From Saonia flava (GTDB lineage: Bacteria > Bacteroidota > Bacteroidia > Flavobacteriales > Flavobacteriaceae): a DNA stretch of 64,000 bases. The translations under genes were made by a program, and so were the position numbers. Below, piece by piece: positions 1 through 64,000 of the stretch. Every line of letters starts with the position of its first letter. Within the stretch, counting starts at the first letter, position 1. The notes beneath the pieces were generated by a model. That model did not search any database and was not told the DNA's origin. It saw nothing but the letters and a program-made list of their open reading frames with translations. Location of the stretch: the NCBI RefSeq assembly GCF_011927795.1, contig NZ_JAATJJ010000001.1:2233062-2297061 (forward strand). Direction: 5' to 3'.

Positions 1-647
1 CTCAAAAAATAGGGGTTTTTAAGGGCAGAACTTTGGATGAATTAATTGCCAACATAGAGAACAAAGCAAATGATGCCATAGCGGGCTTTAAGGAGTTGGA
101 AATAGAAGAAGCGCAAACACGCTTTAAAAGATCCGTTAGCAAGGAAAAAGTACTAGAAGAAAAGTTTGGGGTGTCCATGACAGTTCCATCAATATACAAA
201 GTAGGTAAGCAGGAGGATAATTTTGTGTGGATGGACAGACAAATACCAAAAGGACATATGAATATTATTGTTTACTCAATGCCCGAAGATAGTTTTAACA
301 CAGATTCTACCTTTGTCAAGGATATTATTAAAATGAGGGATTCCATAGGCGAGAAATATGTTCCTGGACCCGATATGCCCGGAAAAGTAACATATATGAT
401 TACCGAGAAAGCTTTTGCCCCCGCTGTTTTTCCTGCTGAGATAGGAGGAAAAAAGGCAGCTGAGGTTAGAGGTATTTGGGAAGTTAAAAACGATTTCATG
501 GCAGGGCCTTTTTTAACGTACATCATCAATGATGAAGCAAATAAGAGAAAGTTGGTAGTAGAAGGGTTTACCTTTGCTCCAGCAACGGAAAAAAGAGATT
601 ATATGTTTGAGCTGGAGGCCATTCTAAAAACGCTTAAAATAGGCTAA
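1..647 (+). CDS. DUF4837-type protein, 5' end cut off by the window
   Basis: The frame is open from the first base, so this is the C-terminal ~215 residues of a longer protein; the family is usually a little over 300 residues. An internal TTG at 33 is only an apparent start. The pattern of short strands with conserved aromatic positions (FVWMDRQ near residue 65 of the visible part, then NIIVYSMPED) and the C-terminal ETTT-free, lysine-rich end resemble DUF4837 proteins of Bacteroidota, which are usually predicted lipoproteins of unknown role. The signal peptide would lie outside the window. It ends at a perfect bidirectional hairpin shared with the convergent OmpA-family gene. Family assignment is by recognition only; no function is claimed. 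Confidence 0.7.
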   Translation, partial: QKIGVFKGRTLDELIANIENKANDAIAGFKELEIEEAQTRFKRSVSKEKVLEEKFGVSMTVPSIYKVGKQEDNFVWMDRQIPKGHMNIIVYSMPEDSFNTDSTFVKDIIKMRDSIGEKYVPGPDMPGKVTYMITEKAFAPAVFPAEIGGKKAAEVRGIWEVKNDFMAGPFLTYIINDEANKRKLVVEGFTFAPATEKRDYMFELEAILKTLKIG

Positions 648-660
648 GAAACTATTGTAA

Positions 661-698
661 AAACAAAAGAGCCTCCTTTTAAGGAGGCTCTTTTGTTT
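661..698. terminator. Bidirectional hairpin terminator
   Basis: A perfect 18-bp inverted repeat (661-678 and 681-698) with a GC-rich core (GAGCCTCC/GGAGGCTC) flanked by A and T runs on both sides. It lies between the stop of the DUF4837-type gene and the stop of the convergent OmpA-family gene, so it can terminate transcription from both directions. Confidence 0.85.
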
Positions 699-716
699 AT
701 GCTATATTCACAGGAA

Positions 717-3038
717 TCACATTTTTACAATGATAAACTCTGAACGTCTGTTTTGTTTATGCTTCTCTCTACTGCAAGGCACCCCATCGTCGCACTCGTT
801 TAGGAGACGTTCTTCTCCATATCCAATGGCACTTTCAATTCTATCTGACGATATGCCTTTTTGTATTAAGTAGTCCCTTGAGGATTTAGCCCTCTTGTCC
901 GAGAGGTATTTATTATATGCGCTGTCACCGTAGGAATCTGTATGGGACTCAATTTTAATCACCATATCCTGGTGTTCGTTCATTACATCAACTAATTTAT
1001 CAAGCTCTATGGCAGCATCTTTTCTAATATTGAACTTATCAAAATTAAAGAAAATCATATCTGTCTTAAGTTTTTTGATGCCTTCCTCCACTAGAATAAG
1101 TTCTTTTAATTTTCTTAATGTAAGATCTACATTTACGACTTCATTTTGTCTTGTACTTACATCAATTTCCTCATCATCATAACCTTCTTTTTTAGTGGCT
1201 ATGGTATATTTAGTATTTCCATTAAGGTCCTCAAAAATAAAGCTGCCGTTATCTTCTACTATTATTTCCTTTAGTTTGATATTGTTTTCATCCAACAATG
1301 TCACCATGGCTTTTGGCATAACATCCCCAGTAATAAGCTCTGTAACAACACCCGCAATTGCATTTTCTTCAATCTCTTCAGGAATTAAACGTTTAAAGGA
1401 ATAAATATCATCATCCCCTTTGCCACCAGCTCTGTTTGATGCAAAAAACCCTTTTTGGGTCTTTTCATCCACTATGTATGAGAAATCATCTTTAACTCCA
1501 TTTACGGGAGCCCCAATGTTTTTTAATTCTTTAAAACCATTTTCTTTATCCAGTGTTACTTCAAAAATATCTAAACCACCTAACCCAGGATGGCCATTGG
1601 AAGAAAAATAAAGCTTCTCATTATTGATGAATGGAAACATCTCTCTTCTTTCTGTATTTACCTTAGGCCCAAGATTTTTGGGTTCGGAAAACAGCCCATC
1701 CTCCAACACATCAACCACAAAAATATCTGTCATGCCTATGCTTCCGGGCATATCGGAAACAAAATAAAGCTTTTTTCCATCTGGGCTTAGAGCGGGATGG
1801 CCTGTAGAATATTCATCACTGTTGAATGGTACTTCAACGGCCTCTAACCATTCCCCATTCAACTTTTTTGACATGTATATTTTAAGGTTGTTGACCCCCT
1901 TTTTGTCTCTTTTCAGCTTCTTTTTATAATTGTTTCTGGTAAAATACATGGTTTTGTTATCGGGGGAAAAGGTAACAGAAGCCTCATGATACTTTGTATT
2001 TATTTTTCTTGAAAACTTAATTGCATTTCTAAGTTCGTAAGATTCTTTATTAAGTTTTGCAGTATAAAGGTCTAAATAGGGCTGCTGGTTTTGCTTATAT
2101 AAATTAGTACTATAAACAGAACTATCTTTAGAAGAAGTAAAAACAACTTCATCTTCATTATAAAACATTGGTGAAAACTCAGCGTATCTAGAGTTTATGG
2201 CCAAATTTTTTATTTCATACAAATCAGCTTGGTTCATGATGTTGTCTAAAACCACTACTCGCTCTTTTTTGCTCACACCTCTTTTGGTTTTACCATTTGT
2301 TTTTGGCATTTTATCGTAGAGTTTCATCAATCTTTTGGCTCTACCATATTTACCAGCACCTTTTAGTGTATGGGCATATTTAAAAATAACATCTGCGGAA
2401 AGACTGTCTTCATATTTTTCAAAAAGTATATTGTACCAATAGTAGGCTCTTTCCATATTGGTATTAAAATAGTGGGCATCACCAGCTTTTTTAAGAATAT
2501 CTATGGTTTGGAATTCTTTGTTACCGTACAAGGCTTGTTCATAGAGTTCTGCTGCCTCTTCATACCACATTTTATTAAAATAGTCGTCTGCTCTTTTAAT
2601 TAATTTATTGTTTGGGGATTTTTCTTTCGTCTGAAAATAAGAATTGTCATTTTCAACAATCATTACCCATAGATTTTTGTGGTATGTGCCATTTAGCTTT
2701 GTCTCACAAGCTTTATATGCATCATCCCAATTTATATGGCGGTCTATATATAAATAATGGAGATTGTTGTTGGAGTTAAAGAGATACTTCGCATCAATGC
2801 CTTTTTTTCGAAGTGATTTCACCTCTTTTTTAAGGTAAGCTTTATTTTTATAAACGTTGGAAATGATATAATAACCATTCTCAACATTGTCCAAGTTTGT
2901 AAATGTTCTGCTTTTTATGCTTTCTTTTTTGTCACCAAATGGAATAGTTTTCGTTTCAACGGGACCTAATTTATTGTGAGCACCCGCAAACAGACAAAAT
3001 GAGAATAAAAAAATAAAGACCTTAATAGGTATTTTCAT
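717..3038 (-). CDS. PorE-like envelope protein: SPOR-like, TPR, beta-propeller, CRD and OmpA domains
   Basis: I place the start at the ATG at 3038 because it begins a good signal peptide (MKIPIKVFIFLFSFCLFAGA); a longer reading from 3131 adds 31 residues that mask it. Domains of the 773-residue product, in order: a SPOR-like segment around 55-130 (GYYIISNVY, then alternating strand/helix), TPR-like helices about 145-240, PD40/WD40-type propeller blades about 285-560 (SPDNKTMYFTR, SPDGKKLYFVSDMPG), a carboxypeptidase-regulatory-like Ig fold about 570-650, and an OmpA C-terminal peptidoglycan-binding domain (SHTDSYGDS, LSDKRA, YGEERL, NRRSEF). TPR-propeller-CRD-OmpA is the architecture described for PorE of the type IX secretion system, so an outer-membrane/periplasmic anchor to peptidoglycan is likely. 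Many paralogues with this layout exist in Flavobacteriia, so T9SS membership is inference. It is transcribed towards the terminator at 661-698. Confidence 0.85.
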   Translation of the reverse strand: MKIPIKVFIFLFSFCLFAGAHNKLGPVETKTIPFGDKKESIKSRTFTNLDNVENGYYIISNVYKNKAYLKKEVKSLRKKGIDAKYLFNSNNNLHYLYIDRHINWDDAYKACETKLNGTYHKNLWVMIVENDNSYFQTKEKSPNNKLIKRADDYFNKMWYEEAAELYEQALYGNKEFQTIDILKKAGDAHYFNTNMERAYYWYNILFEKYEDSLSADVIFKYAHTLKGAGKYGRAKRLMKLYDKMPKTNGKTKRGVSKKERVVVLDNIMNQADLYEIKNLAINSRYAEFSPMFYNEDEVVFTSSKDSSVYSTNLYKQNQQPYLDLYTAKLNKESYELRNAIKFSRKINTKYHEASVTFSPDNKTMYFTRNNYKKKLKRDKKGVNNLKIYMSKKLNGEWLEAVEVPFNSDEYSTGHPALSPDGKKLYFVSDMPGSIGMTDIFVVDVLEDGLFSEPKNLGPKVNTERREMFPFINNEKLYFSSNGHPGLGGLDIFEVTLDKENGFKELKNIGAPVNGVKDDFSYIVDEKTQKGFFASNRAGGKGDDDIYSFKRLIPEEIEENAIAGVVTELITGDVMPKAMVTLLDENNIKLKEIIVEDNGSFIFEDLNGNTKYTIATKKEGYDDEEIDVSTRQNEVVNVDLTLRKLKELILVEEGIKKLKTDMIFFNFDKFNIRKDAAIELDKLVDVMNEHQDMVIKIESHTDSYGDSAYNKYLSDKRAKSSRDYLIQKGISSDRIESAIGYGEERLLNECDDGVPCSREKHKQNRRSEFIIVKM

Positions 3039-3128
3039 GCGTTTTATATTTATAAAAACACCACTATCATCATCAATTTGGGTTTCTTTTAGATATGCAC
3101 AGCACATAGTCGTGCCAATTTCAATTTT

Positions 3129-3136
3129 CAAATTTA
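3129..3136 (-). promoter_or_regulatory. Candidate -7 element for the PorE-like gene
   Basis: TAAATTTG on the minus strand fits the Bacteroidota -7 consensus TAnnTTTG and would give a leader of about 80-90 nt before the start at 3038. No convincing -33 element is visible, and an AT-rich genome produces this 8-mer by chance. Confidence 0.35.
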
Positions 3137-3287
3137 GAGGCTCTTGTCTAGGAATTGTAGTTTTTGTTGTGAAAGTCTTGTTTTGTGTCGTAAACTAGGA
3201 AAATATGTAGTTTATCGATAAGGCTATATATACGTTGACAATAGAAGAAGGGTGTTTTTGGGAAGTTTTAAAGAAAACAAATAAAAC

Positions 3288-3321
3288 AAAAAGCCCATCA
3301 CTTAAAAATGATGGGCTTTTT
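3288..3321 (-). terminator. Rho-independent terminator of tatA
   Basis: A perfect 13-bp inverted repeat (3288-3300 and 3309-3321; core AAAGCCCATCA/TGATGGGCTTT) with an 8-nt loop, located 25 bp past the tatA stop. T-rich sequence follows the stem on the minus strand. Confidence 0.85.
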
Positions 3322-3345
3322 ATTATTCAAAAAAATATGAAATTA

Positions 3346-3534
3346 TTAATCTTCTTTTTTTTCTTCAAGTTTTTCTTCTTCCTTAGAAGCATCCTTGAAT
3401 TCTTTGATTCCGCTTCCTAGACCTCTCATTAGCTCTGGAATTTTTTTGCCGCCAAACAACAATAATATAACCATAACGATAATCGCTATTTGCCATGGGC
3501 CTATCATTCCTAAAAAAATATGTGATGATATCAT
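3346..3534 (-). CDS. tatA: Twin-arginine translocase subunit TatA/TatE
   Basis: A 62-residue protein with the TatA layout: a short N-terminal membrane helix (about 8-26, GPWQIAIIVMVILLLFGGKK), the FGxKKIPEL hinge, an amphipathic helix (MRGLGSGIKEFKDA) and an acidic/lysine-rich tail ending EEKKED. It forms the pore-like component of the Tat system, which exports folded proteins across the inner membrane with TatC; tatC is not in this window. It is a single-gene unit divergent from the M23 peptidase gene, with its own -7 element and terminator. The family assignment is secure; whether it is TatA or TatE in role cannot be told from sequence. Confidence 0.95.
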   Translation of the reverse strand: MISSHIFLGMIGPWQIAIIVMVILLLFGGKKIPELMRGLGSGIKEFKDASKEEEKLEEKKED

Positions 3535-3557
3535 AATAATCAGATTTTAACTAATAA

Positions 3558-3565
3558 CAAATGTA
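3558..3565 (-). promoter_or_regulatory. Candidate -7 promoter element of tatA
   Basis: TACATTTG on the minus strand matches TAnnTTTG and lies 23 bp upstream of the tatA ATG, a suitable distance for a short leader. It is part of the divergent tatA/M23 intergenic region. Confidence 0.5.
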
Positions 3566-3703
3566 ACAAATAAAGGTGTAAGAATATAGTTAATATTAAT
3601 GTTACACAATATTTTTAATTGCAAGATACCCTATTTGGTTTTCCAATACAGTTAAGGATTATATAAATTAGTAATCACTTTCGCTAAAATTCAATAGTAA
3701 CCT

Positions 3704-3711
3704 TATATTTG
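3704..3711 (+). promoter_or_regulatory. -7 promoter element of the M23 peptidase gene
   Basis: TATATTTG matches TAnnTTTG and ends only 6 nt before the ATG at 3718. A TTTC at 3679-3682 could serve as the -33 element (21-bp spacer). The transcript would start at or next to the start codon, and the motif overlaps the alternative GTG start at 3709, which argues for the ATG. Confidence 0.6.
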
Positions 3712-3717
3712 TGTTCT

Positions 3718-4587
3718 ATGGCCAAAAAAGAAAAAAAGGGGACAGAAATCAAGAAAAAGCTCTTGCACAAGTACCGTTTGGTGATTCTTAACGAGAGCAC
3801 TTTTGAAGAAAAAATCTCCTTTAAGTTAAGCCGACTCAATGTTTTTGTCACAGGAACTTTACTAATGATTGTTTTAATAGGCCTAACCACACTATTGATT
3901 GCTTTCACTCCCTTAAGAGAGTATATTCCGGGGTATTCTTCTACACAATTAAAGAGACAGGCTACGGAGCTAACTTATAAAACAGATTCTTTGGTCAACG
4001 TTTTAAATTATACCAATAGGTACTTAGACAATGTTAGAATGGTTTTAAGGGGAGATGTGGCCAATAATGAAATTAATAGAGATTCTCTTTTTGAACAATT
4101 TAAAATAGACCCATCCACAGTTAATTTAACCCCAATTAAGGAAGATTCCTTATTGAGGGCCCAAGTAGCTTTAGAGGATAAATATAATTTGTTTGAAAGA
4201 GATGTAAACGATGTACACATTGTTCTGTTCCCGCCAGTCTCAGGAATACTTTCTCAAGGATATGATCCAGAAAAAAAGCATTATGCCGTGGATATAGTTA
4301 CACAAAAGGATGCGCCGGTAAAAGCAACTGCCAGTGGAACAGTTATTTTTGCAGAATGGACCACAGAAACGGGTTACGTCATAATTTTAGAACACGCAGA
4401 GGGATTGTTATCCGTATATAAGCATAATGGCTCGTTAAACAAGGCCCAAGGTGATTTGGTCAGGGCAGGAGAAGTTATAGCTGTGGTAGGCAACACTGGC
4501 GAACTTACAACAGGGCCCCATTTACACTTTGAACTGTGGAGTAGAGGAAATCCTGAAAACCCAACGGATTATATCGATTTTAAATAA
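3718..4587 (+). CDS. M23 family metallopeptidase (LytM-type), inner-membrane anchored
   Basis: Zinc endopeptidase of the LytM/M23 family that cuts peptidoglycan cross-links in the periplasm. The 289-residue product has a lysine-rich cytoplasmic N terminus, one membrane helix at about 42-64, a helical periplasmic stretch to about 165 and a C-terminal LytM domain. The zinc ligands are visible: HYAVD (H188, D192) and HLH (H268, H270 in GPHLHFE), so it should be active, unlike the EnvC protein at 55203. The start at 3718 is chosen because the GTG three codons earlier lies inside the promoter motif. It is followed after 6 bp by the GH3 gene, so the two are probably one operon. Confidence 0.92.
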   Translation: MAKKEKKGTEIKKKLLHKYRLVILNESTFEEKISFKLSRLNVFVTGTLLMIVLIGLTTLLIAFTPLREYIPGYSSTQLKRQATELTYKTDSLVNVLNYTNRYLDNVRMVLRGDVANNEINRDSLFEQFKIDPSTVNLTPIKEDSLLRAQVALEDKYNLFERDVNDVHIVLFPPVSGILSQGYDPEKKHYAVDIVTQKDAPVKATASGTVIFAEWTTETGYVIILEHAEGLLSVYKHNGSLNKAQGDLVRAGEVIAVVGNTGELTTGPHLHFELWSRGNPENPTDYIDFK

Positions 4588-4593
4588 CTGGAT

Positions 4594-6093
4594 ATGTCCT
4601 TAAAGTCGCTCGCAGCAAAACAGTTTGCAAAAAAAATTGCAAGGAAAACCTCCAAATGGGTGGACAGTCCCATAGAAACCCAGGAAAAGGTATTCATGGA
4701 ACTTATTAATTCCGGCAAGGATACCTTGTTTGGGTCCGACCATCAATTTTCAAGAATTACAACCCACTTAGATTTTATAAAACATGTTCCGATAAGGGAT
4801 TATGAGGAATTAAAAAATTACGTGGAAAAAGTGGTGGCAGGAGAGGAGAACATTTTATGGCCAGGAAAGCCGATTTATTTTGCGAAAACTTCAGGAACTA
4901 CATCTGGGGCAAAATATATTCCAATAACCAAGAAGTCTATCAAAAATCAGGTTGAAGCCTCCAGAAATGCCATTCTAAATTATATTCACGAAACTGGAAA
5001 TTCTGATTTTGTTGATGGGAAAATGATTTTTTTGCAAGGCAGTCCAGAGCTTACAGAAAAGAACGGTGTGAAACTAGGAAGGCTATCGGGTATTTCGGCG
5101 CATTATGTGCCAAAATATCTTCAAAAAAACAGATTGCCCAGCTGGGAAACTAATTGTATTGAAGATTGGGAAACCAAAGTGGATTCTATAGTTGAAGAAA
5201 CCAAAAATCAAGACATGACCGTTATTGCAGGGATTCCTTCTTGGGTGCAAATGTATTTTGAAAAGCTGAATGTTAAGACCAATAAAAAAGTAGGCGAACT
5301 TTTTAAGAGCTTTACATTATTTATTTACGGAGGGGTCAACTATGAGCCCTATAGGTCCAAATTTGAAAACCTTATTGGAAGAAAAGTGGATAGTATAGAG
5401 CTTTTTCCGGCAAGTGAGGGTTTTTTTGCATATCAGAATTCCCAAGAGGAAAAGGGGATGCTCTTGTTGTTAAACTCAGGAATCTTCTATGAATTTGTAA
5501 AGGTAGATGAGTTCTTTAATGAAAACCCCAAGAGAATCACTATTAAGGATGTGGAGCTAGGAGTAAATTATGTGATGATAATCTCTACTAATGCGGGGCT
5601 ATGGGCGTACAATTTAGGAGATACCGTTCAGTTTATTTCTTTAAAGCCCTTTAAAATAATAGTTTCGGGCAGGATAAAGCATTTTATTTCTGCCTTTGGG
5701 GAACATGTCATTGCAAAAGAAGTGGAGGAAGCTATGCGACAAGCGATTGAAGCAACAGATGCAAGGGTAAATGAATTTACAGTCGCGCCTCAAATCAATC
5801 CAAAAGAGAATGAACTGCCCTATCATGAATGGCTAATTGAGTTTGAAAAAAAACCATCGGAAATGAAAAAGTTCATTGAGGTTTTAGACAAATCACTTCA
5901 AGAGCAGAATAGTTATTATTTTGATTTGATTGATGGAAAAATTCTTCAAACTTTAAAAATTACCCATATCAAAGTAGGAGGTTTTATAGAGTATATGAAG
6001 TCTATGGGAAAATTGGGAGGACAAAACAAAGTTCAACGTTTATCCAATGATCGAAAAGTTGCCGACGCTTTGATGCTTCAAAAAGAATCTTAA
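4594..6093 (+). CDS. GH3 auxin-responsive promoter family protein (acyl-adenylate-forming)
   Basis: A 499-residue member of the GH3 branch of the ANL adenylating enzymes. Visible signatures are the ATP/AMP-binding loop TSGTTSGAKYIP (residues 99-110), YGGVNYEPY, FPASEGFF, and GDTVQF with SGRIKHF leading to the C-terminal subdomain. Plant GH3 proteins conjugate amino acids to carboxylic-acid hormones after adenylation. Bacterial members are widespread in Bacteroidota, but their substrate is not established, so I infer only an ATP-dependent acyl-amide synthetase activity. It lies 6 bp after the M23 peptidase gene and 64 bp before the DUF6909-like gene, all on one strand. Length and motifs are complete. 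Confidence 0.9.
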   Translation: MSLKSLAAKQFAKKIARKTSKWVDSPIETQEKVFMELINSGKDTLFGSDHQFSRITTHLDFIKHVPIRDYEELKNYVEKVVAGEENILWPGKPIYFAKTSGTTSGAKYIPITKKSIKNQVEASRNAILNYIHETGNSDFVDGKMIFLQGSPELTEKNGVKLGRLSGISAHYVPKYLQKNRLPSWETNCIEDWETKVDSIVEETKNQDMTVIAGIPSWVQMYFEKLNVKTNKKVGELFKSFTLFIYGGVNYEPYRSKFENLIGRKVDSIELFPASEGFFAYQNSQEEKGMLLLLNSGIFYEFVKVDEFFNENPKRITIKDVELGVNYVMIISTNAGLWAYNLGDTVQFISLKPFKIIVSGRIKHFISAFGEHVIAKEVEEAMRQAIEATDARVNEFTVAPQINPKENELPYHEWLIEFEKKPSEMKKFIEVLDKSLQEQNSYYFDLIDGKILQTLKITHIKVGGFIEYMKSMGKLGGQNKVQRLSNDRKVADALMLQKES

Positions 6094-6157
6094 ACGTAGG
6101 ATATTTTATCCAATAACTTGGTAAGAAAAATATTAGATGTAATTTTACCGAGAAAAT

Positions 6158-7846
6158 ATGAGCAAAATAAAGAACACTACCCGAGCTCAAGAATCAACAA
6201 ATGCAATTGAGCGTTTGTACATTACTATGAGGCACTTGTTTAACCGTGGGTTTTACAAACCATCTGGTGTTTCAGGTGAAGCCTTAAGAAATGCATTGTT
6301 ACTTTTGCGCCCAGAGATTTATGGGACTGTTGCCGAAGAAAAAGCCGAACTTAATGGCCTTATCTATGTTCTTGAACGCCTACCAGAAGGAATAGAGGAG
6401 TGTAGATTTATAAATCTAACTTCTGATGAAGGATATAAAAAATCACATCTTAAACCTATCGTACCTGCTAAGAGAAGGAGAAATTGTTATCGAATAGATG
6501 ATGAGCAAATGAATATTGAAATTACAAGGGGGCGCTCAGATATTTATGACATTCTTACCCACCTTACCTTCCTCTTTATAGAATCAAAAAAGATTTGTGA
6601 TAGGGTATTGATAGAAGATACGGATAAAACCATACGGGATTGGCAAAAACTTGAAGAAGCTATAACAAAAGGAAAGCTTAGCCAAGACCAAAGAGAGGTT
6701 GCGTTGATACATACTGCAAATATTTTGGGCAGGTCTTTCGAGGAAACACTAGACATTTATGGTAAGCTTTCTTCTAAAGAAAATCCAGAAAGATTCCTAA
6801 AAATTGTCTATTGGTTGGGGAAACTTGCCGTTGAAGAGGAGACTACTGGTGAAAAAAGAACCATTGCCTTTAGCGCGCTGTTGAGGGAGCGTTTGGGACA
6901 TCATATCCATGGGGAAAGATGGGCGAATAAAATAAAAGAAACCCTTGTTAAATATGATTTGTTAGAAAGACCTATTCACATTATAAGCGCAAATATGCAT
7001 AGTGTAATGAATAGTTTATTTGCAAAAAGAGCGCTATCAAAAGAGTTCCCAAATACGGATTCCTTAGAAATTTATGAAACTCTTAGTAACTCTGAAAATG
7101 TTGTTTTAAGAACCAAAGTAGAAGAAATTGCCACAAAAAATGGAATGATTTCCATAAATGACACTTCTGGAACTAATATAGACGTGCAGATTTTTGATAT
7201 GGCTAAACTGGGAAAGGATACCTGCTGTTATGAAATTGACAAGGAAATACCAAATGACAAAAAACCTGTTATCTTTGTAATGGACTATGCTTTTGGGGAA
7301 CAGGCTTATGAGACCATAGATGAGTTTTTAAAGCCATATTTTGTTAAAAAGAGCCCGAAGAGGTTTTTAAATATAAACTCTATTTCCATTATGGGAAAAG
7401 CTGGTATTTTGGAAGGGGGAAAAGGAGATCTTATGATTCCTTCTGCACATATTTTTGAGGGAACGGCGGATAACTACCCTTTTGAAAATGCATTGTGCGC
7501 GGAAGATTTTAAAGGATATGGATTAAATGTATATGAAGGAGCCATGGTAACTGTTTTAGGAACATCTCTCCAGAACAAGGATATTTTAAAGTTTTTTCAT
7601 GATTCCACATGGAATGTGATTGGTCTGGAAATGGAGGGAGTGCATTATCAAAAAGCGATACAGTCGGCGTCAAAAATAAGAAAAAGCATTAGGGAGGATA
7701 TAACAATTAGATATGCCTACTATGCATCGGATAACCCTTTGGAAACGGGAAGTACTTTAGCATCGGGAGGTTTAGGCGCAACAGGCGTAAAACCCACCTA
7801 TTTAATTACAGATAAGATTTTAACTCAGATATTCAATACTAAATAA
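6158..7846 (+). CDS. DUF6909-like protein with a nucleoside-phosphorylase-like C-terminal half
   Basis: A 562-residue soluble protein with no signal peptide or membrane helix. The N-terminal ~270 residues are helical and I do not recognise them (arginine/lysine-rich, for example AKRRRNCYR). The C-terminal half has features of the PNP/UDP phosphorylase fold: a glycine motif with GDLMIPSAH (around residue 425), an acidic nucleoside-site-like segment GLEMEGVHY (about 488-496), and a YASDNP strand-loop (about 524) followed by a glycine-rich TGSTLASGGLGATG. By analogy with that fold it might bind a nucleoside or nucleotide, but this is inference from motif shape. The name DUF6909 is from memory. 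It is immediately followed by the Wzz-like gene (stop TAA abuts ATG), so the two are co-transcribed. Confidence 0.75.
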   Translation: MSKIKNTTRAQESTNAIERLYITMRHLFNRGFYKPSGVSGEALRNALLLLRPEIYGTVAEEKAELNGLIYVLERLPEGIEECRFINLTSDEGYKKSHLKPIVPAKRRRNCYRIDDEQMNIEITRGRSDIYDILTHLTFLFIESKKICDRVLIEDTDKTIRDWQKLEEAITKGKLSQDQREVALIHTANILGRSFEETLDIYGKLSSKENPERFLKIVYWLGKLAVEEETTGEKRTIAFSALLRERLGHHIHGERWANKIKETLVKYDLLERPIHIISANMHSVMNSLFAKRALSKEFPNTDSLEIYETLSNSENVVLRTKVEEIATKNGMISINDTSGTNIDVQIFDMAKLGKDTCCYEIDKEIPNDKKPVIFVMDYAFGEQAYETIDEFLKPYFVKKSPKRFLNINSISIMGKAGILEGGKGDLMIPSAHIFEGTADNYPFENALCAEDFKGYGLNVYEGAMVTVLGTSLQNKDILKFFHDSTWNVIGLEMEGVHYQKAIQSASKIRKSIREDITIRYAYYASDNPLETGSTLASGGLGATGVKPTYLITDKILTQIFNTK

Positions 7847-8905
7847 ATGGCAAAACAAGTTCAACCAAACACACCACAAACCTCTGATGAAATAGACTTA
7901 GGGCAGTTATTTCAACTTATAGGTAATGGCTTTAAAAAGTTTTTCAATTTTATAGGAAGTATCTTTAAAGGCATATTTCATATAATAATTCTTTTTCTTC
8001 TATTTATTCAAAAACACTTTATAAAGTTTGCCATAGCAGGACTGCTAGGTCTTATTTTAGGGATTTATTTGGACATGAATAAAGAACCGAAGTATTTATC
8101 CACTATGGTGGTAGAGCCAAATTTTAATAGTGTACAGCAACTATATAATAACATTCATTTTTATAATGAATTAGCTGAGGCGGAAGACTCTGTTACTTTG
8201 GCAGAAGCTTTAAATATATCTATTAAGGAAGCTGCGTTTATTAATGAGTTTGAGGTTGAATCCTATTCTGATGAAAACCAAAAGGTGCAGCTTTTTGATA
8301 GGTTTGTAAAGAGTTTGGATACAACCACACAAAAGGTAATAGACATTGAAAATTATTTAAAAAATTTTAATTCTTTAGATGCTCGTTTTCATACAATCTC
8401 TGTTAAAGCAACAAACAATGCTGTTGCAAAAAAAATTCAATCTTCTATAATAAATTCTATTTCGAGAAACGAATATTTTCAATTGCAACAAAGTATAAAT
8501 GATAAAAATATATCCTTGCAAGACAGTTTATATAAAAAACAATTGGTCGAAATAGACTCACTACAGGGCTTATATAAACGGGTCATGGAAAAAGAGGCAG
8601 AAAAGCCTGCGCAAGGAACAAATATTAGTCTTGGTGAGAGTGGAAATCAAGACAATAGGGAATTGGCATTAATTAATCAGATGGACAAATTAAAACAAAG
8701 CCTTGTTTTATTAAATGAGGAAAGAGCCAACAAATCTAGCATACTTAATGTAATATCAGATTTTCCTAGAAGAGGAGTAGAGTTAAAGGGCATTTGGAAT
8801 AGTTATAAGTTTTGGGCGCCTGTGGGCTTTATGGGACTGCTATTTTTAATATTAGGCCTTGTGTCATTAAATAGTTATTTAATAAAATATAAGAAAAATT
8901 CATAA
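7847..8905 (+). CDS. Wzz-like polysaccharide co-polymerase / chain-length determinant protein
   Basis: A 352-residue two-helix membrane protein: N-terminal amphipathic/hydrophobic stretch (27-55), first true membrane helix about 58-76, a periplasmic domain of about 240 residues rich in helix and coiled-coil-forming sequence, and a second helix near 322-345 preceded by GVELKGIW. This topology is that of Wzz/polysaccharide co-polymerases, which control glycan chain length together with a Wzy polymerase. It lacks the cytoplasmic tyrosine kinase domain of BY-kinase types. Its ATG follows the upstream stop codon directly, so it may be translationally coupled. It marks the left edge of the polysaccharide region. 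Weak sequence identity to classical Wzz makes the function probable, not proven. Confidence 0.65.
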   Translation: MAKQVQPNTPQTSDEIDLGQLFQLIGNGFKKFFNFIGSIFKGIFHIIILFLLFIQKHFIKFAIAGLLGLILGIYLDMNKEPKYLSTMVVEPNFNSVQQLYNNIHFYNELAEAEDSVTLAEALNISIKEAAFINEFEVESYSDENQKVQLFDRFVKSLDTTTQKVIDIENYLKNFNSLDARFHTISVKATNNAVAKKIQSSIINSISRNEYFQLQQSINDKNISLQDSLYKKQLVEIDSLQGLYKRVMEKEAEKPAQGTNISLGESGNQDNRELALINQMDKLKQSLVLLNEERANKSSILNVISDFPRRGVELKGIWNSYKFWAPVGFMGLLFLILGLVSLNSYLIKYKKNS

Positions 8906-9166
8906 TTAACAGCATTCTCAAATTTACTTTTTTATCTTGACTTGTTGTCAATAACTTTAAACTTCTTTGAATTACTTCCAAGAAACCTATTTAATTAATA
9001 TTGATAAATTACCTATACCAGAAACATTGAATATTTGTAGAAGGTTGAGAGAAATTTTCAGGATGCTTTTGTTCAAGTTTATGTTTGCCATTGGTCAATA
9101 TGCTTTATGAATTATGTAATATAGGTGTAGTTCAATTCGCTATAGAATGGCATATTTATAATTCTA
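8906..9166. other. Intergenic stretch upstream of the reductase remnant
   Basis: AT-rich, stops in every frame, and no promoter motif or RNA structure I can support. Together with 9167-9436 it looks like a degraded gene position between the Wzz-like gene and cysQ. Confidence 0.6.
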
Positions 9167-9436
9167 TTGAAATTGATCTATAAAAGCCAAATAGAAAAAG
9201 CTGATATTCTTAGGACTATTAGTAATTATGGAAAGCCCAACTTAAAATTTATTGTTGAGGAAAATCAAAAAGATAACAATTGTCGCTTTAATTATGGAAA
9301 ATTTGTTGGTTGGTTTGGTTTTGCCGAAAAAACAGTGAAGGATAACGGTTTCAACAAAATAAAGATTGTTAAGGATAATAATTATAGTAGTTTTGTTAAA
9401 AGACCATTACAAAGCGTTTTTAAGAAATTAGCATGA
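9167..9436 (+). pseudogene. Possible C-terminal remnant of a dTDP-4-dehydrorhamnose reductase-like gene
   Basis: An 89-codon open frame from a TTG, with stops close upstream in the same frame. Its second half follows the pattern of the RmlD/RfbD C terminus: an aromatic-rich WFGFAEKTVKDNG resembling the W-x-x-FA-K-x-I helix, a short strand KIKIV, then Y-S-S-x-VKRP-x-x-SVF, resembling the YPTPAKRPxxSVLD ending of RmlD. The N-terminal NAD-binding part is missing. The stop overlaps the cysQ start (ATGA), which suggests that a full gene once lay in this operon. It could instead be a spurious frame; the match is by eye and short. Confidence 0.4.
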
Positions 9437-10239
9437 AAAAATCGGATTCATTTTTAATTGCCATTAAGGCCTCCATAGAGGCTGGGAAAAGCATCATGGA
9501 ATTATATGAACAAGGAAAAGTCAAAATAGAAAGTAAAGAAGACAACTCTCCTTTAACAGCTGCTGATACGGCATCCAATAATGTTATAATTGAGGAATTA
9601 AAGGGAACCAATATTCCAATTATTAGTGAAGAAAACAAACAAATTAGTTATATAGACAGAAAGGATTGGCCTTTTTGTTGGATTGTAGACCCATTGGATG
9701 GAACAAAAGAGTTTATTAAAAGAAACGGAGAATTTACGGTTAACATTGCTCTAGTTCAAAAAGGCGTCCCAATACTTGGGGTTATATATGTCCCGGTGAC
9801 CAGAGAACTTTATTATTCTGATGTCAAACAAGAAAAAGCATATAAAACCGTTTTGAACAAAGAGCATATATTGACCAGAGAACTATTTGATGAAAAAGAC
9901 AGAATCATACCGACTATTAGCAAAAAAAATGACTTAATAAAAGTTGTTGGAAGTAGGTCTCATATGAATCAGGATACAGAAGATTTTATAAAAAATCTTA
10001 GGATGGATTTTAATGAAGTAGAAATTGTTTCTAAAGGTAGTTCTCTGAAGTTTTGTCTTATTGCCGAAGGCAGGGCCGATGTGTATCCAAGGTTTGCGCC
10101 TACCATGGAATGGGATACCGCGGCGGGACACGCTATATGCAGCGCAGTAGGGTTAAAAGTCATATCTAAAAGGACCAATTCAGAATTAAAATACAACAAG
10201 GATAGCTTGTTAAATGATTATTTCGTGGTAAGAAAATAG
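9433..10239 (+). CDS. cysQ: 3'(2'),5'-bisphosphate nucleotidase CysQ
   Basis: A 268-residue magnesium-dependent phosphatase of the inositol-monophosphatase superfamily that removes PAP, the by-product of PAPS-dependent sulfotransfer. Signatures are the metal-binding ISEEN (residues 64-68), DPLDGTKEF (86-94) and the C-terminal EWDTAAGHA. The cell needs it because PAP inhibits sulfotransferases and nucleases. It heads a tight operon with the DUF2061 protein, cysC, cysD and cysN, and its start overlaps the stop of the reductase remnant by 4 bp. In this context (no PAPS reductase or sulfite reductase in view, a sulfotransferase at 22292) it probably serves glycan sulfation, not cysteine synthesis. 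Confidence 0.93.
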   Translation: MKKSDSFLIAIKASIEAGKSIMELYEQGKVKIESKEDNSPLTAADTASNNVIIEELKGTNIPIISEENKQISYIDRKDWPFCWIVDPLDGTKEFIKRNGEFTVNIALVQKGVPILGVIYVPVTRELYYSDVKQEKAYKTVLNKEHILTRELFDEKDRIIPTISKKNDLIKVVGSRSHMNQDTEDFIKNLRMDFNEVEIVSKGSSLKFCLIAEGRADVYPRFAPTMEWDTAAGHAICSAVGLKVISKRTNSELKYNKDSLLNDYFVVRK

Positions 10240-10241
10240 AA

Positions 10242-10670
10242 GTGGGAAACGGGTCATATAAAAGACATATAGCGAAAACCATTACCTGGCGGTTAGTAGG
10301 AACCTTGGATACAATATTTTTGTCCTGGCTTATTACCGGAAACCCATTAACAGGGTTGAAAATAGGGTTTTCTGAAATGGCCACAAAAATGATTTTGTAT
10401 TATGCCCATGAAAGGGCTTGGTTTAGAATAAAATTACCTGATAGTCAAAAAAGGCATTTAATAAAGACGATTACTTGGCGCGTTGTAGGAACGATTGACA
10501 CCATACTTTTGTCATGGTTTATATCAGGCAATCCATTAACTGGATTAAAGATTGGTTTTGCGGAAGTGTTGACAAAAATGATACTTTATTATTTCCACGA
10601 GAGACTTTGGTATAGAATAAATTTTGGTTTGGATAAAAGAAATAGAGCAAAAAAATGGAAAAGAACATAA
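10242..10670 (+). CDS. Tandem DUF2061 membrane protein
   Basis: A 142-residue protein, start GTG two bases after the cysQ stop. It consists of two copies of a ~58-residue DUF2061 unit (about 7-63 and 69-126). Each contains a basic R-H-x-x-K-TITWR motif, a hydrophobic helix (VGTxDTIxLSW), the loop SGNPLTGLKIGF and a second helix ending with MILYYxHER. The repeats are very similar, pointing to an internal duplication. The unit is predicted to be membrane-embedded. DUF2061 genes recur next to cysC/cysD/cysN in Bacteroidota, but I know of no established biochemical role. Its 3' end overlaps cysC by 16 bp, implying coupled translation. Confidence 0.88.
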   Translation: MGNGSYKRHIAKTITWRLVGTLDTIFLSWLITGNPLTGLKIGFSEMATKMILYYAHERAWFRIKLPDSQKRHLIKTITWRVVGTIDTILLSWFISGNPLTGLKIGFAEVLTKMILYYFHERLWYRINFGLDKRNRAKKWKRT

Positions 10671-11257
10671 CATCCCATAGCTTTGTCATAAACAGAAAGG
10701 CAAGAAGAATGGCTAATGGCCACAATTCTTTTCTTATTTTTTTTACTGGACTTTCAGGATCAGGGAAATCAACTATAGCAAATGCTTTGGAAGAAAAGCT
10801 TTATAGAAGTAATGTTAAAACATATATTCTTGATGGGGATAATATTCGCCTAGGAATAAATAGAGGCCTTACCTTTAGTCCAGAGGACAGGTCAGAGAAT
10901 AATCGTAGAATTGGGGAGATCTCCAAATTGTTTATTGATGCAGGAATGTTGGTTTTAGCCGCATTTGTGGCACCTTACAAGAAGGACCGTGAATTGATAA
11001 AAACTACAGTAGGAAAAGATAATTATATTGAGGTTTTTGTAAACACAAGTATAGAGGAGTGTGAAAGGCGTGATGTGAAAGGATTATACAAAAAAGCGAG
11101 ATTAGGAGAAATTAAAAATATGACAGGTGTTTCTGCGCCATACGAATCACCCATAAATCCAGATGTTGAGGTGACACACCATGATACTGTGAAAGAATCA
11201 GTTGAAATGATATATGAAAAAATCAAGTTAAAACTAGAAATTATAAATAATGAGTAA
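10655..11257 (+). CDS. cysC: Adenylyl-sulfate (APS) kinase
   Basis: Phosphorylates adenosine 5'-phosphosulfate to PAPS, the sulfuryl donor for sulfotransferases. The 200-residue product shows the P-loop GLSGSGKST (residues 32-40), the DGDNIR substrate motif (60-65), the NNRRIGEISK helix and the lid motif KGLYKKAR typical of APS kinases. It stands alone and is not fused to CysN as in many proteobacterial nodulation-type enzymes. It overlaps the DUF2061 gene upstream and cysD downstream (8 bp), so the operon is translationally coupled. It supplies PAPS presumably for the sulfotransferase encoded at 22292. Confidence 0.97.
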   Translation: MEKNITSHSFVINRKARRMANGHNSFLIFFTGLSGSGKSTIANALEEKLYRSNVKTYILDGDNIRLGINRGLTFSPEDRSENNRRIGEISKLFIDAGMLVLAAFVAPYKKDRELIKTTVGKDNYIEVFVNTSIEECERRDVKGLYKKARLGEIKNMTGVSAPYESPINPDVEVTHHDTVKESVEMIYEKIKLKLEIINNE

Positions 11258-12155
11258 ATATTATTTAAACTACTTAGATGAATTGGAATCGGAGGCCATC
11301 TTCATTTTGCGGGAAGTATGGGCACAATTTCAAAACCCTGTGATTTTATTCTCGGGAGGTAAAGATTCAATACTGGTCACACATTTAGCCAAGAAAGCAT
11401 TTTATCCGTCAAAAATTCCGTTTCCCCTAATGCATGTAGATACGGGACATAACTTTCCTGAAACAATTAAATTCAGAGATGATATTATTAGAGAATTGGG
11501 AGTTGAACTTATTGTTGGATCTGTACAAGAGTCAATAGATCAAGGTAGGGTTGCTGAAGAAAGGGGTAAAAACGCAACCCGAAACGCACTACAAATAACA
11601 ACTCTTTTGGATGCTATTGAAACAAATAAAATAGATTGTGCTATTGGAGGAGGAAGAAGGGATGAAGAAAAAGCAAGGGCGAAAGAAAGGTTTTTTTCTC
11701 ACCGAGATGATTTTGGGCAATGGGATCCAAAAAACCAGAGACCGGAGCTATGGAATATATTTAACGGCAAACATTTTCAAGGAGAACATTTTAGGGCTTT
11801 TCCAATTAGTAATTGGACAGAAATGGATGTTTGGAATTATATAAAAAGAGAAAATATTTCTATCCCATCTTTATATTTTGCCCATGAACGAGAAGTGGTG
11901 TGGAGACAAGATTCATGGATACCCAATTCAGAATTTTTAATACTAGAAGACCATGAAGAAATTGTAATGAAGAGAATACGTTTTAGAACATTGGGGGATA
12001 TTACGATTACTGGTGGTATTGAATCTGATGCTGACACATTGGAGAAAATCGCCCAAGAAGTTTCGGGAATGAGAAAGACTGAAAGAGGAAATAGAAGTGA
12101 TGACAAACGATCTGAATCCGCCATGGAAGACCGTAAACGACAGGGTTATTTTTAA
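11250..12155 (+). CDS. cysD: Sulfate adenylyltransferase subunit 2
   Basis: The 301-residue small subunit of heterodimeric ATP sulfurylase, a PP-loop ATP pyrophosphatase that forms APS from sulfate and ATP. The PP-loop SGGKDS is at residues 35-40, followed by MHVDTGHNFPET, GGGRRDEEKARAKER and the C-terminal RFRTLGD region, ending in a basic tail (EDRKRQGYF), all characteristic of CysD. It works with the GTPase CysN encoded 18 bp downstream. Length is normal for the family. It is part of the cysQ-DUF2061-cysC-cysD-cysN operon. Confidence 0.97.
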   Translation: MSKYYLNYLDELESEAIFILREVWAQFQNPVILFSGGKDSILVTHLAKKAFYPSKIPFPLMHVDTGHNFPETIKFRDDIIRELGVELIVGSVQESIDQGRVAEERGKNATRNALQITTLLDAIETNKIDCAIGGGRRDEEKARAKERFFSHRDDFGQWDPKNQRPELWNIFNGKHFQGEHFRAFPISNWTEMDVWNYIKRENISIPSLYFAHEREVVWRQDSWIPNSEFLILEDHEEIVMKRIRFRTLGDITITGGIESDADTLEKIAQEVSGMRKTERGNRSDDKRSESAMEDRKRQGYF

Positions 12156-12173
12156 TTACAAATTATAAGCATT

Positions 12174-13427
12174 ATGTTAGATAACAACCAATTATTACGA
12201 TTTACTACGGCAGGAAGTGTAGACGATGGAAAAAGCACCTTAATAGGAAGATTATTATATGATTCAAAATCCATTTTTGAGGACCAATTACAGTCAATAG
12301 AAAACACTAGTAAGAAAAAGGGGCATGAAGGTGTAGACTTAGCACTTTTTACAGATGGACTTAGGGACGAAAGGGAACAAGGAATTACAATTGATGTTGC
12401 TTATAGATATTTTACAACACCAAAGAGAAAATTCATAATTGCCGATACTCCTGGACATATACAGTATACCAGAAACATGGTTACTGGGGCATCAACGGCA
12501 AATGTTGCGACCATCTTAATTGATGCACGTCACGGGGTTATTGAACAGACAAAAAGACATGCATTTATCGCTTCGCTATTGCAGATTCCACATGTGATTG
12601 TTTGTATAAATAAAATGGACCTAGTAGATTTTTCGGAAGATGTTTATAACGAGATTGTTTCGCAGTTTGAGGAGATTTCTTCTAAAATGCTGGTAAAAGA
12701 TGTACGATTTATTCCTATGAGTGCATTGCTTGGGGATAATGTGGTACATAAATCAGAAAATATGCCATGGTTCCAAGGAGCCCCAATGCTACATACCTTA
12801 GAAACCATGCATATTAGTAGCGACACAAACAAGGTAGATGCCCGCTTCCCAGTACAAACAGTTTTAAGGCCTCAACGAGAAGGATATATAGACTACAGAG
12901 GTTATGCCGGACGAATGGCAAGTGGTGTACTGAGAAAAGGAGATGAAATAACAGTAATGCCTTCTGGCTTCACCTCTAAAATTAGGACTATTGGCACTTA
13001 TGATGGCGAAATTGAAGAAGCTTTTGCGCCAATGTCGGTCTCTATTACACTTGAGGATGATATAGATATAAGCAGGGGGGATATGATTGTAAGGTCAAAT
13101 AATAAACCAGAAGCATTGCAGGATATTGAGGTTATGTTATGCTGGTTAAACAATAGGGCAGCCCAACCTAGGACAAAATACACTATTAAGCATACCTCAA
13201 ATGAACAGAAGGCCATGATTAAGGAGGTAGTGTATAAAATAGACATCAACTCTTTAGATCGAAATAAAGAGGACAAAGATTTACAGATGAACGATATTTC
13301 TAAAGTAAAAATCAGAACTACAAAACCTTTAATGGTAGATTCTTATAGGGAAAATAGAACTACGGGCAGTATTATTCTAGTTGATGACACTTCAAACGAA
13401 ACTGTTGCTGCAGGAATGGTGGTTTAA
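12174..13427 (+). CDS. cysN: Sulfate adenylyltransferase subunit 1 (GTPase)
   Basis: The 417-residue GTP-binding subunit of ATP sulfurylase; GTP hydrolysis drives the unfavourable synthesis of APS by CysD. Motifs of the EF-Tu-like G domain are clear: GSVDDGKST (14-22), the switch region with REQGITIDVAYRYF, DTPGH, and the NKMD guanine-specificity loop, followed by two beta-barrel domains. There is no C-terminal APS kinase domain, consistent with the separate cysC. It follows cysD by 18 bp and is the last enzyme of the PAPS operon. Confidence 0.97.
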   Translation: MLDNNQLLRFTTAGSVDDGKSTLIGRLLYDSKSIFEDQLQSIENTSKKKGHEGVDLALFTDGLRDEREQGITIDVAYRYFTTPKRKFIIADTPGHIQYTRNMVTGASTANVATILIDARHGVIEQTKRHAFIASLLQIPHVIVCINKMDLVDFSEDVYNEIVSQFEEISSKMLVKDVRFIPMSALLGDNVVHKSENMPWFQGAPMLHTLETMHISSDTNKVDARFPVQTVLRPQREGYIDYRGYAGRMASGVLRKGDEITVMPSGFTSKIRTIGTYDGEIEEAFAPMSVSITLEDDIDISRGDMIVRSNNKPEALQDIEVMLCWLNNRAAQPRTKYTIKHTSNEQKAMIKEVVYKIDINSLDRNKEDKDLQMNDISKVKIRTTKPLMVDSYRENRTTGSIILVDDTSNETVAAGMVV

Positions 13428-13444
13428 AATAACACATACCTCTT

Positions 13445-13951
13445 TTGGATAGGATTGAAAAAATTAAATTTGAAATCAAGGTTTATCGATGCTTCTTTTC
13501 TTTTATATTAATCATACTGGTTGGGTGCAAAAGGGAGAGCAAAATATATAAAATTGATAAGCGAAGCAATTTGGGAATAAGTCTTATTGAGCACCCATAT
13601 GTTTTTGAGGGAGAAGACTATGAAGTCAATTCATTTTTCGTTCATAAAGACTTAAATACAAACGAATATGTTTTAAACCTAAGCCTTATGGGAAATGTAT
13701 CTCAATTTTCTAAAAACCATCGAGCATTTATTCATGGGTTTAAAAATTGGTCAGATAGTGATAAGAAAATTAACCTTGTTATGAATAACCCTAAAACTAA
13801 AGGTGATTCAGTGGTATTTTGTAAGACCTTAACCTTGAAAAAGGACAGTTTGTTTGAAAGAATGAATTTTGGAGTTGAGGATAAGATAACTAAACAAAGA
13901 ATATTTGTTCTAACGCTCAAAAATGTAGATTTACATGAATTTATTCATTGA
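13445..13951 (+). CDS. Hypothetical lipoprotein
   Basis: A 168-residue protein of no family I recognise. The only reasonable start is a TTG at 13445, 17 bp after cysN. It gives a basic n-region, a hydrophobic stretch (CFFSFILIILVG) and a lipobox cysteine (LVGC, residue 28) followed by KRES, so export and lipid anchoring are likely. The rest has alternating strands with aspartate/lysine-rich loops. It is probably the last gene of the cys operon, since a strong hairpin follows at 13958. A role in the surface-polysaccharide system is only suggested by position. Confidence 0.6.
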   Translation: MDRIEKIKFEIKVYRCFFSFILIILVGCKRESKIYKIDKRSNLGISLIEHPYVFEGEDYEVNSFFVHKDLNTNEYVLNLSLMGNVSQFSKNHRAFIHGFKNWSDSDKKINLVMNNPKTKGDSVVFCKTLTLKKDSLFERMNFGVEDKITKQRIFVLTLKNVDLHEFIH

Positions 13952-13957
13952 TAACAC

Positions 13958-13997
13958 CTTATTTTGACATTTACTTAATTCTAAATGTCAAAATAAG
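13958..13997 (+). terminator. Hairpin terminator at the end of the cys operon
   Basis: A perfect 15-bp inverted repeat (13958-13972 and 13983-13997, CTTATTTTGACATTT and its complement) with a 10-nt loop, followed by TTTT. The stem is AT-rich. It lies 6 bp after the lipoprotein stop codon. Confidence 0.7.
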
Positions 13998-14082
13998 TTT
14001 TAAGATTATGTGCAAATATTTCAAGTCCTTTCGTAGGGTCTTCTTTATTTTTTAAGGAGAATCTAACTAACTCGTGTACAAG

Positions 14083-15327
14083 ATGATTACTTCTAAAGTC
14101 AAGAGTTGTATAAATTGGGAAAATTTAATTACTCTTTTTGCCATTACTATCCCTCTTGGTAGAGGTTTGTTCAATTCCGCATTCATTCTATTAATCGGTT
14201 ATTGGATTTATAGGGTTTATAAAGGAGGGATTGTTTTTGGTAAAAGCGAAATCATTTTTTTGATTATAGTAAGCTCTTATTACCTCTATTCGATAGTAAG
14301 TTTATTATATACGGATAATATCGAATATGGATTAGACAAGATATATTCCCAATCCTATATACTGCTTTTTCCCTTATTTTTTTTATCCTTTAAGAAAGAA
14401 ATGGGAGAAAAAACCTATTTGAAAGCATTTAAAGGTTTTTTGCTCTCCTTAACTTTAGTAAGCGTTCTTTCTATCGGCAAACAGTTATATGGGGTTTTAT
14501 TGGGTAAGTATGGTTTGGAAGCTTTAACACAAAACAACATATCTACCTCGGTTGTAGACAATTATTTTTTAGGCCTTTCTTTACTAATTTCTTTTTGCGT
14601 AATTACTTATACCTACATCAAACTATTTAAACCCCATATTAAATTGTTTGGACTAAATGCTTTGGAGACAATAGTTATTTCCATTTTGACCATTACTTTG
14701 GTATTGCTCAATAGCAGAAACCTTATTTTTCTATCAGCTTTTAGTATTTGTGTGCTATTCTTTGCAAAATCGGTTCTGATAAAAAGGCCGTTCTTTTTTA
14801 TCAAAATATTTTTTGCAATGACAGCGGCAATATGCATAAACTATTGGGCTAACCCTTACTTTGGGGGAAAAATGAAAGAGGTGGTAAATTATAGCCAAGA
14901 AAACAGTAAAGATAAATATTGGGGAGGAATGAGACAGTCTATATGGGATTGCACTGTAAAGGTTATTAAAACGGATCCTGTTATAGGTGTCGGCGTTGGA
15001 GACCAAAAAGATCAACTTGAATTATGCTACAAGGTATATATGCATAATCGACTACTGGTCACGGACAATAATTTTAATGCCCATAATATATTCTTACAGG
15101 TTTTTCTGGAAATAGGAATCTTAGGGGTTATGATGTTTCTTCTTTCCTTTGCCTACATGATTAGGGCTGCAATTTTATCAAATAACATGTATTATGTAAT
15201 ATTTGTGGGAGTATTTATTTTAGCAGGCTTAACTGAGTCCTATTTTGAGAGAAATTTGACGATGGTTTTTTTTTCCTTCTATGGCTGTTTGTCTTTTTTT
15301 TCAAAAAGTAATTTAGGTCGGCCATGA
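14083..15327 (+). CDS. O-antigen ligase/polymerase family membrane protein (first of two)
   Basis: A 414-residue polytopic protein with about ten predicted membrane helices and the large periplasmic loop typical of Wzy/WaaL (Wzy_C) proteins; that loop (about 255-330) contains GVGVGDQKD and the HNIFLQVFLEIGILG segment characteristic of the family. I choose the ATG at 14083; a GTG at 14074 is possible. Such proteins either polymerise O-units (Wzy) or ligate glycan to a lipid acceptor (WaaL), and the sequence does not decide which. It stands alone between the terminator at 13958 and the phosphotransferase gene. A second protein of the family is encoded at 21020, so the two may split polymerase and ligase roles, or belong to two glycans. 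Confidence 0.8.
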   Translation: MITSKVKSCINWENLITLFAITIPLGRGLFNSAFILLIGYWIYRVYKGGIVFGKSEIIFLIIVSSYYLYSIVSLLYTDNIEYGLDKIYSQSYILLFPLFFLSFKKEMGEKTYLKAFKGFLLSLTLVSVLSIGKQLYGVLLGKYGLEALTQNNISTSVVDNYFLGLSLLISFCVITYTYIKLFKPHIKLFGLNALETIVISILTITLVLLNSRNLIFLSAFSICVLFFAKSVLIKRPFFFIKIFFAMTAAICINYWANPYFGGKMKEVVNYSQENSKDKYWGGMRQSIWDCTVKVIKTDPVIGVGVGDQKDQLELCYKVYMHNRLLVTDNNFNAHNIFLQVFLEIGILGVMMFLLSFAYMIRAAILSNNMYYVIFVGVFILAGLTESYFERNLTMVFFSFYGCLSFFSKSNLGRP

Positions 15328-15378
15328 AGATGGTATAAAAACAATAAAGGTTTATGATAGATTTAATTGCCCATTGGC

Positions 15379-15386
15379 TACATTTG
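15379..15386 (+). promoter_or_regulatory. Candidate -7 element upstream of the phosphotransferase gene
   Basis: TACATTTG matches TAnnTTTG in the 247-bp gap before the gene at 15575. It would give a leader of about 180 nt, which is long, and no good -33 element is seen. Confidence 0.35.
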
Positions 15387-15574
15387 CAAGTAAAACCCCC
15401 TATTTGATTGGAATTAGGGTAAACAAATAATGGCGGTTATTACTTAAAAATGAAATATAATAATTAGCCTTGATTTAAATGTTATCTGAAAACAAAGTGT
15501 CTAAAGTTTTTTGGATATAAAAAAATTTGGTTTTTAGAATTGATGACCTGTAAACCTTAATAGAAACACTCAAA

Positions 15575-16927
15575 ATGCCTTTTAACAGAAGACGACCATA
15601 TTCAAATCTGATTACACCTGTTTCATATATTATTGATTTGGCAATAATTAATGTTTTTGCATATTTATGGCCAATGCATCTTTATGAGCGATTACTTTTC
15701 CATTCATATGTTACTTTGGCATGGGTGATTCTTTCCATAAAAAGTGGGTTTTACGAAATGTACAGGTATACCAAAGCCCCTGTTATCCTGAAAAAATTAG
15801 CAACCCAATTCTTTTTTTTCTTTTTGATTTTGTATGCTTTTATAGGGCTTTTTAAACAGCCCAACATAAGTAGATTAAATCTTGGCCTTTTTTTCTTGTC
15901 AGTTTTTGTTTTGGTGTTCATATTTAAGTTTCTCAACTATTATTTTTTAATGACTTATAGGGCCAAAATAAAAGGAAATTTGAGATATGTAGTAGTCCTA
16001 GGGAGCAACAACAAAACAAATCAACTTATAAACATGTTTGAAAAACATGGAGAATATGGCTATAGAGTGGTCAAACAATTTTCCCCTAAGGATGATAAAT
16101 TTGAGTTTACGGATTTTTTTAAATATGTTGAGAAGCAAAACATTGACGAAATATATAGTTCAGTAAAGGAATTACAAAACAAAGAGATTGTAAAACTTAT
16201 TAGCTATGCTGATAATAACCTAATACAGCTCAAGTTTATTCCTGACAACAAGGAAATTTTCACCAAAGACTTGAAATTGGATTATTATGAGTATTTACCT
16301 ATTTTATCTCTTCGTGATATACCCTTAGATGATCCATTCAATAGGTTTGCCAAACGAGTTTTCGACTTGATGTTCTCCTCTCTAATAATTGTATTTCTTT
16401 TATCATGGCTTATGCCAATTATTGGACTACTGATAAAGCTTGACTCCAAAGGTCCTATTTACTTCAAACAAAATAGACCAGGGTTTAAGGAGGAGGGGTT
16501 CGGCTGTTATAAATTCAGGACAATGGCAATTAATGATGACACCGAAATGTCAGCTACTAGAAATGACCCTAGAGTTACCAAAATAGGAGCCTTTTTAAGA
16601 AGGACAAGTATGGATGAGTTCCCACAATTTATTAATGTTTTATTTGGACAAATGTCAGTGGTTGGCCCACGTCCACATTTATGGAGGCAAAATCAAGAAT
16701 ATAACACCACCATTCAAAAGTATATGCTAAGACATTATGTAAAACCAGGAATAACAGGTTTGGCACAAGCGAAAGGTTGTAGGGGAGAGATTGTCAAAAA
16801 TGAAGACATTGTAAATAGGACACGATATGATTTTTTTTACGTTGAAAACTGGTCCTTGCTACTGGATATTAAAATAATTTGGCAGACAGTATTGAATGTT
16901 ATCAAAGGCGAGGAAAAAGCCTATTGA
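15575..16927 (+). CDS. Polyprenyl-phosphate sugar-1-phosphate transferase (WcaJ/WbaP-like initiating enzyme)
   Basis: Starts glycan assembly by moving a sugar phosphate from a nucleotide sugar to undecaprenyl phosphate at the inner membrane. The 450-residue product has the long form: four N-terminal membrane helices within about 10-120, a Rossmann-like middle domain ([11 protein letters not shown] near 140) and a fifth hydrophobic segment near 265-290. It ends with the catalytic domain carrying [45 protein letters not shown] and KPGITGLAQ. All catalytic-domain motifs are intact. The sugar used (glucose, galactose or other) cannot be read from the sequence. It sits just before the UDP-glucuronate decarboxylase gene. 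Confidence 0.92.
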
Positions 16928-16982
16928 ATCGATAATTTGCTAATGATTAACAAAAAAGTTTCTTTAAAGCGATTGAATAAGT

Positions 16983-16990
16983 TAAGTTTG
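16983..16990 (+). promoter_or_regulatory. Candidate promoter of the UDP-glucuronate decarboxylase gene
   Basis: TAAGTTTG fits the -7 consensus and lies 33 nt before the ATG at 17024. A TTTC at 16959-16962 is spaced 20 bp upstream, close to the expected -33 element spacing. Confidence 0.45.
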
Positions 16991-17023
16991 CATGTACACT
17001 CAACGCGATTAATATAACATTAG

Positions 17024-18010
17024 ATGAAGCGAATTTTAATTACTGGAGCAGCGGGTTTTATTGGTTCCCATCTTTGTGACAGATTTATTGCCGAAGGCCA
17101 TGAGGTCATTGCAATGGATAACCTGATTACTGGAGACCTTAAAAATATCAAGCATCTTTTTCCTTTGGAACGATTTACTTTCTATAATCATGATGTCACC
17201 AACTTTGTATATGTTCCAGGAAAGTTAGATTATATTCTTCATTTTGCTTCGCCAGCCAGCCCAATAGACTACCTTAAAATTCCCATACAAACACTTAAAG
17301 TGGGTGCTTTGGGAACGCATAACTTATTGGGTCTGGCGAAGGAGAAGAAAGCACGTTTCATGATTGCTTCAACTTCTGAGATTTATGGAGATCCATTGGT
17401 TCATCCACAAACAGAAGAGTACTACGGTAACGTAAATACTATTGGCCCCAGAGGTGTTTATGATGAGGCAAAGCGTTTCCAAGAATCCATCACCATGGCA
17501 TACCACCGTTTCCATGGATTAGACACTCGAATTGTTCGAATTTTCAACACCTACGGCCCTAGAATGAGACTTAACGATGGTCGTGTGATACCCGCCTTCA
17601 TGGGGCAAGCACTTCGTGGTGAAGACTTGACTGTTTTTGGAGATGGGTCCCAAACCCGTTCATTCTGCTATGTGGATGATGAAATTGAAGGTATATACCG
17701 CTTGTTGATGAGTGATTATACACACCCAGTGAATATTGGTAACCCGAATGAAATCACGATTAAGGATTTTGCTGAGGAAATCATTAAACTTACAGGAACG
17801 GATCAAAAGATTATCTACAAACCCCTACCTAAAGATGATCCCATGCAACGTCAGCCCGATATTACCAAGGCAAAAGAAATTTTGGGATGGGAACCAAAGG
17901 TTGGGCGTGAAGAAGGCATGCGAAAAACCTTTGAATTTTTCAAGGGATTGTCCACAGAAGAATTGGAAAAAACAGAACACCGAGATTTTACAGCCCATAA
18001 CAAAAAGTAA
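17024..18010 (+). CDS. UDP-glucuronate decarboxylase (UDP-xylose synthase) type SDR epimerase
   Basis: A 328-residue extended short-chain dehydrogenase. It has the NAD-binding GAAGFIGSH (residues 8-16), the [12 protein letters not shown] segment that is diagnostic for UDP-xylose synthases, TSEIYGDP (117-124) with the acidic catalytic residue, and the catalytic Y146-x3-K150 pair (GVYDEAKR). The reaction converts UDP-glucuronate to UDP-xylose with loss of CO2. The enzyme making UDP-glucuronate (UDP-glucose dehydrogenase) is not in this window. It lies between the initiating transferase and purD, each separated by 100-200 bp, and has its own promoter candidate. To the eye it uses more C-ending codons than its neighbours, as purD does, hinting at a shared separate origin. 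Confidence 0.88.
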
Positions 18011-18185
18011 ACATTGTACTTTCGAAGAAGAAAAGCTGCTGAGAAACCTGCTTTATAATAAACTTCTAGCACACGCTCAAGATGACAATCGATGCAATGT
18101 TTAAATGGTAGGAATTTGTGTAATTCGTGTCAAAAGTATATTCAGATCATTTGAAAATAATCACTAAATTCAATTTGAATTGAAT

Positions 18186-18193
18186 TATTTTTG
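18186..18193 (+). promoter_or_regulatory. -7 promoter element of purD
   Basis: TATTTTTG matches TAnnTTTG and ends 15 nt before the purD ATG, predicting a very short leader. No clear -33 element at the usual spacing. Confidence 0.5.
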
Positions 18194-18208
18194 CCAAAAC
18201 ATTGAATC

Positions 18209-19480
18209 ATGAACATCTTGGTCTTGGGTTCTGGCGGACGCGAACATGCCATTTCTCTCAAAATTTCTCAAAGTCCTAAAACTTCTAAATTGATTGTCGC
18301 TCCTGGTAATGCGGGAACAGCTCAAATAGCCACTAATGTTGAGGTAGGAGTAAACGATTTTGAAGCCATCAAAAAATTGGTGATTAACAAAAGTATCCAC
18401 TTGGTGGTGGTAGGACCTGAAGACCCTTTGGTCAATGGAGTTCATGATTTTTTCTTGAATGATGATGAGTTAAAGTCTATTCCTGTAATTGGACCTGAGA
18501 AGGCCGCAGCTGAACTTGAGGGAAGCAAGGAATTTGCCAAAGAATTCATGATGCGCCACAACATTCCCACCGCAGCCTACGAAAGTTTTACTAGGGAGTC
18601 TCTGGAAAAAGGTTATGCTTTTTTGGAAAGCCTAAGTCCACCTTATGTTTTAAAAGCCGATGGTTTGGCTGCTGGAAAAGGAGTTTTGATTCTAAAAGAT
18701 TTACAGGAAGCAAAAGATGAACTCAAATCTATGTTGGTCGATTCCAAATTTGGAAACGCAAGTGCCACTGTGGTTATCGAGGAGTTCTTGAATGGTATCG
18801 AATTAAGCTGTTTTGTACTTACCGATGGAACCAACTACAAAATACTTCCAACAGCAAAAGATTACAAAAGAATTGGAGAGGGCGATACTGGACTCAATAC
18901 AGGGGGTATGGGCGCCATTTCACCTGTTCCTTTTGTGGATGAAGTCTTAATGGATAAGATTGAGCAGCAAATTGTAAAACCGACCGTAGATGGCCTTAAA
19001 AAAGATAATTTGCCATATGTGGGATTCATCTTCATTGGTTTGATTAAAGTTGGTGTAGAACCCAAAGTAATTGAATATAACGTTCGAATGGGTGATCCTG
19101 AGACCGAAGTAGTGATTCCTCGATTAAAAAGTGACTTGGTTGAGGTGCTTTCTGCAATGGCCAATGGAACGTTGGACCAAATAGACCTTCAAATTGACAA
19201 GCGTGCAGCAACGACCGTAATGGCAGTTTCTGGAGGTTATCCAGAAGCGTACGAAAAAGGAAAGGAAATCACAGGAACCGAAAACATTCAAGATTCCATC
19301 GTTTTCCATGCAGGCACCAAGCTTTCAGATGGTAAAGTAGTGACTAATGGAGGTCGTGTAATAGCAATCACCTCCTTTGGAAAGGACTTTAAGGAAGCAC
19401 TAAAAACATCCTATCAAAATATGGAAAAACTCCATTTTGATGGAATGTATTACCGTAAAGATTTAGGTTTTGATTTATAG
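18209..19480 (+). CDS. purD: Phosphoribosylamine--glycine ligase
   Basis: GAR synthetase, the second step of purine biosynthesis: phosphoribosylamine, glycine and ATP to GAR. The 423-residue ATP-grasp protein is complete: N-terminal VLGSGGREHA (4-13), VVVGPEDPL, IGPEKAAAELEGSKEFAKEFM, LKADGLAAGKGV, the metal-binding NVRMGDPE and the C-terminal HFDGMYYRKDLGFDL. It is the sole housekeeping gene inside a 20-kb glycan region, followed by a 388-bp gap and the flippase gene. A second, broken copy of its last ~70 codons lies 9.2 kb downstream at 28659. That copy meets the DUF6341-type gene tail to tail, the place where this purD would be expected in an uninterrupted locus. Confidence 0.98.
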   Translation: MNILVLGSGGREHAISLKISQSPKTSKLIVAPGNAGTAQIATNVEVGVNDFEAIKKLVINKSIHLVVVGPEDPLVNGVHDFFLNDDELKSIPVIGPEKAAAELEGSKEFAKEFMMRHNIPTAAYESFTRESLEKGYAFLESLSPPYVLKADGLAAGKGVLILKDLQEAKDELKSMLVDSKFGNASATVVIEEFLNGIELSCFVLTDGTNYKILPTAKDYKRIGEGDTGLNTGGMGAISPVPFVDEVLMDKIEQQIVKPTVDGLKKDNLPYVGFIFIGLIKVGVEPKVIEYNVRMGDPETEVVIPRLKSDLVEVLSAMANGTLDQIDLQIDKRAATTVMAVSGGYPEAYEKGKEITGTENIQDSIVFHAGTKLSDGKVVTNGGRVIAITSFGKDFKEALKTSYQNMEKLHFDGMYYRKDLGFDL

Positions 19481-19868
19481 AAAAATTAACCTAAAGCCAA
19501 GACAATCAGTACGGTATTTTAATCTCGAGTTATCTGCCCAAAGTCGGTTTGATTGTATTTATGTCTCGAAAAATTAGAAGGCCAAAAACAAAGAATGCTT
19601 TCCAGTCTTAAAAACTCTAAATTTTTACTTTTTTTTGATTAATAAATTGAGAAGCATCAAACATTTTGACACTAGATGAGGTACATCAAAGATTTATATC
19701 TTTGCAAGAGCAAACTTTTGGATTCAACCTTAAATAAGGTTAAACAACAGTCATTTTCAGATAAATTAATTATTGTGACACACAGAATTGCAAAAATATT
19801 TTCAAATTAAATATAAATCTCTTAGTAAAATGGTCATCAATAGTAAATTACACCTTCAGGCTTAAAAT
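19481..19868. other. Gap after purD: left junction of the second glycan module
   Basis: 388 bp without a gene. The only supportable element is the -7 motif at 19697-19704, which would start transcription of the flippase operon. I see no integrase attachment core or terminal inverted repeat. This is one edge of the segment bracketed by purD sequence. Confidence 0.65.
19697..19704 (+). promoter_or_regulatory. Candidate -7 promoter of the flippase-to-cupin operon
   Basis: TATCTTTG fits TAnnTTTG. It predicts a leader of about 160 nt before the flippase ATG at 19869. A TTTG at 19665-19668 is 28 bp upstream, longer than the usual spacer, so the -33 element is doubtful. Confidence 0.45.
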
Positions 19869-21023
19869 ATGAATTTTAAGAATATATCTTCCATATTACT
19901 TCGGCTATCATCCAAAGTAGGTAGTGCCTTGGTTATCTTTGCAATAAGTTTATTTTCTTCAAAGGATTTTTTTGGGGATTTTCTGATATATTGGGGCATT
20001 GTAAGGGTAATGAGCGTTCTTACATCTTTTGGTTTGGACAATGGGGTTTTTGCTAAAAACAACCCAAAAGATATTTCCGATGAGATTCGTTTCATACTTA
20101 TTTTTGGACATATACTGTTACTTGGAGGCGTCACAATGTCAATTAGCCCATTGACCACTCCCATACATAATATTATTGCATTGATATATGCGGCCATATT
20201 CACGTCCATAACCAGGGTGCTTTGTAGTTCAATGACCTACGATATGTCGTTTAGAAAGCCCATCTTGATTGAGGATGTAACAAAATCTATTTTACTTTTG
20301 GTTTCAGCACTGTTTTGCAGCGTGTATTACATTGACGGGATACCGATCGCCATCTTAGTTAGTTCTGCTATTCCATTTTTTTTGGCTTGGATAACCTTTG
20401 ATGGAACTATCAAAATCAGGCCAGAGACCCAGAGAATATTCGTGTCCCTTAAAAAAATATGGAAATCCAATATTACCTATGCATTTCAAGGTGTTGGAAC
20501 TGTTTACCTTTTTCAATTTGACAAGTTAAATGCGGCCTTATTCTTTGAAAAAGAAGTGGTGGCAAGTATTGGCGTTCATGGCCTTGTTTTTTTGGTATTT
20601 AGCCTAACCAAAGGCGCTATCAATTTTGTTGCCCTTCCAGCAATAAAAAAACATGGAGTAGCAGAATTTAAAAAACTTAGAAAAATTTCTTTTTTAATAT
20701 CTGTCTTTTATTGTTTGATGTATTTCCTTTTCGCTAAAAGTTTATTTGCGCTCTTATATGGGAAACAATATGATTTTGTTTCGGAATATGGAATAATATA
20801 TCTTATTGGCGGTGTACTGTTTCTGTCAGCTGGCCCGTTGGGACCATTGTTGGTAATCAACAAGAAAAAGAAGAAACTTTTTCTTATGGTTATGCTTCAA
20901 TTGAGTCTTGTAGTGATTTTAAGTCTATTTCAGTTTATAGATGCCAAGGAAATATATTATTTGATGACTGTTCCCGCTGTTTGGACAGTTCATTTTTTAT
21001 TTTCATACCTTAGGAAAAAATGA
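19869..21023 (+). CDS. Wzx-type oligosaccharide flippase (MOP superfamily)
   Basis: A 384-residue protein made of about eleven to twelve hydrophobic helices with short charged loops, the pattern of Wzx/RfbX flippases that move lipid-linked oligosaccharide across the inner membrane. Membrane helices run from about residue 12 to the C terminus. It is slightly shorter than typical Wzx (about 410-480 residues), perhaps lacking one helix pair. It heads the second glycan operon, and its stop overlaps the start of the polymerase gene by 4 bp. A paralogous flippase is encoded at 50465, outside the glycan region. Confidence 0.8.
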   Translation: MNFKNISSILLRLSSKVGSALVIFAISLFSSKDFFGDFLIYWGIVRVMSVLTSFGLDNGVFAKNNPKDISDEIRFILIFGHILLLGGVTMSISPLTTPIHNIIALIYAAIFTSITRVLCSSMTYDMSFRKPILIEDVTKSILLLVSALFCSVYYIDGIPIAILVSSAIPFFLAWITFDGTIKIRPETQRIFVSLKKIWKSNITYAFQGVGTVYLFQFDKLNAALFFEKEVVASIGVHGLVFLVFSLTKGAINFVALPAIKKHGVAEFKKLRKISFLISVFYCLMYFLFAKSLFALLYGKQYDFVSEYGIIYLIGGVLFLSAGPLGPLLVINKKKKKLFLMVMLQLSLVVILSLFQFIDAKEIYYLMTVPAVWTVHFLFSYLRKK

Positions 21024-22234
21024 ACTCCAAGACAACTAATTATATTCTCGTTTTATTGTTGTTGTTGGCTGTATATGGAAAAGGCCTTTTTCAAGACAGC
21101 ATACATGTACATGATGTAGATCAAGCGAGGTCTGGCATCATAAAAATCGGTAATATTTTTTCATTGGGATGTCTATTATCCATTTTTTTGTTAAAAGGAA
21201 AGGTCTGGGGTATAACATTCAAATTCAATCGGGAAAACTGGCTAATGAATGGTTTTTATGCCTTTATGTTTTTAAGCGCAATTATCTCCCTAAACCCTAT
21301 TATCAGTGTTTCAAAGTTTTTTCAACTACTTATTCTTATATATGCTGCTAGAACAGTTTTTAATCATGTAGGAAACGCACAGAATTTTCTGATCTCCTAT
21401 AGAAATATTGTTCTTGTTTTTAGTGTTAGCTGTCTTTTATTTCCAGCTTCACAGGTGGGGTCTTTCATAGATCAAAACCGGATTGCGGGAAATTTATTAA
21501 TGTATATCCCACCTAATGAAATGGCCGAGTTAGTACTTTTCTCACTGGCTTTTTCTGTTTTTTTATTTTATAGGAGACAACAAACTTTTATAGATGTCAT
21601 TAATGTTATCGTTGGTATTCTAGTAATTTTTGGAACAAAATCGCGATTTGCATATTTGATTGTTGCATTAATAGTCTTTTTGTACCTGCTCACTAACATT
21701 AAGAGATTTGCAATTGTTTTTTTTGCTGGTTTTGTCATTATTCTTTATGCGGTCTTTCAAACCGATTTTATTGAGGTTTACATTTTGCGAGATGGGGATA
21801 CTTCAAAGCTTCTCGAATTGACCGGGCGTGTAAAATATTGGGCCTTTGCAATAGAGAACATCGATTGGAAGTCATTGCTCATGGGTCACGGTTTTTACTT
21901 TGGATCAAGGTTTTATTTACCCACGATTGACCCTCATTTTGCTTATAAGAGCAATCTGGATAATACCTATCTCGAGATTTTATTCAACTCAGGCATAATT
22001 TCATTGATTCTGTTTATTCTTGTATTGGCCAAAATGTTCCATATTTCGTTGAAAAGAGGATATGATTCAATGCTTTTTATTTCATTCATCATGATTATTT
22101 CCGTAAAAAGCTTGATTGGCCCATCAATTGTAAAAGAGACTATTTCGCTGGTTTTTTTCTTTTTAATCTATCATTTTTGCAGACCTTTGGTTAAATATAG
22201 AATCAAACCGGTTTCTGGATATAATCAAGGGTAA
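21020..22234 (+). CDS. O-antigen polymerase (Wzy)-like membrane protein (second of two)
   Basis: A 404-residue protein with about ten to twelve membrane helices. It shows the Wzy_C-type features: a helix ending FGTKSRFAYL (about residues 206-215, comparable to the GSRSG/A motif) and a large extracytoplasmic loop (about 250-320) with the LMGHGFYFGSRF and NTYLEILFNSGIISLI segments. Directly after the flippase gene with a 4-bp overlap, so a Wzx/Wzy pair for the same repeat unit is the natural reading. Sequence identity between Wzy proteins is low, so the call rests on topology, motif positions and context. Confidence 0.8.
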   Translation: MNSKTTNYILVLLLLLAVYGKGLFQDSIHVHDVDQARSGIIKIGNIFSLGCLLSIFLLKGKVWGITFKFNRENWLMNGFYAFMFLSAIISLNPIISVSKFFQLLILIYAARTVFNHVGNAQNFLISYRNIVLVFSVSCLLFPASQVGSFIDQNRIAGNLLMYIPPNEMAELVLFSLAFSVFLFYRRQQTFIDVINVIVGILVIFGTKSRFAYLIVALIVFLYLLTNIKRFAIVFFAGFVIILYAVFQTDFIEVYILRDGDTSKLLELTGRVKYWAFAIENIDWKSLLMGHGFYFGSRFYLPTIDPHFAYKSNLDNTYLEILFNSGIISLILFILVLAKMFHISLKRGYDSMLFISFIMIISVKSLIGPSIVKETISLVFFFLIYHFCRPLVKYRIKPVSGYNQG

Positions 22235-22291
22235 GACTAGTATTAATTTATTGAGTAGTTTTACAAATTATTCATGGACACCTAAAATCAT

Positions 22292-23164
22292 ATGGACCTA
22301 GATTTTCTGTTAATTGGAGCGCAGAAGTGCGCCACTACTTGGATTTACCACTGCCTTAATGAGCACCCTGAGCTTTATGTGGGAGGAGGAAAAAATGAAA
22401 CCTACTATTTTGGAGGCAAAACCTTTGATCAAAAAGGTCTTGATTGGTTCGAAGGTCTTTTTTCGGATGCTTCCACCTACCAAAAGCTTGGCAGTGCTTC
22501 TGTAGATTATATTTGGGACGTTGCATCCATAGAGCTGGCTCGCAAGCAATATCCTGACATTAAAATCATAGCTGCGCTTCGTAACCCTGTAGAGCGTACG
22601 ATATCAGCTTTTTTTTGGCTAATGAGGAAAAACATTATCGAGGATGGGTCGCTAGAAGATGGTATTAGAAAGGCAATTGATGACTACAAATCTGGTTCTG
22701 ACACTATTTATTCAGAATTGATCAGACGAAGTCTATACACTGATGCAATAATTGAACTTCATGAAAATTTTGAAAAAGATAACATTAGATTAATTTTGTT
22801 CGATGACATTCAAAATACCCCTAAAACTGTTTTGCATGGTATTTATTCTTTTTTAGGTGTTTCCCCGGGCTATATGCCATCCTCCTTAAAAAGAAAACCA
22901 AAGGGCAACAGCTATTCCTCGACACTTGTTTATCTAGAAAGAAAAATGCCCGTCAATAAATTTGCCACTAAGGTATTGAACGGTATTAGTGAGCTCATCA
23001 AGATATCGTCCAAAACCAAGAGCCCTCAATTAAACTCTGGGCTGACCCAAGAACTTTCGGATATATATAAGGGGCCTTTTGGCAGACTATACAATTGGCT
23101 GGAAGAAAATGGGTCGAATGATAATATGGCTATTAAAAAAGCAAAAAAAAGTTGGAATTTGTAA
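22292..23164 (+). CDS. PAPS-dependent sulfotransferase
   Basis: A 290-residue soluble sulfotransferase. The 5'-phosphosulfate-binding loop is GAQKCATTWIY (residues 9-19) and the 3'-phosphate-binding motif is ALRNPVERTISAFFW (95-109, with R97 and S105). Both are intact, so it should bind PAPS and transfer sulfate to a sugar hydroxyl. The domain resembles the heparan/carbohydrate sulfotransferase group. It lies inside the second glycan operon, and the PAPS-producing genes (cysC, cysD, cysN) and PAP-removing cysQ are in the same region 9-12 kb upstream. The acceptor is presumably the lipid-linked repeat unit or its nucleotide-sugar-derived residue in the cytoplasm; this is inference. Confidence 0.9.
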   Translation: MDLDFLLIGAQKCATTWIYHCLNEHPELYVGGGKNETYYFGGKTFDQKGLDWFEGLFSDASTYQKLGSASVDYIWDVASIELARKQYPDIKIIAALRNPVERTISAFFWLMRKNIIEDGSLEDGIRKAIDDYKSGSDTIYSELIRRSLYTDAIIELHENFEKDNIRLILFDDIQNTPKTVLHGIYSFLGVSPGYMPSSLKRKPKGNSYSSTLVYLERKMPVNKFATKVLNGISELIKISSKTKSPQLNSGLTQELSDIYKGPFGRLYNWLEENGSNDNMAIKKAKKSWNL

Positions 23165-24282
23165 TGGGAAGAAAAAATACATTTATTATTGGTCACTACG
23201 GAGGAGATAATTTCGGCGATGAATTTATGCTGGAAGCATTGCTTGAATATCTTGATACTGTCAAAATAATTGGTAAAATTTTTATTGTATGTAAAAAAAG
23301 ACATAGTTCGGCAACTAAAGCTACTTTTGTCTCTCCAAGTTTCTTAAGCATACTCAAAGTCTTTTTCCAGACCAAAATATTAATTCTGGGCGGTGGTACG
23401 CATTTCCACGATGACTATCACAAAAAACGCCTGCAAAGGCACTATTTATACCTCACCAAGATATTGGCTATATCCTTATTATATAGGTTAAGTTTCAAAA
23501 AAGTGTATTATCTCGGGGTAGGATACGCTCCATTGGATTCTCCCCTAATCAAGAAATATACAAAGCTATCCTTGTTGCTTACCAACCACATTACCGTAAG
23601 AGACAAAATTTCATTAAAAAACCTGAACAACTTGTCAAGAAAACCATGTTCTTCGAGGGAACACCTTACGTTTGATTTGGCGTCTCTTCATAAAGAAGTG
23701 GGGCATATAAAGACAAAAGATGAAACACTAGTAGGTATTTCGCTTACTTCTTTCAGCTATTCATCCAACCCTAATGAAGATACTTTATGGGATGATTACA
23801 TAATTCCTGAAATAGGGGCTATCTACAGAAATACAACTATATCCATCCGAATCTTTGTATTTAGAGGGGGACCTAAAGAATCTGATATCCCATTAAGTAA
23901 AAAATTGCAAGAACATTTATATAAAATTGACCCAGTTAGGATAACAACTTATGAGCATACAGATGACACTGAGAAATTTGTAGCTCCCTTGGTCGAATGC
24001 GAGTATTTTATTGCAACAAGATACCACTCTGCAGTAATTGCTTATTTGGTAGGGTGTAAGATGCTGATAATACCATATCATCAAAAACTAATTGATGTCG
24101 TGGACATGATAGACCTTGACATGCATGCCGTATTTGATTTAAGGGAACCTGAAACCTTCGCCTTTAAGTTCAAGGAGTTGTTGGCCAATGATAAAAGGTA
24201 TATTCCTAGAGTACCCCCATTGAAAAACAAGGCCCTTACTTTGGACATTATGAATAGCATTTTTAATAAAAAAGAACAATAG
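23164..24282 (+). CDS. Polysaccharide pyruvyl transferase family protein
   Basis: A 372-residue protein of the PS_pyruv_trans/CsaB group, which adds ketal-linked pyruvate from PEP to sugars of cell-surface glycans. Family features are the N-terminal IIGHYGGDNFGDEFML (glycine-rich with N-x-GD), the LILGGGTHFHDDYHKK loop, and the C-terminal RYHSAVIAYLVGCKMLIIPYHQK with the catalytic-type RYH. I start at the ATG at 23164, which overlaps the sulfotransferase stop (TAATG). A TTG four codons earlier is less likely. Pyruvylation would add negative charge beside sulfate. Confidence 0.85.
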   Translation: MGRKNTFIIGHYGGDNFGDEFMLEALLEYLDTVKIIGKIFIVCKKRHSSATKATFVSPSFLSILKVFFQTKILILGGGTHFHDDYHKKRLQRHYLYLTKILAISLLYRLSFKKVYYLGVGYAPLDSPLIKKYTKLSLLLTNHITVRDKISLKNLNNLSRKPCSSREHLTFDLASLHKEVGHIKTKDETLVGISLTSFSYSSNPNEDTLWDDYIIPEIGAIYRNTTISIRIFVFRGGPKESDIPLSKKLQEHLYKIDPVRITTYEHTDDTEKFVAPLVECEYFIATRYHSAVIAYLVGCKMLIIPYHQKLIDVVDMIDLDMHAVFDLREPETFAFKFKELLANDKRYIPRVPPLKNKALTLDIMNSIFNKKEQ

Positions 24283-24370
24283 TACAAGGTCGTGTTTTTA
24301 TGAGAAACAGGCATTCGACCAAGGCATGTTGTGAATCCATTTATTAGGCCTGTGTGCTACCCACATAGAA

Positions 24371-24405
24371 TTATCATGATTCTGAATGCATCTGAATCAT
24401 AATAA
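24371..24405. repeat. Imperfect inverted repeat in the pyruvyltransferase/GT4 gap
   Basis: Two 15-nt arms (24371-24385 and 24391-24405) match at 13 of 15 positions around a 5-nt loop (ATGCA). It lies 6 bp upstream of a -7 motif, so it could be a terminator-like hairpin or an operator. The rest of the 283-bp gap (24283-24565) shows nothing else. Confidence 0.5.
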
Positions 24406-24410
24406 TTCCA

Positions 24411-24418
24411 TATTTTTG
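24411..24418 (+). promoter_or_regulatory. Candidate -7 element upstream of the GT4 gene
   Basis: TATTTTTG matches TAnnTTTG in the only long gap inside the second glycan operon. It suggests that the GT4-to-cupin genes can be transcribed separately, with a leader of about 140 nt. Confidence 0.45.
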
Positions 24419-24565
24419 CCTCTTGGGTTTGAGAGGCATAGCTTTTCAGGAAAAATGCCAGATGAAATCAAAAGCCAACACTTATTTAGCCTTCAAAAAA
24501 ATGAACTCCGTTGACTAGAGATGTCGGTGCTATATCAGTCTTTGTATTCCAATAACAATAAGTAA

Positions 24566-25657
24566 ATGAACTGCATTCATATATTATATACTAGAACTTT
24601 TGGAGGCCCTCATAACCAAGTTGTGCAATTGGCAATAAAAAAGGGCAAAAGACGACATATTATCATAGCCCCCAAAGGCATTTCTAAATTCGAGGCCATT
24701 CACAACAACAATGATATAATCTATTGTCCCTTGCGCCTATGGAGGCCTACCAAGAGAAATATTCCAACCGTTTTGTTTTTTCCGCTCATTTTGATTTTAG
24801 ATACAATAAGGCTCTCTTTCAAGCTCAAAAGCCACCTTAATTCCAATACGGCAGTCATAAATTATGGCTCGTTATATATCACTGGTCTTGTTTTTTCCAA
24901 GACACATGGATTAAAAAGTATTTCTGAAATACCAGGGTTATTTACACCAAAGCCATTCAGAAAGATAATTGGAAACACGCACAAGTTCCTTGCCGATAAA
25001 ATCCTTCTTACCGGCAAGTCTGTTGCAGCCGCATATGGCATTGAAATTAATGATTTCAACAAAGTTTTTTTTCCTCCGATACGAAAAGAAGTCATTGCTG
25101 AAAAAAGTAAAAAAAAGGGTGTTCTTACCATTGGAACCCTTGGAAATAGAAATTGGCAAAAGGCTCACGAAAGATGTGTGGAAATTGCACATTCACTGAA
25201 CAACAACAATGTTGATTTCAATTGGATAATTCAGGGGAGAAACTCCAAAGGACAAGAAAACTATTATCAGCACGATGTAATGGACAAAGCCATTGATTTA
25301 AAACTTAATATGGTTAACTTTGTGTCTAATATGTCCCCGTCAGAACTATTTTCGCAAATAGACCTTTTTGTGCTCACGAGTAAAGTTGAAGGGGTCCCTA
25401 CCGTAGTTCTCGAGTCGTGTGTAAATGGAGTGCACACTATTAGTTTATCTGTGGGGGCTGTAGAAGAACTCACACCGGTTTTTGATAATCTAACTGTATT
25501 GCCGGACACAGATAGCATAGCAAATTTCATATTAGAAAATAGACAGGAGATTATTGATGCCAGAAAAATGGTTTGCGATTACTCAGAAAAGCAGAAAAAG
25601 CTGGAGGAGGTAAATACTTTATTTTTTAAACCACATTATGAAGCGCTTGATTTTTAA
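24566..25657 (+). CDS. Glycosyltransferase family 4-like protein
   Basis: A 363-residue GT-B-fold transferase. The N-terminal domain begins IHILYTRTFGGPHNQV, with the glycine-rich loop after strand 1. The C-terminal domain shows TIGTLGNRNWQKAH (near 190-203) and the nucleotide-sugar site SKVEGVPTVVLESCVNG (about 270-286), where E-x7-E spacing of GT4 enzymes is present (EGVPTVVLE). It should add one sugar to the lipid-linked repeat unit; donor and linkage cannot be read. The 3' end overlaps the deacetylase gene by 20 bp. Confidence 0.83.
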   Translation: MNCIHILYTRTFGGPHNQVVQLAIKKGKRRHIIIAPKGISKFEAIHNNNDIIYCPLRLWRPTKRNIPTVLFFPLILILDTIRLSFKLKSHLNSNTAVINYGSLYITGLVFSKTHGLKSISEIPGLFTPKPFRKIIGNTHKFLADKILLTGKSVAAAYGIEINDFNKVFFPPIRKEVIAEKSKKKGVLTIGTLGNRNWQKAHERCVEIAHSLNNNNVDFNWIIQGRNSKGQENYYQHDVMDKAIDLKLNMVNFVSNMSPSELFSQIDLFVLTSKVEGVPTVVLESCVNGVHTISLSVGAVEELTPVFDNLTVLPDTDSIANFILENRQEIIDARKMVCDYSEKQKKLEEVNTLFFKPHYEALDF

Positions 25658-26405
25658 TTTCAATAGAGTTTTTTTTGATAAAATACTGAAAGATGGGGTT
25701 TATCCTCAGACCATACACATATTTCATCATTATTTCAAAGACGAAAACGCTTATCTAAAAGAATTTATACGATTTGCCCAAAATAAAGGATATGTGATAA
25801 GAGGCTATAATTATAATCAAAAAACCGGGGAAAAAGTAGTATATCTTAGTTTTGATGATAACTATGAAACATGGTATGAAATGGCTCAAATGTTAAAGGA
25901 AGAAGGTGCCACCTGCACTTTTTTCATCAATTTTGCGCCAAACTTGATGAGTGATGGTCTTATCAACGCCTATTATAATTCTCTAGGCTTGATAAATGGC
26001 AAACCAATTGGGCTTGATAAAATTTCAGACCTAATTCAACAAGGATTTGATTTTGGGAATCATGGACTTTCTCATGTTACTTTTAGTGATTTGCAATTGT
26101 CCCATGTGAAAACTGACCTTGACCTAAACCGAAACTTTTTTCAGCGGCATTTCGAAGCAAAATTGACAAATGTGGCTTTCCCGTATGGTTCAATGAGATA
26201 TTTCAAAAAAGAATGGATAGATGAAATTAGCGAGGAATTTGGCACTATATACGCAGGTCATCCCCTGAGCCAGACCGAAAATAATGACAAATTTGTTTTC
26301 AGGTCTCCGTTATACATCTCCGAAAGCTTTGAATTCAATTTAAAAATACAAAGGATTTCAAACATCAAGCCAAGCCTAACTTTTGGTAAAAGCTTGATTG
26401 GATGA
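25638..26405 (+). CDS. Polysaccharide deacetylase (NodB-like) family protein
   Basis: A 255-residue NodB-homology protein. The catalytic motif 1 appears as YLSFDDN (about 69-75, normally TFDDG), motif 2 as GNHGLSHVTFSDL (H-x-x-x-H metal ligands, about 151-163) and motif 3 as FPYG. The changed last residue of motif 1 is within family variation; the two aspartates are kept. No signal peptide is seen, so action on a cytoplasmic lipid-linked sugar is more likely than on an exported polymer. It would remove N- or O-acetyl groups. It overlaps the GT4 gene by 20 bp and precedes the WecG-like gene by 29 bp. Confidence 0.85.
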   Translation: MKRLIFNFNRVFFDKILKDGVYPQTIHIFHHYFKDENAYLKEFIRFAQNKGYVIRGYNYNQKTGEKVVYLSFDDNYETWYEMAQMLKEEGATCTFFINFAPNLMSDGLINAYYNSLGLINGKPIGLDKISDLIQQGFDFGNHGLSHVTFSDLQLSHVKTDLDLNRNFFQRHFEAKLTNVAFPYGSMRYFKKEWIDEISEEFGTIYAGHPLSQTENNDKFVFRSPLYISESFEFNLKIQRISNIKPSLTFGKSLIG

Positions 26406-26434
26406 GCAATGATTAGCATGAAAAACAACAAATA

Positions 26435-27202
26435 GTGAAGCAGGAAGTAAAAATTTTAGGAATAAATATATTTGCAATAAACATTGAAAAGGCGGTAGAC
26501 CTACTTTTACATACCAACAATGGCTCTTCTCAATCAAGGTGTGTGAGTGCCACAGGGGCACATGGCTTGGTATATTCCAAAAGAAATGAAGGATTTAGGC
26601 AAATCCTTCATTCATTCTTTCTCAACCTTCCTGATGGCATGCCCTCTGCTTGGATAGGCAGATTAAAAGGAGCAAAAAAAATGAAGCGATGCTATGGTCC
26701 AGATTTCTTTAAAGAAACCATGATTGCATCAGCAAGCACAAATACGACCCATTTTCTTTGTGGAGGAAAAGAAGGTGTAGCAGACAAACTAAAAAAAGTC
26801 TGCGAAAACCAATTTGAAGCAACAATTTCAGGAACATATTGTCCTCCCTTCCTCGATGTGTACGATTATGATTATCCGGCCATTGCAAAAACCATCAATG
26901 AAACAGAAACTAACATTGTGTGGATAGGTCTGAGCACTCCGAAGCAAGAGGTTTTTGCATGCAATCTATCCAAATATACTAAGGTCGATTATATATGCTG
27001 TGTTGGTGCGGCATTTGATTTTCATATTGGCAATGTAAAACAAGCGCCTAGTTGGATACAAAAATTAGGTATGGAATGGTTCTTCAGATTGCTGATGGAG
27101 CCGAAAAGATTATGGAAAAGATATTTTGATATTGTTCCTTTTTTTATTTATTATAACTTTGTTGAATTAATCAATGGAAACTTTTTAAAAAAAAAAACAT
27201 GA
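26435..27202 (+). CDS. WecG/TagA/CpsF family glycosyltransferase (GT26)
   Basis: A 255-residue protein with the GT26 signature: ILGINIFAINIEKAVDLL at the N terminus, VSATGAHGLVYSKRNEGF, LPDGMPSAWIGR (NxPDG/M-type motif around residue 66), WIGLSTPKQEVFACN (VxLGxPKQE equivalent) and CVGAAFDFHIGNVKQAPSWIQKLGMEWFFRLLMEPKRLWKRY split over the last quarter. The family transfers ManNAc or ManNAcA to a lipid-linked GlcNAc or related acceptor. The start is a GTG at 26435, and the 3' end overlaps the epimerase gene by 4 bp. All family motifs are present. Confidence 0.92.
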   Translation: MKQEVKILGINIFAINIEKAVDLLLHTNNGSSQSRCVSATGAHGLVYSKRNEGFRQILHSFFLNLPDGMPSAWIGRLKGAKKMKRCYGPDFFKETMIASASTNTTHFLCGGKEGVADKLKKVCENQFEATISGTYCPPFLDVYDYDYPAIAKTINETETNIVWIGLSTPKQEVFACNLSKYTKVDYICCVGAAFDFHIGNVKQAPSWIQKLGMEWFFRLLMEPKRLWKRYFDIVPFFIYYNFVELINGNFLKKKT

Positions 27203-28173
27203 AAAAAGCTTTAGTATGCGGATCTGGAGGATTTATCGGGGGACATCTTGTAAACCGCTTGAAAAAAGAAGGGTATTGGGTTCGAGGAGTTGATTTAAAA
27301 GAAAACGAGTATGGAAACAACAATGCCGACGAGTTTATCATAGGAGACCTTAGAAATATTGATGTTGTCAAACAAGTGGTGACAGAAGATCTTGATGAAG
27401 TATACCAACTTGCCGCCGACATGGGTGGCGCAGGGTTTGTGTTTACTGGTGATAATGATTCCGATATTATGCATAACTCAGCATTATGTAACCTTAATGT
27501 ATTGGAAGAAGTAAAAAATAAAGGGGTAAAGAAAGTTTTTTATTCCTCATCAGCTTGTATGTACCCCGAGTATAACCAAATGGATCCTGAGAATCCCAAA
27601 TGTTCTGAAGATTCTGCATATCCAGCCGCTCCAGATAGCGAATATGGCTGGGAAAAGCTCTTTAGCGAACGGTTATATCTTACATATCATAGAAACCATG
27701 GAATAGAAGTAAGAGTCGCTCGTTTTCATAATATTTTTGGCCCCCAAGGTACTTGGGACGGGGGTAGAGAAAAGGCTCCTGCCGCTCTTTGCAGAAAAGT
27801 GGCAGAAACAGAGGACAATGGATATATCGAAGTTTGGGGAGATGGTAAGCAAACCCGTTCATTTTTATTGGTCGACGAATGTGTTGAAGGAATAAGAAGG
27901 CTTATGGAGTCTGATTTTATAGGGCCTGTAAATATTGGTTCGGAAGAAATGATATCCATTAATGACTATGCAAAAATGATTATTGACATCTCTGGAAAGG
28001 ACATTTCCATTAAAAATATTGAAGGCCCAACAGGTGTGGCTGGTAGAAACTCTGATAATGCATTGATTAGGGAAAAGCTAGACTGGGAACCATCAATGAG
28101 CCTAAGGGAAAGTACCGAAATCACATTCAAGTGGATTTCTAAACAGTTAAAAAGCAGGAACCTTGTCAACTAA
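27199..28173 (+). CDS. GDP-mannose 3,5-epimerase-like SDR protein
   Basis: A 324-residue extended SDR strikingly like plant GDP-mannose 3,5-epimerase. It has GSGGFIGGH (8-16), LAADMGGAGFV (71-81), SSACMYPEY (117-125, with C120 matching the catalytic cysteine), YGWEK (Y149, K153), RFHNIFGPQGTWDGGREKAPAA (split: 175-196), WGDGKQTRSFLLVDECVEG and GRNSDNALIREKLDWEP. The plant enzyme converts GDP-mannose to GDP-L-galactose and GDP-L-gulose. Retention of the cysteine and of the GTWxGGREKAPAA loop supports the same chemistry, giving L-galactose for the glycan. It overlaps its neighbours on both sides by 4 and 11 bp, so it belongs to the operon. Confidence 0.88.
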   Translation: MKKALVCGSGGFIGGHLVNRLKKEGYWVRGVDLKENEYGNNNADEFIIGDLRNIDVVKQVVTEDLDEVYQLAADMGGAGFVFTGDNDSDIMHNSALCNLNVLEEVKNKGVKKVFYSSSACMYPEYNQMDPENPKCSEDSAYPAAPDSEYGWEKLFSERLYLTYHRNHGIEVRVARFHNIFGPQGTWDGGREKAPAALCRKVAETEDNGYIEVWGDGKQTRSFLLVDECVEGIRRLMESDFIGPVNIGSEEMISINDYAKMIIDISGKDISIKNIEGPTGVAGRNSDNALIREKLDWEPSMSLRESTEITFKWISKQLKSRNLVN

Positions 28174-28516
28174 GGTTAAGTTATTTGAATACATACAAAA
28201 CATTGAAGGTGAGTCCACGGCTCACCTTTCTGGGCTAAAAAAGGTTTTTTTAAAGAATACTGATACCAATTCCAAGCTAACTCAATTTGCCCATGGTTTG
28301 TTTATGCCAGGAGAAGTTTGCGAACTTCATGCACATCCAACAATGGATGAACTTTTTTATTTCATCAACGGAACAGGGATTTACAAAGTTAATGACGAAG
28401 AAATAAAGTTAAAACCGGGAACTTTTATTAGAATACCTGCCAAATCTCAACATGAGTTGGTTAATAACGGAAAAAATAACTTGGAGTTTGTATATTTTGG
28501 AATAGCGCTGGATTAA
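28163..28516 (+). CDS. Small cupin-domain protein
   Basis: A 117-residue single-domain cupin, TTG start inside the end of the epimerase gene. Cupin motif 1 is CELHAHPTMDELFYFINGTG (about residues 53-72, two histidines and a glutamate as metal ligands) and motif 2 is GTFIRIPAKSQHELVN with the third histidine. It probably binds a metal ion. Small cupins at the end of glycan operons may isomerise or epimerise nucleotide sugars or act as binding/regulatory proteins; the sequence alone does not choose. It is the last intact gene before the purD scar. Confidence 0.75.
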   Translation: MSTKVKLFEYIQNIEGESTAHLSGLKKVFLKNTDTNSKLTQFAHGLFMPGEVCELHAHPTMDELFYFINGTGIYKVNDEEIKLKPGTFIRIPAKSQHELVNNGKNNLEFVYFGIALD

Positions 28517-28658
28517 ATTTCGCAACCTTTTTTAATTACATATAGTATAGGCATACAGGTTTTAAGCGGAATTATGACCATAGAGCTATCAATAATTAAA
28601 CTGAAACCTTTATTAATTATCTTAAGGGCTGTCCTAAAACATATAAAAAAAAGTAAAC
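28517..28658. other. Right junction of the second glycan module
   Basis: 142 bp with no gene, between the cupin stop and the point where purD similarity begins. It contains GGGCTGTCCTAAAA at 28626-28639, which is reminiscent of insertion-sequence ends but has no visible partner. Stops occur in all frames. Confidence 0.5.
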
Positions 28659-28868
28659 ACCGGAACCGAAAACATTAAAGATTCAATCATTTTCCATACA
28701 GGCACCAAACTGTCAGAATGAAAAGTAGTCACTAATGGGGGTAGGGTCATGGCAATCACTTCTTATGGAGGCAATTTTAAAGAAGCATTGCAAAAATCAT
28801 ATCAAAATATGAAAAACTTACATTTTGATGGAATGTACTATCGTAAAGATATTGGATTTGACCTATAG
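28659..28868 (+). pseudogene. Broken 3' fragment of purD
   Basis: The translation TGTENIKDSIIFHTGTKL, then an in-frame stop (TGA at 28722) in place of the Gly codon, continuing to HFDGMYYRKDIGFDL and a TAG stop, lines up without gaps with the last ~70 codons of purD at 18209. By hand count about 41 of 210 bases differ (about 80% identity). Most changes are synonymous or conservative, as expected of two alleles that diverged while both were functional. The stop codon overlaps the last bases of the convergent DUF6341-type gene (ends 28863), so this looks like the original chromosomal end of purD, left behind when the upstream part was displaced. It is not a functional gene. Confidence 0.92.
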
Positions 28869-29084
28869 GTAAGAGTGGGAAGAAATACTTTTATCCTCTT
28901 CACCATTGTCACTAAATGTTTTAAGCTGTAGCATCCAATAAACCATGGCTACTGCACCTATCAGCATAAAAATCCAGTTGATGGAGTTTGAAGCCCACCA
29001 GCTTTCCATAAAACGGAACATATCATAGGGAGCAAAAAGAACATTGACAAATAAATCCTCTATACCTTCAAAAAATGACTTCAT
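28863..29084 (-). CDS. DUF6341-like small membrane protein
   Basis: A 73-residue protein. It has an N-terminal amphipathic segment (MKSFFEGIEDLFVNVLFAPY), one membrane helix (about 35-53, NWIFMLIGAVAMVYWMLQL) and an acidic/serine-rich tail. It resembles the DUF6341 proteins of Flavobacteriia; the name is from memory and no function is known to me. It converges on the purD remnant with a 6-bp overlap of stop codons, and diverges from the DUF6427-like gene. It has its own -7 element. Confidence 0.75.
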   Translation of the reverse strand: MKSFFEGIEDLFVNVLFAPYDMFRFMESWWASNSINWIFMLIGAVAMVYWMLQLKTFSDNGEEDKSISSHSYL

Positions 29085-29103
29085 CTTAGTTATATTTACG
29101 ATA

Positions 29104-29111
29104 CAAAAATA
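29104..29111 (-). promoter_or_regulatory. Promoter of the DUF6341-like gene
   Basis: TATTTTTG on the minus strand fits the -7 consensus, 19 nt before the ATG. A CTTG (plus-strand CAAG at 29131-29134) lies exactly 19 bp upstream, a good position for the -33 element. Confidence 0.6.
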
Positions 29112-29123
29112 GTAAAACCCAAG

Positions 29124-30059
29124 ATGATTTCAAGCATTTTTGGAAAAACAAAGCCTATAAGTTTCATTATTGTGCTTTCCTTTCTGTTCCTTTTTTATTG
29201 GGCTACCTCTTTTTTATTGTTTTCAAAGAACATTTTAATTGGAACAATTTCCTTGGAACTTTTTTATCTAGTGGCATTATTGCTCAGTATTTTTGTTGTG
29301 AATTTTATAGTAAGTAGGAATAAGTTAACAGGTGCAAATACATACACCATACTTATATTCACGTTGTTTATTTTGGTTTTTCCTAGGGTAATGGCAAATG
29401 GGAAAGCAATATTATCGGGACTATTTATCCTTATTTCCATTAGAAGGTTGATCAGTATTAAGACGCTGAACAATGTAAAGAAGAAAATTTTCGACGCTAC
29501 AAGTTGGGTGCTAATATCCAGCTTGTTTTATGATTGGGCCCTGCTTTATTTGGTCTTGGTCTTTATTACTATTTATTTCTATCAGCCAAAAAAAATTAGA
29601 AACTGGCTGGTCCCTATTGTGGCTTTTTTTGCAATATCAATTATTATATACAGTGTTTTATTGATTACTGGTAATATTGAATTTTTAGAAAACCATTATT
29701 TGTTTTCCTTTAAGATTGATGATGGGATTTTTCAAAATTGGAGAAACCACACGTTGGTCTTTTTATATATTTTGAGTGTGGCTTTTTCTATTTTCTTTTC
29801 ATTTGTAAAATTGGGAAAAACAGGGCTGGGAAGGGTAATTTCTCTTAGATTGATACTTATTTCCCTCATAGTCGGACTAGTGGTGTTTGTTTTAAAAAAT
29901 TTATCAGAACCTGTACTTATTTTTACATTCTTTCCTGCTGCGGTATTTGTAACCAATTATATAGAATCCATAAAGCGACCAAATATCAAGGAAACGGTTT
30001 TAATATGCTCTGTTGTTATCTCTATCGGCATTGCCATATCTGGCTTTTTCATAAAATAA
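29124..30059 (+). CDS. DUF6427-like polytopic membrane protein
   Basis: A 311-residue integral membrane protein with about nine or ten helices and few charged loops; no catalytic motif is visible. The size, helix pattern and position between a DUF6341-like gene and a DUF4254 gene fit the DUF6427 family of Flavobacteriia (name from memory, function unknown). It is followed after 29 bp by the DUF4254 gene, which has its own promoter candidate. It belongs to the core locus that originally adjoined purD. Confidence 0.72.
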   Translation: MISSIFGKTKPISFIIVLSFLFLFYWATSFLLFSKNILIGTISLELFYLVALLLSIFVVNFIVSRNKLTGANTYTILIFTLFILVFPRVMANGKAILSGLFILISIRRLISIKTLNNVKKKIFDATSWVLISSLFYDWALLYLVLVFITIYFYQPKKIRNWLVPIVAFFAISIIIYSVLLITGNIEFLENHYLFSFKIDDGIFQNWRNHTLVFLYILSVAFSIFFSFVKLGKTGLGRVISLRLILISLIVGLVVFVLKNLSEPVLIFTFFPAAVFVTNYIESIKRPNIKETVLICSVVISIGIAISGFFIK

Positions 30060-30065
30060 ATACGG

Positions 30066-30073
30066 TATCTTTG
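30066..30073 (+). promoter_or_regulatory. Candidate -7 promoter of the DUF4254 gene
   Basis: TATCTTTG matches TAnnTTTG and ends 15 nt before the ATG at 30089, predicting a short leader. Confidence 0.5.
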
Positions 30074-30088
30074 TAAAAAATTCTATGT

Positions 30089-30694
30089 ATGTTTAGCGAG
30101 TATGCCTATTCAATTTTTTTGAAAAGTATAAAACAGTATCATATTGAGGATACCGTAAATCAAGTTTTTGAAAACCCCTATGAGAAGGAAGACATAGCAC
30201 ATTTGTTGTATAGAAAAAACTGGATAGATACTGTGCAATGGCATTATGAGGACATTATTAGAGACCCAAACATTAATCCGAATGAAGCTTTGACTTTAAA
30301 GCGAAAAATTGATGCCAGTAACCAAGATAGGACGGATTTAGTAGAATATATTGACAATTATTTTCTTAATAAGTACGAATCGGTTAAAATTAATGAAGAC
30401 GCCACTATTAATACTGAAAGCCCGGCTTGGGCAATAGACAGGCTATCCATTCTGGCACTTAAAATCTATCATATGCAGGAGGAGGCAACCCGAATTGACG
30501 CTTCCCCTGAACACTTGGATAAATGTCAACTTAAACTTGATATTTTATTGGAACAAAAGAAGGACCTTTGTAGCGCCATAGATCAACTTATAGGAGACAT
30601 TGAAGCAGGTAATAAGTATATGAAGGTCTATAGGCAAATGAAGATGTACAATGATGAAGAGTTAAACCCGATTCTTCGTGGGCAAAAGCAGTAA
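30089..30694 (+). CDS. DUF4254 domain-containing protein
   Basis: A 201-residue soluble, mostly helical protein with conserved NWIDTVQWHYEDIIRDP (about 44-60), the family hallmark, followed by RKIDASNQDRTDLVEYID and SPAWAIDRLSILALKIYHM. It binds no obvious cofactor and its function is unknown. It overlaps the glycosyltransferase family 9 gene by 17 bp, a pairing that recurs in Bacteroidota and suggests a role in LPS core assembly, by association only. Confidence 0.85.
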   Translation: MFSEYAYSIFLKSIKQYHIEDTVNQVFENPYEKEDIAHLLYRKNWIDTVQWHYEDIIRDPNINPNEALTLKRKIDASNQDRTDLVEYIDNYFLNKYESVKINEDATINTESPAWAIDRLSILALKIYHMQEEATRIDASPEHLDKCQLKLDILLEQKKDLCSAIDQLIGDIEAGNKYMKVYRQMKMYNDEELNPILRGQKQ

Positions 30695-31733
30695 AAAGAA
30701 AGAACTATCACATTTACTGGTGATACGCCTCTCGGCCATGGGCGATGTTGCCATGACTGTTCCCGTACTTTATGCATTGACTCGCCAATATCCTGAGTTA
30801 AAAATAACAGTCCTTACTAGGGTTTTTTTTAAACCCATGTTTTCCCAGCTAAGAAATGTATCCATATTTGAAGCTGATGTTAATGGAAAACACAAAGGAA
30901 TTCATGGGTTGTGGAAACTTTTTAAAGAGCTAAAAACGCTTAAAATTGATGGAGTGGCTGATCTTCACAATGTTTTGCGAAGTAATATCCTTAAAAAGTT
31001 TTTTAAGAGGGATGACATTCCTTTTGTACAAATAGATAAAGGTAGAAAAGAAAAAAAGCGACTTATATCTTCAAAAAATAAAATCTTTAAACCTTTAAAA
31101 TCTACCTATGAAAGATATGCGGATGTCTTTAAAGAATTAGGTTTTCCACTGGAGTTCAAAAATAAGGAGTTCTTAACCAAAGAAGCACTTTCTAATAAGG
31201 TTCAAAAAATAATTGAACCCGAAACCAAAAAATGGATAGGAATAGCACCCTTTGCGGCATTTGAAGGAAAGATGTACCCACTTCATTTTATGGAAAAGGT
31301 GATAGAAAAATTAAATAATACCGAAAAGTATAAAATATTATTATTTGGCGGCGGGGGCTTAGAAACAGAGAAACTTAACCAACTTTCCAAAAAGTATTCA
31401 AACGTAATTTCCATTGCCGGTCTACTTTCCTTTGAGGACGAACTTTTGGTTATTTCTAATTTGGATGTAATGGTGGCAATGGATAGTGGCAATGGGCACT
31501 TATCGGCAATGTATGGAGTGCCAACAATAACCTTATGGGGTGTTACACATCCTTTTGCCGGTTTTTCACCTTTTGGTCAAGATATTAATAATTCAATTTT
31601 GGCGGACAGGGATAAATTTCCATTCATTCCAACATCTGTCTATGGAAATAAATTTCCAAAAGGATATGAAAAGGTAATGGAAACTATTCAACCAGAACAA
31701 GTCGTTCAAAAAATACTTCAGCTGTTGAATTAG
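30678..31733 (+). CDS. Glycosyltransferase family 9 (ADP-heptose:LPS heptosyltransferase-like)
   Basis: A 351-residue GT-B enzyme of the WaaC/WaaF family. It has the N-terminal HLLVIRLSAMGDVAMTVPVL (residues 11-30), an acceptor-side DLHNVLRS, and a C-terminal donor domain with GIAPFAAFEGKMYP, LFGGGG, and the MDSGNGHLSAMYGVPTITLWG motif split near 272-292. It should transfer heptose or a related sugar to lipid A core in the cytoplasm-facing leaflet. The GTG start lies inside the DUF4254 gene. The donor specificity of Bacteroidota members varies. Confidence 0.9.
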   Translation: MGKSSKKKELSHLLVIRLSAMGDVAMTVPVLYALTRQYPELKITVLTRVFFKPMFSQLRNVSIFEADVNGKHKGIHGLWKLFKELKTLKIDGVADLHNVLRSNILKKFFKRDDIPFVQIDKGRKEKKRLISSKNKIFKPLKSTYERYADVFKELGFPLEFKNKEFLTKEALSNKVQKIIEPETKKWIGIAPFAAFEGKMYPLHFMEKVIEKLNNTEKYKILLFGGGGLETEKLNQLSKKYSNVISIAGLLSFEDELLVISNLDVMVAMDSGNGHLSAMYGVPTITLWGVTHPFAGFSPFGQDINNSILADRDKFPFIPTSVYGNKFPKGYEKVMETIQPEQVVQKILQLLN

Positions 31734-31846
31734 ATTAGGGTTTTTATGTTGATGTTTGATAATACCTTAAAGCAATCTCTCATCATAATTTACAAGGCTA
31801 TCAGATTCATCTGATCTATCTTAAAACCGATTTTCTTTTCTTTGAA

Positions 31847-32902
31847 TTAAGCTACTGTTCCTTGGCAACTGCTACCAGCACCAGCTGTACAACCATAGCA
31901 ATGTTGGGATATTATAATGTTTCGGTCTGTTAATACTTCTTCATTATAATCTTTAATGTGTTTTATTTTACTGGCAACTTTTAAATCCAGCATTTGGTTA
32001 AAATCACAATCGTACAACCAACCGTCCCAACTAACGGATATGGTATTGGTACACATTACATTGGCAACAGCAGCTGGATTATAAGCTTCTACAAGGGCAT
32101 ACATATAATCCTCATAATTTTCAGAGGCTAATAAGTAATCCAAAAATCTGGAAATTGGTAAATTGGTAATGGCAAAAAGATTGTGAAACTCTATATTAAA
32201 ATCCTCTCGTAGTGCTTTTTTAAAATCTTGTTCTAAAGCTATTTGGTCACCTGGAAGATATGCTCCAGAAGGATTGTAGACCAAATCTAACCTTAGGTCA
32301 CTATCTGGTATACCATAACCCACGGTGTTAAGCTCTTGCAGTGCTTTTATGGATTTATCAAAAACGCCATCACCACGCTGCTTGTCAGTTTTGCCCCTTG
32401 TATAATGTGGCATGGACGAGACAACATGTACATTGTGTTTTTTAAAGAATTCTGGCAAATCGTAATATTTTTTATTGGCTCGTATAATGGTAAGATTAGA
32501 GCGAACAATAAAATCTTTTACCCCAGCCCTGGATGCCTCTTCTACAAACCATCTAAAATTTGGATTCATTTCAGGAGCTCCACCTGTAAGGTCTAGCGTA
32601 TGTGCTCCGGTATTCTTAATTACTTCCAGACATTGCGCCATGGTTTCTTTGGTCATAATCTCTTTTCTGTCCGGACCTGCATCCACATGGCAGTGTGCGC
32701 ACACTTGATTGCACATATATCCTACATTTATTTGAAGAATTTCCAATTTTGTTGGACGCAGAGGAAAATGACCTATTTCTGCTATTTTATCCTTAAAATA
32801 AGGAAGTTCCCCATCAGCAAAAATGCCATTGTTCAACACCTCCAATTGTTTGTTGGCAGATGAAAGTTCACTTTGTTGTGCTTTTAAGGATTTTGTCGCC
32901 AT
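31847..32902 (-). CDS. arsS: Radical SAM protein ArsS (arsenosugar biosynthesis type)
   Basis: A 351-residue radical SAM enzyme with the CNQVCAHC cluster motif (C64, C68, C71 in a CX3CX2C arrangement), the glycine-rich DLTGGAPEMNP after it, and a cysteine-rich C terminus (HCYGCTAGAGSSCQGTVA). This matches the family named ArsS, thought to attach the 5'-deoxyadenosyl group to methylated arsenicals; some relatives carry selenocysteine in the tail, whereas here all positions are cysteine codons. It pairs with the AhpD-like gene immediately upstream on the same strand (32 bp), as in other arsenosugar loci. No arsM methyltransferase is in this window. Confidence 0.88.
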   Translation of the reverse strand: MATKSLKAQQSELSSANKQLEVLNNGIFADGELPYFKDKIAEIGHFPLRPTKLEILQINVGYMCNQVCAHCHVDAGPDRKEIMTKETMAQCLEVIKNTGAHTLDLTGGAPEMNPNFRWFVEEASRAGVKDFIVRSNLTIIRANKKYYDLPEFFKKHNVHVVSSMPHYTRGKTDKQRGDGVFDKSIKALQELNTVGYGIPDSDLRLDLVYNPSGAYLPGDQIALEQDFKKALREDFNIEFHNLFAITNLPISRFLDYLLASENYEDYMYALVEAYNPAAVANVMCTNTISVSWDGWLYDCDFNQMLDLKVASKIKHIKDYNEEVLTDRNIIISQHCYGCTAGAGSSCQGTVA

Positions 32903-32934
32903 TATTTTTGTTATCGGTTGGTAAAACCTACCCT

Positions 32935-33270
32935 TTACATTGATAATTTATTATACTTGTTCATCATCTGCACTCCATGTACTAAAGTGGCACCACTTTC
33001 AATTGCGGCACCAGCATGTACTGCCTCCATCATTTCTTCTTTTGTAATGCCACGCTGTAAGCCATCTTTGGTATATGCATCTATACAGTATGGGCATTTT
33101 ACAACATGCGCCACTGCCAATGCAATCAAAGACTTTTCTCGAGCAGAAAGGGCCCCTTCCTCGAATACCTTACTATAATAATCAAAAAATTTACTTCCTA
33201 ATTCCTCGCTCCATTCTGTAATATTTCCAAATTTTCGTAAATCTTTCGGGTCGTAATATGAGTCTGCCAT
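32935..33270 (-). CDS. AhpD-like, arsenosugar biosynthesis-associated peroxidase-like protein
   Basis: A 111-residue carboxymuconolactone decarboxylase/AhpD-fold protein with the redox motif VVKCPYCIDAYTKDG (C59, C62) and a downstream AVHAGAAIESGATLVHG helix. It is first in a two-gene operon with arsS. Members of this subgroup are annotated as associated with arsenosugar biosynthesis because of that pairing; the CXXC suggests thiol redox or peroxide chemistry, but the true substrate is not known to me. Confidence 0.87.
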   Translation of the reverse strand: MADSYYDPKDLRKFGNITEWSEELGSKFFDYYSKVFEEGALSAREKSLIALAVAHVVKCPYCIDAYTKDGLQRGITKEEMMEAVHAGAAIESGATLVHGVQMMNKYNKLSM

Positions 33271-33490
33271 TTTGTAATGTTTAGTATTGTTTTGGGGATA
33301 AACTTACGATAAAAACCTATTTTGGGTTTGGTCGATACCATAAATAGTTCTTTACAAAAGATGTTGGATAGTTTTAAATTTATAGGAAATATAACAACCA
33401 TAGGCCTTTACTGCCTATGCTGTAAAAATTTTGGGATTAAACATGAAAATAAAACAATAGGACAGAAAGCTTGAAAGGTATTAAACGTAT

Positions 33491-33528
33491 AAAACCCCTA
33501 AACCTATTTAAAAGGCTTAAGGGGTTTT
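33491..33528 (-). terminator. Hairpin terminator of the DUF885 gene
   Basis: An imperfect inverted repeat with AAAACCCC (33491-33498) and GGGGTTTT (33521-33528) arms extended by TTAAGCC/AAACC pairing, placed about 20 bp after the DUF885 stop on the minus strand, with TTTTA following the stem. Confidence 0.65.
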
Positions 33529-33545
33529 CTAAATAATTACGTCTT

Positions 33546-35387
33546 TTATCCTTTAATTTCTTTTTTGGAATTTATCCATGCATTGACTCTACGTTCCAAT
33601 AATTCCAAGGGTAGGGCACCCCCTCCAAGTACTGTATCATGAAACCCTTTAATGTCAAAATTGTTTCCTAGTTCTGCTTCTGCCTTTTTACGCAATTCCT
33701 GAATCTTAAGCATTCCTATTTTATAAGAAGTAGCTTGTCCTGGCATTACCATATAGCGTTGCACTTCTGCTTTTATGGCTCCTTGTGAAATGGAAGAGTT
33801 TTCGGTAAAATATTTTATCCCGTCTGCTTCTGTCCATCCTTTTGCATGCAGTCCGGTATCCACTACTAGTCTAATTGCTCTCCAAATCTCATTTACTAAA
33901 CGTCCAAAATCATAGTATGGATTCTGGTATCCGCCCATTTCTTTTGCCAAAGCTTCTGAGTACAACCCCCAGCCTTCGCTGTATACGCTGAACCCTGCTT
34001 GAGTCCTAAACTTAGGAACAGATTCTAATTCTTGGGCAATAGAAATCTGCATATGATGACCAGGATTTCCTTCATGATAGGCTACGCCTTCCATGGTTGA
34101 TTTAGGCATGGCATTCATATCCGACAGATGCACATAGTATGTGCCAGACCTTGATCCATCCGGTGTTCCTGCAGAATAGTGCTGAGGAGCACCATCTTGT
34201 TCTCTAAAAGCCTCAACACGTTTTACCTCTAATTTAGCTTTAGGTAGAATTCCAAAATAGTCGGGTAATTTCTTTGTTAGGTCATCCAGATATTTGGTGG
34301 ATTCATCTAAGTAAGCCTGTCTCCCTTCATCGGTATTTGGAAAGAAAAATTGCTTGTCAGTATTTACAAACTTAAAGAATGCATTTAAATCCTCCTTAAA
34401 ACCAACTTTTTCTTTAATGGCCATCATTTCACCTTTAATTCTGGCAACTTCTTTTAAACCAATCTCATGAATTTCATCTGCAGTGAGCCCAGTTGTAGTA
34501 AAGACCTTTAACCGGTAATTATAAAAATCTTTTCCATTAGGGTGTCTACTAACACCTGTAGGAGTTTCTTCGGCGTTGTCAATCTCGGTTTCTAACCACG
34601 CTAAAAGATTGTCGTAAGCTGGTTTAAAATAATCTATAAGGGCTTTCTCCGATTTTTCTTTGAGAGAATCCGCTTGCTCGGAGGTTATTTTGCCATCGGA
34701 CAAAAGCGCCTCAATTTTTCCGTTCATATCGCTCAATAAAGGGGAATTTTTTTCACTTTCGGAAAAAGGCTTACCCTCTATCAAGGCCTTAGTTTGCTTA
34801 ATGACAGTTTCAAAGGCAAATTTTGGAGGTAGAATACCTAGGGTGGCCTGTTCTTTTGCCCTGTCAACCAATTGATTCATTGCTCTTCCCGTTTCTTGAA
34901 TCCTCGAGACATAGGCGTTCATATCGGCAAGACTGTCCACTTTGTGAAAATTGATTAAATAACTTGGAAGACGCGTATGCATTCCCCGCATTTGATCAAA
35001 AACATAATCCGTGTCTCTATAAGCAACACCTTCTTTTAAAGTCTCATATTGATATACCCATAAATCATATGAAGTTTGGTCGGCCTCATCCAGACTATTA
35101 TAGTCGAATTTTTCTTTTAGCTCGTTGGTGCTTTCCGAATACCATGCCAATTGTTCATCCTCGGCCTCTTTGCTTAAGTCATCAATTTTATCATATTGGT
35201 CTTTTCTTCCTAATGCAGTAAGATGTAACGGGCTCATCTGAAGTACTTCCTCGTACTTATCATCAAACCATTGGTTTAGGGCCTCCGTTTGGTTGACTTC
35301 TTGTTTAGGGGATTCTTTACAGGAAGAAATCAATAAAAGAATAAATAGAAAGGGTATTACAATACTTGAAGAGGTGAATTTTTTCAT
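33546..35387 (-). CDS. DUF885 family lipoprotein (putative zinc peptidase)
   Basis: A 613-residue exported protein. The N terminus is a lipoprotein signal (FILLLISSC, lipid-modified cysteine at about 23). The DUF885 body is helical and carries the conserved YHEGNPGHHMQ motif around residue 440, an HExxGH-type pattern consistent with metal binding, then YSEGWGLYSEAL and RVVDTGLHAKGWT-like segments. DUF885 proteins are treated as likely metallopeptidases related to carboxypeptidase Taq/M3-type folds; activity is inferred. It is a single-gene unit with its own terminator and a 233-bp upstream gap. Confidence 0.88.
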   Translation of the reverse strand: MKKFTSSSIVIPFLFILLLISSCKESPKQEVNQTEALNQWFDDKYEEVLQMSPLHLTALGRKDQYDKIDDLSKEAEDEQLAWYSESTNELKEKFDYNSLDEADQTSYDLWVYQYETLKEGVAYRDTDYVFDQMRGMHTRLPSYLINFHKVDSLADMNAYVSRIQETGRAMNQLVDRAKEQATLGILPPKFAFETVIKQTKALIEGKPFSESEKNSPLLSDMNGKIEALLSDGKITSEQADSLKEKSEKALIDYFKPAYDNLLAWLETEIDNAEETPTGVSRHPNGKDFYNYRLKVFTTTGLTADEIHEIGLKEVARIKGEMMAIKEKVGFKEDLNAFFKFVNTDKQFFFPNTDEGRQAYLDESTKYLDDLTKKLPDYFGILPKAKLEVKRVEAFREQDGAPQHYSAGTPDGSRSGTYYVHLSDMNAMPKSTMEGVAYHEGNPGHHMQISIAQELESVPKFRTQAGFSVYSEGWGLYSEALAKEMGGYQNPYYDFGRLVNEIWRAIRLVVDTGLHAKGWTEADGIKYFTENSSISQGAIKAEVQRYMVMPGQATSYKIGMLKIQELRKKAEAELGNNFDIKGFHDTVLGGGALPLELLERRVNAWINSKKEIKG

Positions 35388-35620
35388 GATACTAGTTTAA
35401 AGGTTATAACACTGAATATAGTATGGGTGCACTCCTAAACTAAATAGAGAACGCTTTGTTAAAAATATAGCAATCCTGACAATTATATGTCTTTACAAAG
35501 AGAATTTTCTTTGAAAACAATCTCAAAAGACAATATTGACCCATTAACAATATGTTCAATTTATACAAGTAGTATTTTTAAGGAAAAAAGGAATTGGTTT
35601 ATTTAGCAGGTATATTAATC
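35388..35620. other. Gap between the DUF885 and PaaE-like genes
   Basis: 233 bp, AT-rich. It must hold the promoter of the DUF885 gene, but I find no exact TAnnTTTG at a suitable place and no hairpin I would defend. Confidence 0.5.
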
Positions 35621-36673
35621 TTATACATCATCATAGTCCAGTTTCAACTTTGATGTGGTAGGATGTGCTTGGCAAGTTAAAATTAACCCCTCTGCAATCT
35701 CACCATCTGTTAAAATCTGGTTTTGGACCATTTCCGCCTTTCCTTCAACAACTCTGGCAATACAACTACTGCATACCCCACCTTGACAGGAATAAGGAGC
35801 ATCGATATTTTCCTTTAATACGGCGTCCAGGACCAATTTCTTCTTATCCATAGTAAAATGGAAAGACTCATCATCTAGAACAACCTCTACTTGGGTTTTT
35901 CCTTCTAATTCTTCGGCTAAAAGATCTTCACTTTCTTCAGGAGTTGTAAAAAGCTCAAAATGAATTTTGTCTTCAGAAATCCCGGAACTTTTTAGAGTAT
36001 CGGAAACCAATTCTATCATTTCCTCTGGACCACAAAGATAAAAGGCATCAAAGGAAGTTTCCTTGAACTGGTTTTTTAGTATATAATTGACCGATGAGGT
36101 TTCTATTCTCCCAAAAAGAGCATTTTCTTCTTGAGCACGACTAAAGACATATTTAACAAAAAATCTATTGGTATATTTTTTTGACAATTCTTGGATTTCA
36201 CTATAAAACATGGTCTCTTCCGGAGATTTATTTCCGTAAACCAAAACAAATGTACTTGCATCATTATCTTCCAGCACTGTTTTAGCAATACTCATTATGG
36301 GGGTGATGCCACTACCTGCAGCAAAAGCAGCAATATTTTTTGGTGTGCCGGAGGGTTTAAAAATAAAACGCCCTTCAGGGATCATAACTTCTAAAACATC
36401 ACCAACCTTTAGTTCTGTATTGGCGTAAACAGAAAAGGTACCATCATCTACTTTTTTTATTCCGACCGTTAATTTATTTGAGGAAGGAGCCGAAGAAATG
36501 GAATAAGCTCTTCTTAGTTCTTGTCCAGCCACCATATGCTTAATAGTAATGTACTGGCCAGGACTATATGTATATGCGTCTTTTATATTTTCTGGTACAA
36601 TAAAAGTTATAGCGACCGAATTAGGAGTGAGTTGATCTACTGCAGAAACGGTAAGGGAGTGAAAAATGCTCAT
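35621..36673 (-). CDS. FAD/2Fe-2S oxidoreductase, PaaE/Hcr-like electron-transfer component
   Basis: A 350-residue three-domain reductase: FAD-binding barrel with RRAYSISSAP (about 54-63), NAD(P)-binding domain with AAGSGITPIMS (about 117-127) and YLCGPEEMI, and a C-terminal plant-type 2Fe-2S ferredoxin domain with cysteines C296, C301, C304 and C334 (CQGGVCSSC then LTC). It passes electrons from NAD(P)H through FAD to the cluster and on to an oxygenase or other partner. PaaE of phenylacetyl-CoA epoxidase has this layout, but no paaABCD genes are nearby, so the partner is unknown. It has a -7 element just upstream. Confidence 0.9.
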   Translation of the reverse strand: MSIFHSLTVSAVDQLTPNSVAITFIVPENIKDAYTYSPGQYITIKHMVAGQELRRAYSISSAPSSNKLTVGIKKVDDGTFSVYANTELKVGDVLEVMIPEGRFIFKPSGTPKNIAAFAAGSGITPIMSIAKTVLEDNDASTFVLVYGNKSPEETMFYSEIQELSKKYTNRFFVKYVFSRAQEENALFGRIETSSVNYILKNQFKETSFDAFYLCGPEEMIELVSDTLKSSGISEDKIHFELFTTPEESEDLLAEELEGKTQVEVVLDDESFHFTMDKKKLVLDAVLKENIDAPYSCQGGVCSSCIARVVEGKAEMVQNQILTDGEIAEGLILTCQAHPTTSKLKLDYDDV

Positions 36674-36689
36674 TAAATAAAAATTTGTG

Positions 36690-36697
36690 CAAAATTA
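36690..36697 (-). promoter_or_regulatory. Candidate -7 element of the PaaE-like gene
   Basis: TAATTTTG on the minus strand fits TAnnTTTG, 16 nt before the ATG at 36673. Confidence 0.5.
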
Positions 36698-36802
36698 AGG
36701 AAACAACAGGCCATTTTTATTGGGATTATGAAAAATTTAGTTCTTGGTGTAACAAAAATTGTATTTTAGTTACTTATCCTAGTGTAAATTAACCAGCCCA
36801 TT

Positions 36803-38272
36803 ATGTTCAAACACTTTTTAAACCTTCAATGGAAATCATTTTTTAGAGCTTCTTCCTTCAAAACGGAGATTTGGTTCAAAATACTAATGATTTTTGGAGC
36901 CCTTTATTTTATTGCCGTATTCCTAGCGCTTGGTGTAGGTTCCTATTTTATGATAGAAAAGGCAGGATGGGGAGATCCCTTAAGAGTAGTGAACAAATTC
37001 ATGATTTATTATTTGGTTATGGATTTGGTCATGCGCTATATGCTCCAAAAAATGCCAGTGACCAACATAAAACCTTTATTATACCTGCCTTTTAAAAAGA
37101 GTCAGGTGGTAAATTACTCTTTAGGTAAGACAGTGGTTTCATTTTTTAACTGGGCACATGCTTTTTTCTTTATTCCCTTTTCTATTGTTCTTTTGGTTAA
37201 GGGCTACTCTCCCATTGGAGTAATAAGATGGCACTTGGGAATGATGGCCCTATTTTATTGTAATAATTTCATCAATGTTTTAGTAAACAATAAAAACGTC
37301 ATTTTTTATACCATAGCTGGTGTTTTGTTTGTTTTAGGAATCTGTCAATATTATGAGGTTTTCGATATTACAACATACACTGCACCTTTTTTTGATGCGT
37401 TGTATGACATGCCTTGGACTGCATTTTTGCCATGGATTGTATTAATAGGGTTGTATCTTACTTCTTTTAATTACTTTAAAAAGAATATGTATTTAGATGG
37501 TGGTTTGGCCACAAAACACACAGAAGCCAAAACGGAAGATTTTACTTGGTTGGACAAGTATGGAAAATTGGGCACCTTCTTAAAAAATGATATTAAATTA
37601 ATCAAAAGAAACAAGCGCTCCAAGACTACCGTCATTATGAGTGTTTTATTCCTTTTTTATGGATTGCTATTCTTTACGGGGGGTATTGAAGCATACGAAA
37701 ACCCAGTATGGAAGATTTTTGCTGGAATTTTTGTTTCGGGAGGGTTTATGTTCACTTTTGGTTCCTATGTTCCAAGCTGGGACAGTTCGTATTATCCTTT
37801 GATGATGAGTCAGAACATATCCTACAAAGAATACTTGGACTCCAAATGGTACCTTGTTATTATTGCTACAGTAATTAGTACTGTTATAGGGACATTTTAT
37901 CTTTATTTTGGGTGGGATGCTTACTTGGCCGTTTTGGTTGGAGCAGTTTACAATGTTGGGATTAATTCTTATTTGGTGCTTTGGGGAGGGGCTTATATAA
38001 AGACACCAATCGATTTAACATCGAACAAAAAAGCGTTTGGGGACAAACAGGCTTTTAATGCCAAAACCCTTTTGTTGACAATTCCAAAAATGATACTGCC
38101 ATTGGTTATATATGCCATAGGCCACTATACTATAAATCCGACAGCCGGATATATTTTTGTAGCTCTCACGGGAGTAGTGGGCTTTGCATTTAAAAATTGG
38201 GTATTCAAAAAAATAGAACAGATTTATAAAAAAGAAAAATATAAAACCTTGTTGGCCTACAAAGAAAAGTAG
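36803..38272 (+). CDS. DUF5687 family ABC-type permease
   Basis: A 489-residue polytopic protein with about ten to twelve membrane helices and a basic stretch NDIKLIKRNKRSKTTV (about 266-281). The latter resembles the coupling region of ABC-2 permeases. It matches DUF5687 of Bacteroidota. It is followed after 34 bp by an ABC ATPase gene, so the two are most likely one exporter of unknown substrate. The fused-length permease, compared with ~250-residue ABC-2 halves, suggests that one chain provides both membrane halves. Confidence 0.83.
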   Translation: MFKHFLNLQWKSFFRASSFKTEIWFKILMIFGALYFIAVFLALGVGSYFMIEKAGWGDPLRVVNKFMIYYLVMDLVMRYMLQKMPVTNIKPLLYLPFKKSQVVNYSLGKTVVSFFNWAHAFFFIPFSIVLLVKGYSPIGVIRWHLGMMALFYCNNFINVLVNNKNVIFYTIAGVLFVLGICQYYEVFDITTYTAPFFDALYDMPWTAFLPWIVLIGLYLTSFNYFKKNMYLDGGLATKHTEAKTEDFTWLDKYGKLGTFLKNDIKLIKRNKRSKTTVIMSVLFLFYGLLFFTGGIEAYENPVWKIFAGIFVSGGFMFTFGSYVPSWDSSYYPLMMSQNISYKEYLDSKWYLVIIATVISTVIGTFYLYFGWDAYLAVLVGAVYNVGINSYLVLWGGAYIKTPIDLTSNKKAFGDKQAFNAKTLLLTIPKMILPLVIYAIGHYTINPTAGYIFVALTGVVGFAFKNWVFKKIEQIYKKEKYKTLLAYKEK

Positions 38273-38306
38273 ACTTATTTTATACAAAAAGATTTAAAAG
38301 AAACAC

Positions 38307-39002
38307 ATGATAACAGCAACCAATCTTAGTAAAACATACGGGGCGCAAACCGTTCTCAATATTGAAAATCTTGAAATCCCAAAAGGCGAAAGTTTTGGTC
38401 TTGTTGGAAACAACGGAGCAGGAAAAACTACTTTTTTTAGTCTTTTGTTGGATTTGATCCAACCTACAACGGGACATATTCTAAACAACGATGTCCAAGT
38501 AAATACCAGTGAGGATTGGAAACCATTTACTTCAGCATTCATTGACGAGACTTTTTTGATAGGCTATTTAACTCCGGAGGAATACTTTTATTTCATAGGG
38601 GAGCTTAGAGGTCAGAATAAAGCTGACGTAGATGCCTTAATTTCCAATTTTGAGGACTTCTTCCATGGAGAAATATTGGGGCAGAAAAAATATTTAAGAG
38701 ACTTATCCAAAGGAAATCAGAAAAAGGCAGGAATCGTGGCATCTTTTATTGGAAATCCAGAGGTAGTTATTTTGGACGAACCTTTTGCCAATCTGGATCC
38801 AACTACGCAAATAAGACTAAAAGGAATTATCAAGGATTTGGCAAAAAACAATGATGTTACCGTGTTGGTATCAAGTCATGACTTAATCCATGTAACTGAG
38901 GTTTGTGAACGTATTGTAGTGTTAAACAAGGGAGAGGTTGTAAAAGATATCCGAACATCAACAGAAACACTTAAGGAGCTGGAAAGTTTCTTTGCGGGAT
39001 AG
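38307..39002 (+). CDS. ABC transporter ATP-binding protein
   Basis: A 231-residue nucleotide-binding domain. Walker A is GNNGAGKTT (about 35-43), the signature motif appears as DLSKGNQKKAG (LSxGxxKK, about 132-142), Walker B is VVILDEPFANLDP (about 152-164) and the switch histidine is in SSHDL. The signature has lysine where LSGGQ has glycine-glutamine, which is common in ABC-2 type exporters. It energises the DUF5687 permease encoded just upstream. Confidence 0.94.
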   Translation: MITATNLSKTYGAQTVLNIENLEIPKGESFGLVGNNGAGKTTFFSLLLDLIQPTTGHILNNDVQVNTSEDWKPFTSAFIDETFLIGYLTPEEYFYFIGELRGQNKADVDALISNFEDFFHGEILGQKKYLRDLSKGNQKKAGIVASFIGNPEVVILDEPFANLDPTTQIRLKGIIKDLAKNNDVTVLVSSHDLIHVTEVCERIVVLNKGEVVKDIRTSTETLKELESFFAG

Positions 39003-39136
39003 GCTTTCTGTGTTGTAAAAAAAGGACTGGGCGCAAATGCATTTTGGAACTCCGAAAAAATAAATGCATTTTACCGATGAAGCATATAATATTCTGCTAG
39101 TTTTTCAGTTAAGAGTAAACAAGAATATCGATAATT

Positions 39137-41698
39137 TTGAAGCTTTATTTTAAATTTGTTTTATCTGCCGTTTTGGGGATTGTGGTCTTTAATGCATGTT
39201 CCACAAAGAAAGATGCCCTTATAAACAGGAATTGGCATGCGCTTAATACCAAGTACAATACCCTGTACAATGGCAATATTGCTTTTGAGGAAGGCAGGGA
39301 AACACTCAATGACTCATACCAGGATGACTATTGGGAGATTTTGCCTATAGAACGCCTCGAGGTTACAGATGAAATAAAACTGGATTCTGAAAACAACAAC
39401 CCCAATTTTGTAATTGCAGAGGAAAAGGCCACCAAGGCCATACAAAAGCACAGTATGGACATTAAGGATGTGGAACGAAATCCACAGACTGATGAGGCAT
39501 TCCTCTTATTGGGAAAGGCTCGATATTTTGATCAACGCTATATACCAGCCTTAGAATCTTTTAATTATATTCTTAGGAAATATGAAGAGAGCGACAAATT
39601 AAATGAAGCCACTATTTGGAGAGAGAAGGTGAACATACGGTTGGAGAACGAAGAATTGGCCATAAAAAACCTAAAGACACTTTTTAAATACGAAACCTTA
39701 AGGAATCAGGAGTATGCCGATGCAAGGGCGGTAATGGCTCAGGCCTATATTAATCTAAAAGCTCCCGACACGGCCATTCATCAACTTAAAATTGCATCCA
39801 CCTACACCAACAAAAACGCTGAAAAGGGGAGATATTATTTCATTATTGGTCAGTTGTACAATCAATTGGAACATAAGGACAGTGCCAACTATGCTTTTGA
39901 CAAGGTAATTGCCTTGAATAGAAAATCCCCAAGAGTATATATGATCAATGCACATCTTCAAAAAATAAAAAACACAGAAGTTACTGAAGAAAATGAGGAA
40001 GAACTATTGGACTATTTGACCGATTTAGAGGAAAATCGGGAAAACAGACCTTTCTTGGATAAAATCTACAGGCAGATTGCCGAATATCATTTGAATAATA
40101 AGTCTGATAGCTTGGCTTTGGTATATTTCAATAAGTCTCTTAGGGCAACTCAGAACGAACCTAAATTAAATGCTTTTAATTATACAGATTTGGCGGAACA
40201 TCATTTTGATAAAAATGAATACAAAACTGCTGGGGCATACTATGATAGTGTATTAACAAATCTACCTGAAAACACTAGGACGTACCGCTCTATAAAAAAG
40301 AAGCTGGATAATTTAGAGGATGTAATTTCCTATGAAGAAGTTGTACAATATACAGATAGCGTAATTAACCTGTACAACATGCCCAAAGAAAAGCAGACGG
40401 CCTATTTTGAGGAATATATTGCAGAGATAAAGAGAAAAGATGAGGAGGCCGCCAAAAAGGAAACGGAACGTCAAAACGCAGGTATAGCTGCTTTCGCCGA
40501 AACCAAAGGGGGAAAGGCAAATAAAGGCAAGTTCTATTTCTATAACATTACAAGTTTGGGTTACGGTAAAACGGACTTTAGAAACAATTGGGGAGAACGT
40601 GTTCTAGAAGACAATTGGAGATGGTCCAATAAAAGCATCACTATTCCGGTTGATGGTATTGAGGGAGAAATTGTGTCCACTACAGGAACAGCCACCACAG
40701 GCGAAATCACCGAAGAACAAAAATATTCCTTGGATTTTTATCTGGACAAAATACCAACAGATATTGCTGTCATTGATAGCTTAAAAACAGAAAGAAACTT
40801 TGCTAACTATCAGCTAGGCCTAATTTATAAAGAAAAATTTAAGGAGAATCTTTTGGCTGCCGGTAAATTGGAGCGGGTCTTAGAATCTAATCCAGAAGAG
40901 CGTTTGGTGCTTCCATCCAAATATAACCTTTATAAGATATATGAGGAATCGGGAAGTAATTTAGCGTCGGGTATGAAGGACAACATAATTAAAAACCATC
41001 CTGATTCTCGTTATGCTGAAATTTTATTGAATCCACAAGCGTTGTTGGAAGATAATATTGGGGGCCCGGATGATAAATATGCTCAATTGTATAAGCTATA
41101 TCAAAACCAAGAATTTCTGCAGGTAATTACTGGTGCAGAAGAAAATATAAACACGTATACAGGGGATGAAATAGTGCCAAAGTTTGAAATGTTGAAAGCA
41201 AATGCCATTGGTAGACTAAATGGATATACAGATTTTAAAGAAGCCCTTAATTATGTGGCCCTAAACTACCCCAATAATCCTGAAGGCAAAAAAGCACAGC
41301 AAATGGTGGATGAGCAATTGCCAAAATTGGAACCTAAGGAATTTAAATTGGAAACTGGGGCAACCAATAGTGGAAATTGGAAAGTTGTTTTCCCGTTCAA
41401 AAGAAGGGATAATGAGAAAGCAAAAGCATTGATGGAGCTTCTTAAGAAATCCATAACAGATTTGAGGTACAGTAACGTAGTGTCCAAAGATATTTACAAT
41501 TTAGAGAACCAATTTGTCGTGGTGCATGGCTTTTCAACAAAAGATAGGGCATTGGGCTATGCGGAGCTTTTAAAAAACAATAAGGATTATAAGGTGGCTT
41601 ATGAGAATTTTGTAATTTTATCATCCAACTACAAAACAATACAAGTACATAAAAATTTAGAGGAATATAAAGAGCAAGTTTTAACCCCAAAACCCTAG
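39137..41698 (+). CDS. sprE: T9SS/gliding lipoprotein, PorW/SprE family
   Basis: An 853-residue TPR lipoprotein. From a TTG start comes a signal peptide with lipobox (VVFNACS, C21), then many tetratricopeptide-type helical hairpins over roughly 110-450, a linker rich in K/E, and further repeat units to the C terminus. The conserved N-terminal NRNWHALNTKYNTLYNGNIAFEEG (split, about 30-53) is the recognisable hallmark of PorW/SprE, needed for type IX secretion and gliding in Flavobacterium johnsoniae and for secretion in Porphyromonas. It is predicted to sit in the periplasmic face of the envelope. The bactofilin gene follows 4 bp later, so they form an operon leading to the ATP synthase genes. 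Confidence 0.87.
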   Translation: MKLYFKFVLSAVLGIVVFNACSTKKDALINRNWHALNTKYNTLYNGNIAFEEGRETLNDSYQDDYWEILPIERLEVTDEIKLDSENNNPNFVIAEEKATKAIQKHSMDIKDVERNPQTDEAFLLLGKARYFDQRYIPALESFNYILRKYEESDKLNEATIWREKVNIRLENEELAIKNLKTLFKYETLRNQEYADARAVMAQAYINLKAPDTAIHQLKIASTYTNKNAEKGRYYFIIGQLYNQLEHKDSANYAFDKVIALNRKSPRVYMINAHLQKIKNTEVTEENEEELLDYLTDLEENRENRPFLDKIYRQIAEYHLNNKSDSLALVYFNKSLRATQNEPKLNAFNYTDLAEHHFDKNEYKTAGAYYDSVLTNLPENTRTYRSIKKKLDNLEDVISYEEVVQYTDSVINLYNMPKEKQTAYFEEYIAEIKRKDEEAAKKETERQNAGIAAFAETKGGKANKGKFYFYNITSLGYGKTDFRNNWGERVLEDNWRWSNKSITIPVDGIEGEIVSTTGTATTGEITEEQKYSLDFYLDKIPTDIAVIDSLKTERNFANYQLGLIYKEKFKENLLAAGKLERVLESNPEERLVLPSKYNLYKIYEESGSNLASGMKDNIIKNHPDSRYAEILLNPQALLEDNIGGPDDKYAQLYKLYQNQEFLQVITGAEENINTYTGDEIVPKFEMLKANAIGRLNGYTDFKEALNYVALNYPNNPEGKKAQQMVDEQLPKLEPKEFKLETGATNSGNWKVVFPFKRRDNEKAKALMELLKKSITDLRYSNVVSKDIYNLENQFVVVHGFSTKDRALGYAELLKNNKDYKVAYENFVILSSNYKTIQVHKNLEEYKEQVLTPKP

Positions 41699-41702
41699 AA
41701 CA

Positions 41703-42143
41703 ATGTTTTCAGACAACAAAAAACCCAGAGTTATGACAGAATTAGGTGGACAACCCAACAGAATTGAGAAAAACACAAAAATCAAAGGAGATATTATCTC
41801 TGAAGCGGATTTTAGAATAGATGGAAAACTGGACGGAAATGTAAAAACATCCGGCAAAGTAGTAATTGGTAAAGATGGCTACATTCACGGCAAAGTAGAG
41901 TGTGTAAATGCGGATATAGAAGGTAGTTTTAATGGAGAGCTTTTGGTTTCCCAGCTATTATCTTTAAAATCATCTGCGGTTATAGAGGGAACAGTTTCTG
42001 TTGCAAAATTGGCCGTTGAACCTGGAGCAACTTTTAATGCAGCTTGCACGATGGGGGCAAAAACTTCAAGCAATACATCCAGTGCTTCTTCTAGCTTTAA
42101 ACAAGGAGCTATAAAAACCAATGAGCCAGCAAAAGCCTCGTAA
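41703..42143 (+). CDS. Bactofilin (polymer-forming cytoskeletal protein)
   Basis: A 146-residue bactofilin: a short unstructured N terminus (MFSDNKKPRV), a central right-handed beta-helix domain (about 20-115) with repeating short strands (IKGDIISEADFRIDGKLDG, GKVVIGKDGYIHGKVE), and a serine/threonine-rich disordered tail. Bactofilins polymerise without nucleotides and organise cell shape, motility or envelope machines. It is sandwiched between sprE (4 bp) and the AtpZ-like gene (23-bp overlap), which suggests co-expression with the gliding/secretion protein. Confidence 0.93.
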   Translation: MFSDNKKPRVMTELGGQPNRIEKNTKIKGDIISEADFRIDGKLDGNVKTSGKVVIGKDGYIHGKVECVNADIEGSFNGELLVSQLLSLKSSAVIEGTVSVAKLAVEPGATFNAACTMGAKTSSNTSSASSSFKQGAIKTNEPAKAS

Positions 42144-42348
42144 GAAGAATACATTAAAAAATGCTTTAGTGCTTACGGGCATAGCTTTTGAAATGGGAGC
42201 CATTATTTTTTTGGCTGCCAATGGGGGAAAATGGCTGGACAGCTATTATGGTAATGAAAAAAGAATTTTTACCGCATTTGCCACACTTATTGGTGTGGCA
42301 ATTTCTATTTGGGTAGTTTTGCGACAACTTAAAAGAATTAATCAATAA
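42121..42348 (+). CDS. AtpZ/AtpI family protein
   Basis: A 75-residue protein with two membrane helices (about 15-35 and 46-66) separated by a short loop (GKWLDSYYGNEKR), the layout of AtpZ/AtpI accessory proteins encoded at the head of ATP synthase operons. These help c-ring assembly or ion/magnesium handling. It starts inside the bactofilin gene and ends overlapping the next start (ATG at 42348 shares a base with its stop), so translation is coupled. Confidence 0.85.
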   Translation: MSQQKPRKKNTLKNALVLTGIAFEMGAIIFLAANGGKWLDSYYGNEKRIFTAFATLIGVAISIWVVLRQLKRINQ

Positions 42349-42740
42349 TGCCAAAATCCAATACTATTCCGCGATTTCTTGTTTATCTATTAATCTCTTT
42401 AGGGCTGGCTTTTGTTGTGCACATAACAATTCTAAAAAGTGCAGGTTTTCCCAAATATGACAACTTTATTGTAAAGTCTTATATAGTTAATGGCACACTC
42501 GCCGGACTTATATATATTATAATTTTTGTTTTTAAGCAAAAGCTTAAGAACCAAATAGGATTTCTATTTATGGGGGGTAGTTTTCTAAAGTTTATTTTCT
42601 TTTTTCTTCTTTTTTACCCTCTTTACAAAGAGGATGGCAATATTAATAGGTTGGAGTTTGCAGCTTTCTTTGTGCCTTATGCAATTTCCTTGATAATTGA
42701 GACAATTTTTATGGCCAAAATGCTCAATAATCTTAAATAA
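42348..42740 (+). CDS. Small four-helix membrane protein (DUF6168-like) of the ATP synthase operon
   Basis: A 130-residue protein with four predicted membrane helices and almost no loops. It occupies the position that AtpI-type subunits hold in other operons, between AtpZ and subunit a. It resembles the DUF6168 proteins of Flavobacteriia (name from memory); a role in F0 assembly is inferred from position only. Separated from atpB by a 119-bp gap with promoter motifs. Confidence 0.7.
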   Translation: MPKSNTIPRFLVYLLISLGLAFVVHITILKSAGFPKYDNFIVKSYIVNGTLAGLIYIIIFVFKQKLKNQIGFLFMGGSFLKFIFFFLLFYPLYKEDGNINRLEFAAFFVPYAISLIIETIFMAKMLNNLK

Positions 42741-42817
42741 CTGGCACATCTCTTTTTACGTTAGAAATTCCTTGAAAATAACTCGGCAAATGCTTTTTTC
42801 TTTTTGGTATAATAGCG

Positions 42818-42825
42818 TACATTTG
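42818..42825 (+). promoter_or_regulatory. Promoter motif of the ATP synthase structural genes
   Basis: TACATTTG matches TAnnTTTG, 34 nt before the atpB ATG, with a TTTC 17 bp upstream. A second match, TATTTTTG at 42846-42853, ends 6 nt before the ATG and overlaps an alternative TTG start. Either or both may drive atpB onwards separately from sprE-bactofilin. Confidence 0.55.
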
Positions 42826-42859
42826 CACCGATTTTTAGAGACCGATATTTTTGACCGAC

Positions 42860-43990
42860 ATGCGAAAACAATTTTTTGTTAAGTTTCTTTTTATTGCTTT
42901 GTGCCTTATGGGCTTTACTTCATATGCGAGTGATAAGGAAAATGCAACTGAGGAGTCTGGAAAAGACCTTAAAACGGAAATAAAAGAATATATTCAGCAT
43001 CACTTACAGGATTCTCATGATTTTTCTTTGTTTTCTTATACAAAGGAAAATGGAGAACATAAATATGTAGGCTTTCCTTTGCCTATTATTTTATGGGATA
43101 ATGGGTTAAAAGTATTCTCGTCATCTAAATTCCATCATGGAGAAGAAATTGCCGAGGTTGATGGAAATCATTATAAACTGTACCACAGCAAAATATATAA
43201 GACAGATGCTCATGGAGCCATCAATTATGATGAAGAGCATCACCCTACTAATGCAAAACCTTTGGATTTTTCAATTACCAAGAATGTTGTAATGATATTC
43301 ATTACTGGGTTGTTGATGCTTTGGTTGTTCACAAGTTTGGCTAAGTCATATTCAAAGAACAATGGAGTTCCAACAGGAGCTGGGCGTTTCTTTGAGCCAA
43401 TTGTGTTGTATATCAGGGATGATATTGCAAGACCCAATATTGGTGAAAAAAGATACAAGAAGTACATGCCTTTCTTGTTGACCATCTTTTTCTTTATTTG
43501 GTTCTTGAATATTTTTGGGCTAACGCCATTAGGGATTAACGTCACGGGAAATATAGCTATAACATTCTCTTTGGCTATAATGACATTCTTGATTACCAAT
43601 TTCACGGGAACAAAAGATTATTGGATGCACCAGTTTGATCCTTTGGGAAAGTCTTTGCCTTGGTATGGTAAAATATTATTATACATCATATTGGTGCCAA
43701 TTGAATTGCTTGGGTTAATCATAAAACCTTTTTCATTATTGATTCGTCTATATGCGAATATGCAGGCGGGACATATTGTATTAATGAGCTTAATAGGGTT
43801 AATGTTTATTTTTAAAAGCTGGTTGGGAAGCCCACTTTCATTTTTATTGGCCTTCGCCATTTCATTGATTGAGATTTTAGTAGCATTGCTACAAGCATAT
43901 ATTTTCACCATGTTGTCTGCTTTGTATTTTGGATTTGCATCTGAAGAACATGAGCATGAGCATGAACACGAGGCGGAATTGTCTCACTAA
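42860..43990 (+). CDS. atpB: F0F1 ATP synthase subunit a
   Basis: The stator half-channel subunit that carries protons past the c-ring. The 376-residue product is longer than the ~270 of E. coli because of a signal-peptide-like N terminus (MRKQFFVKFLFIALCLMGF) and a periplasmic extension to about residue 130, typical of Bacteroidota. Core motifs are in the last helices: LGLIIKPFSLLIRLYANMQAGH contains the essential arginine, followed by SLIEILVALLQAYIFTML. The C-terminal tail is unusual: EEHEHEHEHEAELSH. I start at the ATG at 42860, since the TTG three codons earlier lies in a promoter motif. Confidence 0.96.
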   Translation: MRKQFFVKFLFIALCLMGFTSYASDKENATEESGKDLKTEIKEYIQHHLQDSHDFSLFSYTKENGEHKYVGFPLPIILWDNGLKVFSSSKFHHGEEIAEVDGNHYKLYHSKIYKTDAHGAINYDEEHHPTNAKPLDFSITKNVVMIFITGLLMLWLFTSLAKSYSKNNGVPTGAGRFFEPIVLYIRDDIARPNIGEKRYKKYMPFLLTIFFFIWFLNIFGLTPLGINVTGNIAITFSLAIMTFLITNFTGTKDYWMHQFDPLGKSLPWYGKILLYIILVPIELLGLIIKPFSLLIRLYANMQAGHIVLMSLIGLMFIFKSWLGSPLSFLLAFAISLIEILVALLQAYIFTMLSALYFGFASEEHEHEHEHEAELSH

Positions 43991-44023
43991 AAATGAATTT
44001 TTAATTTTTAAACTAGATAGATT

Positions 44024-44215
44024 ATGGAAATTCCATTAATGGTAGGTGCAGGTTTGGTTGTTATCGGTGTTGGTATCGGTATTGGTAAGATTGGTGGTTC
44101 AGCAATGGACGCTATTGCTCGTCAGCCTGAGGCTTATGGAAAGATTCAAACGGCGATGTTGATTGCAGCAGCGCTTATTGAAGGTATTGGTTTTGCTGCC
44201 TTGTTTGCGGTATAA
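44024..44215 (+). CDS. atpE: F0F1 ATP synthase subunit c
   Basis: A 63-residue proteolipid forming the rotor ring: two helices around the polar loop ARQPEAYGK (32-40), with the ion-carrying carboxylate E53 in ALIEGIGFAAL. The residues around E53 do not show the Q...ET/S pattern of sodium-type rings, so proton coupling is likelier. A perfect hairpin follows 15 bp later, before atpF, and may help set the higher c-subunit expression needed for the ring. Confidence 0.96.
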   Translation: MEIPLMVGAGLVVIGVGIGIGKIGGSAMDAIARQPEAYGKIQTAMLIAAALIEGIGFAALFAV

Positions 44216-44230
44216 TCGAAAGTAAAGACA

Positions 44231-44259
44231 AATAGCTGCAACGGTTGGTTGCAGCTATT
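44231..44259 (+). promoter_or_regulatory. Intercistronic hairpin between atpE and atpF
   Basis: Perfect 12-bp arms (44231-44242 and 44248-44259, AATAGCTGCAAC and complement) with a 5-nt loop, followed by TGTTTC. It lacks a strong U-tract, so partial termination or mRNA 3'-end protection of the atpE message is more likely than full termination. Confidence 0.65.
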
Positions 44260-44297
44260 GTTTCTATTTAAAAATTAAGCTTTTTAAAATTTAAGAA

Positions 44298-44798
44298 ATG
44301 GAAAAGTTATTAAATGAATTTTCAATTGGTTTGTTCTTTTGGCAAACTCTATTGTTCGGTTTGCTGTTGTTCCTTTTATGGAAGTTTGCATGGAAGCCAA
44401 TCTTAAATGCCGTTAACGATAGGGAAGATGGTATCAAGGATGCACTTGCAGCTGCTGAAAATGCTAAAAAAGAGATGCAAAATGTAACCGCCGATAGCGA
44501 AAAGTTGCTGAAAGAAGCAAGGGCTGAACGTGAAGCTTTGTTAAAAGAAGCCCGCGAAATAAAGAATACCATTGTTTCAGACGCAAAAGAACTGGCTAAA
44601 ACAGAAGGAGATAAAATCATAAAGCAGGCCCAAGCCGCTATAGAAAGCGAGAAAAAGGCAGCGGTTGCAGATATAAAAAATCAGGTAGCTAATTTATCAG
44701 TGGAAATTGCTGAAAAAGTTATCAAAGAAGAATTGTCGGACAAAAGCAAGCAGTTAAAACTTGTTGAGGGGATGTTGGGCGATATCAAATTGAACTAA
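44298..44798 (+). CDS. atpF: F0F1 ATP synthase subunit b
   Basis: The 166-residue peripheral-stalk subunit: one N-terminal membrane helix (about 10-28, FFWQTLLFGLLLFLLWKF) followed by WKPILNAVNDREDGI and a long charged coiled-coil helix to the end, rich in A/K/E. It dimerises and holds F1 against rotation via delta. It is 6 bp upstream of atpH. Confidence 0.96.
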   Translation: MEKLLNEFSIGLFFWQTLLFGLLLFLLWKFAWKPILNAVNDREDGIKDALAAAENAKKEMQNVTADSEKLLKEARAEREALLKEAREIKNTIVSDAKELAKTEGDKIIKQAQAAIESEKKAAVADIKNQVANLSVEIAEKVIKEELSDKSKQLKLVEGMLGDIKLN

Positions 44799-44804
44799 GT
44801 TAAG

Positions 44805-45344
44805 ATGAACGAAGCTAGAGCAGCCATACGTTATGCCAAAGCAACTTTGAACCTTGCAGTTGATAAAAAAGCTGCGGATGCCATAGATGTAGATATGCGT
44901 ACTATTTCTAGTACCATAACAGATAATACTGAGTTACAGAATTTTCTCGACAGTCCGGTGACTAAGGGAGAAGTAAAAAAGAATGCCTTAAAAGAGGTAT
45001 TTAAGGGAAGTCATGAAATTACTAAAGGATTAATTGATACCCTTACAGATAACAAACGTATTACTTTGTTAAAGGATGTTGCCTTAAAATATATAATTCT
45101 TCATGAGCAGTTAAAAGGGAAAGACATTGCCTATGTAACAACGGCAGTTCCTTTAACAGCGGATTTAGAAAAGAAAATATTGGCCCAAGTGGTTAAGCTT
45201 ACAGGAAACAATGTTACAATTGAAAATAAGGTTGATGAAAGCATTGTTGGTGGTTTTGTATTGCGTGTAGGAGATTTGCAATATGATGCTAGTGTAGCAA
45301 ATAAATTAAACGGATTAAAACGAGAATTTACAAATAGTCTATAA
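44805..45344 (+). CDS. atpH: F0F1 ATP synthase subunit delta
   Basis: A 179-residue OSCP/delta subunit linking the b stalk to alpha. The N-terminal helical bundle starts [15 protein letters not shown], and the C-terminal domain has [24 protein letters not shown], the family hallmark. It sits 6 bp after atpF and 2 bp before atpA. Confidence 0.95.
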
Positions 45345-45346
45345 AG

Positions 45347-46924
45347 ATGGCAGGAGTAAAAGCAGCTGAGGTATCAGCAATATTAAAACAACAATTATCC
45401 GGATTCGAAGCTAAAGCTTCTTTGGATGAAGTAGGAACGGTTTTACAAATTGGTGATGGTATCGCTAGAGTATACGGTTTGTCCAATGTTGGGTACGGAG
45501 AATTGGTAGAGTTCGAAGGAGGCTTACAGGGAATAGTACTAAACTTGGAAGAAGACAACGTAGGTGTGGTATTATTAAGCCCTTCTAGAGATGTTAAAGA
45601 AGGCTCAACTGTAAAGAGAACACAAACTATTGCATCCATTAAAGTGGGTGAAGGTATTGTTGGACGTGTTGTAAACACTCTAGGAGAACCTATCGATGGA
45701 AAAGGAGCTATTTCTGGTGATTTGTTCGAAATGCCCTTGGAGCGTAAAGCGCCAGGTGTTATCTATCGGGAACCGGTAACTGAGCCACTTCAAACAGGTA
45801 TTAAGGCAATTGATGCCATGATACCAGTAGGAAGAGGGCAACGTGAGTTGGTTATTGGTGACCGTCAGACAGGTAAGACTACTGTTTGTATTGATACCAT
45901 ATTAAATCAAAAGGAATTTTACGATGCGGGAGTTCCTGTATACTGTATATATGTTGCTATTGGTCAAAAAGCATCTACGGTTGCTGCCATTGCGCAAACA
46001 TTAGAGGACAAAGGAGCATTGGCTTATACAACTATTGTTGCGGCTAACGCATCCGACCCTGCTGCAATGCAGGTGTATGCTCCATTTGCCGGTGCTGCAA
46101 TTGGTGAGTACTTTAGAGATACTGGTAGACCAGCATTAATTATTTATGATGATTTATCTAAGCAAGCTGTTGCATATCGTGAGGTTTCTTTATTGTTAAG
46201 AAGACCACCGGGACGTGAGGCTTACCCTGGAGATGTTTTCTACCTTCACTCTAGATTATTGGAGCGTTCGGCAAAAGTTATTGCGGATGATGGTATTGCT
46301 AAAAACATGAATGACCTTCCAGACTCATTAAAACCAATCGTAAAAGGTGGAGGTTCTTTAACGGCCTTGCCAATTATTGAGACCCAGGCAGGAGATGTAT
46401 CGGCCTATATTCCAACCAACGTAATTTCTATTACTGATGGTCAAATTTTCTTGGAGCAAGATTTGTTCAACCAAGGGGTTCGTCCTGCGATTAACGTAGG
46501 TATATCAGTATCTCGTGTGGGAGGTTCTGCTCAGATTAAATCCATGAAAAAAGTGGCAGGTACATTAAAACTTGATCAGGCACAATTCCGTGAATTGGAA
46601 GCATTTGCCAAGTTTGGTTCTGATTTGGATGCTGCAACCTTAAATGTGATTGAAAAAGGACGTCGCAACGTTGAAATATTAAAACAAGCACAAAACGACC
46701 CTTATACAGTAGAAGATCAAGTAGCAATTATTTATGCAGGGTCTAAGAACTTGTTAAAAGATGTTCCTGTTGATAAGGTAAAAGAATTTGAAACTGATTT
46801 TATAGAATTCTTAAACGCCAAGCATAGGGGAGTTTTAGACACCTTAAAAGCCGGTAAGCTTACTGATGAGGTTACGGACACCTTAACATCAGTTTGTAAG
46901 GAAATGTCTGAGAAGTATAATTAA
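45347..46924 (+). CDS. atpA: F0F1 ATP synthase subunit alpha
   Basis: The 525-residue regulatory nucleotide-binding subunit of the F1 hexamer. It has an N-terminal beta-barrel, the P-loop GDRQTGKT at 171-178, [45 protein letters not shown] and a C-terminal helical domain, with the [17 protein letters not shown] signature. It is complete and strongly conserved. The catalytic beta and epsilon genes (atpD, atpC) are not downstream, as usual in Bacteroidota, where they form a separate operon. Confidence 0.98.
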
Positions 46925-46974
46925 TCCAATTTTAATCAAGTTCTTTCTTTTAGAAAGGATTTAGAATAGGAAAG

Positions 46975-47832
46975 ATGGCAAACTTAAAAGAAATACGTAA
47001 TAGAATAGCATCGGTTTCATCAACCATGCAGATTACCAGTGCCATGAAAATGGTATCGGCTGCTAAATTGAAGAAGGCTCAAGATGCTATTACCGCTATG
47101 AGACCATATTCGGATAAACTAACTGAACTTTTACAAAGTTTAAGTGGGAGTTTAACTGAAGGAGGAAGCAAATTTGCTGATAATAGAGAAGTGGAAAAAG
47201 TGTTGGTGGTAGCCATTACCTCAAATCGAGGTTTGTGTGGTGCTTTTAATACGAATATCTTAAAGCAGAGTCATATATTGGGTAAGAATACCTATGCAGG
47301 CAAGCAGGTAGATTTTGTTGCGATAGGGAAAAAGGCCAATGATAGTTTAGGCAAGAATTTTAATGTAATAGCCAATCATAGTGGTGTATTTGATGATTTA
47401 ACATTTGATAATATAGCAGAAATTGCCGAAAATTTAATGAAGCAATTTACTACTGGCGAATATGATAAAATTGAATTGGTTTATAATAAATTTAAAAATG
47501 CCGCCACTCAAATCATTATGACGGAGCAGTTTTTGCCTATTGTTCCTTTAGAAGGAGATGCCAATTCTAATGCTGATTATATTTTTGAACCTTCTAAGGT
47601 AGAAATAGTGGAGCAATTGATTCCTAAGTCCCTAAAAACACAATTGTACAAGGCGGTGCGTGATTCTTTTGCCAGTGAGCACGGTGCACGAATGACGGCA
47701 ATGCACAAGGCAACTGATAATGCAACGGAACTTAGAGACCAGTTGAAATTAACGTACAATAAAGCAAGACAAGCGGCGATTACCAATGAAATCCTTGAGA
47801 TTGTTGGCGGAGCGGAAGCTTTAAATAACTAA
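46975..47832 (+). CDS. atpG: F0F1 ATP synthase subunit gamma
   Basis: The 285-residue central shaft. Typical N-terminal helix (LKEIRNRIASVSSTMQITSAMKMVSAAKL, split), the TSNRGLCGAFN motif near 84-94, and the C-terminal coiled-coil ARMTAMHKATDNATELRDQL ending EIVGGAEALNN. It closes the operon and is followed by a strong terminator. Confidence 0.98.
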   Translation: MANLKEIRNRIASVSSTMQITSAMKMVSAAKLKKAQDAITAMRPYSDKLTELLQSLSGSLTEGGSKFADNREVEKVLVVAITSNRGLCGAFNTNILKQSHILGKNTYAGKQVDFVAIGKKANDSLGKNFNVIANHSGVFDDLTFDNIAEIAENLMKQFTTGEYDKIELVYNKFKNAATQIIMTEQFLPIVPLEGDANSNADYIFEPSKVEIVEQLIPKSLKTQLYKAVRDSFASEHGARMTAMHKATDNATELRDQLKLTYNKARQAAITNEILEIVGGAEALNN

Positions 47833-47873
47833 TCAACTTTGTTTCCTGCTGAAACAGGAATTTAGATAAGTAG

Positions 47874-47900
47874 AAACCTCACATTATTGTGAGGTTTTTT
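47874..47900 (+). terminator. Rho-independent terminator of the ATP synthase operon
   Basis: 9-bp perfect arms AAACCTCAC / GTGAGGTTT (47874-47882, 47889-47897), a 6-nt loop and an uninterrupted T run, 41 bp after the atpG stop. A second small hairpin (TTCCTG/CAGGAA, about 47843-47860) lies between. Confidence 0.88.
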
Positions 47901-47916
47901 ATTTTTTAAAATAATA

Positions 47917-47941
47917 TGTAACATTTTGGAAAAATTGTATC
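47917..47941 (+). promoter_or_regulatory. Possible ECF-type promoter ahead of the hydrolase-sigma operon
   Basis: TGTAACA at 47917-47923 and GTATC at 47937-47941 with a 13-bp spacer have the bipartite shape of ECF-dependent promoters. The downstream operon encodes an ECF sigma factor, so autoregulation would be natural. No TAnnTTTG element is present here. Weak evidence. Confidence 0.25.
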
Positions 47942-47974
47942 AAAAGGGAAAATAAGCTAAAAATCAATTCTCTT

Positions 47975-48820
47975 ATGAAAACAATTAAAACTAGATTAAT
48001 CGTATTATTTACAATCTTTTCTTTATCGGTATCAGCTCAAAACAAAGCTTTTGAGGTAGAGGTAGTAGGAAAAGGTCAGCCCATTCTTTTCTTCCCAGGA
48101 TTTACATGTACTGGTGAGGTTTGGGAAGATACGGTAGCCGAACTTTCCAAAACAAATGAGTGCCATGTATTTACTTTCGCAGGTTTTGGGAATGTTGCAC
48201 CAATTGAAAAGCCATGGTTGCCAAAAATAAAAAACGCCGTAGAGGAATATATCAAAGAAAACAATTTAATAAGACCAATTGTTGTTGGTCACAGTCTTGG
48301 TGGAGCTTTAGGTCTTTGGATGGCATCTGAAGAAATAGTTGTGCTAGACAATCTTATTGTTGTTGATGCCCTGCCGTCAACAGGAGCTTTAATTATGCCT
48401 AATTTCAATAGTGATTATATGATATATGATAGCCCATATAACAAACAAACTCTAGCTATGAGTGATGAGGATTTTGAGGCCATGGCTAGCCAAATGGCGC
48501 AAGGGATGACAATGAATATTGAGAAAAAAGATTTAATTAAAAATTGGATGATACAGGCAGATAGGGAAACTTATGTGTATGGGTATACAGATTTGCTTAA
48601 GTTGGACTTACGAAAAGATATTTCAAATATTAAAATTCCCGTAACAGTATTGGGGGCAACACAGCCTTATGGAAAAGAAGCTGCACAAAAAAACTACAAA
48701 GAACAGTATAAAAACTTGGAATCCTACAACCTGATTTTTGCAGAAGGGGCTGCCCATTTTATTATGTTTGATAATCCAGAATGGTTTGTAGATCAGTTAA
48801 AGGCCCAATTTAAGCAATGA
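47975..48820 (+). CDS. Exported alpha/beta hydrolase
   Basis: A 281-residue serine hydrolase. A signal peptide ends near SVSAQ (about residue 22). The nucleophile elbow is GHSLGG (S107), the oxyanion-side loop is PGFTCTGEVW, and the catalytic histidine is in AAHFIMFDNPEW near the C terminus. The substrate is unknown; family members are esterases or lactonases. Its last codons overlap the ECF sigma gene by 4 bp, so the enzyme and the regulator are co-expressed, which is unusual for a simple housekeeping esterase. Confidence 0.88.
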   Translation: MKTIKTRLIVLFTIFSLSVSAQNKAFEVEVVGKGQPILFFPGFTCTGEVWEDTVAELSKTNECHVFTFAGFGNVAPIEKPWLPKIKNAVEEYIKENNLIRPIVVGHSLGGALGLWMASEEIVVLDNLIVVDALPSTGALIMPNFNSDYMIYDSPYNKQTLAMSDEDFEAMASQMAQGMTMNIEKKDLIKNWMIQADRETYVYGYTDLLKLDLRKDISNIKIPVTVLGATQPYGKEAAQKNYKEQYKNLESYNLIFAEGAAHFIMFDNPEWFVDQLKAQFKQ

Positions 48821-49311
48821 AAGAAGATATCAATTTTGAGCGACTTTATTATGAGAACTACAATATAGTAGTCCGTATATGCTTGGGGTATTTAAAAGGA
48901 AATGAATCCTTGGCTCAAGATTTGGCCCAAGAGGTATTTGTAAAGGTTTGGGAAAGCTTAGGGGGCTTTAAAGGAAATAGTAAACTCTCTACATGGATTT
49001 ATAGAATTACGGTAAACACATGCCTTCTAGAACTTAGGAAAAAGAAATACACATCAGATAAAAACATAGAAGACATTGCCGAAATAAATAATACCGAGGT
49101 TGATGCTAGAAAGGAAAATCAATTAAAAAAATTGCATGGTTGTATACAGCATCTTTCAGTAGAAAAAAAAGCACTTATACTTTTAGAGATGGAAGATGTG
49201 CCACAAAAGGAAATAGCCGATATTCTTGGGCTTTCCCATGAAGTGGTCAGGACTAGAATTCACAGAATAAAAAATAATCTTAAAAAATGTATTCTCAATG
49301 GAAATATTTGA
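48817..49311 (+). CDS. ECF-type sigma-70 family RNA polymerase sigma factor (first)
   Basis: A 164-residue ECF sigma. Region 2 includes CLGYLKGNESLAQDLAQEVFVKVWESLGGFKGNSKLSTWIYRITVNTCL (about 21-68 in pieces), and region 4 is a helix-turn-helix QKEIADILGLSHEVVRTRIHRIKNNLKK (about 129-157). It starts within the hydrolase gene and ends overlapping the next membrane-protein gene by 14 bp. The downstream multi-helix protein may act as its anti-sigma partner, although it lacks a recognisable zinc anti-sigma motif. Confidence 0.95.
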   Translation: MKEDINFERLYYENYNIVVRICLGYLKGNESLAQDLAQEVFVKVWESLGGFKGNSKLSTWIYRITVNTCLLELRKKKYTSDKNIEDIAEINNTEVDARKENQLKKLHGCIQHLSVEKKALILLEMEDVPQKEIADILGLSHEVVRTRIHRIKNNLKKCILNGNI

Positions 49312-49855
49312 AAATTTAAAAAACGACTGGCAAAATCAATCACATCAAATTCCTTCAGATAAAGAGTTTAAAATGGTGAAGAACAAAATTAAAGCTGTAA
49401 AAAGCAAACAACGAATCATGAATGTAATTTTATTGGCAACAGTTTCAATACTTGTTTTCTTTTTCTTTTATGTGTCAGCTTATACGCAAAGTAGAATGAT
49501 ATGGGGCTTGACCTTAATGATAGTGCCGCTTTTGGTTAGAGTAACTATAGAGTTATTTAGTATTAGAAAGCTTAATAAAGTTAATAGAGGTATTGCTTCC
49601 AAAGCTTTTAAAGATATACTTAGGAAATATTATAAGTTGAGGAAGCAAATTCATTTTGTAGTTACACCAATTTTAGTTGGCTTATATATTTATGGGTTTA
49701 CGATGCTTTTGCCGTTTTTTAAGAAAGAACTGTCTACAGGATTTTATAATTATATTGTTGTTTCATCTGTTGTAATATTAATAGTTTTGTCAATTTTTAT
49801 CATCAAAGAAATTAGAAAAGAACTTCTGTTTTTGAGTGAAATCAAATTAAATTAA
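49298..49855 (+). CDS. Four-helix membrane protein, possible partner of the ECF sigma factor
   Basis: A 185-residue protein of no family I recognise. A soluble, charged N terminus of about 40 residues (NDWQNQSHQIPSDKEFKMVKN) precedes four predicted membrane helices (about 42-60, 66-85, 118-138, 148-168), and it ends in a short cytoplasmic tail. The N-terminal segment resembles the short cytoplasmic arm of membrane anti-sigma factors in Bacteroidota. Combined with the 14-bp overlap with the sigma gene, this makes an anti-sigma or sensor role plausible but unproven. Confidence 0.6.
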   Translation: MEIFENLKNDWQNQSHQIPSDKEFKMVKNKIKAVKSKQRIMNVILLATVSILVFFFFYVSAYTQSRMIWGLTLMIVPLLVRVTIELFSIRKLNKVNRGIASKAFKDILRKYYKLRKQIHFVVTPILVGLYIYGFTMLLPFFKKELSTGFYNYIVVSSVVILIVLSIFIIKEIRKELLFLSEIKLN

Positions 49856-49874
49856 AACTATTTAATTTTGGCAC

Positions 49875-49882
49875 TACTTTTG
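49875..49882 (+). promoter_or_regulatory. -7 promoter element of the lipoprotein gene at 49918
   Basis: TACTTTTG matches TAnnTTTG and lies 35 nt upstream of the ATG, separating this gene from the sigma operon. Confidence 0.5.
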
Positions 49883-49917
49883 GTTTTATATCTTTATAGC
49901 ATCAATTATTTGTAAAA

Positions 49918-50415
49918 ATGAAAAACTTAATATATTCAGGAATAATATTGACTTTACTTTTTTCAGGCTGTTCTTCTCAAAAAATTCTACAAACAGAAGC
50001 CCCTTTTGTTTTAGGAAATGTTACTGCTCAAAAATGGGTTGGCGGAATGGAACAAACTGGAACTGGGTATGAGTTGAAGATTCCGATACCAGAAATACTC
50101 AAGGATAATGTAGTACTGGAAGAAGTTTTTTTTAGAGGGAGAATTGCTGAGATTACCATGGAAAACAAGCAGGTGGCAATGGCAAAATATACCAGTTCCA
50201 AGCCAGATATCATAATGCATGCTGATCCTAAGGAAGAAGTTGGAAACCAACCTCCATCCATGGACAAGAAAAGTAAAAAAAAGTTTCCGTTTGAGCTCAC
50301 TTCCAGTGAAGCTGTTCTAAGCTACAATGAAGATGGAAAAACTAAATACTTTAAAATTAAAAAAGTCAAAGAATTGGCCCCTAAAATATTTCCTGCTGCA
50401 AAACCAAGGGACTAA
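49918..50415 (+). CDS. Hypothetical lipoprotein
   Basis: A 165-residue protein with a clear lipoprotein signal (GIILTLLFSGCSSQ, lipid-modified cysteine at 19). The mature part has predicted strands and a central lysine-rich, flexible loop (PPSMDKKSKKKFPF). I do not recognise a family or function. It is transcribed from its own -7 element and followed 49 bp later by the flippase gene. Confidence 0.75.
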   Translation: MKNLIYSGIILTLLFSGCSSQKILQTEAPFVLGNVTAQKWVGGMEQTGTGYELKIPIPEILKDNVVLEEVFFRGRIAEITMENKQVAMAKYTSSKPDIIMHADPKEEVGNQPPSMDKKSKKKFPFELTSSEAVLSYNEDGKTKYFKIKKVKELAPKIFPAAKPRD

Positions 50416-50464
50416 CTTTGTCCACAGGGTTTAAATAACTACTTTTAAGCTCTATTTTGTAGCA

Positions 50465-51931
50465 TTGAGCCCATTAAAAAAACTTTTTAAGCAAACTTTT
50501 ATTTATGGTTTGGCAACTGTCTTGCCAAAAATGCTCTCATTTTTGCTTCTGCCTTTATATACGGGTATTTTGGAAACTGCGGGTTATGGTGAAATATCTG
50601 TAATTTTTGCATGGTTTGCAATTTTTAACGTAATTCTTGCCTATGGCATGGAAACCTCTTTTTTTAGGTTTTACAATGGATCCAGAGATAAACACAAAGT
50701 AACCTCCACAGCTTTAATATCAATTTTGGCAACTACTCTTATTTTCTTGGTTTTGGCACTTTTGCTACAAAGCACAATTGCCAACATCACCAAAATTGAT
50801 GCAATGTACATTAAGTATGCTATATATATTATTGCACTAGATGCCTTGGTTGTTGTTCCTTTTGCTTGGCTAAGGGCAAGAGAAAAGCCAATGCGCTATT
50901 CCTTGGTTAAAATTTTGAATGTGGTCATTAATTTGGGTTTGAATGTCTTTTTCCTTTTGATTCTTCCAAAAATTATGGCCAACAATCCTGATTCAGTTTT
51001 AAAAGGTCTGTACAAGCCCAATTTTGAGATTTCATACATCTTTATATCCAATTTAATTGCCAGCGGGATAACGCTTTTATTAATGATAAGGCTTTATTTT
51101 AGAAGGCCCTATGTGTTTGGTTTTTCCTTGTGGAAAAAAATGATGAAGTATGGATTGCCCATTTTGGTAGCTGGAATTGCATTTACTATTAATGAGGTTT
51201 TTGACCGTATTTTACTTACAGAACTTCTTCCTGAAAGTATTGCTGATAGTGAAGTGGGGAAATATTCTGCCTGTTACAAATTGGCTTTATTTATGACGCT
51301 TTTTGGCACGGCTTTTAGAATGGGAATAGAACCTTTCTTTTTTAGCCACTCTTCATCTAGTAAACCACAATTGGCCTATGCCCAAATCACCAATTATTTT
51401 GTAATTCTGGGAAGTGTTATTTTATTGGGAGTCATTGTATTTTCGGATGTGCTAAAAGTAATTTTTATCCAAAATAAAGAGTATTGGGAGGCCATGACCA
51501 TTGTTCCCATTGTGATTTTAGCGGCCTTCTTTTTAGGAATTTATCATAACCTATCGGTATGGTATAAAGTAACCGATAAAACAATCTATGGAGCTTATAT
51601 TTCATTGATTGGCGCTATATTAACGATAATAATTAATTATGCTTTAATACCCGAAATTGGTTATATGGCTTCTGCTATCGCAACTTTGTCGGCTTATGGC
51701 AGTATGATGTTTTTGTCGTATTTCTTTGGAAGAAAATATTACCCAGTTCCATATAATATGAGGAAAATATTATTTTATCTATTAGTGTCAATTCTGTTTT
51801 CTGCTTTATCCTTTTATGCATTTAATAGAAATTTGATTGTTGGTAGTATGCTGTTCTTATTGTTTTTGGGATTGGTATACAAACTGGAAAATGAAAAACT
51901 AAAAAGAATATTTATTAAAAATGAAGATTAA
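50465..51931 (+). CDS. Polysaccharide biosynthesis/flippase-like membrane protein (MOP superfamily)
   Basis: A 488-residue protein with about fourteen membrane helices, starting at TTG with [20 protein letters not shown], the standard N terminus of the RfbX/MATE-like oligosaccharide flippases. Full length for the family, unlike the shorter flippase at 19869. Followed with an 11-bp overlap by dut and then a sugar nucleotidyltransferase gene, a conserved core arrangement in Flavobacteriia. It probably flips a lipid-linked glycan or lipid intermediate, perhaps for the core envelope and not for the variable glycan. Confidence 0.88.
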
Positions 51932-52355
51932 AATAATAAATTGTTCCAATCATCCGTTGCCACATTATGAAACCATTGCTTCTGCTGGTATGGACCTCAG
52001 GGCTAATATTTCAGAACCTGTAACATTGGCACCTTTAGCAAGGGCCATTATTAAAACAGGTCTATTTATTGAGTTGCCAATAGGTTTTGAGGCTCAGGTA
52101 AGACCTAGAAGTGGCTTGGCGGCCAAAAAGGGAGTTACAGTTCTCAATGCCCCTGGAACCGTGGATGCTGATTATAGGGGCGAAATTGGGGTTATTCTTG
52201 TGAATCTTTCCAATGTAGAATTTGTTATCGAAGCAGGAGAACGAATTGCCCAGCTGGTCATTGCAAAACATGAAAGGGCAGAATGGATAGAAGTAGATGA
52301 ATTAACAGAAACCCAAAGAGGAGAAGGAGGCTTTGGTAGTACTGGCGTAAAATAA
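51921..52355 (+). CDS. dut: dUTP diphosphatase
   Basis: A 144-residue trimeric dUTPase converting dUTP to dUMP and pyrophosphate, which keeps uracil out of DNA and feeds dTMP synthesis. All five motifs are visible: SAGMDLRA (1), [11 protein letters not shown] (2), [13 protein letters not shown] (3), GERIAQLVI (4) and [10 protein letters not shown] (5, the flexible C-terminal arm). It overlaps the flippase gene by 11 bp. Confidence 0.97.
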
Positions 52356-52397
52356 ATTATCATTTTGGCAGAGCCGAAGATTTTGAAAAAAGAATAA

Positions 52398-53414
52398 ATG
52401 AAAATTATAGTTCCAATGGCCGGTAGAGGCTCAAGATTAAGACCACATAGTTTAACAGTTCCAAAACCTTTGATTCCTGTCGCGGGAAGGCCTATTGTTC
52501 ACCGATTGGTTAGTGATATTATCAAGGTATTAGGTGAAAAGGTGGATGAAATTGCTTTTATTTTGGGAGACCCAGCCTTTTTTGGTGATGATGTGGTGGA
52601 AAGCTTAAAGGAACTGGCTCAAAACCTGGGCGCAAAACCAAGTATTTATCGGCAATTAGACCCAAAAGGCACAGGCCACGCTATTATGTGTGCGGAGCCA
52701 TCACTTTTTGGACCGGCTGTAATTGCATATGCGGACACATTGATCAGGGCGGATTTTAATTTGGATAAAGAGGCGGATAGTGTTATTTGGACAAAACGAG
52801 TTGATAACCCAGAAGCTTATGGGGTGGTAAACCTGAATGACAAGGAAGAAATCACAGAACTGGTAGAAAAACCGGAGACTTTTGTGAGTGACCAAGCTGT
52901 TATTGGGATATATTATTTTAAGGACGTAGGGGTTTTAAAAAATGAACTTCAATATGTTTTGGACAACAACATCATCAACGGAGGGGAATATCAAATAAAT
53001 GATGGTATAAAACGCATGATGGCCTCCGGAAAAGTGTTTAAAACTGGAACCGTGGATGAATGGATGGATTGCGGAAATAAAAGGGTTACCGTAGAAACCA
53101 ATCAAAGAATGTTAGGGTTTTTGGAAAAGGATGGAGAATCGTTAATTTCAAATTCCGTACAATTGGATAATGCCAATATCATTGAGCCTTGTTTCATTGG
53201 GGAAAACGTTGTTTTAAAGAACACAACAGTTGGTCCTTATGTTTCTATTGGCAATAATACGGTAATAGAGAACTCAACCGTTAAGAATAGTATAATTCAG
53301 ACCCATAGTAAAATTAATAATGCTAATTTGGACAATGCAATGATTGGCAACCATGCAGTTTTTAATGGTAAGTTTGAAACAATAAGTATTGGTGATTATT
53401 CTGTATTGGAATAG
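52398..53414 (+). CDS. Sugar-1-phosphate nucleotidyltransferase
   Basis: A 338-residue NTP-transferase. The N-terminal Rossmann-like domain has the signature MAGRGSRLRPHSLTVPKPLIPVAG (split over residues 7-30), then GTGHAIMCA and the EKPE loop. The C-terminal left-handed beta-helix (about 245-338) shows hexapeptide-like repeats (VVLKNTTVGPYVSIGNNTVI). This looks like glucose-1-phosphate thymidylyl/uridylyl-transferase-type enzymes with a regulatory beta-helix; the exact nucleotide and sugar are not determined. It is 42 bp after dut. Confidence 0.87.
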   Translation: MKIIVPMAGRGSRLRPHSLTVPKPLIPVAGRPIVHRLVSDIIKVLGEKVDEIAFILGDPAFFGDDVVESLKELAQNLGAKPSIYRQLDPKGTGHAIMCAEPSLFGPAVIAYADTLIRADFNLDKEADSVIWTKRVDNPEAYGVVNLNDKEEITELVEKPETFVSDQAVIGIYYFKDVGVLKNELQYVLDNNIINGGEYQINDGIKRMMASGKVFKTGTVDEWMDCGNKRVTVETNQRMLGFLEKDGESLISNSVQLDNANIIEPCFIGENVVLKNTTVGPYVSIGNNTVIENSTVKNSIIQTHSKINNANLDNAMIGNHAVFNGKFETISIGDYSVLE

Positions 53415-53478
53415 TTTTTGTAATTAGTACAGAAATGTTGTTTTCTGGCGTATGCCGTATCTTGAAATCTTTGATTGA

Positions 53479-54411
53479 ATGAGAACGTATCTGCATTTCC
53501 TTTTATACTTTGCAATTGGGTGTTTAGCCCTTGGAAATTTATATGCGCAAGAGGGAGAGATAGATGTGGAGGAAAGTGCTGAAGTTTTTTTGGAAGAATA
53601 TTCGGATGAGTTTCAAGAAACTTTTTTTGAAGCTTTAAAACAAAAGGGAATTGAAAACTATGACCGGGCCATTAACCTCCTTTTAAAATGTAAAAATCTT
53701 GACCCTAATAATAAAGTGGTGGATGCGGAACTGGCAAAGGCCTATTATATGTCAAAAGAATACATTTCTGCCCAAGAATATGCCATCAACGCAGTAAATG
53801 CAGCTCCAGAAAATATTTGGTACTTAAGTACGTTGGTGGATGTAGTTCAAAGGCAGGGAACAACCATGGAAAGTGTCCATTCTCAAATTCCCTATGGTAA
53901 TATCAAATTAAAAGAGAATCTGGCCTTAATCTATTACAGGCAGAGAAAATATACAACTGCCTTGAATATACTAAAAGGTATAAAAAAATCGAGTTTTGCA
54001 GAAAATTTAACTTCCAAAATTAATGATTCAATTGCTCAAACCGCAAAAATTGCCGATCAAGAGGTTGACAGGGCTAAATTGGATGAAGAAAACGACCCTG
54101 TTGATGAACTAAAAGAGCAAATGAATGGTTTAATTGCCGAAAAGGATTTCAAGGGCTTGGAGGTGGTGAGTTTGGAGGCTATGGAGAGTTTCCCCTCCCA
54201 ACCCTATTTTTATTATGTAAATGGAGTGGCATTGAATAAAAATGGCAGTACAAAGGAGGCAATAGAGGTTTTGAAACTTGCTTTGGATTACACTTTTGAT
54301 GATGTGGATCTGACCAATAAAATATATTCGGAGCTTGCCAATGCATATAATGCCCTAGGGAACAGTTCCAAGGCAAATATTTATCTTAGTAAAATTAAAT
54401 CGGGTTTGTAG
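53479..54411 (+). CDS. Exported tetratricopeptide repeat protein
   Basis: A 310-residue protein with a signal peptide (FLLYFAIGCLALGNLYAQ) and TPR-like helix pairs around 50-120, 140-175 and 215-305. It is mostly acidic. The gene is the first of a three-gene operon with the DUF4292 lipoprotein (4-bp gap) and the EnvC-like activator (1-bp gap), a common Flavobacteriia order, so an envelope or cell-division scaffold role is a reasonable guess. The last repeat is intact. Confidence 0.85.
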   Translation: MRTYLHFLLYFAIGCLALGNLYAQEGEIDVEESAEVFLEEYSDEFQETFFEALKQKGIENYDRAINLLLKCKNLDPNNKVVDAELAKAYYMSKEYISAQEYAINAVNAAPENIWYLSTLVDVVQRQGTTMESVHSQIPYGNIKLKENLALIYYRQRKYTTALNILKGIKKSSFAENLTSKINDSIAQTAKIADQEVDRAKLDEENDPVDELKEQMNGLIAEKDFKGLEVVSLEAMESFPSQPYFYYVNGVALNKNGSTKEAIEVLKLALDYTFDDVDLTNKIYSELANAYNALGNSSKANIYLSKIKSGL

Positions 54412-54415
54412 GACT

Positions 54416-55201
54416 ATGGAGAATTATCTAAAATTTTTACAAAAAGGGGCGCTAGCTATACTTACTTTTTTATTTGTTTTTTCGTGTAAATCCAATAAAG
54501 TAGTAATAGATGGAGCTGTTGATGAGAGTATGGTGGCAAAGAATATCATCAAGAACCACTATAGCAATCAACTTAATTATAGGACACTTTCGGGTAGAAT
54601 GAAAATTGATTATTCTGATGGGGTATCTTCACAAGGAGTGAGTGTTAGTTTACGAATGGAAAGGGATAAGGCCATATGGATAAGTGCACCGCTTGGAATG
54701 GTAAAAGCCTACATTACACCAGATAGAGTATCGTTTTATAATAAATTGCAAAACGAATATTTTGATGGAAACTTTAATTATCTAAGTAATCTATTGGGAA
54801 CTGAACTGGATTTTAAGAAAGTAGAAAACCTTTTGCTGGGTCAGGCTATTTTTGATTTAAGACAAGAGAAGTATAATGCCACTGTTAACAATAGTAATTA
54901 TGAGCTTAAGCCAAAAAAAGTTCATGAACTATTTAAGGCACTGTTCCAAATAGAGCCCAAAAATTTTAAAATGGCCACGCAGCAAATTTCCCAACCGTGG
55001 GAGAAAAGATTGCTGGAAATACAGTATAAAAACTATCAAGAAATAGACAAAAGGGTTTTGCCCAATGAAATTGGTATTGTTGCAATACAGGATGAGGAAA
55101 AAACAATGATTGATATAGAATACAGAAATATTGAATTCAACAAACCCATGAATTTTCCTTATAAAATACCAAAAGGTTTTAAGGAAGTGGTTTTAAAGTA
55201 A
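54416..55201 (+). CDS. DUF4292 domain lipoprotein
   Basis: A 261-residue predicted lipoprotein (lipobox LFVFSC, cysteine near residue 24). The mature domain is a half-barrel-like fold reminiscent of LolA/LolB-type lipid carriers: YRTLSGRMKIDYSDG, SVSLRMERDKAIWISAPLGMVKAYITPDRV and VLPNEIGIVAI-type strands. DUF4292 proteins are conserved in Bacteroidota and are suspected to act in lipoprotein or lipid trafficking; this is by fold analogy. It is between the TPR gene and the EnvC-like gene. Confidence 0.87.
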   Translation: MENYLKFLQKGALAILTFLFVFSCKSNKVVIDGAVDESMVAKNIIKNHYSNQLNYRTLSGRMKIDYSDGVSSQGVSVSLRMERDKAIWISAPLGMVKAYITPDRVSFYNKLQNEYFDGNFNYLSNLLGTELDFKKVENLLLGQAIFDLRQEKYNATVNNSNYELKPKKVHELFKALFQIEPKNFKMATQQISQPWEKRLLEIQYKNYQEIDKRVLPNEIGIVAIQDEEKTMIDIEYRNIEFNKPMNFPYKIPKGFKEVVLK

Positions 55202-55202
55202 T

Positions 55203-56429
55203 ATGAGAAATAAAAGGTTTAATTTTATTTATATTGTTTTAATTACATTATTTGTTTGTGCTCCTTTAATGGCCCAAACCAATGAGCAAAAAGCACTTGA
55301 AGCAAAAAGGGCACAGCTTCAAAATGAAATAAAAGAAATAAACCGCCTTCTTTTTGCCGAAAAAAAAGAAAAGGGCAATGTGTTGGATCAAATGGATGCT
55401 TTGGACCAAAAAATAAATGTGAGCCAACAACTTATCAGGGTTACCAATCAGCAATCCAATTTATTGAACCGACAAATAAATACCAACATACGTAGCATAT
55501 CTAAATTAAGGGAAGATTTAAAAACCTTAAAAGAGGAATATGCCAATATGATTCAAAAATCATATCAAAATAAGTCCCAACAAAGTAGATTAATGTTCTT
55601 GCTGTCTTCTGAGAATTTTTTCCAGGCGTTTAAGCGCTTTCAATATATGAAACAGTATACGGAATATAGAAAAGAACAAGGAGAGCAAATTGTGACAAAG
55701 ACGGATGAGCTTGCCAATTTGAACAAGGGACTTACGGAGCAAAGAAAACAAAAGGATGTATTGGTGGCGGAAAATATAAAAATAAAGAATCAACTTTCTG
55801 TTGAAATGAACAACCAGAAAGAGTTGTTAAGATCTATTAGGAGTAATGAAAGCAAATATGCTTCGGCAATTCAGAAGAAAACAACTGAAGCCCGTAAAAT
55901 AGACCAACAAATTGAGCGATTGATTCGTAGTGCCATTGTAGCGTCCAACAGGGAATCTGGAAATACTTCTAACAGTAGTACTTTTGCCCTTACTCCTGAG
56001 GCGACCCTTATTGCCAACAATTTTACCGCCAATAAGGGCAAACTTATTTGGCCAGTAGAAAAGGGAATTAAAAGCAAGGGTTTTGGCGTATATAGTGATG
56101 CTGTTTACCCCGGAATAAAGCATCAGAACAACGGAGTTATTATAGCCACGGACAAGGGCACTAGGGCACGTGCCGTTTTTGAAGGCGAGGTCATTGCCGT
56201 TTTGGCTGTCCCAGGGGGCAGTAAAGGAGTGCAAATAAAACACGGAAATTTTATAAGTACATATTATAATTTATCCAATTTGTATGTGAAAAAGGGGGAT
56301 AAAGTAGTGGTAAAGCAGGAATTAGGGGAAATAAATACCAATCGGTCTAATGGACAGACCCAATTAAAGTTCTATTTGTATAAAAATACAACAAAACTAA
56401 ATCCAGAAGACTGGATCTATCAGTTATAA
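55203..56429 (+). CDS. EnvC-like murein hydrolase activator with a degenerate LytM domain
   Basis: A 408-residue exported protein with a signal peptide ending near PLMAQ (residue 25). A long coiled coil (about 27-245, split by a hinge around 150) is followed by a C-terminal LytM/M23 domain (about 290-405). In that domain the zinc ligands are lost: the HxxxD position reads HQNNG and the HxH position reads QLKFY. This is the hallmark of EnvC-type activators, which switch on amidases at the septum and do not cut peptidoglycan themselves. The last of the TPR-DUF4292-EnvC operon; its stop is 2 bp from the convergent thioesterase stop. Confidence 0.92.
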   Translation: MRNKRFNFIYIVLITLFVCAPLMAQTNEQKALEAKRAQLQNEIKEINRLLFAEKKEKGNVLDQMDALDQKINVSQQLIRVTNQQSNLLNRQINTNIRSISKLREDLKTLKEEYANMIQKSYQNKSQQSRLMFLLSSENFFQAFKRFQYMKQYTEYRKEQGEQIVTKTDELANLNKGLTEQRKQKDVLVAENIKIKNQLSVEMNNQKELLRSIRSNESKYASAIQKKTTEARKIDQQIERLIRSAIVASNRESGNTSNSSTFALTPEATLIANNFTANKGKLIWPVEKGIKSKGFGVYSDAVYPGIKHQNNGVIIATDKGTRARAVFEGEVIAVLAVPGGSKGVQIKHGNFISTYYNLSNLYVKKGDKVVVKQELGEINTNRSNGQTQLKFYLYKNTTKLNPEDWIYQL

Positions 56430-56431
56430 CC

Positions 56432-56941
56432 TTACCCAACAAACAGAGCCTTAAGCTCTGTCGCGTCATCAGGCTTCATTTTTCCTGCCAAGACTAGACT
56501 TAGTTGTTTTCTTCGCAAAGCCCCCGCAAATCGCTCCTTTTCGAGCTCAGTTTCAGGATGTATGGCAGGTACTTTTGTCGGTTTCCCTGCATCATCAACA
56601 GCAACAAAGGTATATATGGCTTCATTTGCCTTAAGACGGCTCCCATCCACATTCTCCATCCATACATCTATATAGACTTCCATCGATGTTGTAAAAGCTC
56701 TTGATACCTTGGCTTCCACGGTAACAACGCTTCCCAGGGGAACAGCAATATTAAAGGCAACATGGTTAACGGAGGCGGTTACGGTGATACATTTGCTATG
56801 GCGACCGGCCGCAATACTTGCCGCTCTGTCCATTCTTGCCAATAATTCTCCCCCGAACAGATTGTTCAAGGAATTGGTCTCACTTGGGAGCACCATGTCG
56901 GTCATTGTGGTTATGGATTCGCTGGGCGTTTTGGACTGCAT
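56432..56941 (-). CDS. Acyl-CoA thioesterase (hotdog fold, YciA/BACH-like)
   Basis: Hydrolyses acyl-CoA to free acid and CoA. The 169-residue product has the hotdog thioesterase layout: VLPSETNSLNNLFGGELLARMDRAASIAA (N in the N-x-x-N-x-x-FGG/GG motif), TASVNHVAF, and a C-terminal helical tail (RFAGALRRKQL). I place the start at the ATG at 56941; a TTG five codons earlier falls inside the -7 motif TATCTTTG and would not be transcribed. Convergent with the EnvC-like gene by 2 bp. Confidence 0.92.
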   Translation of the reverse strand: MQSKTPSESITTMTDMVLPSETNSLNNLFGGELLARMDRAASIAAGRHSKCITVTASVNHVAFNIAVPLGSVVTVEAKVSRAFTTSMEVYIDVWMENVDGSRLKANEAIYTFVAVDDAGKPTKVPAIHPETELEKERFAGALRRKQLSLVLAGKMKPDDATELKALFVG

Positions 56942-56953
56942 ATCTTTTTTTGG

Positions 56954-56961
56954 CAAAGATA
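56954..56961 (-). promoter_or_regulatory. -7 promoter element of the thioesterase gene
   Basis: TATCTTTG on the minus strand matches the consensus. The gap to the chosen ATG is 12 nt, giving a leader of only a few nucleotides. Confidence 0.55.
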
Positions 56962-56990
56962 GGCACTTACTTAAAATAATAAAGCGAATA

Positions 56991-57974
56991 TTATTTTACG
57001 GATAGCATCCATGCTTCGCTGGACTCCGTTCTCTTAATTTTTCTCAGAAACTGCAAGGCTTCCTTGGCATCTGTAAAACTATCGTAACTTATTTGGTGCA
57101 ATCCATAGGCATTGGTGCCAATATAGGTAGCGTTATAACCTCTGTCCCTCAGTTCCTGTACTTTTTTCTCGGCGTTTGTTTCAATTCTGAAGGCACCGGC
57201 CACGATGTGATGTATTTTCTGGCCTTTTGATGGAGTGGGGGCAACTTTGTCCGTGCCCTTAGTTTTTGCATTAATGGTCAAAGGGGGTAATTCCAAGGGT
57301 TTGGAATTAAAGAATGTTGCTTCTTGAATGCTTCTAAAAACCTCTTCGTTAGCTTCTTGCCTTACTACTTCTTGATTTCCTATATTATTCTTATAAAACT
57401 GAAAACCAGTAAAACCAGTGGATAGCGCCAATAGAACAACCGCTGCATATTTTAAATAGGGTCTAAAAGAATGGTTTTCAGTCACCTCTTGTCTACTTTC
57501 CGGAGTAATGATAAATGGAATTTTTTCTTCTAATTCAACAACTTCCTCTTTTAAGACCTCTCTTGTAATTGGAGCAGATACAAAAGAATTTAACCCATAG
57601 GAAGAAGTTAGATAATTGACCAACTGCGTAGGTTGAAACTGGATTTTCCCCTCATCATTTAGCCACATATCTCCTATATTGGGTAGCATAAGTCTTTCCC
57701 CGTTCTTTAGTTGTTTTTTCCATTCCCCTACAGAATTTTCTACATGGATGAGCATTTCTTCATAAGAAGTTTTCTCTACATCGGCCATATAAGAAACCAA
57801 AAGTCCGTCATTGGATGATACCTGTTCGTTAAACGAAAGGACTTTGCTAGGGGGGTAAAATGAATTTGTATGCTCTAGGATATAGGCAGATTTAATTTGA
57901 GTAAGGAACGCACCAAGTTTTGGTACTGCTACACAATTATATCGATACAATAAATCAGCTATATATTTTTCCAT
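56991..57974 (-). CDS. HU-CCDC81 and SPOR domain membrane protein
   Basis: A 327-residue protein. Two HU-like (CCDC81-type) domains occupy about 1-60 (IADLLYRYNCVAVPKLGAFLT) and 65-140 (LPNIGDMWLNDEGKIQFQP). One membrane helix lies near 172-190 (YLKYAAVVLLALSTGFTGFQF), and a C-terminal SPOR domain (about 250-327, HHIVAGAFRIETNAEKKVQELRDRG split) is periplasmic and should bind denuded septal peptidoglycan. The layout places an HU-like cytoplasmic part and a septum-binding part on either side of the inner membrane, suggesting a link between cytoplasm and division site. Function has not been shown to my knowledge. Confidence 0.87.
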   Translation of the reverse strand: MEKYIADLLYRYNCVAVPKLGAFLTQIKSAYILEHTNSFYPPSKVLSFNEQVSSNDGLLVSYMADVEKTSYEEMLIHVENSVGEWKKQLKNGERLMLPNIGDMWLNDEGKIQFQPTQLVNYLTSSYGLNSFVSAPITREVLKEEVVELEEKIPFIITPESRQEVTENHSFRPYLKYAAVVLLALSTGFTGFQFYKNNIGNQEVVRQEANEEVFRSIQEATFFNSKPLELPPLTINAKTKGTDKVAPTPSKGQKIHHIVAGAFRIETNAEKKVQELRDRGYNATYIGTNAYGLHQISYDSFTDAKEALQFLRKIKRTESSEAWMLSVK

Positions 57975-58085
57975 AGGTTCTAGAACAAATATTGAAAAAA
58001 AACTGAACGAATAAAATAAGCGGCATAACTTTTTATTAACATTCTAATTTGTGTATTTTGCCACCCTTACAATATTGTTTTTTAA

Positions 58086-59189
58086 ATGACTAAAGATGAA
58101 TTAATTGCGGCCTTAAGGCTTCAGAACATACCCAATATTGGGGATGTTACCGCTAAAAAGCTGATTTCACATTGTGGCAGTCCAATAGCAGTTTTTGATG
58201 ACAAACCGCAAAACTTATTAAAAATTAATGGTATAGGGACTAATACCCTAAAGGGTCTTTTTGATGCGGAACATATGGAGGCTGCCGAGAATGAATATCA
58301 ATATATTCAGGATAATGAAGTGTCATACAATTACTTTATGGATGCTGATTATCCTGATTATCTAAAGCATTGTATTGATGGGCCTATTTTGGTTTTTAGT
58401 AAGGGAAATATAGATTTAGCCAACCGAAAAATCATAAGTGTGGTTGGTACTAGGAACATTACAAGTTATGGCACTGCTTTTTGTGAAAGATTAATAGAGG
58501 ATTTGGCACCTCTGAACCCCATTATTGTCAGTGGTTTTGCCTATGGAGTGGATATATGCATACAGCGGGCGGCTATTAAGTATAATCTACAAACTATAGG
58601 TTGTTTGGCACATGGACTAAACCAAATATACCCAAAGGTACATTCCAAGTATGTACCACAGGTGCATAAAAATGGAGGTTTTATGACGGAATTTTGGAGC
58701 AATACCAACCCAGAACGGGAAAATTTTTTAAAACGAAATAGAATTATTGCCGGCATGACAGAGGCCACTATAGTCGTAGAATCGGCCGAAAAAGGAGGAA
58801 GCTTGGTAACAGCTGATATTGCGAATAGTTATGATAGGGAAGTTTTTGCTGTTCCGGGACGGGCAGGAGATAAGTATAGTACGGGTTGTAATAATCTTAT
58901 AAAGCAACAAAAGGCACATGTATTGACATCCGCAGCTGACTTAATCTATTTGTTGAACTGGGATGTGGAAAACATGGAAAACACAACGATTCAAAAGCAA
59001 TTGTTTGTGGAATTGAATGAAGAAGAAGGAATCATATACGATTTATTGCAAAAAAAAGGAAAGCAAATGTTAGATGCAATTGCATTGGAATGCAAGATTC
59101 CTGTTTATAAAGCATCCTCTACACTTTTAAACATGGAAATGAAAGGGGTGATACGCCCTTTACCTGGAAAATTGTTTGAAGCTATTTAG
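58086..59189 (+). CDS. dprA: DNA-processing protein DprA/Smf
   Basis: A 367-residue protein that loads RecA onto incoming single-stranded DNA during natural transformation. N-terminal HhH-like segment (IPNIGDVTAKKLISH), Rossmann core with VVGTRNITSYG, the SGFAYGVDICIQRAA motif, AHGLNQIYPKVH, the FLKRNRIIAGM and ESAEKGGSLVTADIA segments, and a C-terminal winged-helix domain (DLLQKKGKQMLDAIALECK). All are intact. Its presence fits a lineage capable of taking up DNA, relevant to the purD scar. Confidence 0.95.
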   Translation: MTKDELIAALRLQNIPNIGDVTAKKLISHCGSPIAVFDDKPQNLLKINGIGTNTLKGLFDAEHMEAAENEYQYIQDNEVSYNYFMDADYPDYLKHCIDGPILVFSKGNIDLANRKIISVVGTRNITSYGTAFCERLIEDLAPLNPIIVSGFAYGVDICIQRAAIKYNLQTIGCLAHGLNQIYPKVHSKYVPQVHKNGGFMTEFWSNTNPERENFLKRNRIIAGMTEATIVVESAEKGGSLVTADIANSYDREVFAVPGRAGDKYSTGCNNLIKQQKAHVLTSAADLIYLLNWDVENMENTTIQKQLFVELNEEEGIIYDLLQKKGKQMLDAIALECKIPVYKASSTLLNMEMKGVIRPLPGKLFEAI

Positions 59190-59216
59190 TTTTTCACCTT
59201 ATAATGTCTAATGTTA

Positions 59217-60185
59217 TTAGTATCCCACCTTACTTCTAACCCTTTCCAGCACTTCATTGGCTACTTTTTTGGCCTTTTCTGCGCCAAGAGCCAAAGCTTC
59301 ATCCACTTCGTTTAAGTTGTTCATATAATAATCAAACTTATCGCGAGCATCGCCAAACTTGGTGGAAATGACTTCGTACAATGCTTGTTTGGCATGTCCA
59401 TATCCATAATTTCCTGCCAAGTAGTTGGCACTCATTTCTTCTATTTCCTCTTGTGAAGCTAAAATTTTATACAAGGCAAAGACATTGTCATGGGTTGGGT
59501 CTTTTGGGTCTTCCATGGGTGTACTATCGGTTTGGATGCCCATAATCTGTTTTCGTAGTTTTTTATCGGTTTGGAAAATATCTATAATATTTCCTTGGCT
59601 TTTACTCATTTTACCACCATCAGTACCTGGAATGTACATGGTTTCTTCTTGCACCTTGGCTTCCGGCAACACAAAAGTCTCCCCAAGTTGTGCATGAAAA
59701 CGGGAAGCTACGTCCCTTGTCATTTCCAAATGCTGTAACTGGTCTTTTCCCACAGGCACAATATTGGCATCATACAACAAAATATCGGCCGCCATAAGCA
59801 TGGGGTAGGTAAATAAACCGGCATTTACGTCCTCCAACCTATCCGCTTTATCTTTAAAAGAATGAGCAAGTGTTAATCTTTGATATGGAAAAAAACAACT
59901 TAAATACCAGGAAAGTTCCGTTACCTGGGGCACATCACTTTGTCTATAAAAAACAGATTTTTCAATATCAAGTCCAAAAGCCAACCATGTTGCAGCTGTG
60001 GCGTAGGTGTTGTTGCGCAAAGTTGTACCATCCTTTATCTGTGTAAGCGAGTGCATATCGGCGATAAAAAGAAAGGCTTCGTTATCTGGGTTTTCCGCCA
60101 TTTGTATAGCTGGTAATATTGCTCCCAATATATTTCCTAGGTGTGGGGTTCCTGTACTTTGTACTCCTGTTAAGATTCTTGCCAT
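59217..60185 (-). CDS. trpS: Tryptophan--tRNA ligase
   Basis: A 322-residue class I synthetase that charges tRNA-Trp. The HIGH-equivalent is TPHLGNILGA (about 13-22), and the KMSKS loop is GGKMSKSQGN (about 190-199). Other conserved segments are FIADMHSLTQ, YPMLMAADILLYDA and VPVGKDQLQHLEMTRDVA. Complete, single gene, convergent with dprA with a 27-bp gap, and divergent from plsC with back-to-back promoters. Confidence 0.98.
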   Translation of the reverse strand: MARILTGVQSTGTPHLGNILGAILPAIQMAENPDNEAFLFIADMHSLTQIKDGTTLRNNTYATAATWLAFGLDIEKSVFYRQSDVPQVTELSWYLSCFFPYQRLTLAHSFKDKADRLEDVNAGLFTYPMLMAADILLYDANIVPVGKDQLQHLEMTRDVASRFHAQLGETFVLPEAKVQEETMYIPGTDGGKMSKSQGNIIDIFQTDKKLRKQIMGIQTDSTPMEDPKDPTHDNVFALYKILASQEEIEEMSANYLAGNYGYGHAKQALYEVISTKFGDARDKFDYYMNNLNEVDEALALGAEKAKKVANEVLERVRSKVGY

Positions 60186-60208
60186 TTATAATTTAGATGA
60201 AAGTGGGA

Positions 60209-60216
60209 CAAAGGTA
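60209..60216 (-). promoter_or_regulatory. -7 promoter element of trpS
   Basis: TACCTTTG on the minus strand fits TAnnTTTG and lies 23 nt upstream of the trpS ATG. It is back to back with the plsC promoter 31 bp away. Confidence 0.5.
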
Positions 60217-60247
60217 AAAGAAATCGTAAAAAACCTTTTGAAATTCT

Positions 60248-60255
60248 TACTTTTG
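60248..60255 (+). promoter_or_regulatory. -7 promoter element of plsC
   Basis: TACTTTTG fits TAnnTTTG and ends 5 nt before the plsC ATG at 60261, so the mRNA would be leaderless or nearly so. Confidence 0.55.
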
Positions 60256-60260
60256 ATGAA

Positions 60261-61007
60261 ATGCGAACCTTTTTTAGGCATATAGGACATATTTTCTACC
60301 GCATTTGGTTCTATATTTTGGTGGCTATTCCTATTTTTTTGTTTTTTCCTTTACTTTTTGTTTTTTCCATTTCGGAAAAGACCTATCCCCAATTTTTCTG
60401 GCTTGCAAGGAACATCTGGGCCAATTTTATACTGTATGGTATGGGGTGCTTTCCTAGAATTGGATGGGAACAGAAAATGGAAGAGGGGAAAAGTTATATG
60501 TTGGTCGCCAACCATACCAGTATGTTGGATATTATGTTAATGCTTAAAATTAGTAAAACCCCTTTTGTGTTTATTGGCAAGAAGGAATTGGTGAAAATTC
60601 CAGTGTTTGGATTTTTCTATAAACGTGTCTGTATTATGGTGGATAGAGATAGTAGCAGGAGCAGGGTTGGAGTATATAGAAGAGCGCAAAAAAGATTGAA
60701 TGAAGGCTCTAGTATTTGTATTTTTCCAGAAGGAGGGGTGCCAGATGAAAAACTTGTTTTGGATGAATTTAAGGATGGTGCATTTAGAATGGCAATTGCA
60801 CATAAAATCCCTATTGTACCCATGACTTTTTATGATAATAAAAACCGGTTTTCATTTACTTTTTTCAGTGGAAAACCTGGTCCGTTACGTGTTAAAGTCC
60901 ATCCATTTTTTGAAACAGGTATGCTGGATGAAGATGATAAATACAATCTAAAGGTAGAAGTAAGGGAAACTATTTATAATGAATTGATGGCAGATATAAA
61001 AAAATAA
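60261..61007 (+). CDS. plsC: 1-acyl-sn-glycerol-3-phosphate acyltransferase
   Basis: A 248-residue membrane acyltransferase making phosphatidic acid from lysophosphatidate. An N-terminal helix (about 10-40) anchors it. Catalytic motif I is NHTSMLD (H and D four residues apart, about 77-83), motif II includes FIGKKEL, motif III FPEGGVPDE (about 152-160) and motif IV KIPIVPMTF. All are intact. Divergent from trpS; ends at a perfect hairpin shared with the convergent outer-membrane protein gene. Confidence 0.94.
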   Translation: MRTFFRHIGHIFYRIWFYILVAIPIFLFFPLLFVFSISEKTYPQFFWLARNIWANFILYGMGCFPRIGWEQKMEEGKSYMLVANHTSMLDIMLMLKISKTPFVFIGKKELVKIPVFGFFYKRVCIMVDRDSSRSRVGVYRRAQKRLNEGSSICIFPEGGVPDEKLVLDEFKDGAFRMAIAHKIPIVPMTFYDNKNRFSFTFFSGKPGPLRVKVHPFFETGMLDEDDKYNLKVEVRETIYNELMADIKK

Positions 61008-61059
61008 GCGCCCCACAAGTGTGGGGCGCTTAAAAGCATCACTGTATAGTCACAGTGAT
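61005..61059. terminator. Double hairpin between plsC and the outer-membrane protein gene
   Basis: Stem 1 has perfect 12-bp arms (61005-61016, 61021-61032, GC-rich core GCGCCCCAC) with a 4-nt loop. Stem 2 has perfect 8-bp arms (61038-61045, 61052-61059, ATCACTGT). It separates convergent genes. On the minus strand stem 1 is preceded by TTTTAA, and on the plus strand no long T run follows, so efficiency is uncertain. Confidence 0.7.
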
Positions 61060-61077
61060 TACCTAACCAACATCTTT

Positions 61078-62511
61078 CTAAAACTTAAATTTTATTCCAC
61101 TATACACACCTATGGAATAGGGTTGAAAACTCCCTGAAGCTTCTGAAAAGGTATTCAGATGATATTTAAACATGGGTTCCACATTAAGCTGTGTCTTTGG
61201 TGTTATTTTGTAATTGATTCCAAAACCAATATTGGTACTAAAGTTTATGGGGTTTATATTGTTGGCCTCACCCATTTCGGTGGATAGCCCATCGGATTCC
61301 AATACTATATTGTTGTCCATAAGAAACATAGAGCTAACTCCTCCAATTAAATTTACCCCCAACTTCTTATCAACTAGTGCATAGTTCAATTCTAAGGGCA
61401 TTTCTAAATATCCAAATTGTTGTAACATGTTGCCGTTCAAAGCGGGAGCAGATGCAGAAGTTTCATTGTCCACAAAAGACTTAGGCTTTAAACTACTCTC
61501 TACCACAATACTTCTGGAACTTTTGGAATAGTTGATATTGTCTATGTCCGCTGTACCGTTCAACGTTGATGAAAAGGCAATATCATTGGTATTGTATCCA
61601 TAATCTGCACGATGTATTCCAGAACGGATACTTAATTTTTTGCTAATATCATAAGAGACATTAATACCAAAGCTTAAGTTTACATCACCAGATTTGGAAT
61701 TGGAAGCAAAATCCGAGTCAATAGGAGAACCATTGCCAATACTATTGTAATATACTGGGGCAATGCTTGGGCCAATAGACCATCTTTTAGAATTGTTTTC
61801 CACGATTGCCTCTTCGGCGTTATTTTCTTTTATCTCATCAAGAAGTGATTTTTTAGATGATTTTTCTAGAAGATCTTCTTTTTTCTCTTCCCTTTGAGCA
61901 ACCGTATTTTCCTCATCTTTTATAAGAACTGTATTGACAGTGTTTCTCTTTTCATTACTGGAATCCGCAAGATTGTCCGCATTCACAACGACTTCTTTAT
62001 CAACAACAGACGAAAAATTATAACTATCGGTATTTTCTTGCGAAGCCATTCCGTCAGATTCTTCCCTAGAACTATTTGCCAAGTCGGGTTGACTATTTTT
62101 TTCGGTCTGTTTTTTAGGAATATTTATCGAATTATTATCACTGGAGCCACTATTTTTATCGCTGGAATTGACGTCATCGTTAGTAACCACTGCACTCTCA
62201 TTCTCCGTAATTGGCACAATCAAATCTTTATTCGAATTTGGTTTCTCTTTGTTGACTGGAATTGTTGTATTTTCAATATCAGTTGTGATGGGGTTTGTGG
62301 TATTATCGTCTTTAAAAGGGTTGATTATATAAAATAAAATGGCCAATAGCGCGGCTATGCCTCCAAGTCTCCACCATATGGGGATAACTTTTCGGTCTTT
62401 TTTCATATTGTCCAAGGAAACTTCGATAGATCTCCAGACTTTCTCATCTGGAATCTTTTCAAAGTCTTTAAACTTTTCTTGAAACAAATTGTCCAAATTC
62501 TTTTTGCTCAT
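61078..62511 (-). CDS. Envelope-spanning protein: anti-sigma-like N terminus, membrane helix, linker and outer-membrane beta-barrel
   Basis: A 477-residue protein of unusual build. Residues 1-45 are charged, helical and lack a signal peptide (LFQEKFKDFEKIPDEKVWRSIEV), like the cytoplasmic arm of anti-sigma factors. A single membrane helix lies at about 47-65 (WWRLGGIAALLAILFYII). A ~170-residue low-complexity linker, rich in N, S, D, E and K, follows to about 240. The C-terminal ~235 residues are amphipathic beta-strands (SIGPSIAPVYY, SYDISKKLSIRSGI, LNVEPMFKYHL) ending in a terminal phenylalanine (SGIKFKF), the pattern of an outer-membrane barrel. Its gene follows the ECF sigma gene by 12 bp, so it may control that sigma factor directly. 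Confidence 0.8.
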   Translation of the reverse strand: MSKKNLDNLFQEKFKDFEKIPDEKVWRSIEVSLDNMKKDRKVIPIWWRLGGIAALLAILFYIINPFKDDNTTNPITTDIENTTIPVNKEKPNSNKDLIVPITENESAVVTNDDVNSSDKNSGSSDNNSINIPKKQTEKNSQPDLANSSREESDGMASQENTDSYNFSSVVDKEVVVNADNLADSSNEKRNTVNTVLIKDEENTVAQREEKKEDLLEKSSKKSLLDEIKENNAEEAIVENNSKRWSIGPSIAPVYYNSIGNGSPIDSDFASNSKSGDVNLSFGINVSYDISKKLSIRSGIHRADYGYNTNDIAFSSTLNGTADIDNINYSKSSRSIVVESSLKPKSFVDNETSASAPALNGNMLQQFGYLEMPLELNYALVDKKLGVNLIGGVSSMFLMDNNIVLESDGLSTEMGEANNINPINFSTNIGFGINYKITPKTQLNVEPMFKYHLNTFSEASGSFQPYSIGVYSGIKFKF

Positions 62512-62523
62512 TTCTCTGATGCG

Positions 62524-63084
62524 TTAGGCAATGTTTATGCTTTCTTTTTCGATTTTTTCTTTTAATATCATCCTTGCTCTTGCAAGATTGGATTTTGATG
62601 TGCCTGTGGACGTTCCTAAGAGTTCGCTTATTTCCTTATGGGAAAATCCGTCCAGGACATAAAGGTTAAAGGTTGTTCTGTATTTGTTTGGCAGTTCCTG
62701 TATATAACCAAGAAGTGTTGCTAGACTAATATCTACATAACCACTTTCAACAGTAGTTTCTTCCTCATAATTTTCTGAAACTACATTTAAATGTTCTTCT
62801 TTTCTATATTTCTGTAAAACCGTATTTACAGTAATTCTTTTTATCCACCCTTCAAAAGAGCCTTTTTGGGAGTATTGGTCTATTTTGTTGAAAATGGTCA
62901 AGAAACTATCATGCAGGTTGTCTTCAGCCTCGGTCTTATTTCGAGAATATTTTAGGCATACACCGAACAGTATACTAGCATATTTGCGGTATAGCTGTTC
63001 TTGGGCTTTTCTATTTCCCTTCTTACAATCGTGTATGAGCCTATCTAAACTCAAAATATTGGTTAGGTATTTAGTTTTTAGCAC
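62524..63084 (-). CDS. ECF-type sigma-70 family RNA polymerase sigma factor (second)
   Basis: A 186-residue ECF sigma with region 2 (KGNRKAQEQLYRKYASILFGVCLKYSRNKTEAEDNLHDSFLTIF in pieces) and region 4 (GFSHKEISELLGTSTGTSKSNLARARMILKEKI), joined by an acidic linker. It starts at a GTG immediately after the lipoprotein stop (TAAGTG). It lies in a three-gene operon: lipoprotein, sigma, barrel protein. The C-terminal SxG-type recognition helix is of the group common next to barrel-type anti-sigma proteins in Bacteroidota. Confidence 0.95.
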   Translation of the reverse strand: MLKTKYLTNILSLDRLIHDCKKGNRKAQEQLYRKYASILFGVCLKYSRNKTEAEDNLHDSFLTIFNKIDQYSQKGSFEGWIKRITVNTVLQKYRKEEHLNVVSENYEEETTVESGYVDISLATLLGYIQELPNKYRTTFNLYVLDGFSHKEISELLGTSTGTSKSNLARARMILKEKIEKESINIA

Positions 63085-63504
63085 TTAGTTTACTGGGATG
63101 TCTACCTCTATAAATTGAGGATTTCCATTTTCATCTTCCCCACTCCAAAATTTAAAATGATATGTATCTGAATATAACACTTGAAAATCAAAAGAAGTTT
63201 GCACTTCTTGGTTTACTTCGACACAAGTTGTTTGATCTGTAAAAACAGACCCAACAACCACAACCTCCCTTGTGGTCTGGTCAACTTTGATTACGTCAAA
63301 ACCTTGAAAAAATGTACACTCATCAGACCTAAGATACGTAACATTAATTTGATAGGTGTCATTAACATCAAAGGATTCCGGAACCTCAACTTCAACAATC
63401 TGTAAATAGGCAAATTCAAAATTTGCGTCATCATTGTCCAAGCTGCAAGACCCTAAGGTTATGGCGGCAAATAAGGCAACCATATAGAAAAACAACCTCT
63501 TCAT
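63085..63504 (-). CDS. Hypothetical lipoprotein heading the second ECF operon
   Basis: A 139-residue protein with a lipoprotein signal (MVALFAAITLGSC, cysteine at about 20) followed by SLDNDDANFEF, then predicted strands of an Ig-like fold (FDVNDTYQINVTYLRSDECTFFQGFDVI, VNQEVQTSFDFQVLY). Two or three cysteines in the mature part could form a disulfide. I do not recognise a family. It is the first gene of the operon and abuts the sigma start codon. An extracellular or periplasmic ligand-binding role is only a guess. Confidence 0.78.
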   Translation of the reverse strand: MKRLFFYMVALFAAITLGSCSLDNDDANFEFAYLQIVEVEVPESFDVNDTYQINVTYLRSDECTFFQGFDVIKVDQTTREVVVVGSVFTDQTTCVEVNQEVQTSFDFQVLYSDTYHFKFWSGEDENGNPQFIEVDIPVN

Positions 63505-63521
63505 AACTCTTGATTTTCTTA

Positions 63522-63551
63522 CTAAAGATGAAAATTAAAAATAAAGGTTGC
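63522..63551 (-). promoter_or_regulatory. Candidate ECF-dependent promoter of the second sigma operon
   Basis: On the minus strand: GCAACCTTT (63551-63543), a 12-bp spacer, then CATCTTTAG (63530-63522), ending 17 nt before the lipoprotein ATG. The GCAACCTTT plus CATC/CGTC pair resembles promoters I recall upstream of autoregulated ECF operons in Bacteroidota. No TAnnTTTG is present. Confidence 0.4.
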
Positions 63552-63563
63552 GTGAGGAAACAA

Positions 63564-63588
63564 AAAATCCCGCAAATAGCGGGATTTT
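63564..63588 (-). terminator. Rho-independent terminator of recA
   Basis: Perfect 10-bp arms AAAATCCCGC/GCGGGATTTT (63564-63573, 63579-63588) with a 5-nt loop, just after the recA stop on the minus strand and followed by a T run there. Confidence 0.88.
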
Positions 63589-63591
63589 AAC

Positions 63592-64000
63592 TTATTCTTT
63601 TATGGCATTCAGTGCTTCTTTTATCTTTCCTTCGAGTTCTTCCAAGAGTTCTGGATTATCCAAGAGAAGGTTTTTTACGGCATCCCTACCTTGACCAAGC
63701 TTGGTGTCCCCATAACTGAACCAAGAACCACTTTTCTTGATTATCTCATACTCTACACCAAGATCCAAAATCTCTCCTACTTTGGAAATTCCTTCTCCGT
63801 ACATAATATCAAACTCTGCAGTCCTAAAAGGGGGTGCCACTTTGTTTTTCACCACTTTAACACGGGTTTTATTTCCTTGAACAGCACCATCGGTATCTTT
63901 TATCTGTGTAGATCTTCTAATGTCCAATCTTACGGAGGCATAGAACTTAAGGGCGTTACCACCTGTTGTGGTTTCGGGGTTTCCAAACATCACTCCAATT
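63592..64000 (-). CDS. recA: Recombinase RecA, 5' part cut off by the window
   Basis: The C-terminal ~136 residues of RecA. The visible part opens with [19 protein letters not shown], the DNA-binding loop L2 region, then [41 protein letters not shown] and the C-terminal acidic domain ([19 protein letters not shown]). The Walker motifs lie outside the window. RecA drives homologous recombination, the process that best explains the purD scar in this same window. Confidence 0.97.

Follow-up and report, generated by a model that had tools for sequence, protein, structure and literature searches.

An apparently foreign purD and the remnant of a second copy flank a glycan gene module in Saonia flava

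The window, meaning the whole stretch of DNA that was analysed, comprises 64,000 nt of Saonia flava (NZ_JAATJJ010000001.1, forward-strand positions 2,233,062-2,297,061). Its features around purD are listed below by window position, where purD_A denotes the intact window purD, purD' a second copy or stump, and UGD a UDP-glucuronate decarboxylase-like epimerase. The comparison set contained one genome per species, and G001 was the only genus-mate in it.

3709..7846, + strand: left anchor, consisting of an M23 peptidase, a GH3-family protein and a DUF6909 gene; native, collinear with G001 at 82-89% aa identity (Pfam)
7847..8905, + strand: 352-aa gene, the first past the left junction; without Pfam match
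9433..13427, + strand: inositol-phosphatase family/CysQ-like, DUF2061, APS kinase, CysD-like and CysN-like genes (sulfate activation; Pfam)
14074..15327, + strand: O-antigen ligase (Wzy_C; Pfam); 76% aa identity to G433, 70% to G366
15575..16927, + strand: initiating sugar transferase (Bac_transf; Pfam); G433 closest, 83% aa
17024..18010, + strand: UGD; 96-97% aa to Allomuricauda L032/L033 (tree)
18209..19480, + strand: purD_A, intact, foreign, of Allomuricauda type (genome search, tree)
19481..19868, + strand: spacer between purD and module, probable promoter region; the 230 bp nearest the module homologous to G433
19869..28516, + strand: nine-gene glycan module (Pfam); collinear in G366, G103 and G433
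28649..28868, + strand: purD' stump, the last 73 codons with an in-frame TGA, of Allomuricauda type
28869..29084, - strand: DUF6341 gene; foreign-to-native switch inside it, near 29,000, where identity to G001 goes up from 65-75% to 91-97%
29124..31733, + strand: right anchor, consisting of DUF6427, DUF4254 and GT9; native, grouping with G001 (support 1.0)

The 423-aa product of purD_A is complete, with GARS_N, GARS_A and GARS_C domains, and a whole-genome search returned purD_A as the sole intact purD. One further match was obtained (E 5e-32), which covers residues 352-423 and contains one TGA; it lies 9.2 kb downstream of purD_A. A repeat search of the window, run without guidance, gave exactly the pair 19261-19480 and 28649-28868 (220 nt, 80%). 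As the first-pass annotation had described, this stump aligns without gaps to the end of purD, contains an in-frame TGA and is about 80% identical: over 73 codons, 175/219 nt matched purD_A, the next-best window position reaching 89/219, and over the interval 28659-28868 the value was 169/210 nt. Its tail-to-tail arrangement with DUF6341 was likewise borne out, the two genes being convergent and directly adjoining. Homology of the stump to the left of 28649 was looked for and was not significant.

The differences between the two copies had been called mostly synonymous, a description that did not hold: of the changed codons, 20 were synonymous and 16 non-synonymous (TGA included). Over the stump codons, dN was 0.12 between purD_A and the stump, compared with 0.00 and 0.02 between purD_A and its nearest Allomuricauda relatives, L033 and L032, respectively, which indicates that constraint on the stump has been lost. 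Judged by its codons, the stump is a decaying pseudogene.

The nine ORFs of the module encode flippase-like, Wzy/ligase, sulfotransferase, pyruvyltransferase, GT1, deacetylase, WecG, epimerase and cupin proteins. The flippase-like protein had no Pfam match and its role was assigned by inference. Together with the sulfate-activation genes, this cargo would suggest a sulfated, pyruvylated surface polysaccharide. The module was found collinear as a unit in G366 (80-83% nt identity), G103 (69-72%) and G433 (81-82%). The gene order in G366 and G103 is ligase, module, transferase, UGD, purD and DUF6341, with a single purD and, in G103, one additional ligase-like gene ahead of the transferase. The window locus runs from ligase through transferase, UGD, purD, module and stump to DUF6341. 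The module is an older travelling unit, since two other genera, represented by G366 and G103, carry it upstream of purD; this position disagrees with the earlier proposal that the transferred unit was purD plus nine genes.

In the purD tree, purD_A falls inside the Allomuricauda/Flagellimonas sequences, beside L032 and L033 (94% aa), and the window UGD also groups with L032/L033. The right-flank proteins DUF6427, DUF4254, GT9 and rSAM placed the window genome as sister to G001 (support 1.0), both grouping with Maribacter, Arenibacter and Zobellia and separately from Allomuricauda/Flagellimonas; the purD of G001 falls in this wider Maribacter/Arenibacter/Zobellia group as well. Since purD_A lies in Allomuricauda while the flank genes put the genome beside G001, a foreign origin of the intact purD from an Allomuricauda-type source is well supported by these trees, in line with the first-pass annotation.

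The putative foreign DNA extends well beyond purD. Genes up to 7846 are collinear with G001 at 71-89% aa identity and are closer to it than to G366 or G433. The gene at 7847-8905 shows 27% aa identity to its G001 counterpart versus 63% to that of G433, which places the left junction at about 7846/7847; to the right of this junction, the G001 locus carries different glycan genes. The departure from G001 at 7847 is a further point on which a unit of purD plus nine genes falls short. On the right side, identity to G001 was 62-81% from the stump into the 3' half of DUF6341 and reached 91-97% from about 29,000. Informative sites between 28869 and about 29,000 were mixed, with a majority Allomuricauda-like, and past about 29,005 the window was almost entirely G001-like. 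The foreign tract would thus span from about 7,850 to about 29,000, approximately 21 kb from another genus.

Within the tract, the transferase is nearest to G433, and UGD and purD_A are nearest to L032/L033. Given this mosaic, a single event with a single donor is unlikely. A genome with exactly these tract alleles was looked for as donor, and none was found. The tract showed no recognisable integrase, transposase or tRNA, as the first-pass annotation had also noted for integrases; three larger ORFs, at 7847, 13445 and 19869, had no Pfam match. The sulfate-activation set (9433-13427) lies inside the tract and pairs with the module sulfotransferase. At the corresponding position, G433 has just part of an APS-kinase-like ORF.

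The surroundings of purD were compared in loci picked by similarity to the window purD, a choice that samples its relatives rather than covering the family evenly. DUF6341 directly followed purD in 94/101 assessable loci, with a median gap of 4 bp (tblastn coordinates), so the adjacency expected by the first-pass annotation was confirmed. A UGD-like or initiating-transferase-like gene was located upstream of purD in 78 of the 80 loci with enough upstream sequence. Twelve close-species pairs, some of which share species and are therefore not independent, were also compared. In these pairs the block of similarity containing purD started 22-38 bp before purD, at UGD or at the transferase; the glycan genes beyond the block were mostly unrelated, and the right side was usually conserved. 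The exception was the pair L036/L037, in which 91% of the left side was still similar. By these comparisons, purD is the right edge of the glycan locus, at which many relatives swap such regions, and the earlier view of purD as a boundary for glycan-gene swapping was upheld to this extent.

A TAnnTTTG motif, mostly in the form TATTTTTG, was present in the conserved stretch before purD (window 18180-18208) in all loci examined. It resembles the Bacteroidetes -7 promoter element. Because this motif lies in the stretch that survives the swaps, purD probably keeps its own promoter irrespective of the upstream genes.

Other arrangements of the right side were also observed. Two Arenibacter loci carry an opposite-strand glycan cluster after purD instead of DUF6341 (L069, 11469-18949; L075, 11517-18729). 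Where purD and DUF6341 are separated in Arenibacter and Galbibacter, no purD stump was found within about 1.5 kb of DUF6341. In Mangrovimonas (L109, 12567-18312), unrelated genes lie between DUF6427 and DUF4254, and the right anchor can thus take insertions too. In a literature search, no report was found of purD lying next to O-antigen or polysaccharide genes in Flavobacteria.

The window order together with a second purD was found in one genome, G433, among 73 Allomuricauda-genus genomes, 72 of which gave a match. The second purD of G433 lacks codons 1-32; the remainder, which starts at codon 33 and ends slightly past the stop, matches the first copy perfectly over 1,177 bp. A close relative, L062, has a single purD with DUF6341 directly after it; identity between G433 and L062 was 94.7% rightward from purD', 93% for the first purD and only 75% for UGD. 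The purD alleles of the window and of G433 are different Allomuricauda types. The first-pass annotation had set its reading against the two window segments being recent paralogues; in the window they are not, but a perfect purD repeat does flank the module in G433.

The window and G433 share homologous ligase/transferase and purD/module spacers (z 13.8 and 8.5, respectively), and on this homology the rearranged gene order probably arose once. For the spacer between cupin and purD', homology between window and G433 was not significant. The spacer to the right of purD gave a weak match to the ligase-module spacer of G366 (score 41, the best of 300 shuffles reaching 42), which was set aside. Among 400 sampled family genomes, a second C-terminal purD match was present in only four. 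The second matches of G040, G083 and G155 were rejected as distant paralogues (23-45% identity). In G468 and G481, both of the Allomuricauda genus, the assemblies are fragmented and the second matches sit on short contigs of their own.

The history that we consider probable is import of a purD-module-purD' layout like that of G433 by homologous recombination, with later decay of the redundant purD'. The donor, presumably Allomuricauda-like, would already have carried this layout. Its bracket may have originated when the module shifted from upstream of transferase-UGD-purD to downstream of purD, either through duplication followed by loss or through integration via purD homology. The tract would have entered through homologous recombination of the RecA type; the crossovers would lie in conserved flanking DNA, at about 7,846 on the left and inside DUF6341 on the right. 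The incoming tract would have fully replaced the resident purD, which appears to have been replaced whole, since native DNA starts only near 29,000, inside DUF6341. The unneeded purD' would then have shrunk by decay to 219 bp. The identity of the donor, the number of events and the loss of the rest of purD' after arrival rather than before are inferred steps of this history.

The first-pass annotation had instead proposed that a foreign purD and module displaced the resident purD, leaving its 3' end as the stump. Although the stump lies tail to tail with DUF6341, as purD does in relatives, and its right half resembles G001 and Allomuricauda to about the same degree, this origin is unlikely. 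At sites separating Allomuricauda from G001, the stump was Allomuricauda-like in 21 cases and G001-like in 4, compared with 129 to 155 in the native flank genes (native-like states 4/25 vs 155/284, p=2e-4). On the purD tree, a position as sister to G001 was rejected (AU p=0.009), and a position in the G001+Maribacter clade was marginally disfavoured (AU p=0.07); with its 73 codons the stump is placed by sequence within the Allomuricauda group, its position being resolved to group level. The neighbouring 3' half of DUF6341 does not resemble G001 either, and G433 shows that the layout can include a second purD. Duplication of the foreign purD in place, on either side of the module and after its arrival, with subsequent decay of one copy, would agree with purD_A being the best match of the stump (79.9%), with a sister position to purD_A not being rejected (AU p=0.60) and with the existence of a perfect purD repeat in G433. 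It is nevertheless quite improbable in view of dS between stump and purD_A (0.86), which is not below the values between purD_A and L033/L032 (0.55-0.87), and of the two spacers common to the window and G433, which indicate a single, older origin for the layout.

Two further explanations involve a mobile unit. Site-specific insertion of an integrase-bearing element at the 3' end of purD, restoring the gene and displacing its old end, would produce the observed anatomy of intact gene, cargo and displaced 3' end, but is extremely improbable. Besides the missing integrase, transposase and tRNA, no short identical core was found, the repeat being 80% over 220 nt; the G433 copy spans 391 codons; and foreign DNA reaches far upstream of purD. 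In the other explanation, purD-module-purD' is a working integrase-free cassette, excised and inserted by RecA via the purD copies. Recombination of the direct copies would free a circle with a 5'-truncated purD and leave a perfect purD behind; one crossover would suffice for the circle to enter any purD, and one intact purD would be restored each time. The 1,177-bp repeat of G433, at 100% identity, would represent the active version, and the window stump one that has decayed and is frozen. The one observation pointing to such a cassette is the perfect repeat of G433, and we regard it as rather unlikely.

These comparisons name a housekeeping gene, purD, as a conserved edge for the trade of surface-sugar genes in a major marine bacterial family; such genes control how cells meet phages and grazers. 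The foreign purD, the decayed second copy and a relative with an undecayed bracket would form a physical record of one trade between genera, and purD_A is predicted to be in sole charge of its purine-synthesis step. Movement of glycan loci without mobility genes becomes open to a simple bench test.

Replacement flexible genomic islands include loci for O-chains and exopolysaccharides that are exchanged through homologous recombination (PMC4033161). The locus described here resembles them, with the same place and function but different content among relatives, conserved flanks that could pair for exchange, and no recognised integrase or transposase, and homologous recombination in conserved flanks would explain the window tract in the same way. 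Unlike in those islands, the exchange in the window would have occurred between genera, the flanking purD moved with the tract, and a decayed second copy was left as a mark; purD was not named as an anchor in the literature searched. An integrase gene with short identical attachment cores, which would define a site-specific integrative element, was not found in the window. In Flavobacterium psychrophilum, of the same family, the O-antigen polysaccharide locus also varies by recombination, but there by gene substitution within the species, and purD is unmentioned (PMC5601056). In the cps locus of Neisseria meningitidis, galE1 and a 5'-truncated galE2 bracket capsule genes, and one segment has been traced to horizontal transfer (PMC6619384). 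The window and G433 similarly carry glycan genes flanked by one intact and one 5'-truncated copy of the same gene, and one segment of the bracket would come from horizontal transfer and not from local duplication. In contrast to galE, a sugar gene whose copies enclose a segment that inverts, the bracket of the window is formed by a purine-synthesis gene in direct orientation, the second copy of which is a pseudogene.

Follow-up and report, generated by a model that had tools for sequence, protein, structure and literature searches.

Results

Genes and features of the locus

The window, the whole stretch of Saonia flava DNA analyzed here (64,000 nucleotides), covers positions 2233062-2297061 of contig C1 in a 3.80-Mb genome. 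Its placement in Flavobacteriaceae agrees with family-wide searches and with the named relatives Flagellimonas, Allomuricauda, Maribacter and Arenibacter. Between positions 61078 and 63504 of the window lie three genes, not one: a lipoprotein gene, an ECF sigma factor gene and an anti-sigma factor gene, dma. The features are as follows:

63526..63551, minus strand: predicted ECF promoter GCAACC-N15-CATCT, about 21 bp ahead of the lipoprotein ATG
63085..63504, minus strand: small conserved lipoprotein gene, 139 aa, first gene of the operon
62524..63084, minus strand: cognate ECF sigma factor gene; its product and the Bacteroides-type ECF encoded next to nigD and dma are reciprocal best hits
61078..62511, minus strand: whole dma gene, 477 aa
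62380..62511, minus strand: Dma residues 1-44, cytoplasmic anti-sigma arm with helices 3-14 and 23-38 and invariant W26
62323..62379, minus strand: Dma residues 45-63, the only helix in the inner membrane; it follows a K/R-rich segment and starts with a WW motif
61792..62313, minus strand: Dma residues 67-240, disordered, acidic, Cys-free tether with a short helix near 223-238
61081..61791, minus strand: Dma residues 241-477, 8-strand outer-membrane beta-barrel of OmpA/NspA/OmpW size, terminal Phe

The original prediction placed a 477-residue product with a terminal Phe 12 bp past an ECF sigma gene, and all of these details proved exact. On the minus strand recA is followed by lipoprotein-ECF-dma, an order that is fixed in Flavobacteriaceae, and the sigma gene lies upstream of dma in 30 of 30 loci. 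The neighborhood comprises recA, an acyltransferase gene and trpS. The annotated sigma start is the GTG at 63084. However, the real start is probably the TTG at 63054, because in the family alignment the N-terminus of the homologue at locus L049, MSLEELI, coincides with this codon.

The operon lipoprotein carries acidic residues after the lipid Cys, which suggests export to the surface, and has two further invariant Cys (C63 and C94). It matched no named family. We considered and rejected a NigD identity: its NCBIfam NigD score was 14.5 bits against a cut-off of 60 bits, and the alignment was limited to the lipobox region (34 columns).

Architecture of Dma

Hydropathy of Dma showed a single N-terminal peak, at residue 45, and no N-terminal signal peptide, as had been claimed together with the single membrane helix. 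When AlphaFold (AF2) was run on Dma with 30 homologues, helices appeared at 3-14, 23-38 and 45-63, pLDDT stayed below 50 at 67-219, and a high-confidence barrel occupied 244-476. The disordered linker of about 170 residues is thus borne out, within a tether that runs from 67 to about 240. The C-terminal part is predicted to be an outer-membrane barrel and not a periplasmic-only fold: Pfam OMP_b-brl_2 (PF13568) matched over its cut-off (33.7 against 27 bits), and Foldseek grouped the barrel with OmpA, NspA and OmpW. At E 0.01 the Pfam barrel match was found in 23 of the 30 homologues.

These 30 homologues, from 30 genera, are conserved at both ends. Mean identity to the window Dma was 57% over the N-terminus and 54% over the barrel, against 15% over the linker. 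Linker length ranged only from 168 to 226 residues (mean 197 +/- 14). Unconserved sequence with kept length is the pattern that a spacer joining two fixed ends would be expected to show. The membrane helix is conserved throughout the set, Cys is absent in 30/30 and the terminal Phe is present in 29/30. Within the barrel alignment there is a variable stretch between strands, at about columns 455-530.

Predicted docking of the arm on the sigma factor

To model docking, the sigma factor and the arm were folded as one natural chain, an in-frame read-through with the TAA as a residue, using 48 sequences. The pLDDT of the arm helices rose from 59-73 alone to about 87-96 in the chain that also holds sigma (pTM 0.75), in a model whose covalent 5-residue link itself favors contact. 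Both the charged anti-sigma-like arm of the original prediction (44 residues) and its contact with sigma are supported by this model, in which the helices order only beside sigma.

The modeled sigma was then compared with known structures by Foldseek (TM by query length). Values were 0.38-0.43 for SigW-RsiW, CnrH-CnrY and RpoE-NepR, 0.31 for sigmaE-RseA and 0.21-0.31 for initiation complexes. In the model the sigma domains therefore resemble the arrangement in several inhibited sigma/anti-sigma complexes, not that in initiation complexes. As predicted for Dma, the sigma domains in CnrH-CnrY and RpoE-NepR are held by a short helical arm. These two systems are not known to have a periplasmic tether or an outer-membrane barrel.

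Distribution of dma

Dma homologues were found in 104 of 121 Flavobacteriaceae genomes, sampled at one genome per genus save one, so the ORF is not a chance one. dma is a near-core gene of the family. Most of the 17 genomes without it are 1.3-2.6 Mb in size. Outside Flavobacteriaceae, homology is mostly confined to the arm and tether.

Several variant arrangements were also seen. The same genome has a possible split form at L018:362-2821 (C1:1420600-1424900), with an ECF gene, a 244-aa anti-sigma factor similar to Dma in arm and membrane helix, and a separate 362-aa exported protein. Locus L092, from another family, has the same gene order. In one genome of the Flavobacteriaceae (L084:1498-2154), the N-terminal part of sigma is fused to the barrel end of Dma in a 218-aa ORF beside rpoD, apparently by internal deletion. 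L089 and L093 come from a different family within the order; there, open frames of 750-775 aa that follow an ECF gene begin with a similar arm and membrane helix.

Promoter and predicted regulon

In the first locus set, GCAACC-N15-CATCT precedes the lipoprotein gene in nearly all loci. In a second collection, the exact motif precedes the operon in 76 of 77 named Flavobacteriaceae loci, and the control gave 0. Counts over whole genomes follow dma: the 104 genomes with dma have 462 sites against 37 in the control, and the 17 without it, mostly small genomes, have 6 against 4. The partner sigma of Dma would thus be the factor that reads this promoter. Inspection by eye of the nigD-ecf intergenic regions of two Bacteroides-type loci did not show this motif.

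Four exact N15 sites occur in this genome and none in the reversed control. They precede the dma operon, a gene for a 123-aa lipoprotein, a family-2 glycosyltransferase gene (PF00535), and a segment divergent from recA, ahead of trhO. We attempted to extend the regulon with one-mismatch sites and dropped them. They were not above control in this genome (34 against 32), so only the exact motif core is informative. The two sites with a 14-base spacer were dropped as well, one being inside a gene and the other having no gene right after it.

To characterize the wider regulon, we sampled 40 sites outside the operon. In 19 of them an ORF of 100 aa or more starts 15-39 bp downstream. All 19 ORFs matched a loose lipoprotein pattern (background about 10%, Fisher 1.8e-16) and 13 matched a strict one (background about 9%, Fisher 1.2e-8). 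The pattern is a crude regular expression whose loose form was widened once matches had been viewed, so the strict 13/19 is the safer figure. The lipoproteins of the predicted regulon are probably surface-exposed.

The recA-side site lies between recA and trhO just outside the window, at L196:220-455 (C1:2297719 onward). The segment after this promoter is short and ends in a hairpin and T-run, with a z of -5.65 against shuffles of the sequence from this genome. An automatic terminator scan of L196 found none; the hairpin and T-run are nonetheless visible and fold. In 9 of 15 genera the segment contains an ORF of 30-31 residues whose product ends in (C/F)K(A/S)DGG. No Rfam family came near its gathering score for this transcript. 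We consider the segment a candidate for a sigma-dependent small RNA or a micropeptide.

Relation to known systems

Proteins with the Dma layout are known from gut Bacteroidales. Reo of Phocaeicola and Dma1/Dma2 of Bacteroides have been demonstrated or proposed to sequester an ECF sigma factor, which is freed when they are inactivated (PMC9308784, PMC13114119, PMC13088901), and that work takes the full-length protein to span both membranes. The proposal of a sigma-holding protein of two membranes finds support in these published proteins of the same architecture. In Phocaeicola vulgatus and Bacteroides fragilis, the EcfO-Reo system likewise encodes the anti-sigma factor after sigma, next to a lipoprotein gene. 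Its regulon of small surface lipoproteins, three of them NigD, and an LPS glycosyltransferase is like the one predicted here (PMC9308784, PMC13114119). Dma1/Das1 and Dma2/Das2 of Bacteroides thetaiotaomicron match the window system in anti-sigma domain, membrane helix, long tether, barrel and adjacent partner ECF (PMC13088901). Compared with Dma1/Dma2, the system described here is near-core, forms a recA-linked lipoprotein-ECF-dma operon, and has lipoproteins that are not NigD.

The NigD family led us to two Bacteroides-type genomes for comparison. In both, nigD adjoins ecf-dma and is transcribed divergently from the ECF gene, whereas here the lipoprotein gene opens the operon. The window sigma and the Bacteroides-type ECF beside dma and nigD are reciprocal best hits among the ECF factors of these genomes, with 36% identity over 168 columns. 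Similarity was weak between the barrels (E 5.7e-5) and marginal between the arms (E 0.055).

Discussion

We conclude that the window protein is a Dma-type dual-membrane anti-sigma factor working as proposed, with a probability of roughly 0.85. Its architecture, conservation, operon and promoter, the predicted docking and the predicted lipoprotein regulon come directly from the computation. The protein kind itself was already described in gut Bacteroides. What is new is its near-universality in Flavobacteriaceae, the sharp promoter and the predicted lipoprotein regulon.

The mechanism would run as follows. On the cytoplasmic side, the two-helix N-terminal arm would bind the ECF sigma factor. 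The membrane helix would anchor the chain in the inner membrane, the flexible tether would cross the periplasm, and the 8-strand barrel would act as the sensor in the outer membrane. We infer that the protein really sits in both membranes, what the signal is, how sigma is released, and that this sigma reads this promoter. Our best guess for the signal is failure of barrel insertion or a disturbed outer membrane. It would most likely be relayed down the chain by periplasmic and then intramembrane proteolysis, or else by a change in tethering, and sigma would be freed. Free sigma would then transcribe the GCAACC-N15-CATCT promoters, namely those of its own operon, the lipoproteins, the envelope glycosyltransferase and the putative small RNA beside recA. 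Transcription of its own operon would be positive autoregulation that also makes new inhibitor.

The main rival to an insertion-state signal keeps the same protein and topology and takes the barrel as the receptor for a specific outside ligand, such as a glycan, a toxin or a siderophore. The authors of the Dma2 study proposed glycan sensing (PMC13088901), and the variable stretch between barrel strands would suit a receptor. However, what induces Reo is envelope damage caused by BcpT (PMC9308784), and near-universal presence in diverse genera with a lipoprotein and envelope regulon fits general envelope state better. We regard a ligand receptor as possible and not as the probable answer.

The promoter could also belong to another shared ECF factor and not to the partner of Dma. 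This seems unlikely, since the motif stands exactly before the operon in nearly every locus and falls to control level in genomes without dma. ECF factors, moreover, usually autoregulate. In favor of another factor are the 29 sigma-2 domain matches in the genome and the overlapping ECF regulons suggested in Flavobacterium psychrophilum (PMC9723704).

We think it quite unlikely that a periplasmic cut shortly after export turns the chain into an ordinary anti-sigma factor and an independent barrel with no continuous link. The almost unconserved linker sequence and the possible split loci L018 and L092 would agree with such a cut. Against it, linker length is constrained, about 100 genera retain the fusion, and the Bacteroides work treats the full protein as one that spans both membranes.

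FecR-type cell-surface signaling, with a separate TonB receptor touching Dma in the periplasm, is common in Bacteroidota and likewise combines an ECF factor, a single membrane helix and a periplasmic domain, but we rejected it as contradicted by the tests made: as the original prediction had anticipated, Pfam found no FecR domain in Dma and the neighbors include no receptor pair, and the C-terminal part of Dma is a predicted barrel.

With Dma taken as a dual-membrane anti-sigma factor, the findings can be joined into a wider proposal that we hold at about even odds. Flavobacteriaceae may have one core system of outer-membrane surveillance. The Dma barrel would report the state of the membrane. 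The sigma factor would drive ACGCAACCnTT...CATCT promoters (spacer exactly 15, almost invariant) and so produce variable, probably surface, lipoproteins and the recA-side small RNA, joined in several genera by a 30-residue peptide that ends in CKADGG. Such a system would be the counterpart, on a single two-membrane sensor, of the E. coli sigmaE-RseA-DegS response with its small RNAs. Common to the two are stress at the outer membrane, an ECF sigma factor, envelope genes and perhaps a small RNA. In E. coli, however, a separate protease senses unassembled porins, whereas here the barrel belongs to the anti-sigma factor itself.

Dma proteins have been known from a few gut Bacteroidales. The near-universal flavobacterial version makes the questions of sensing, release and lipoprotein function testable outside the gut, and the precise promoter could be used as a reporter.
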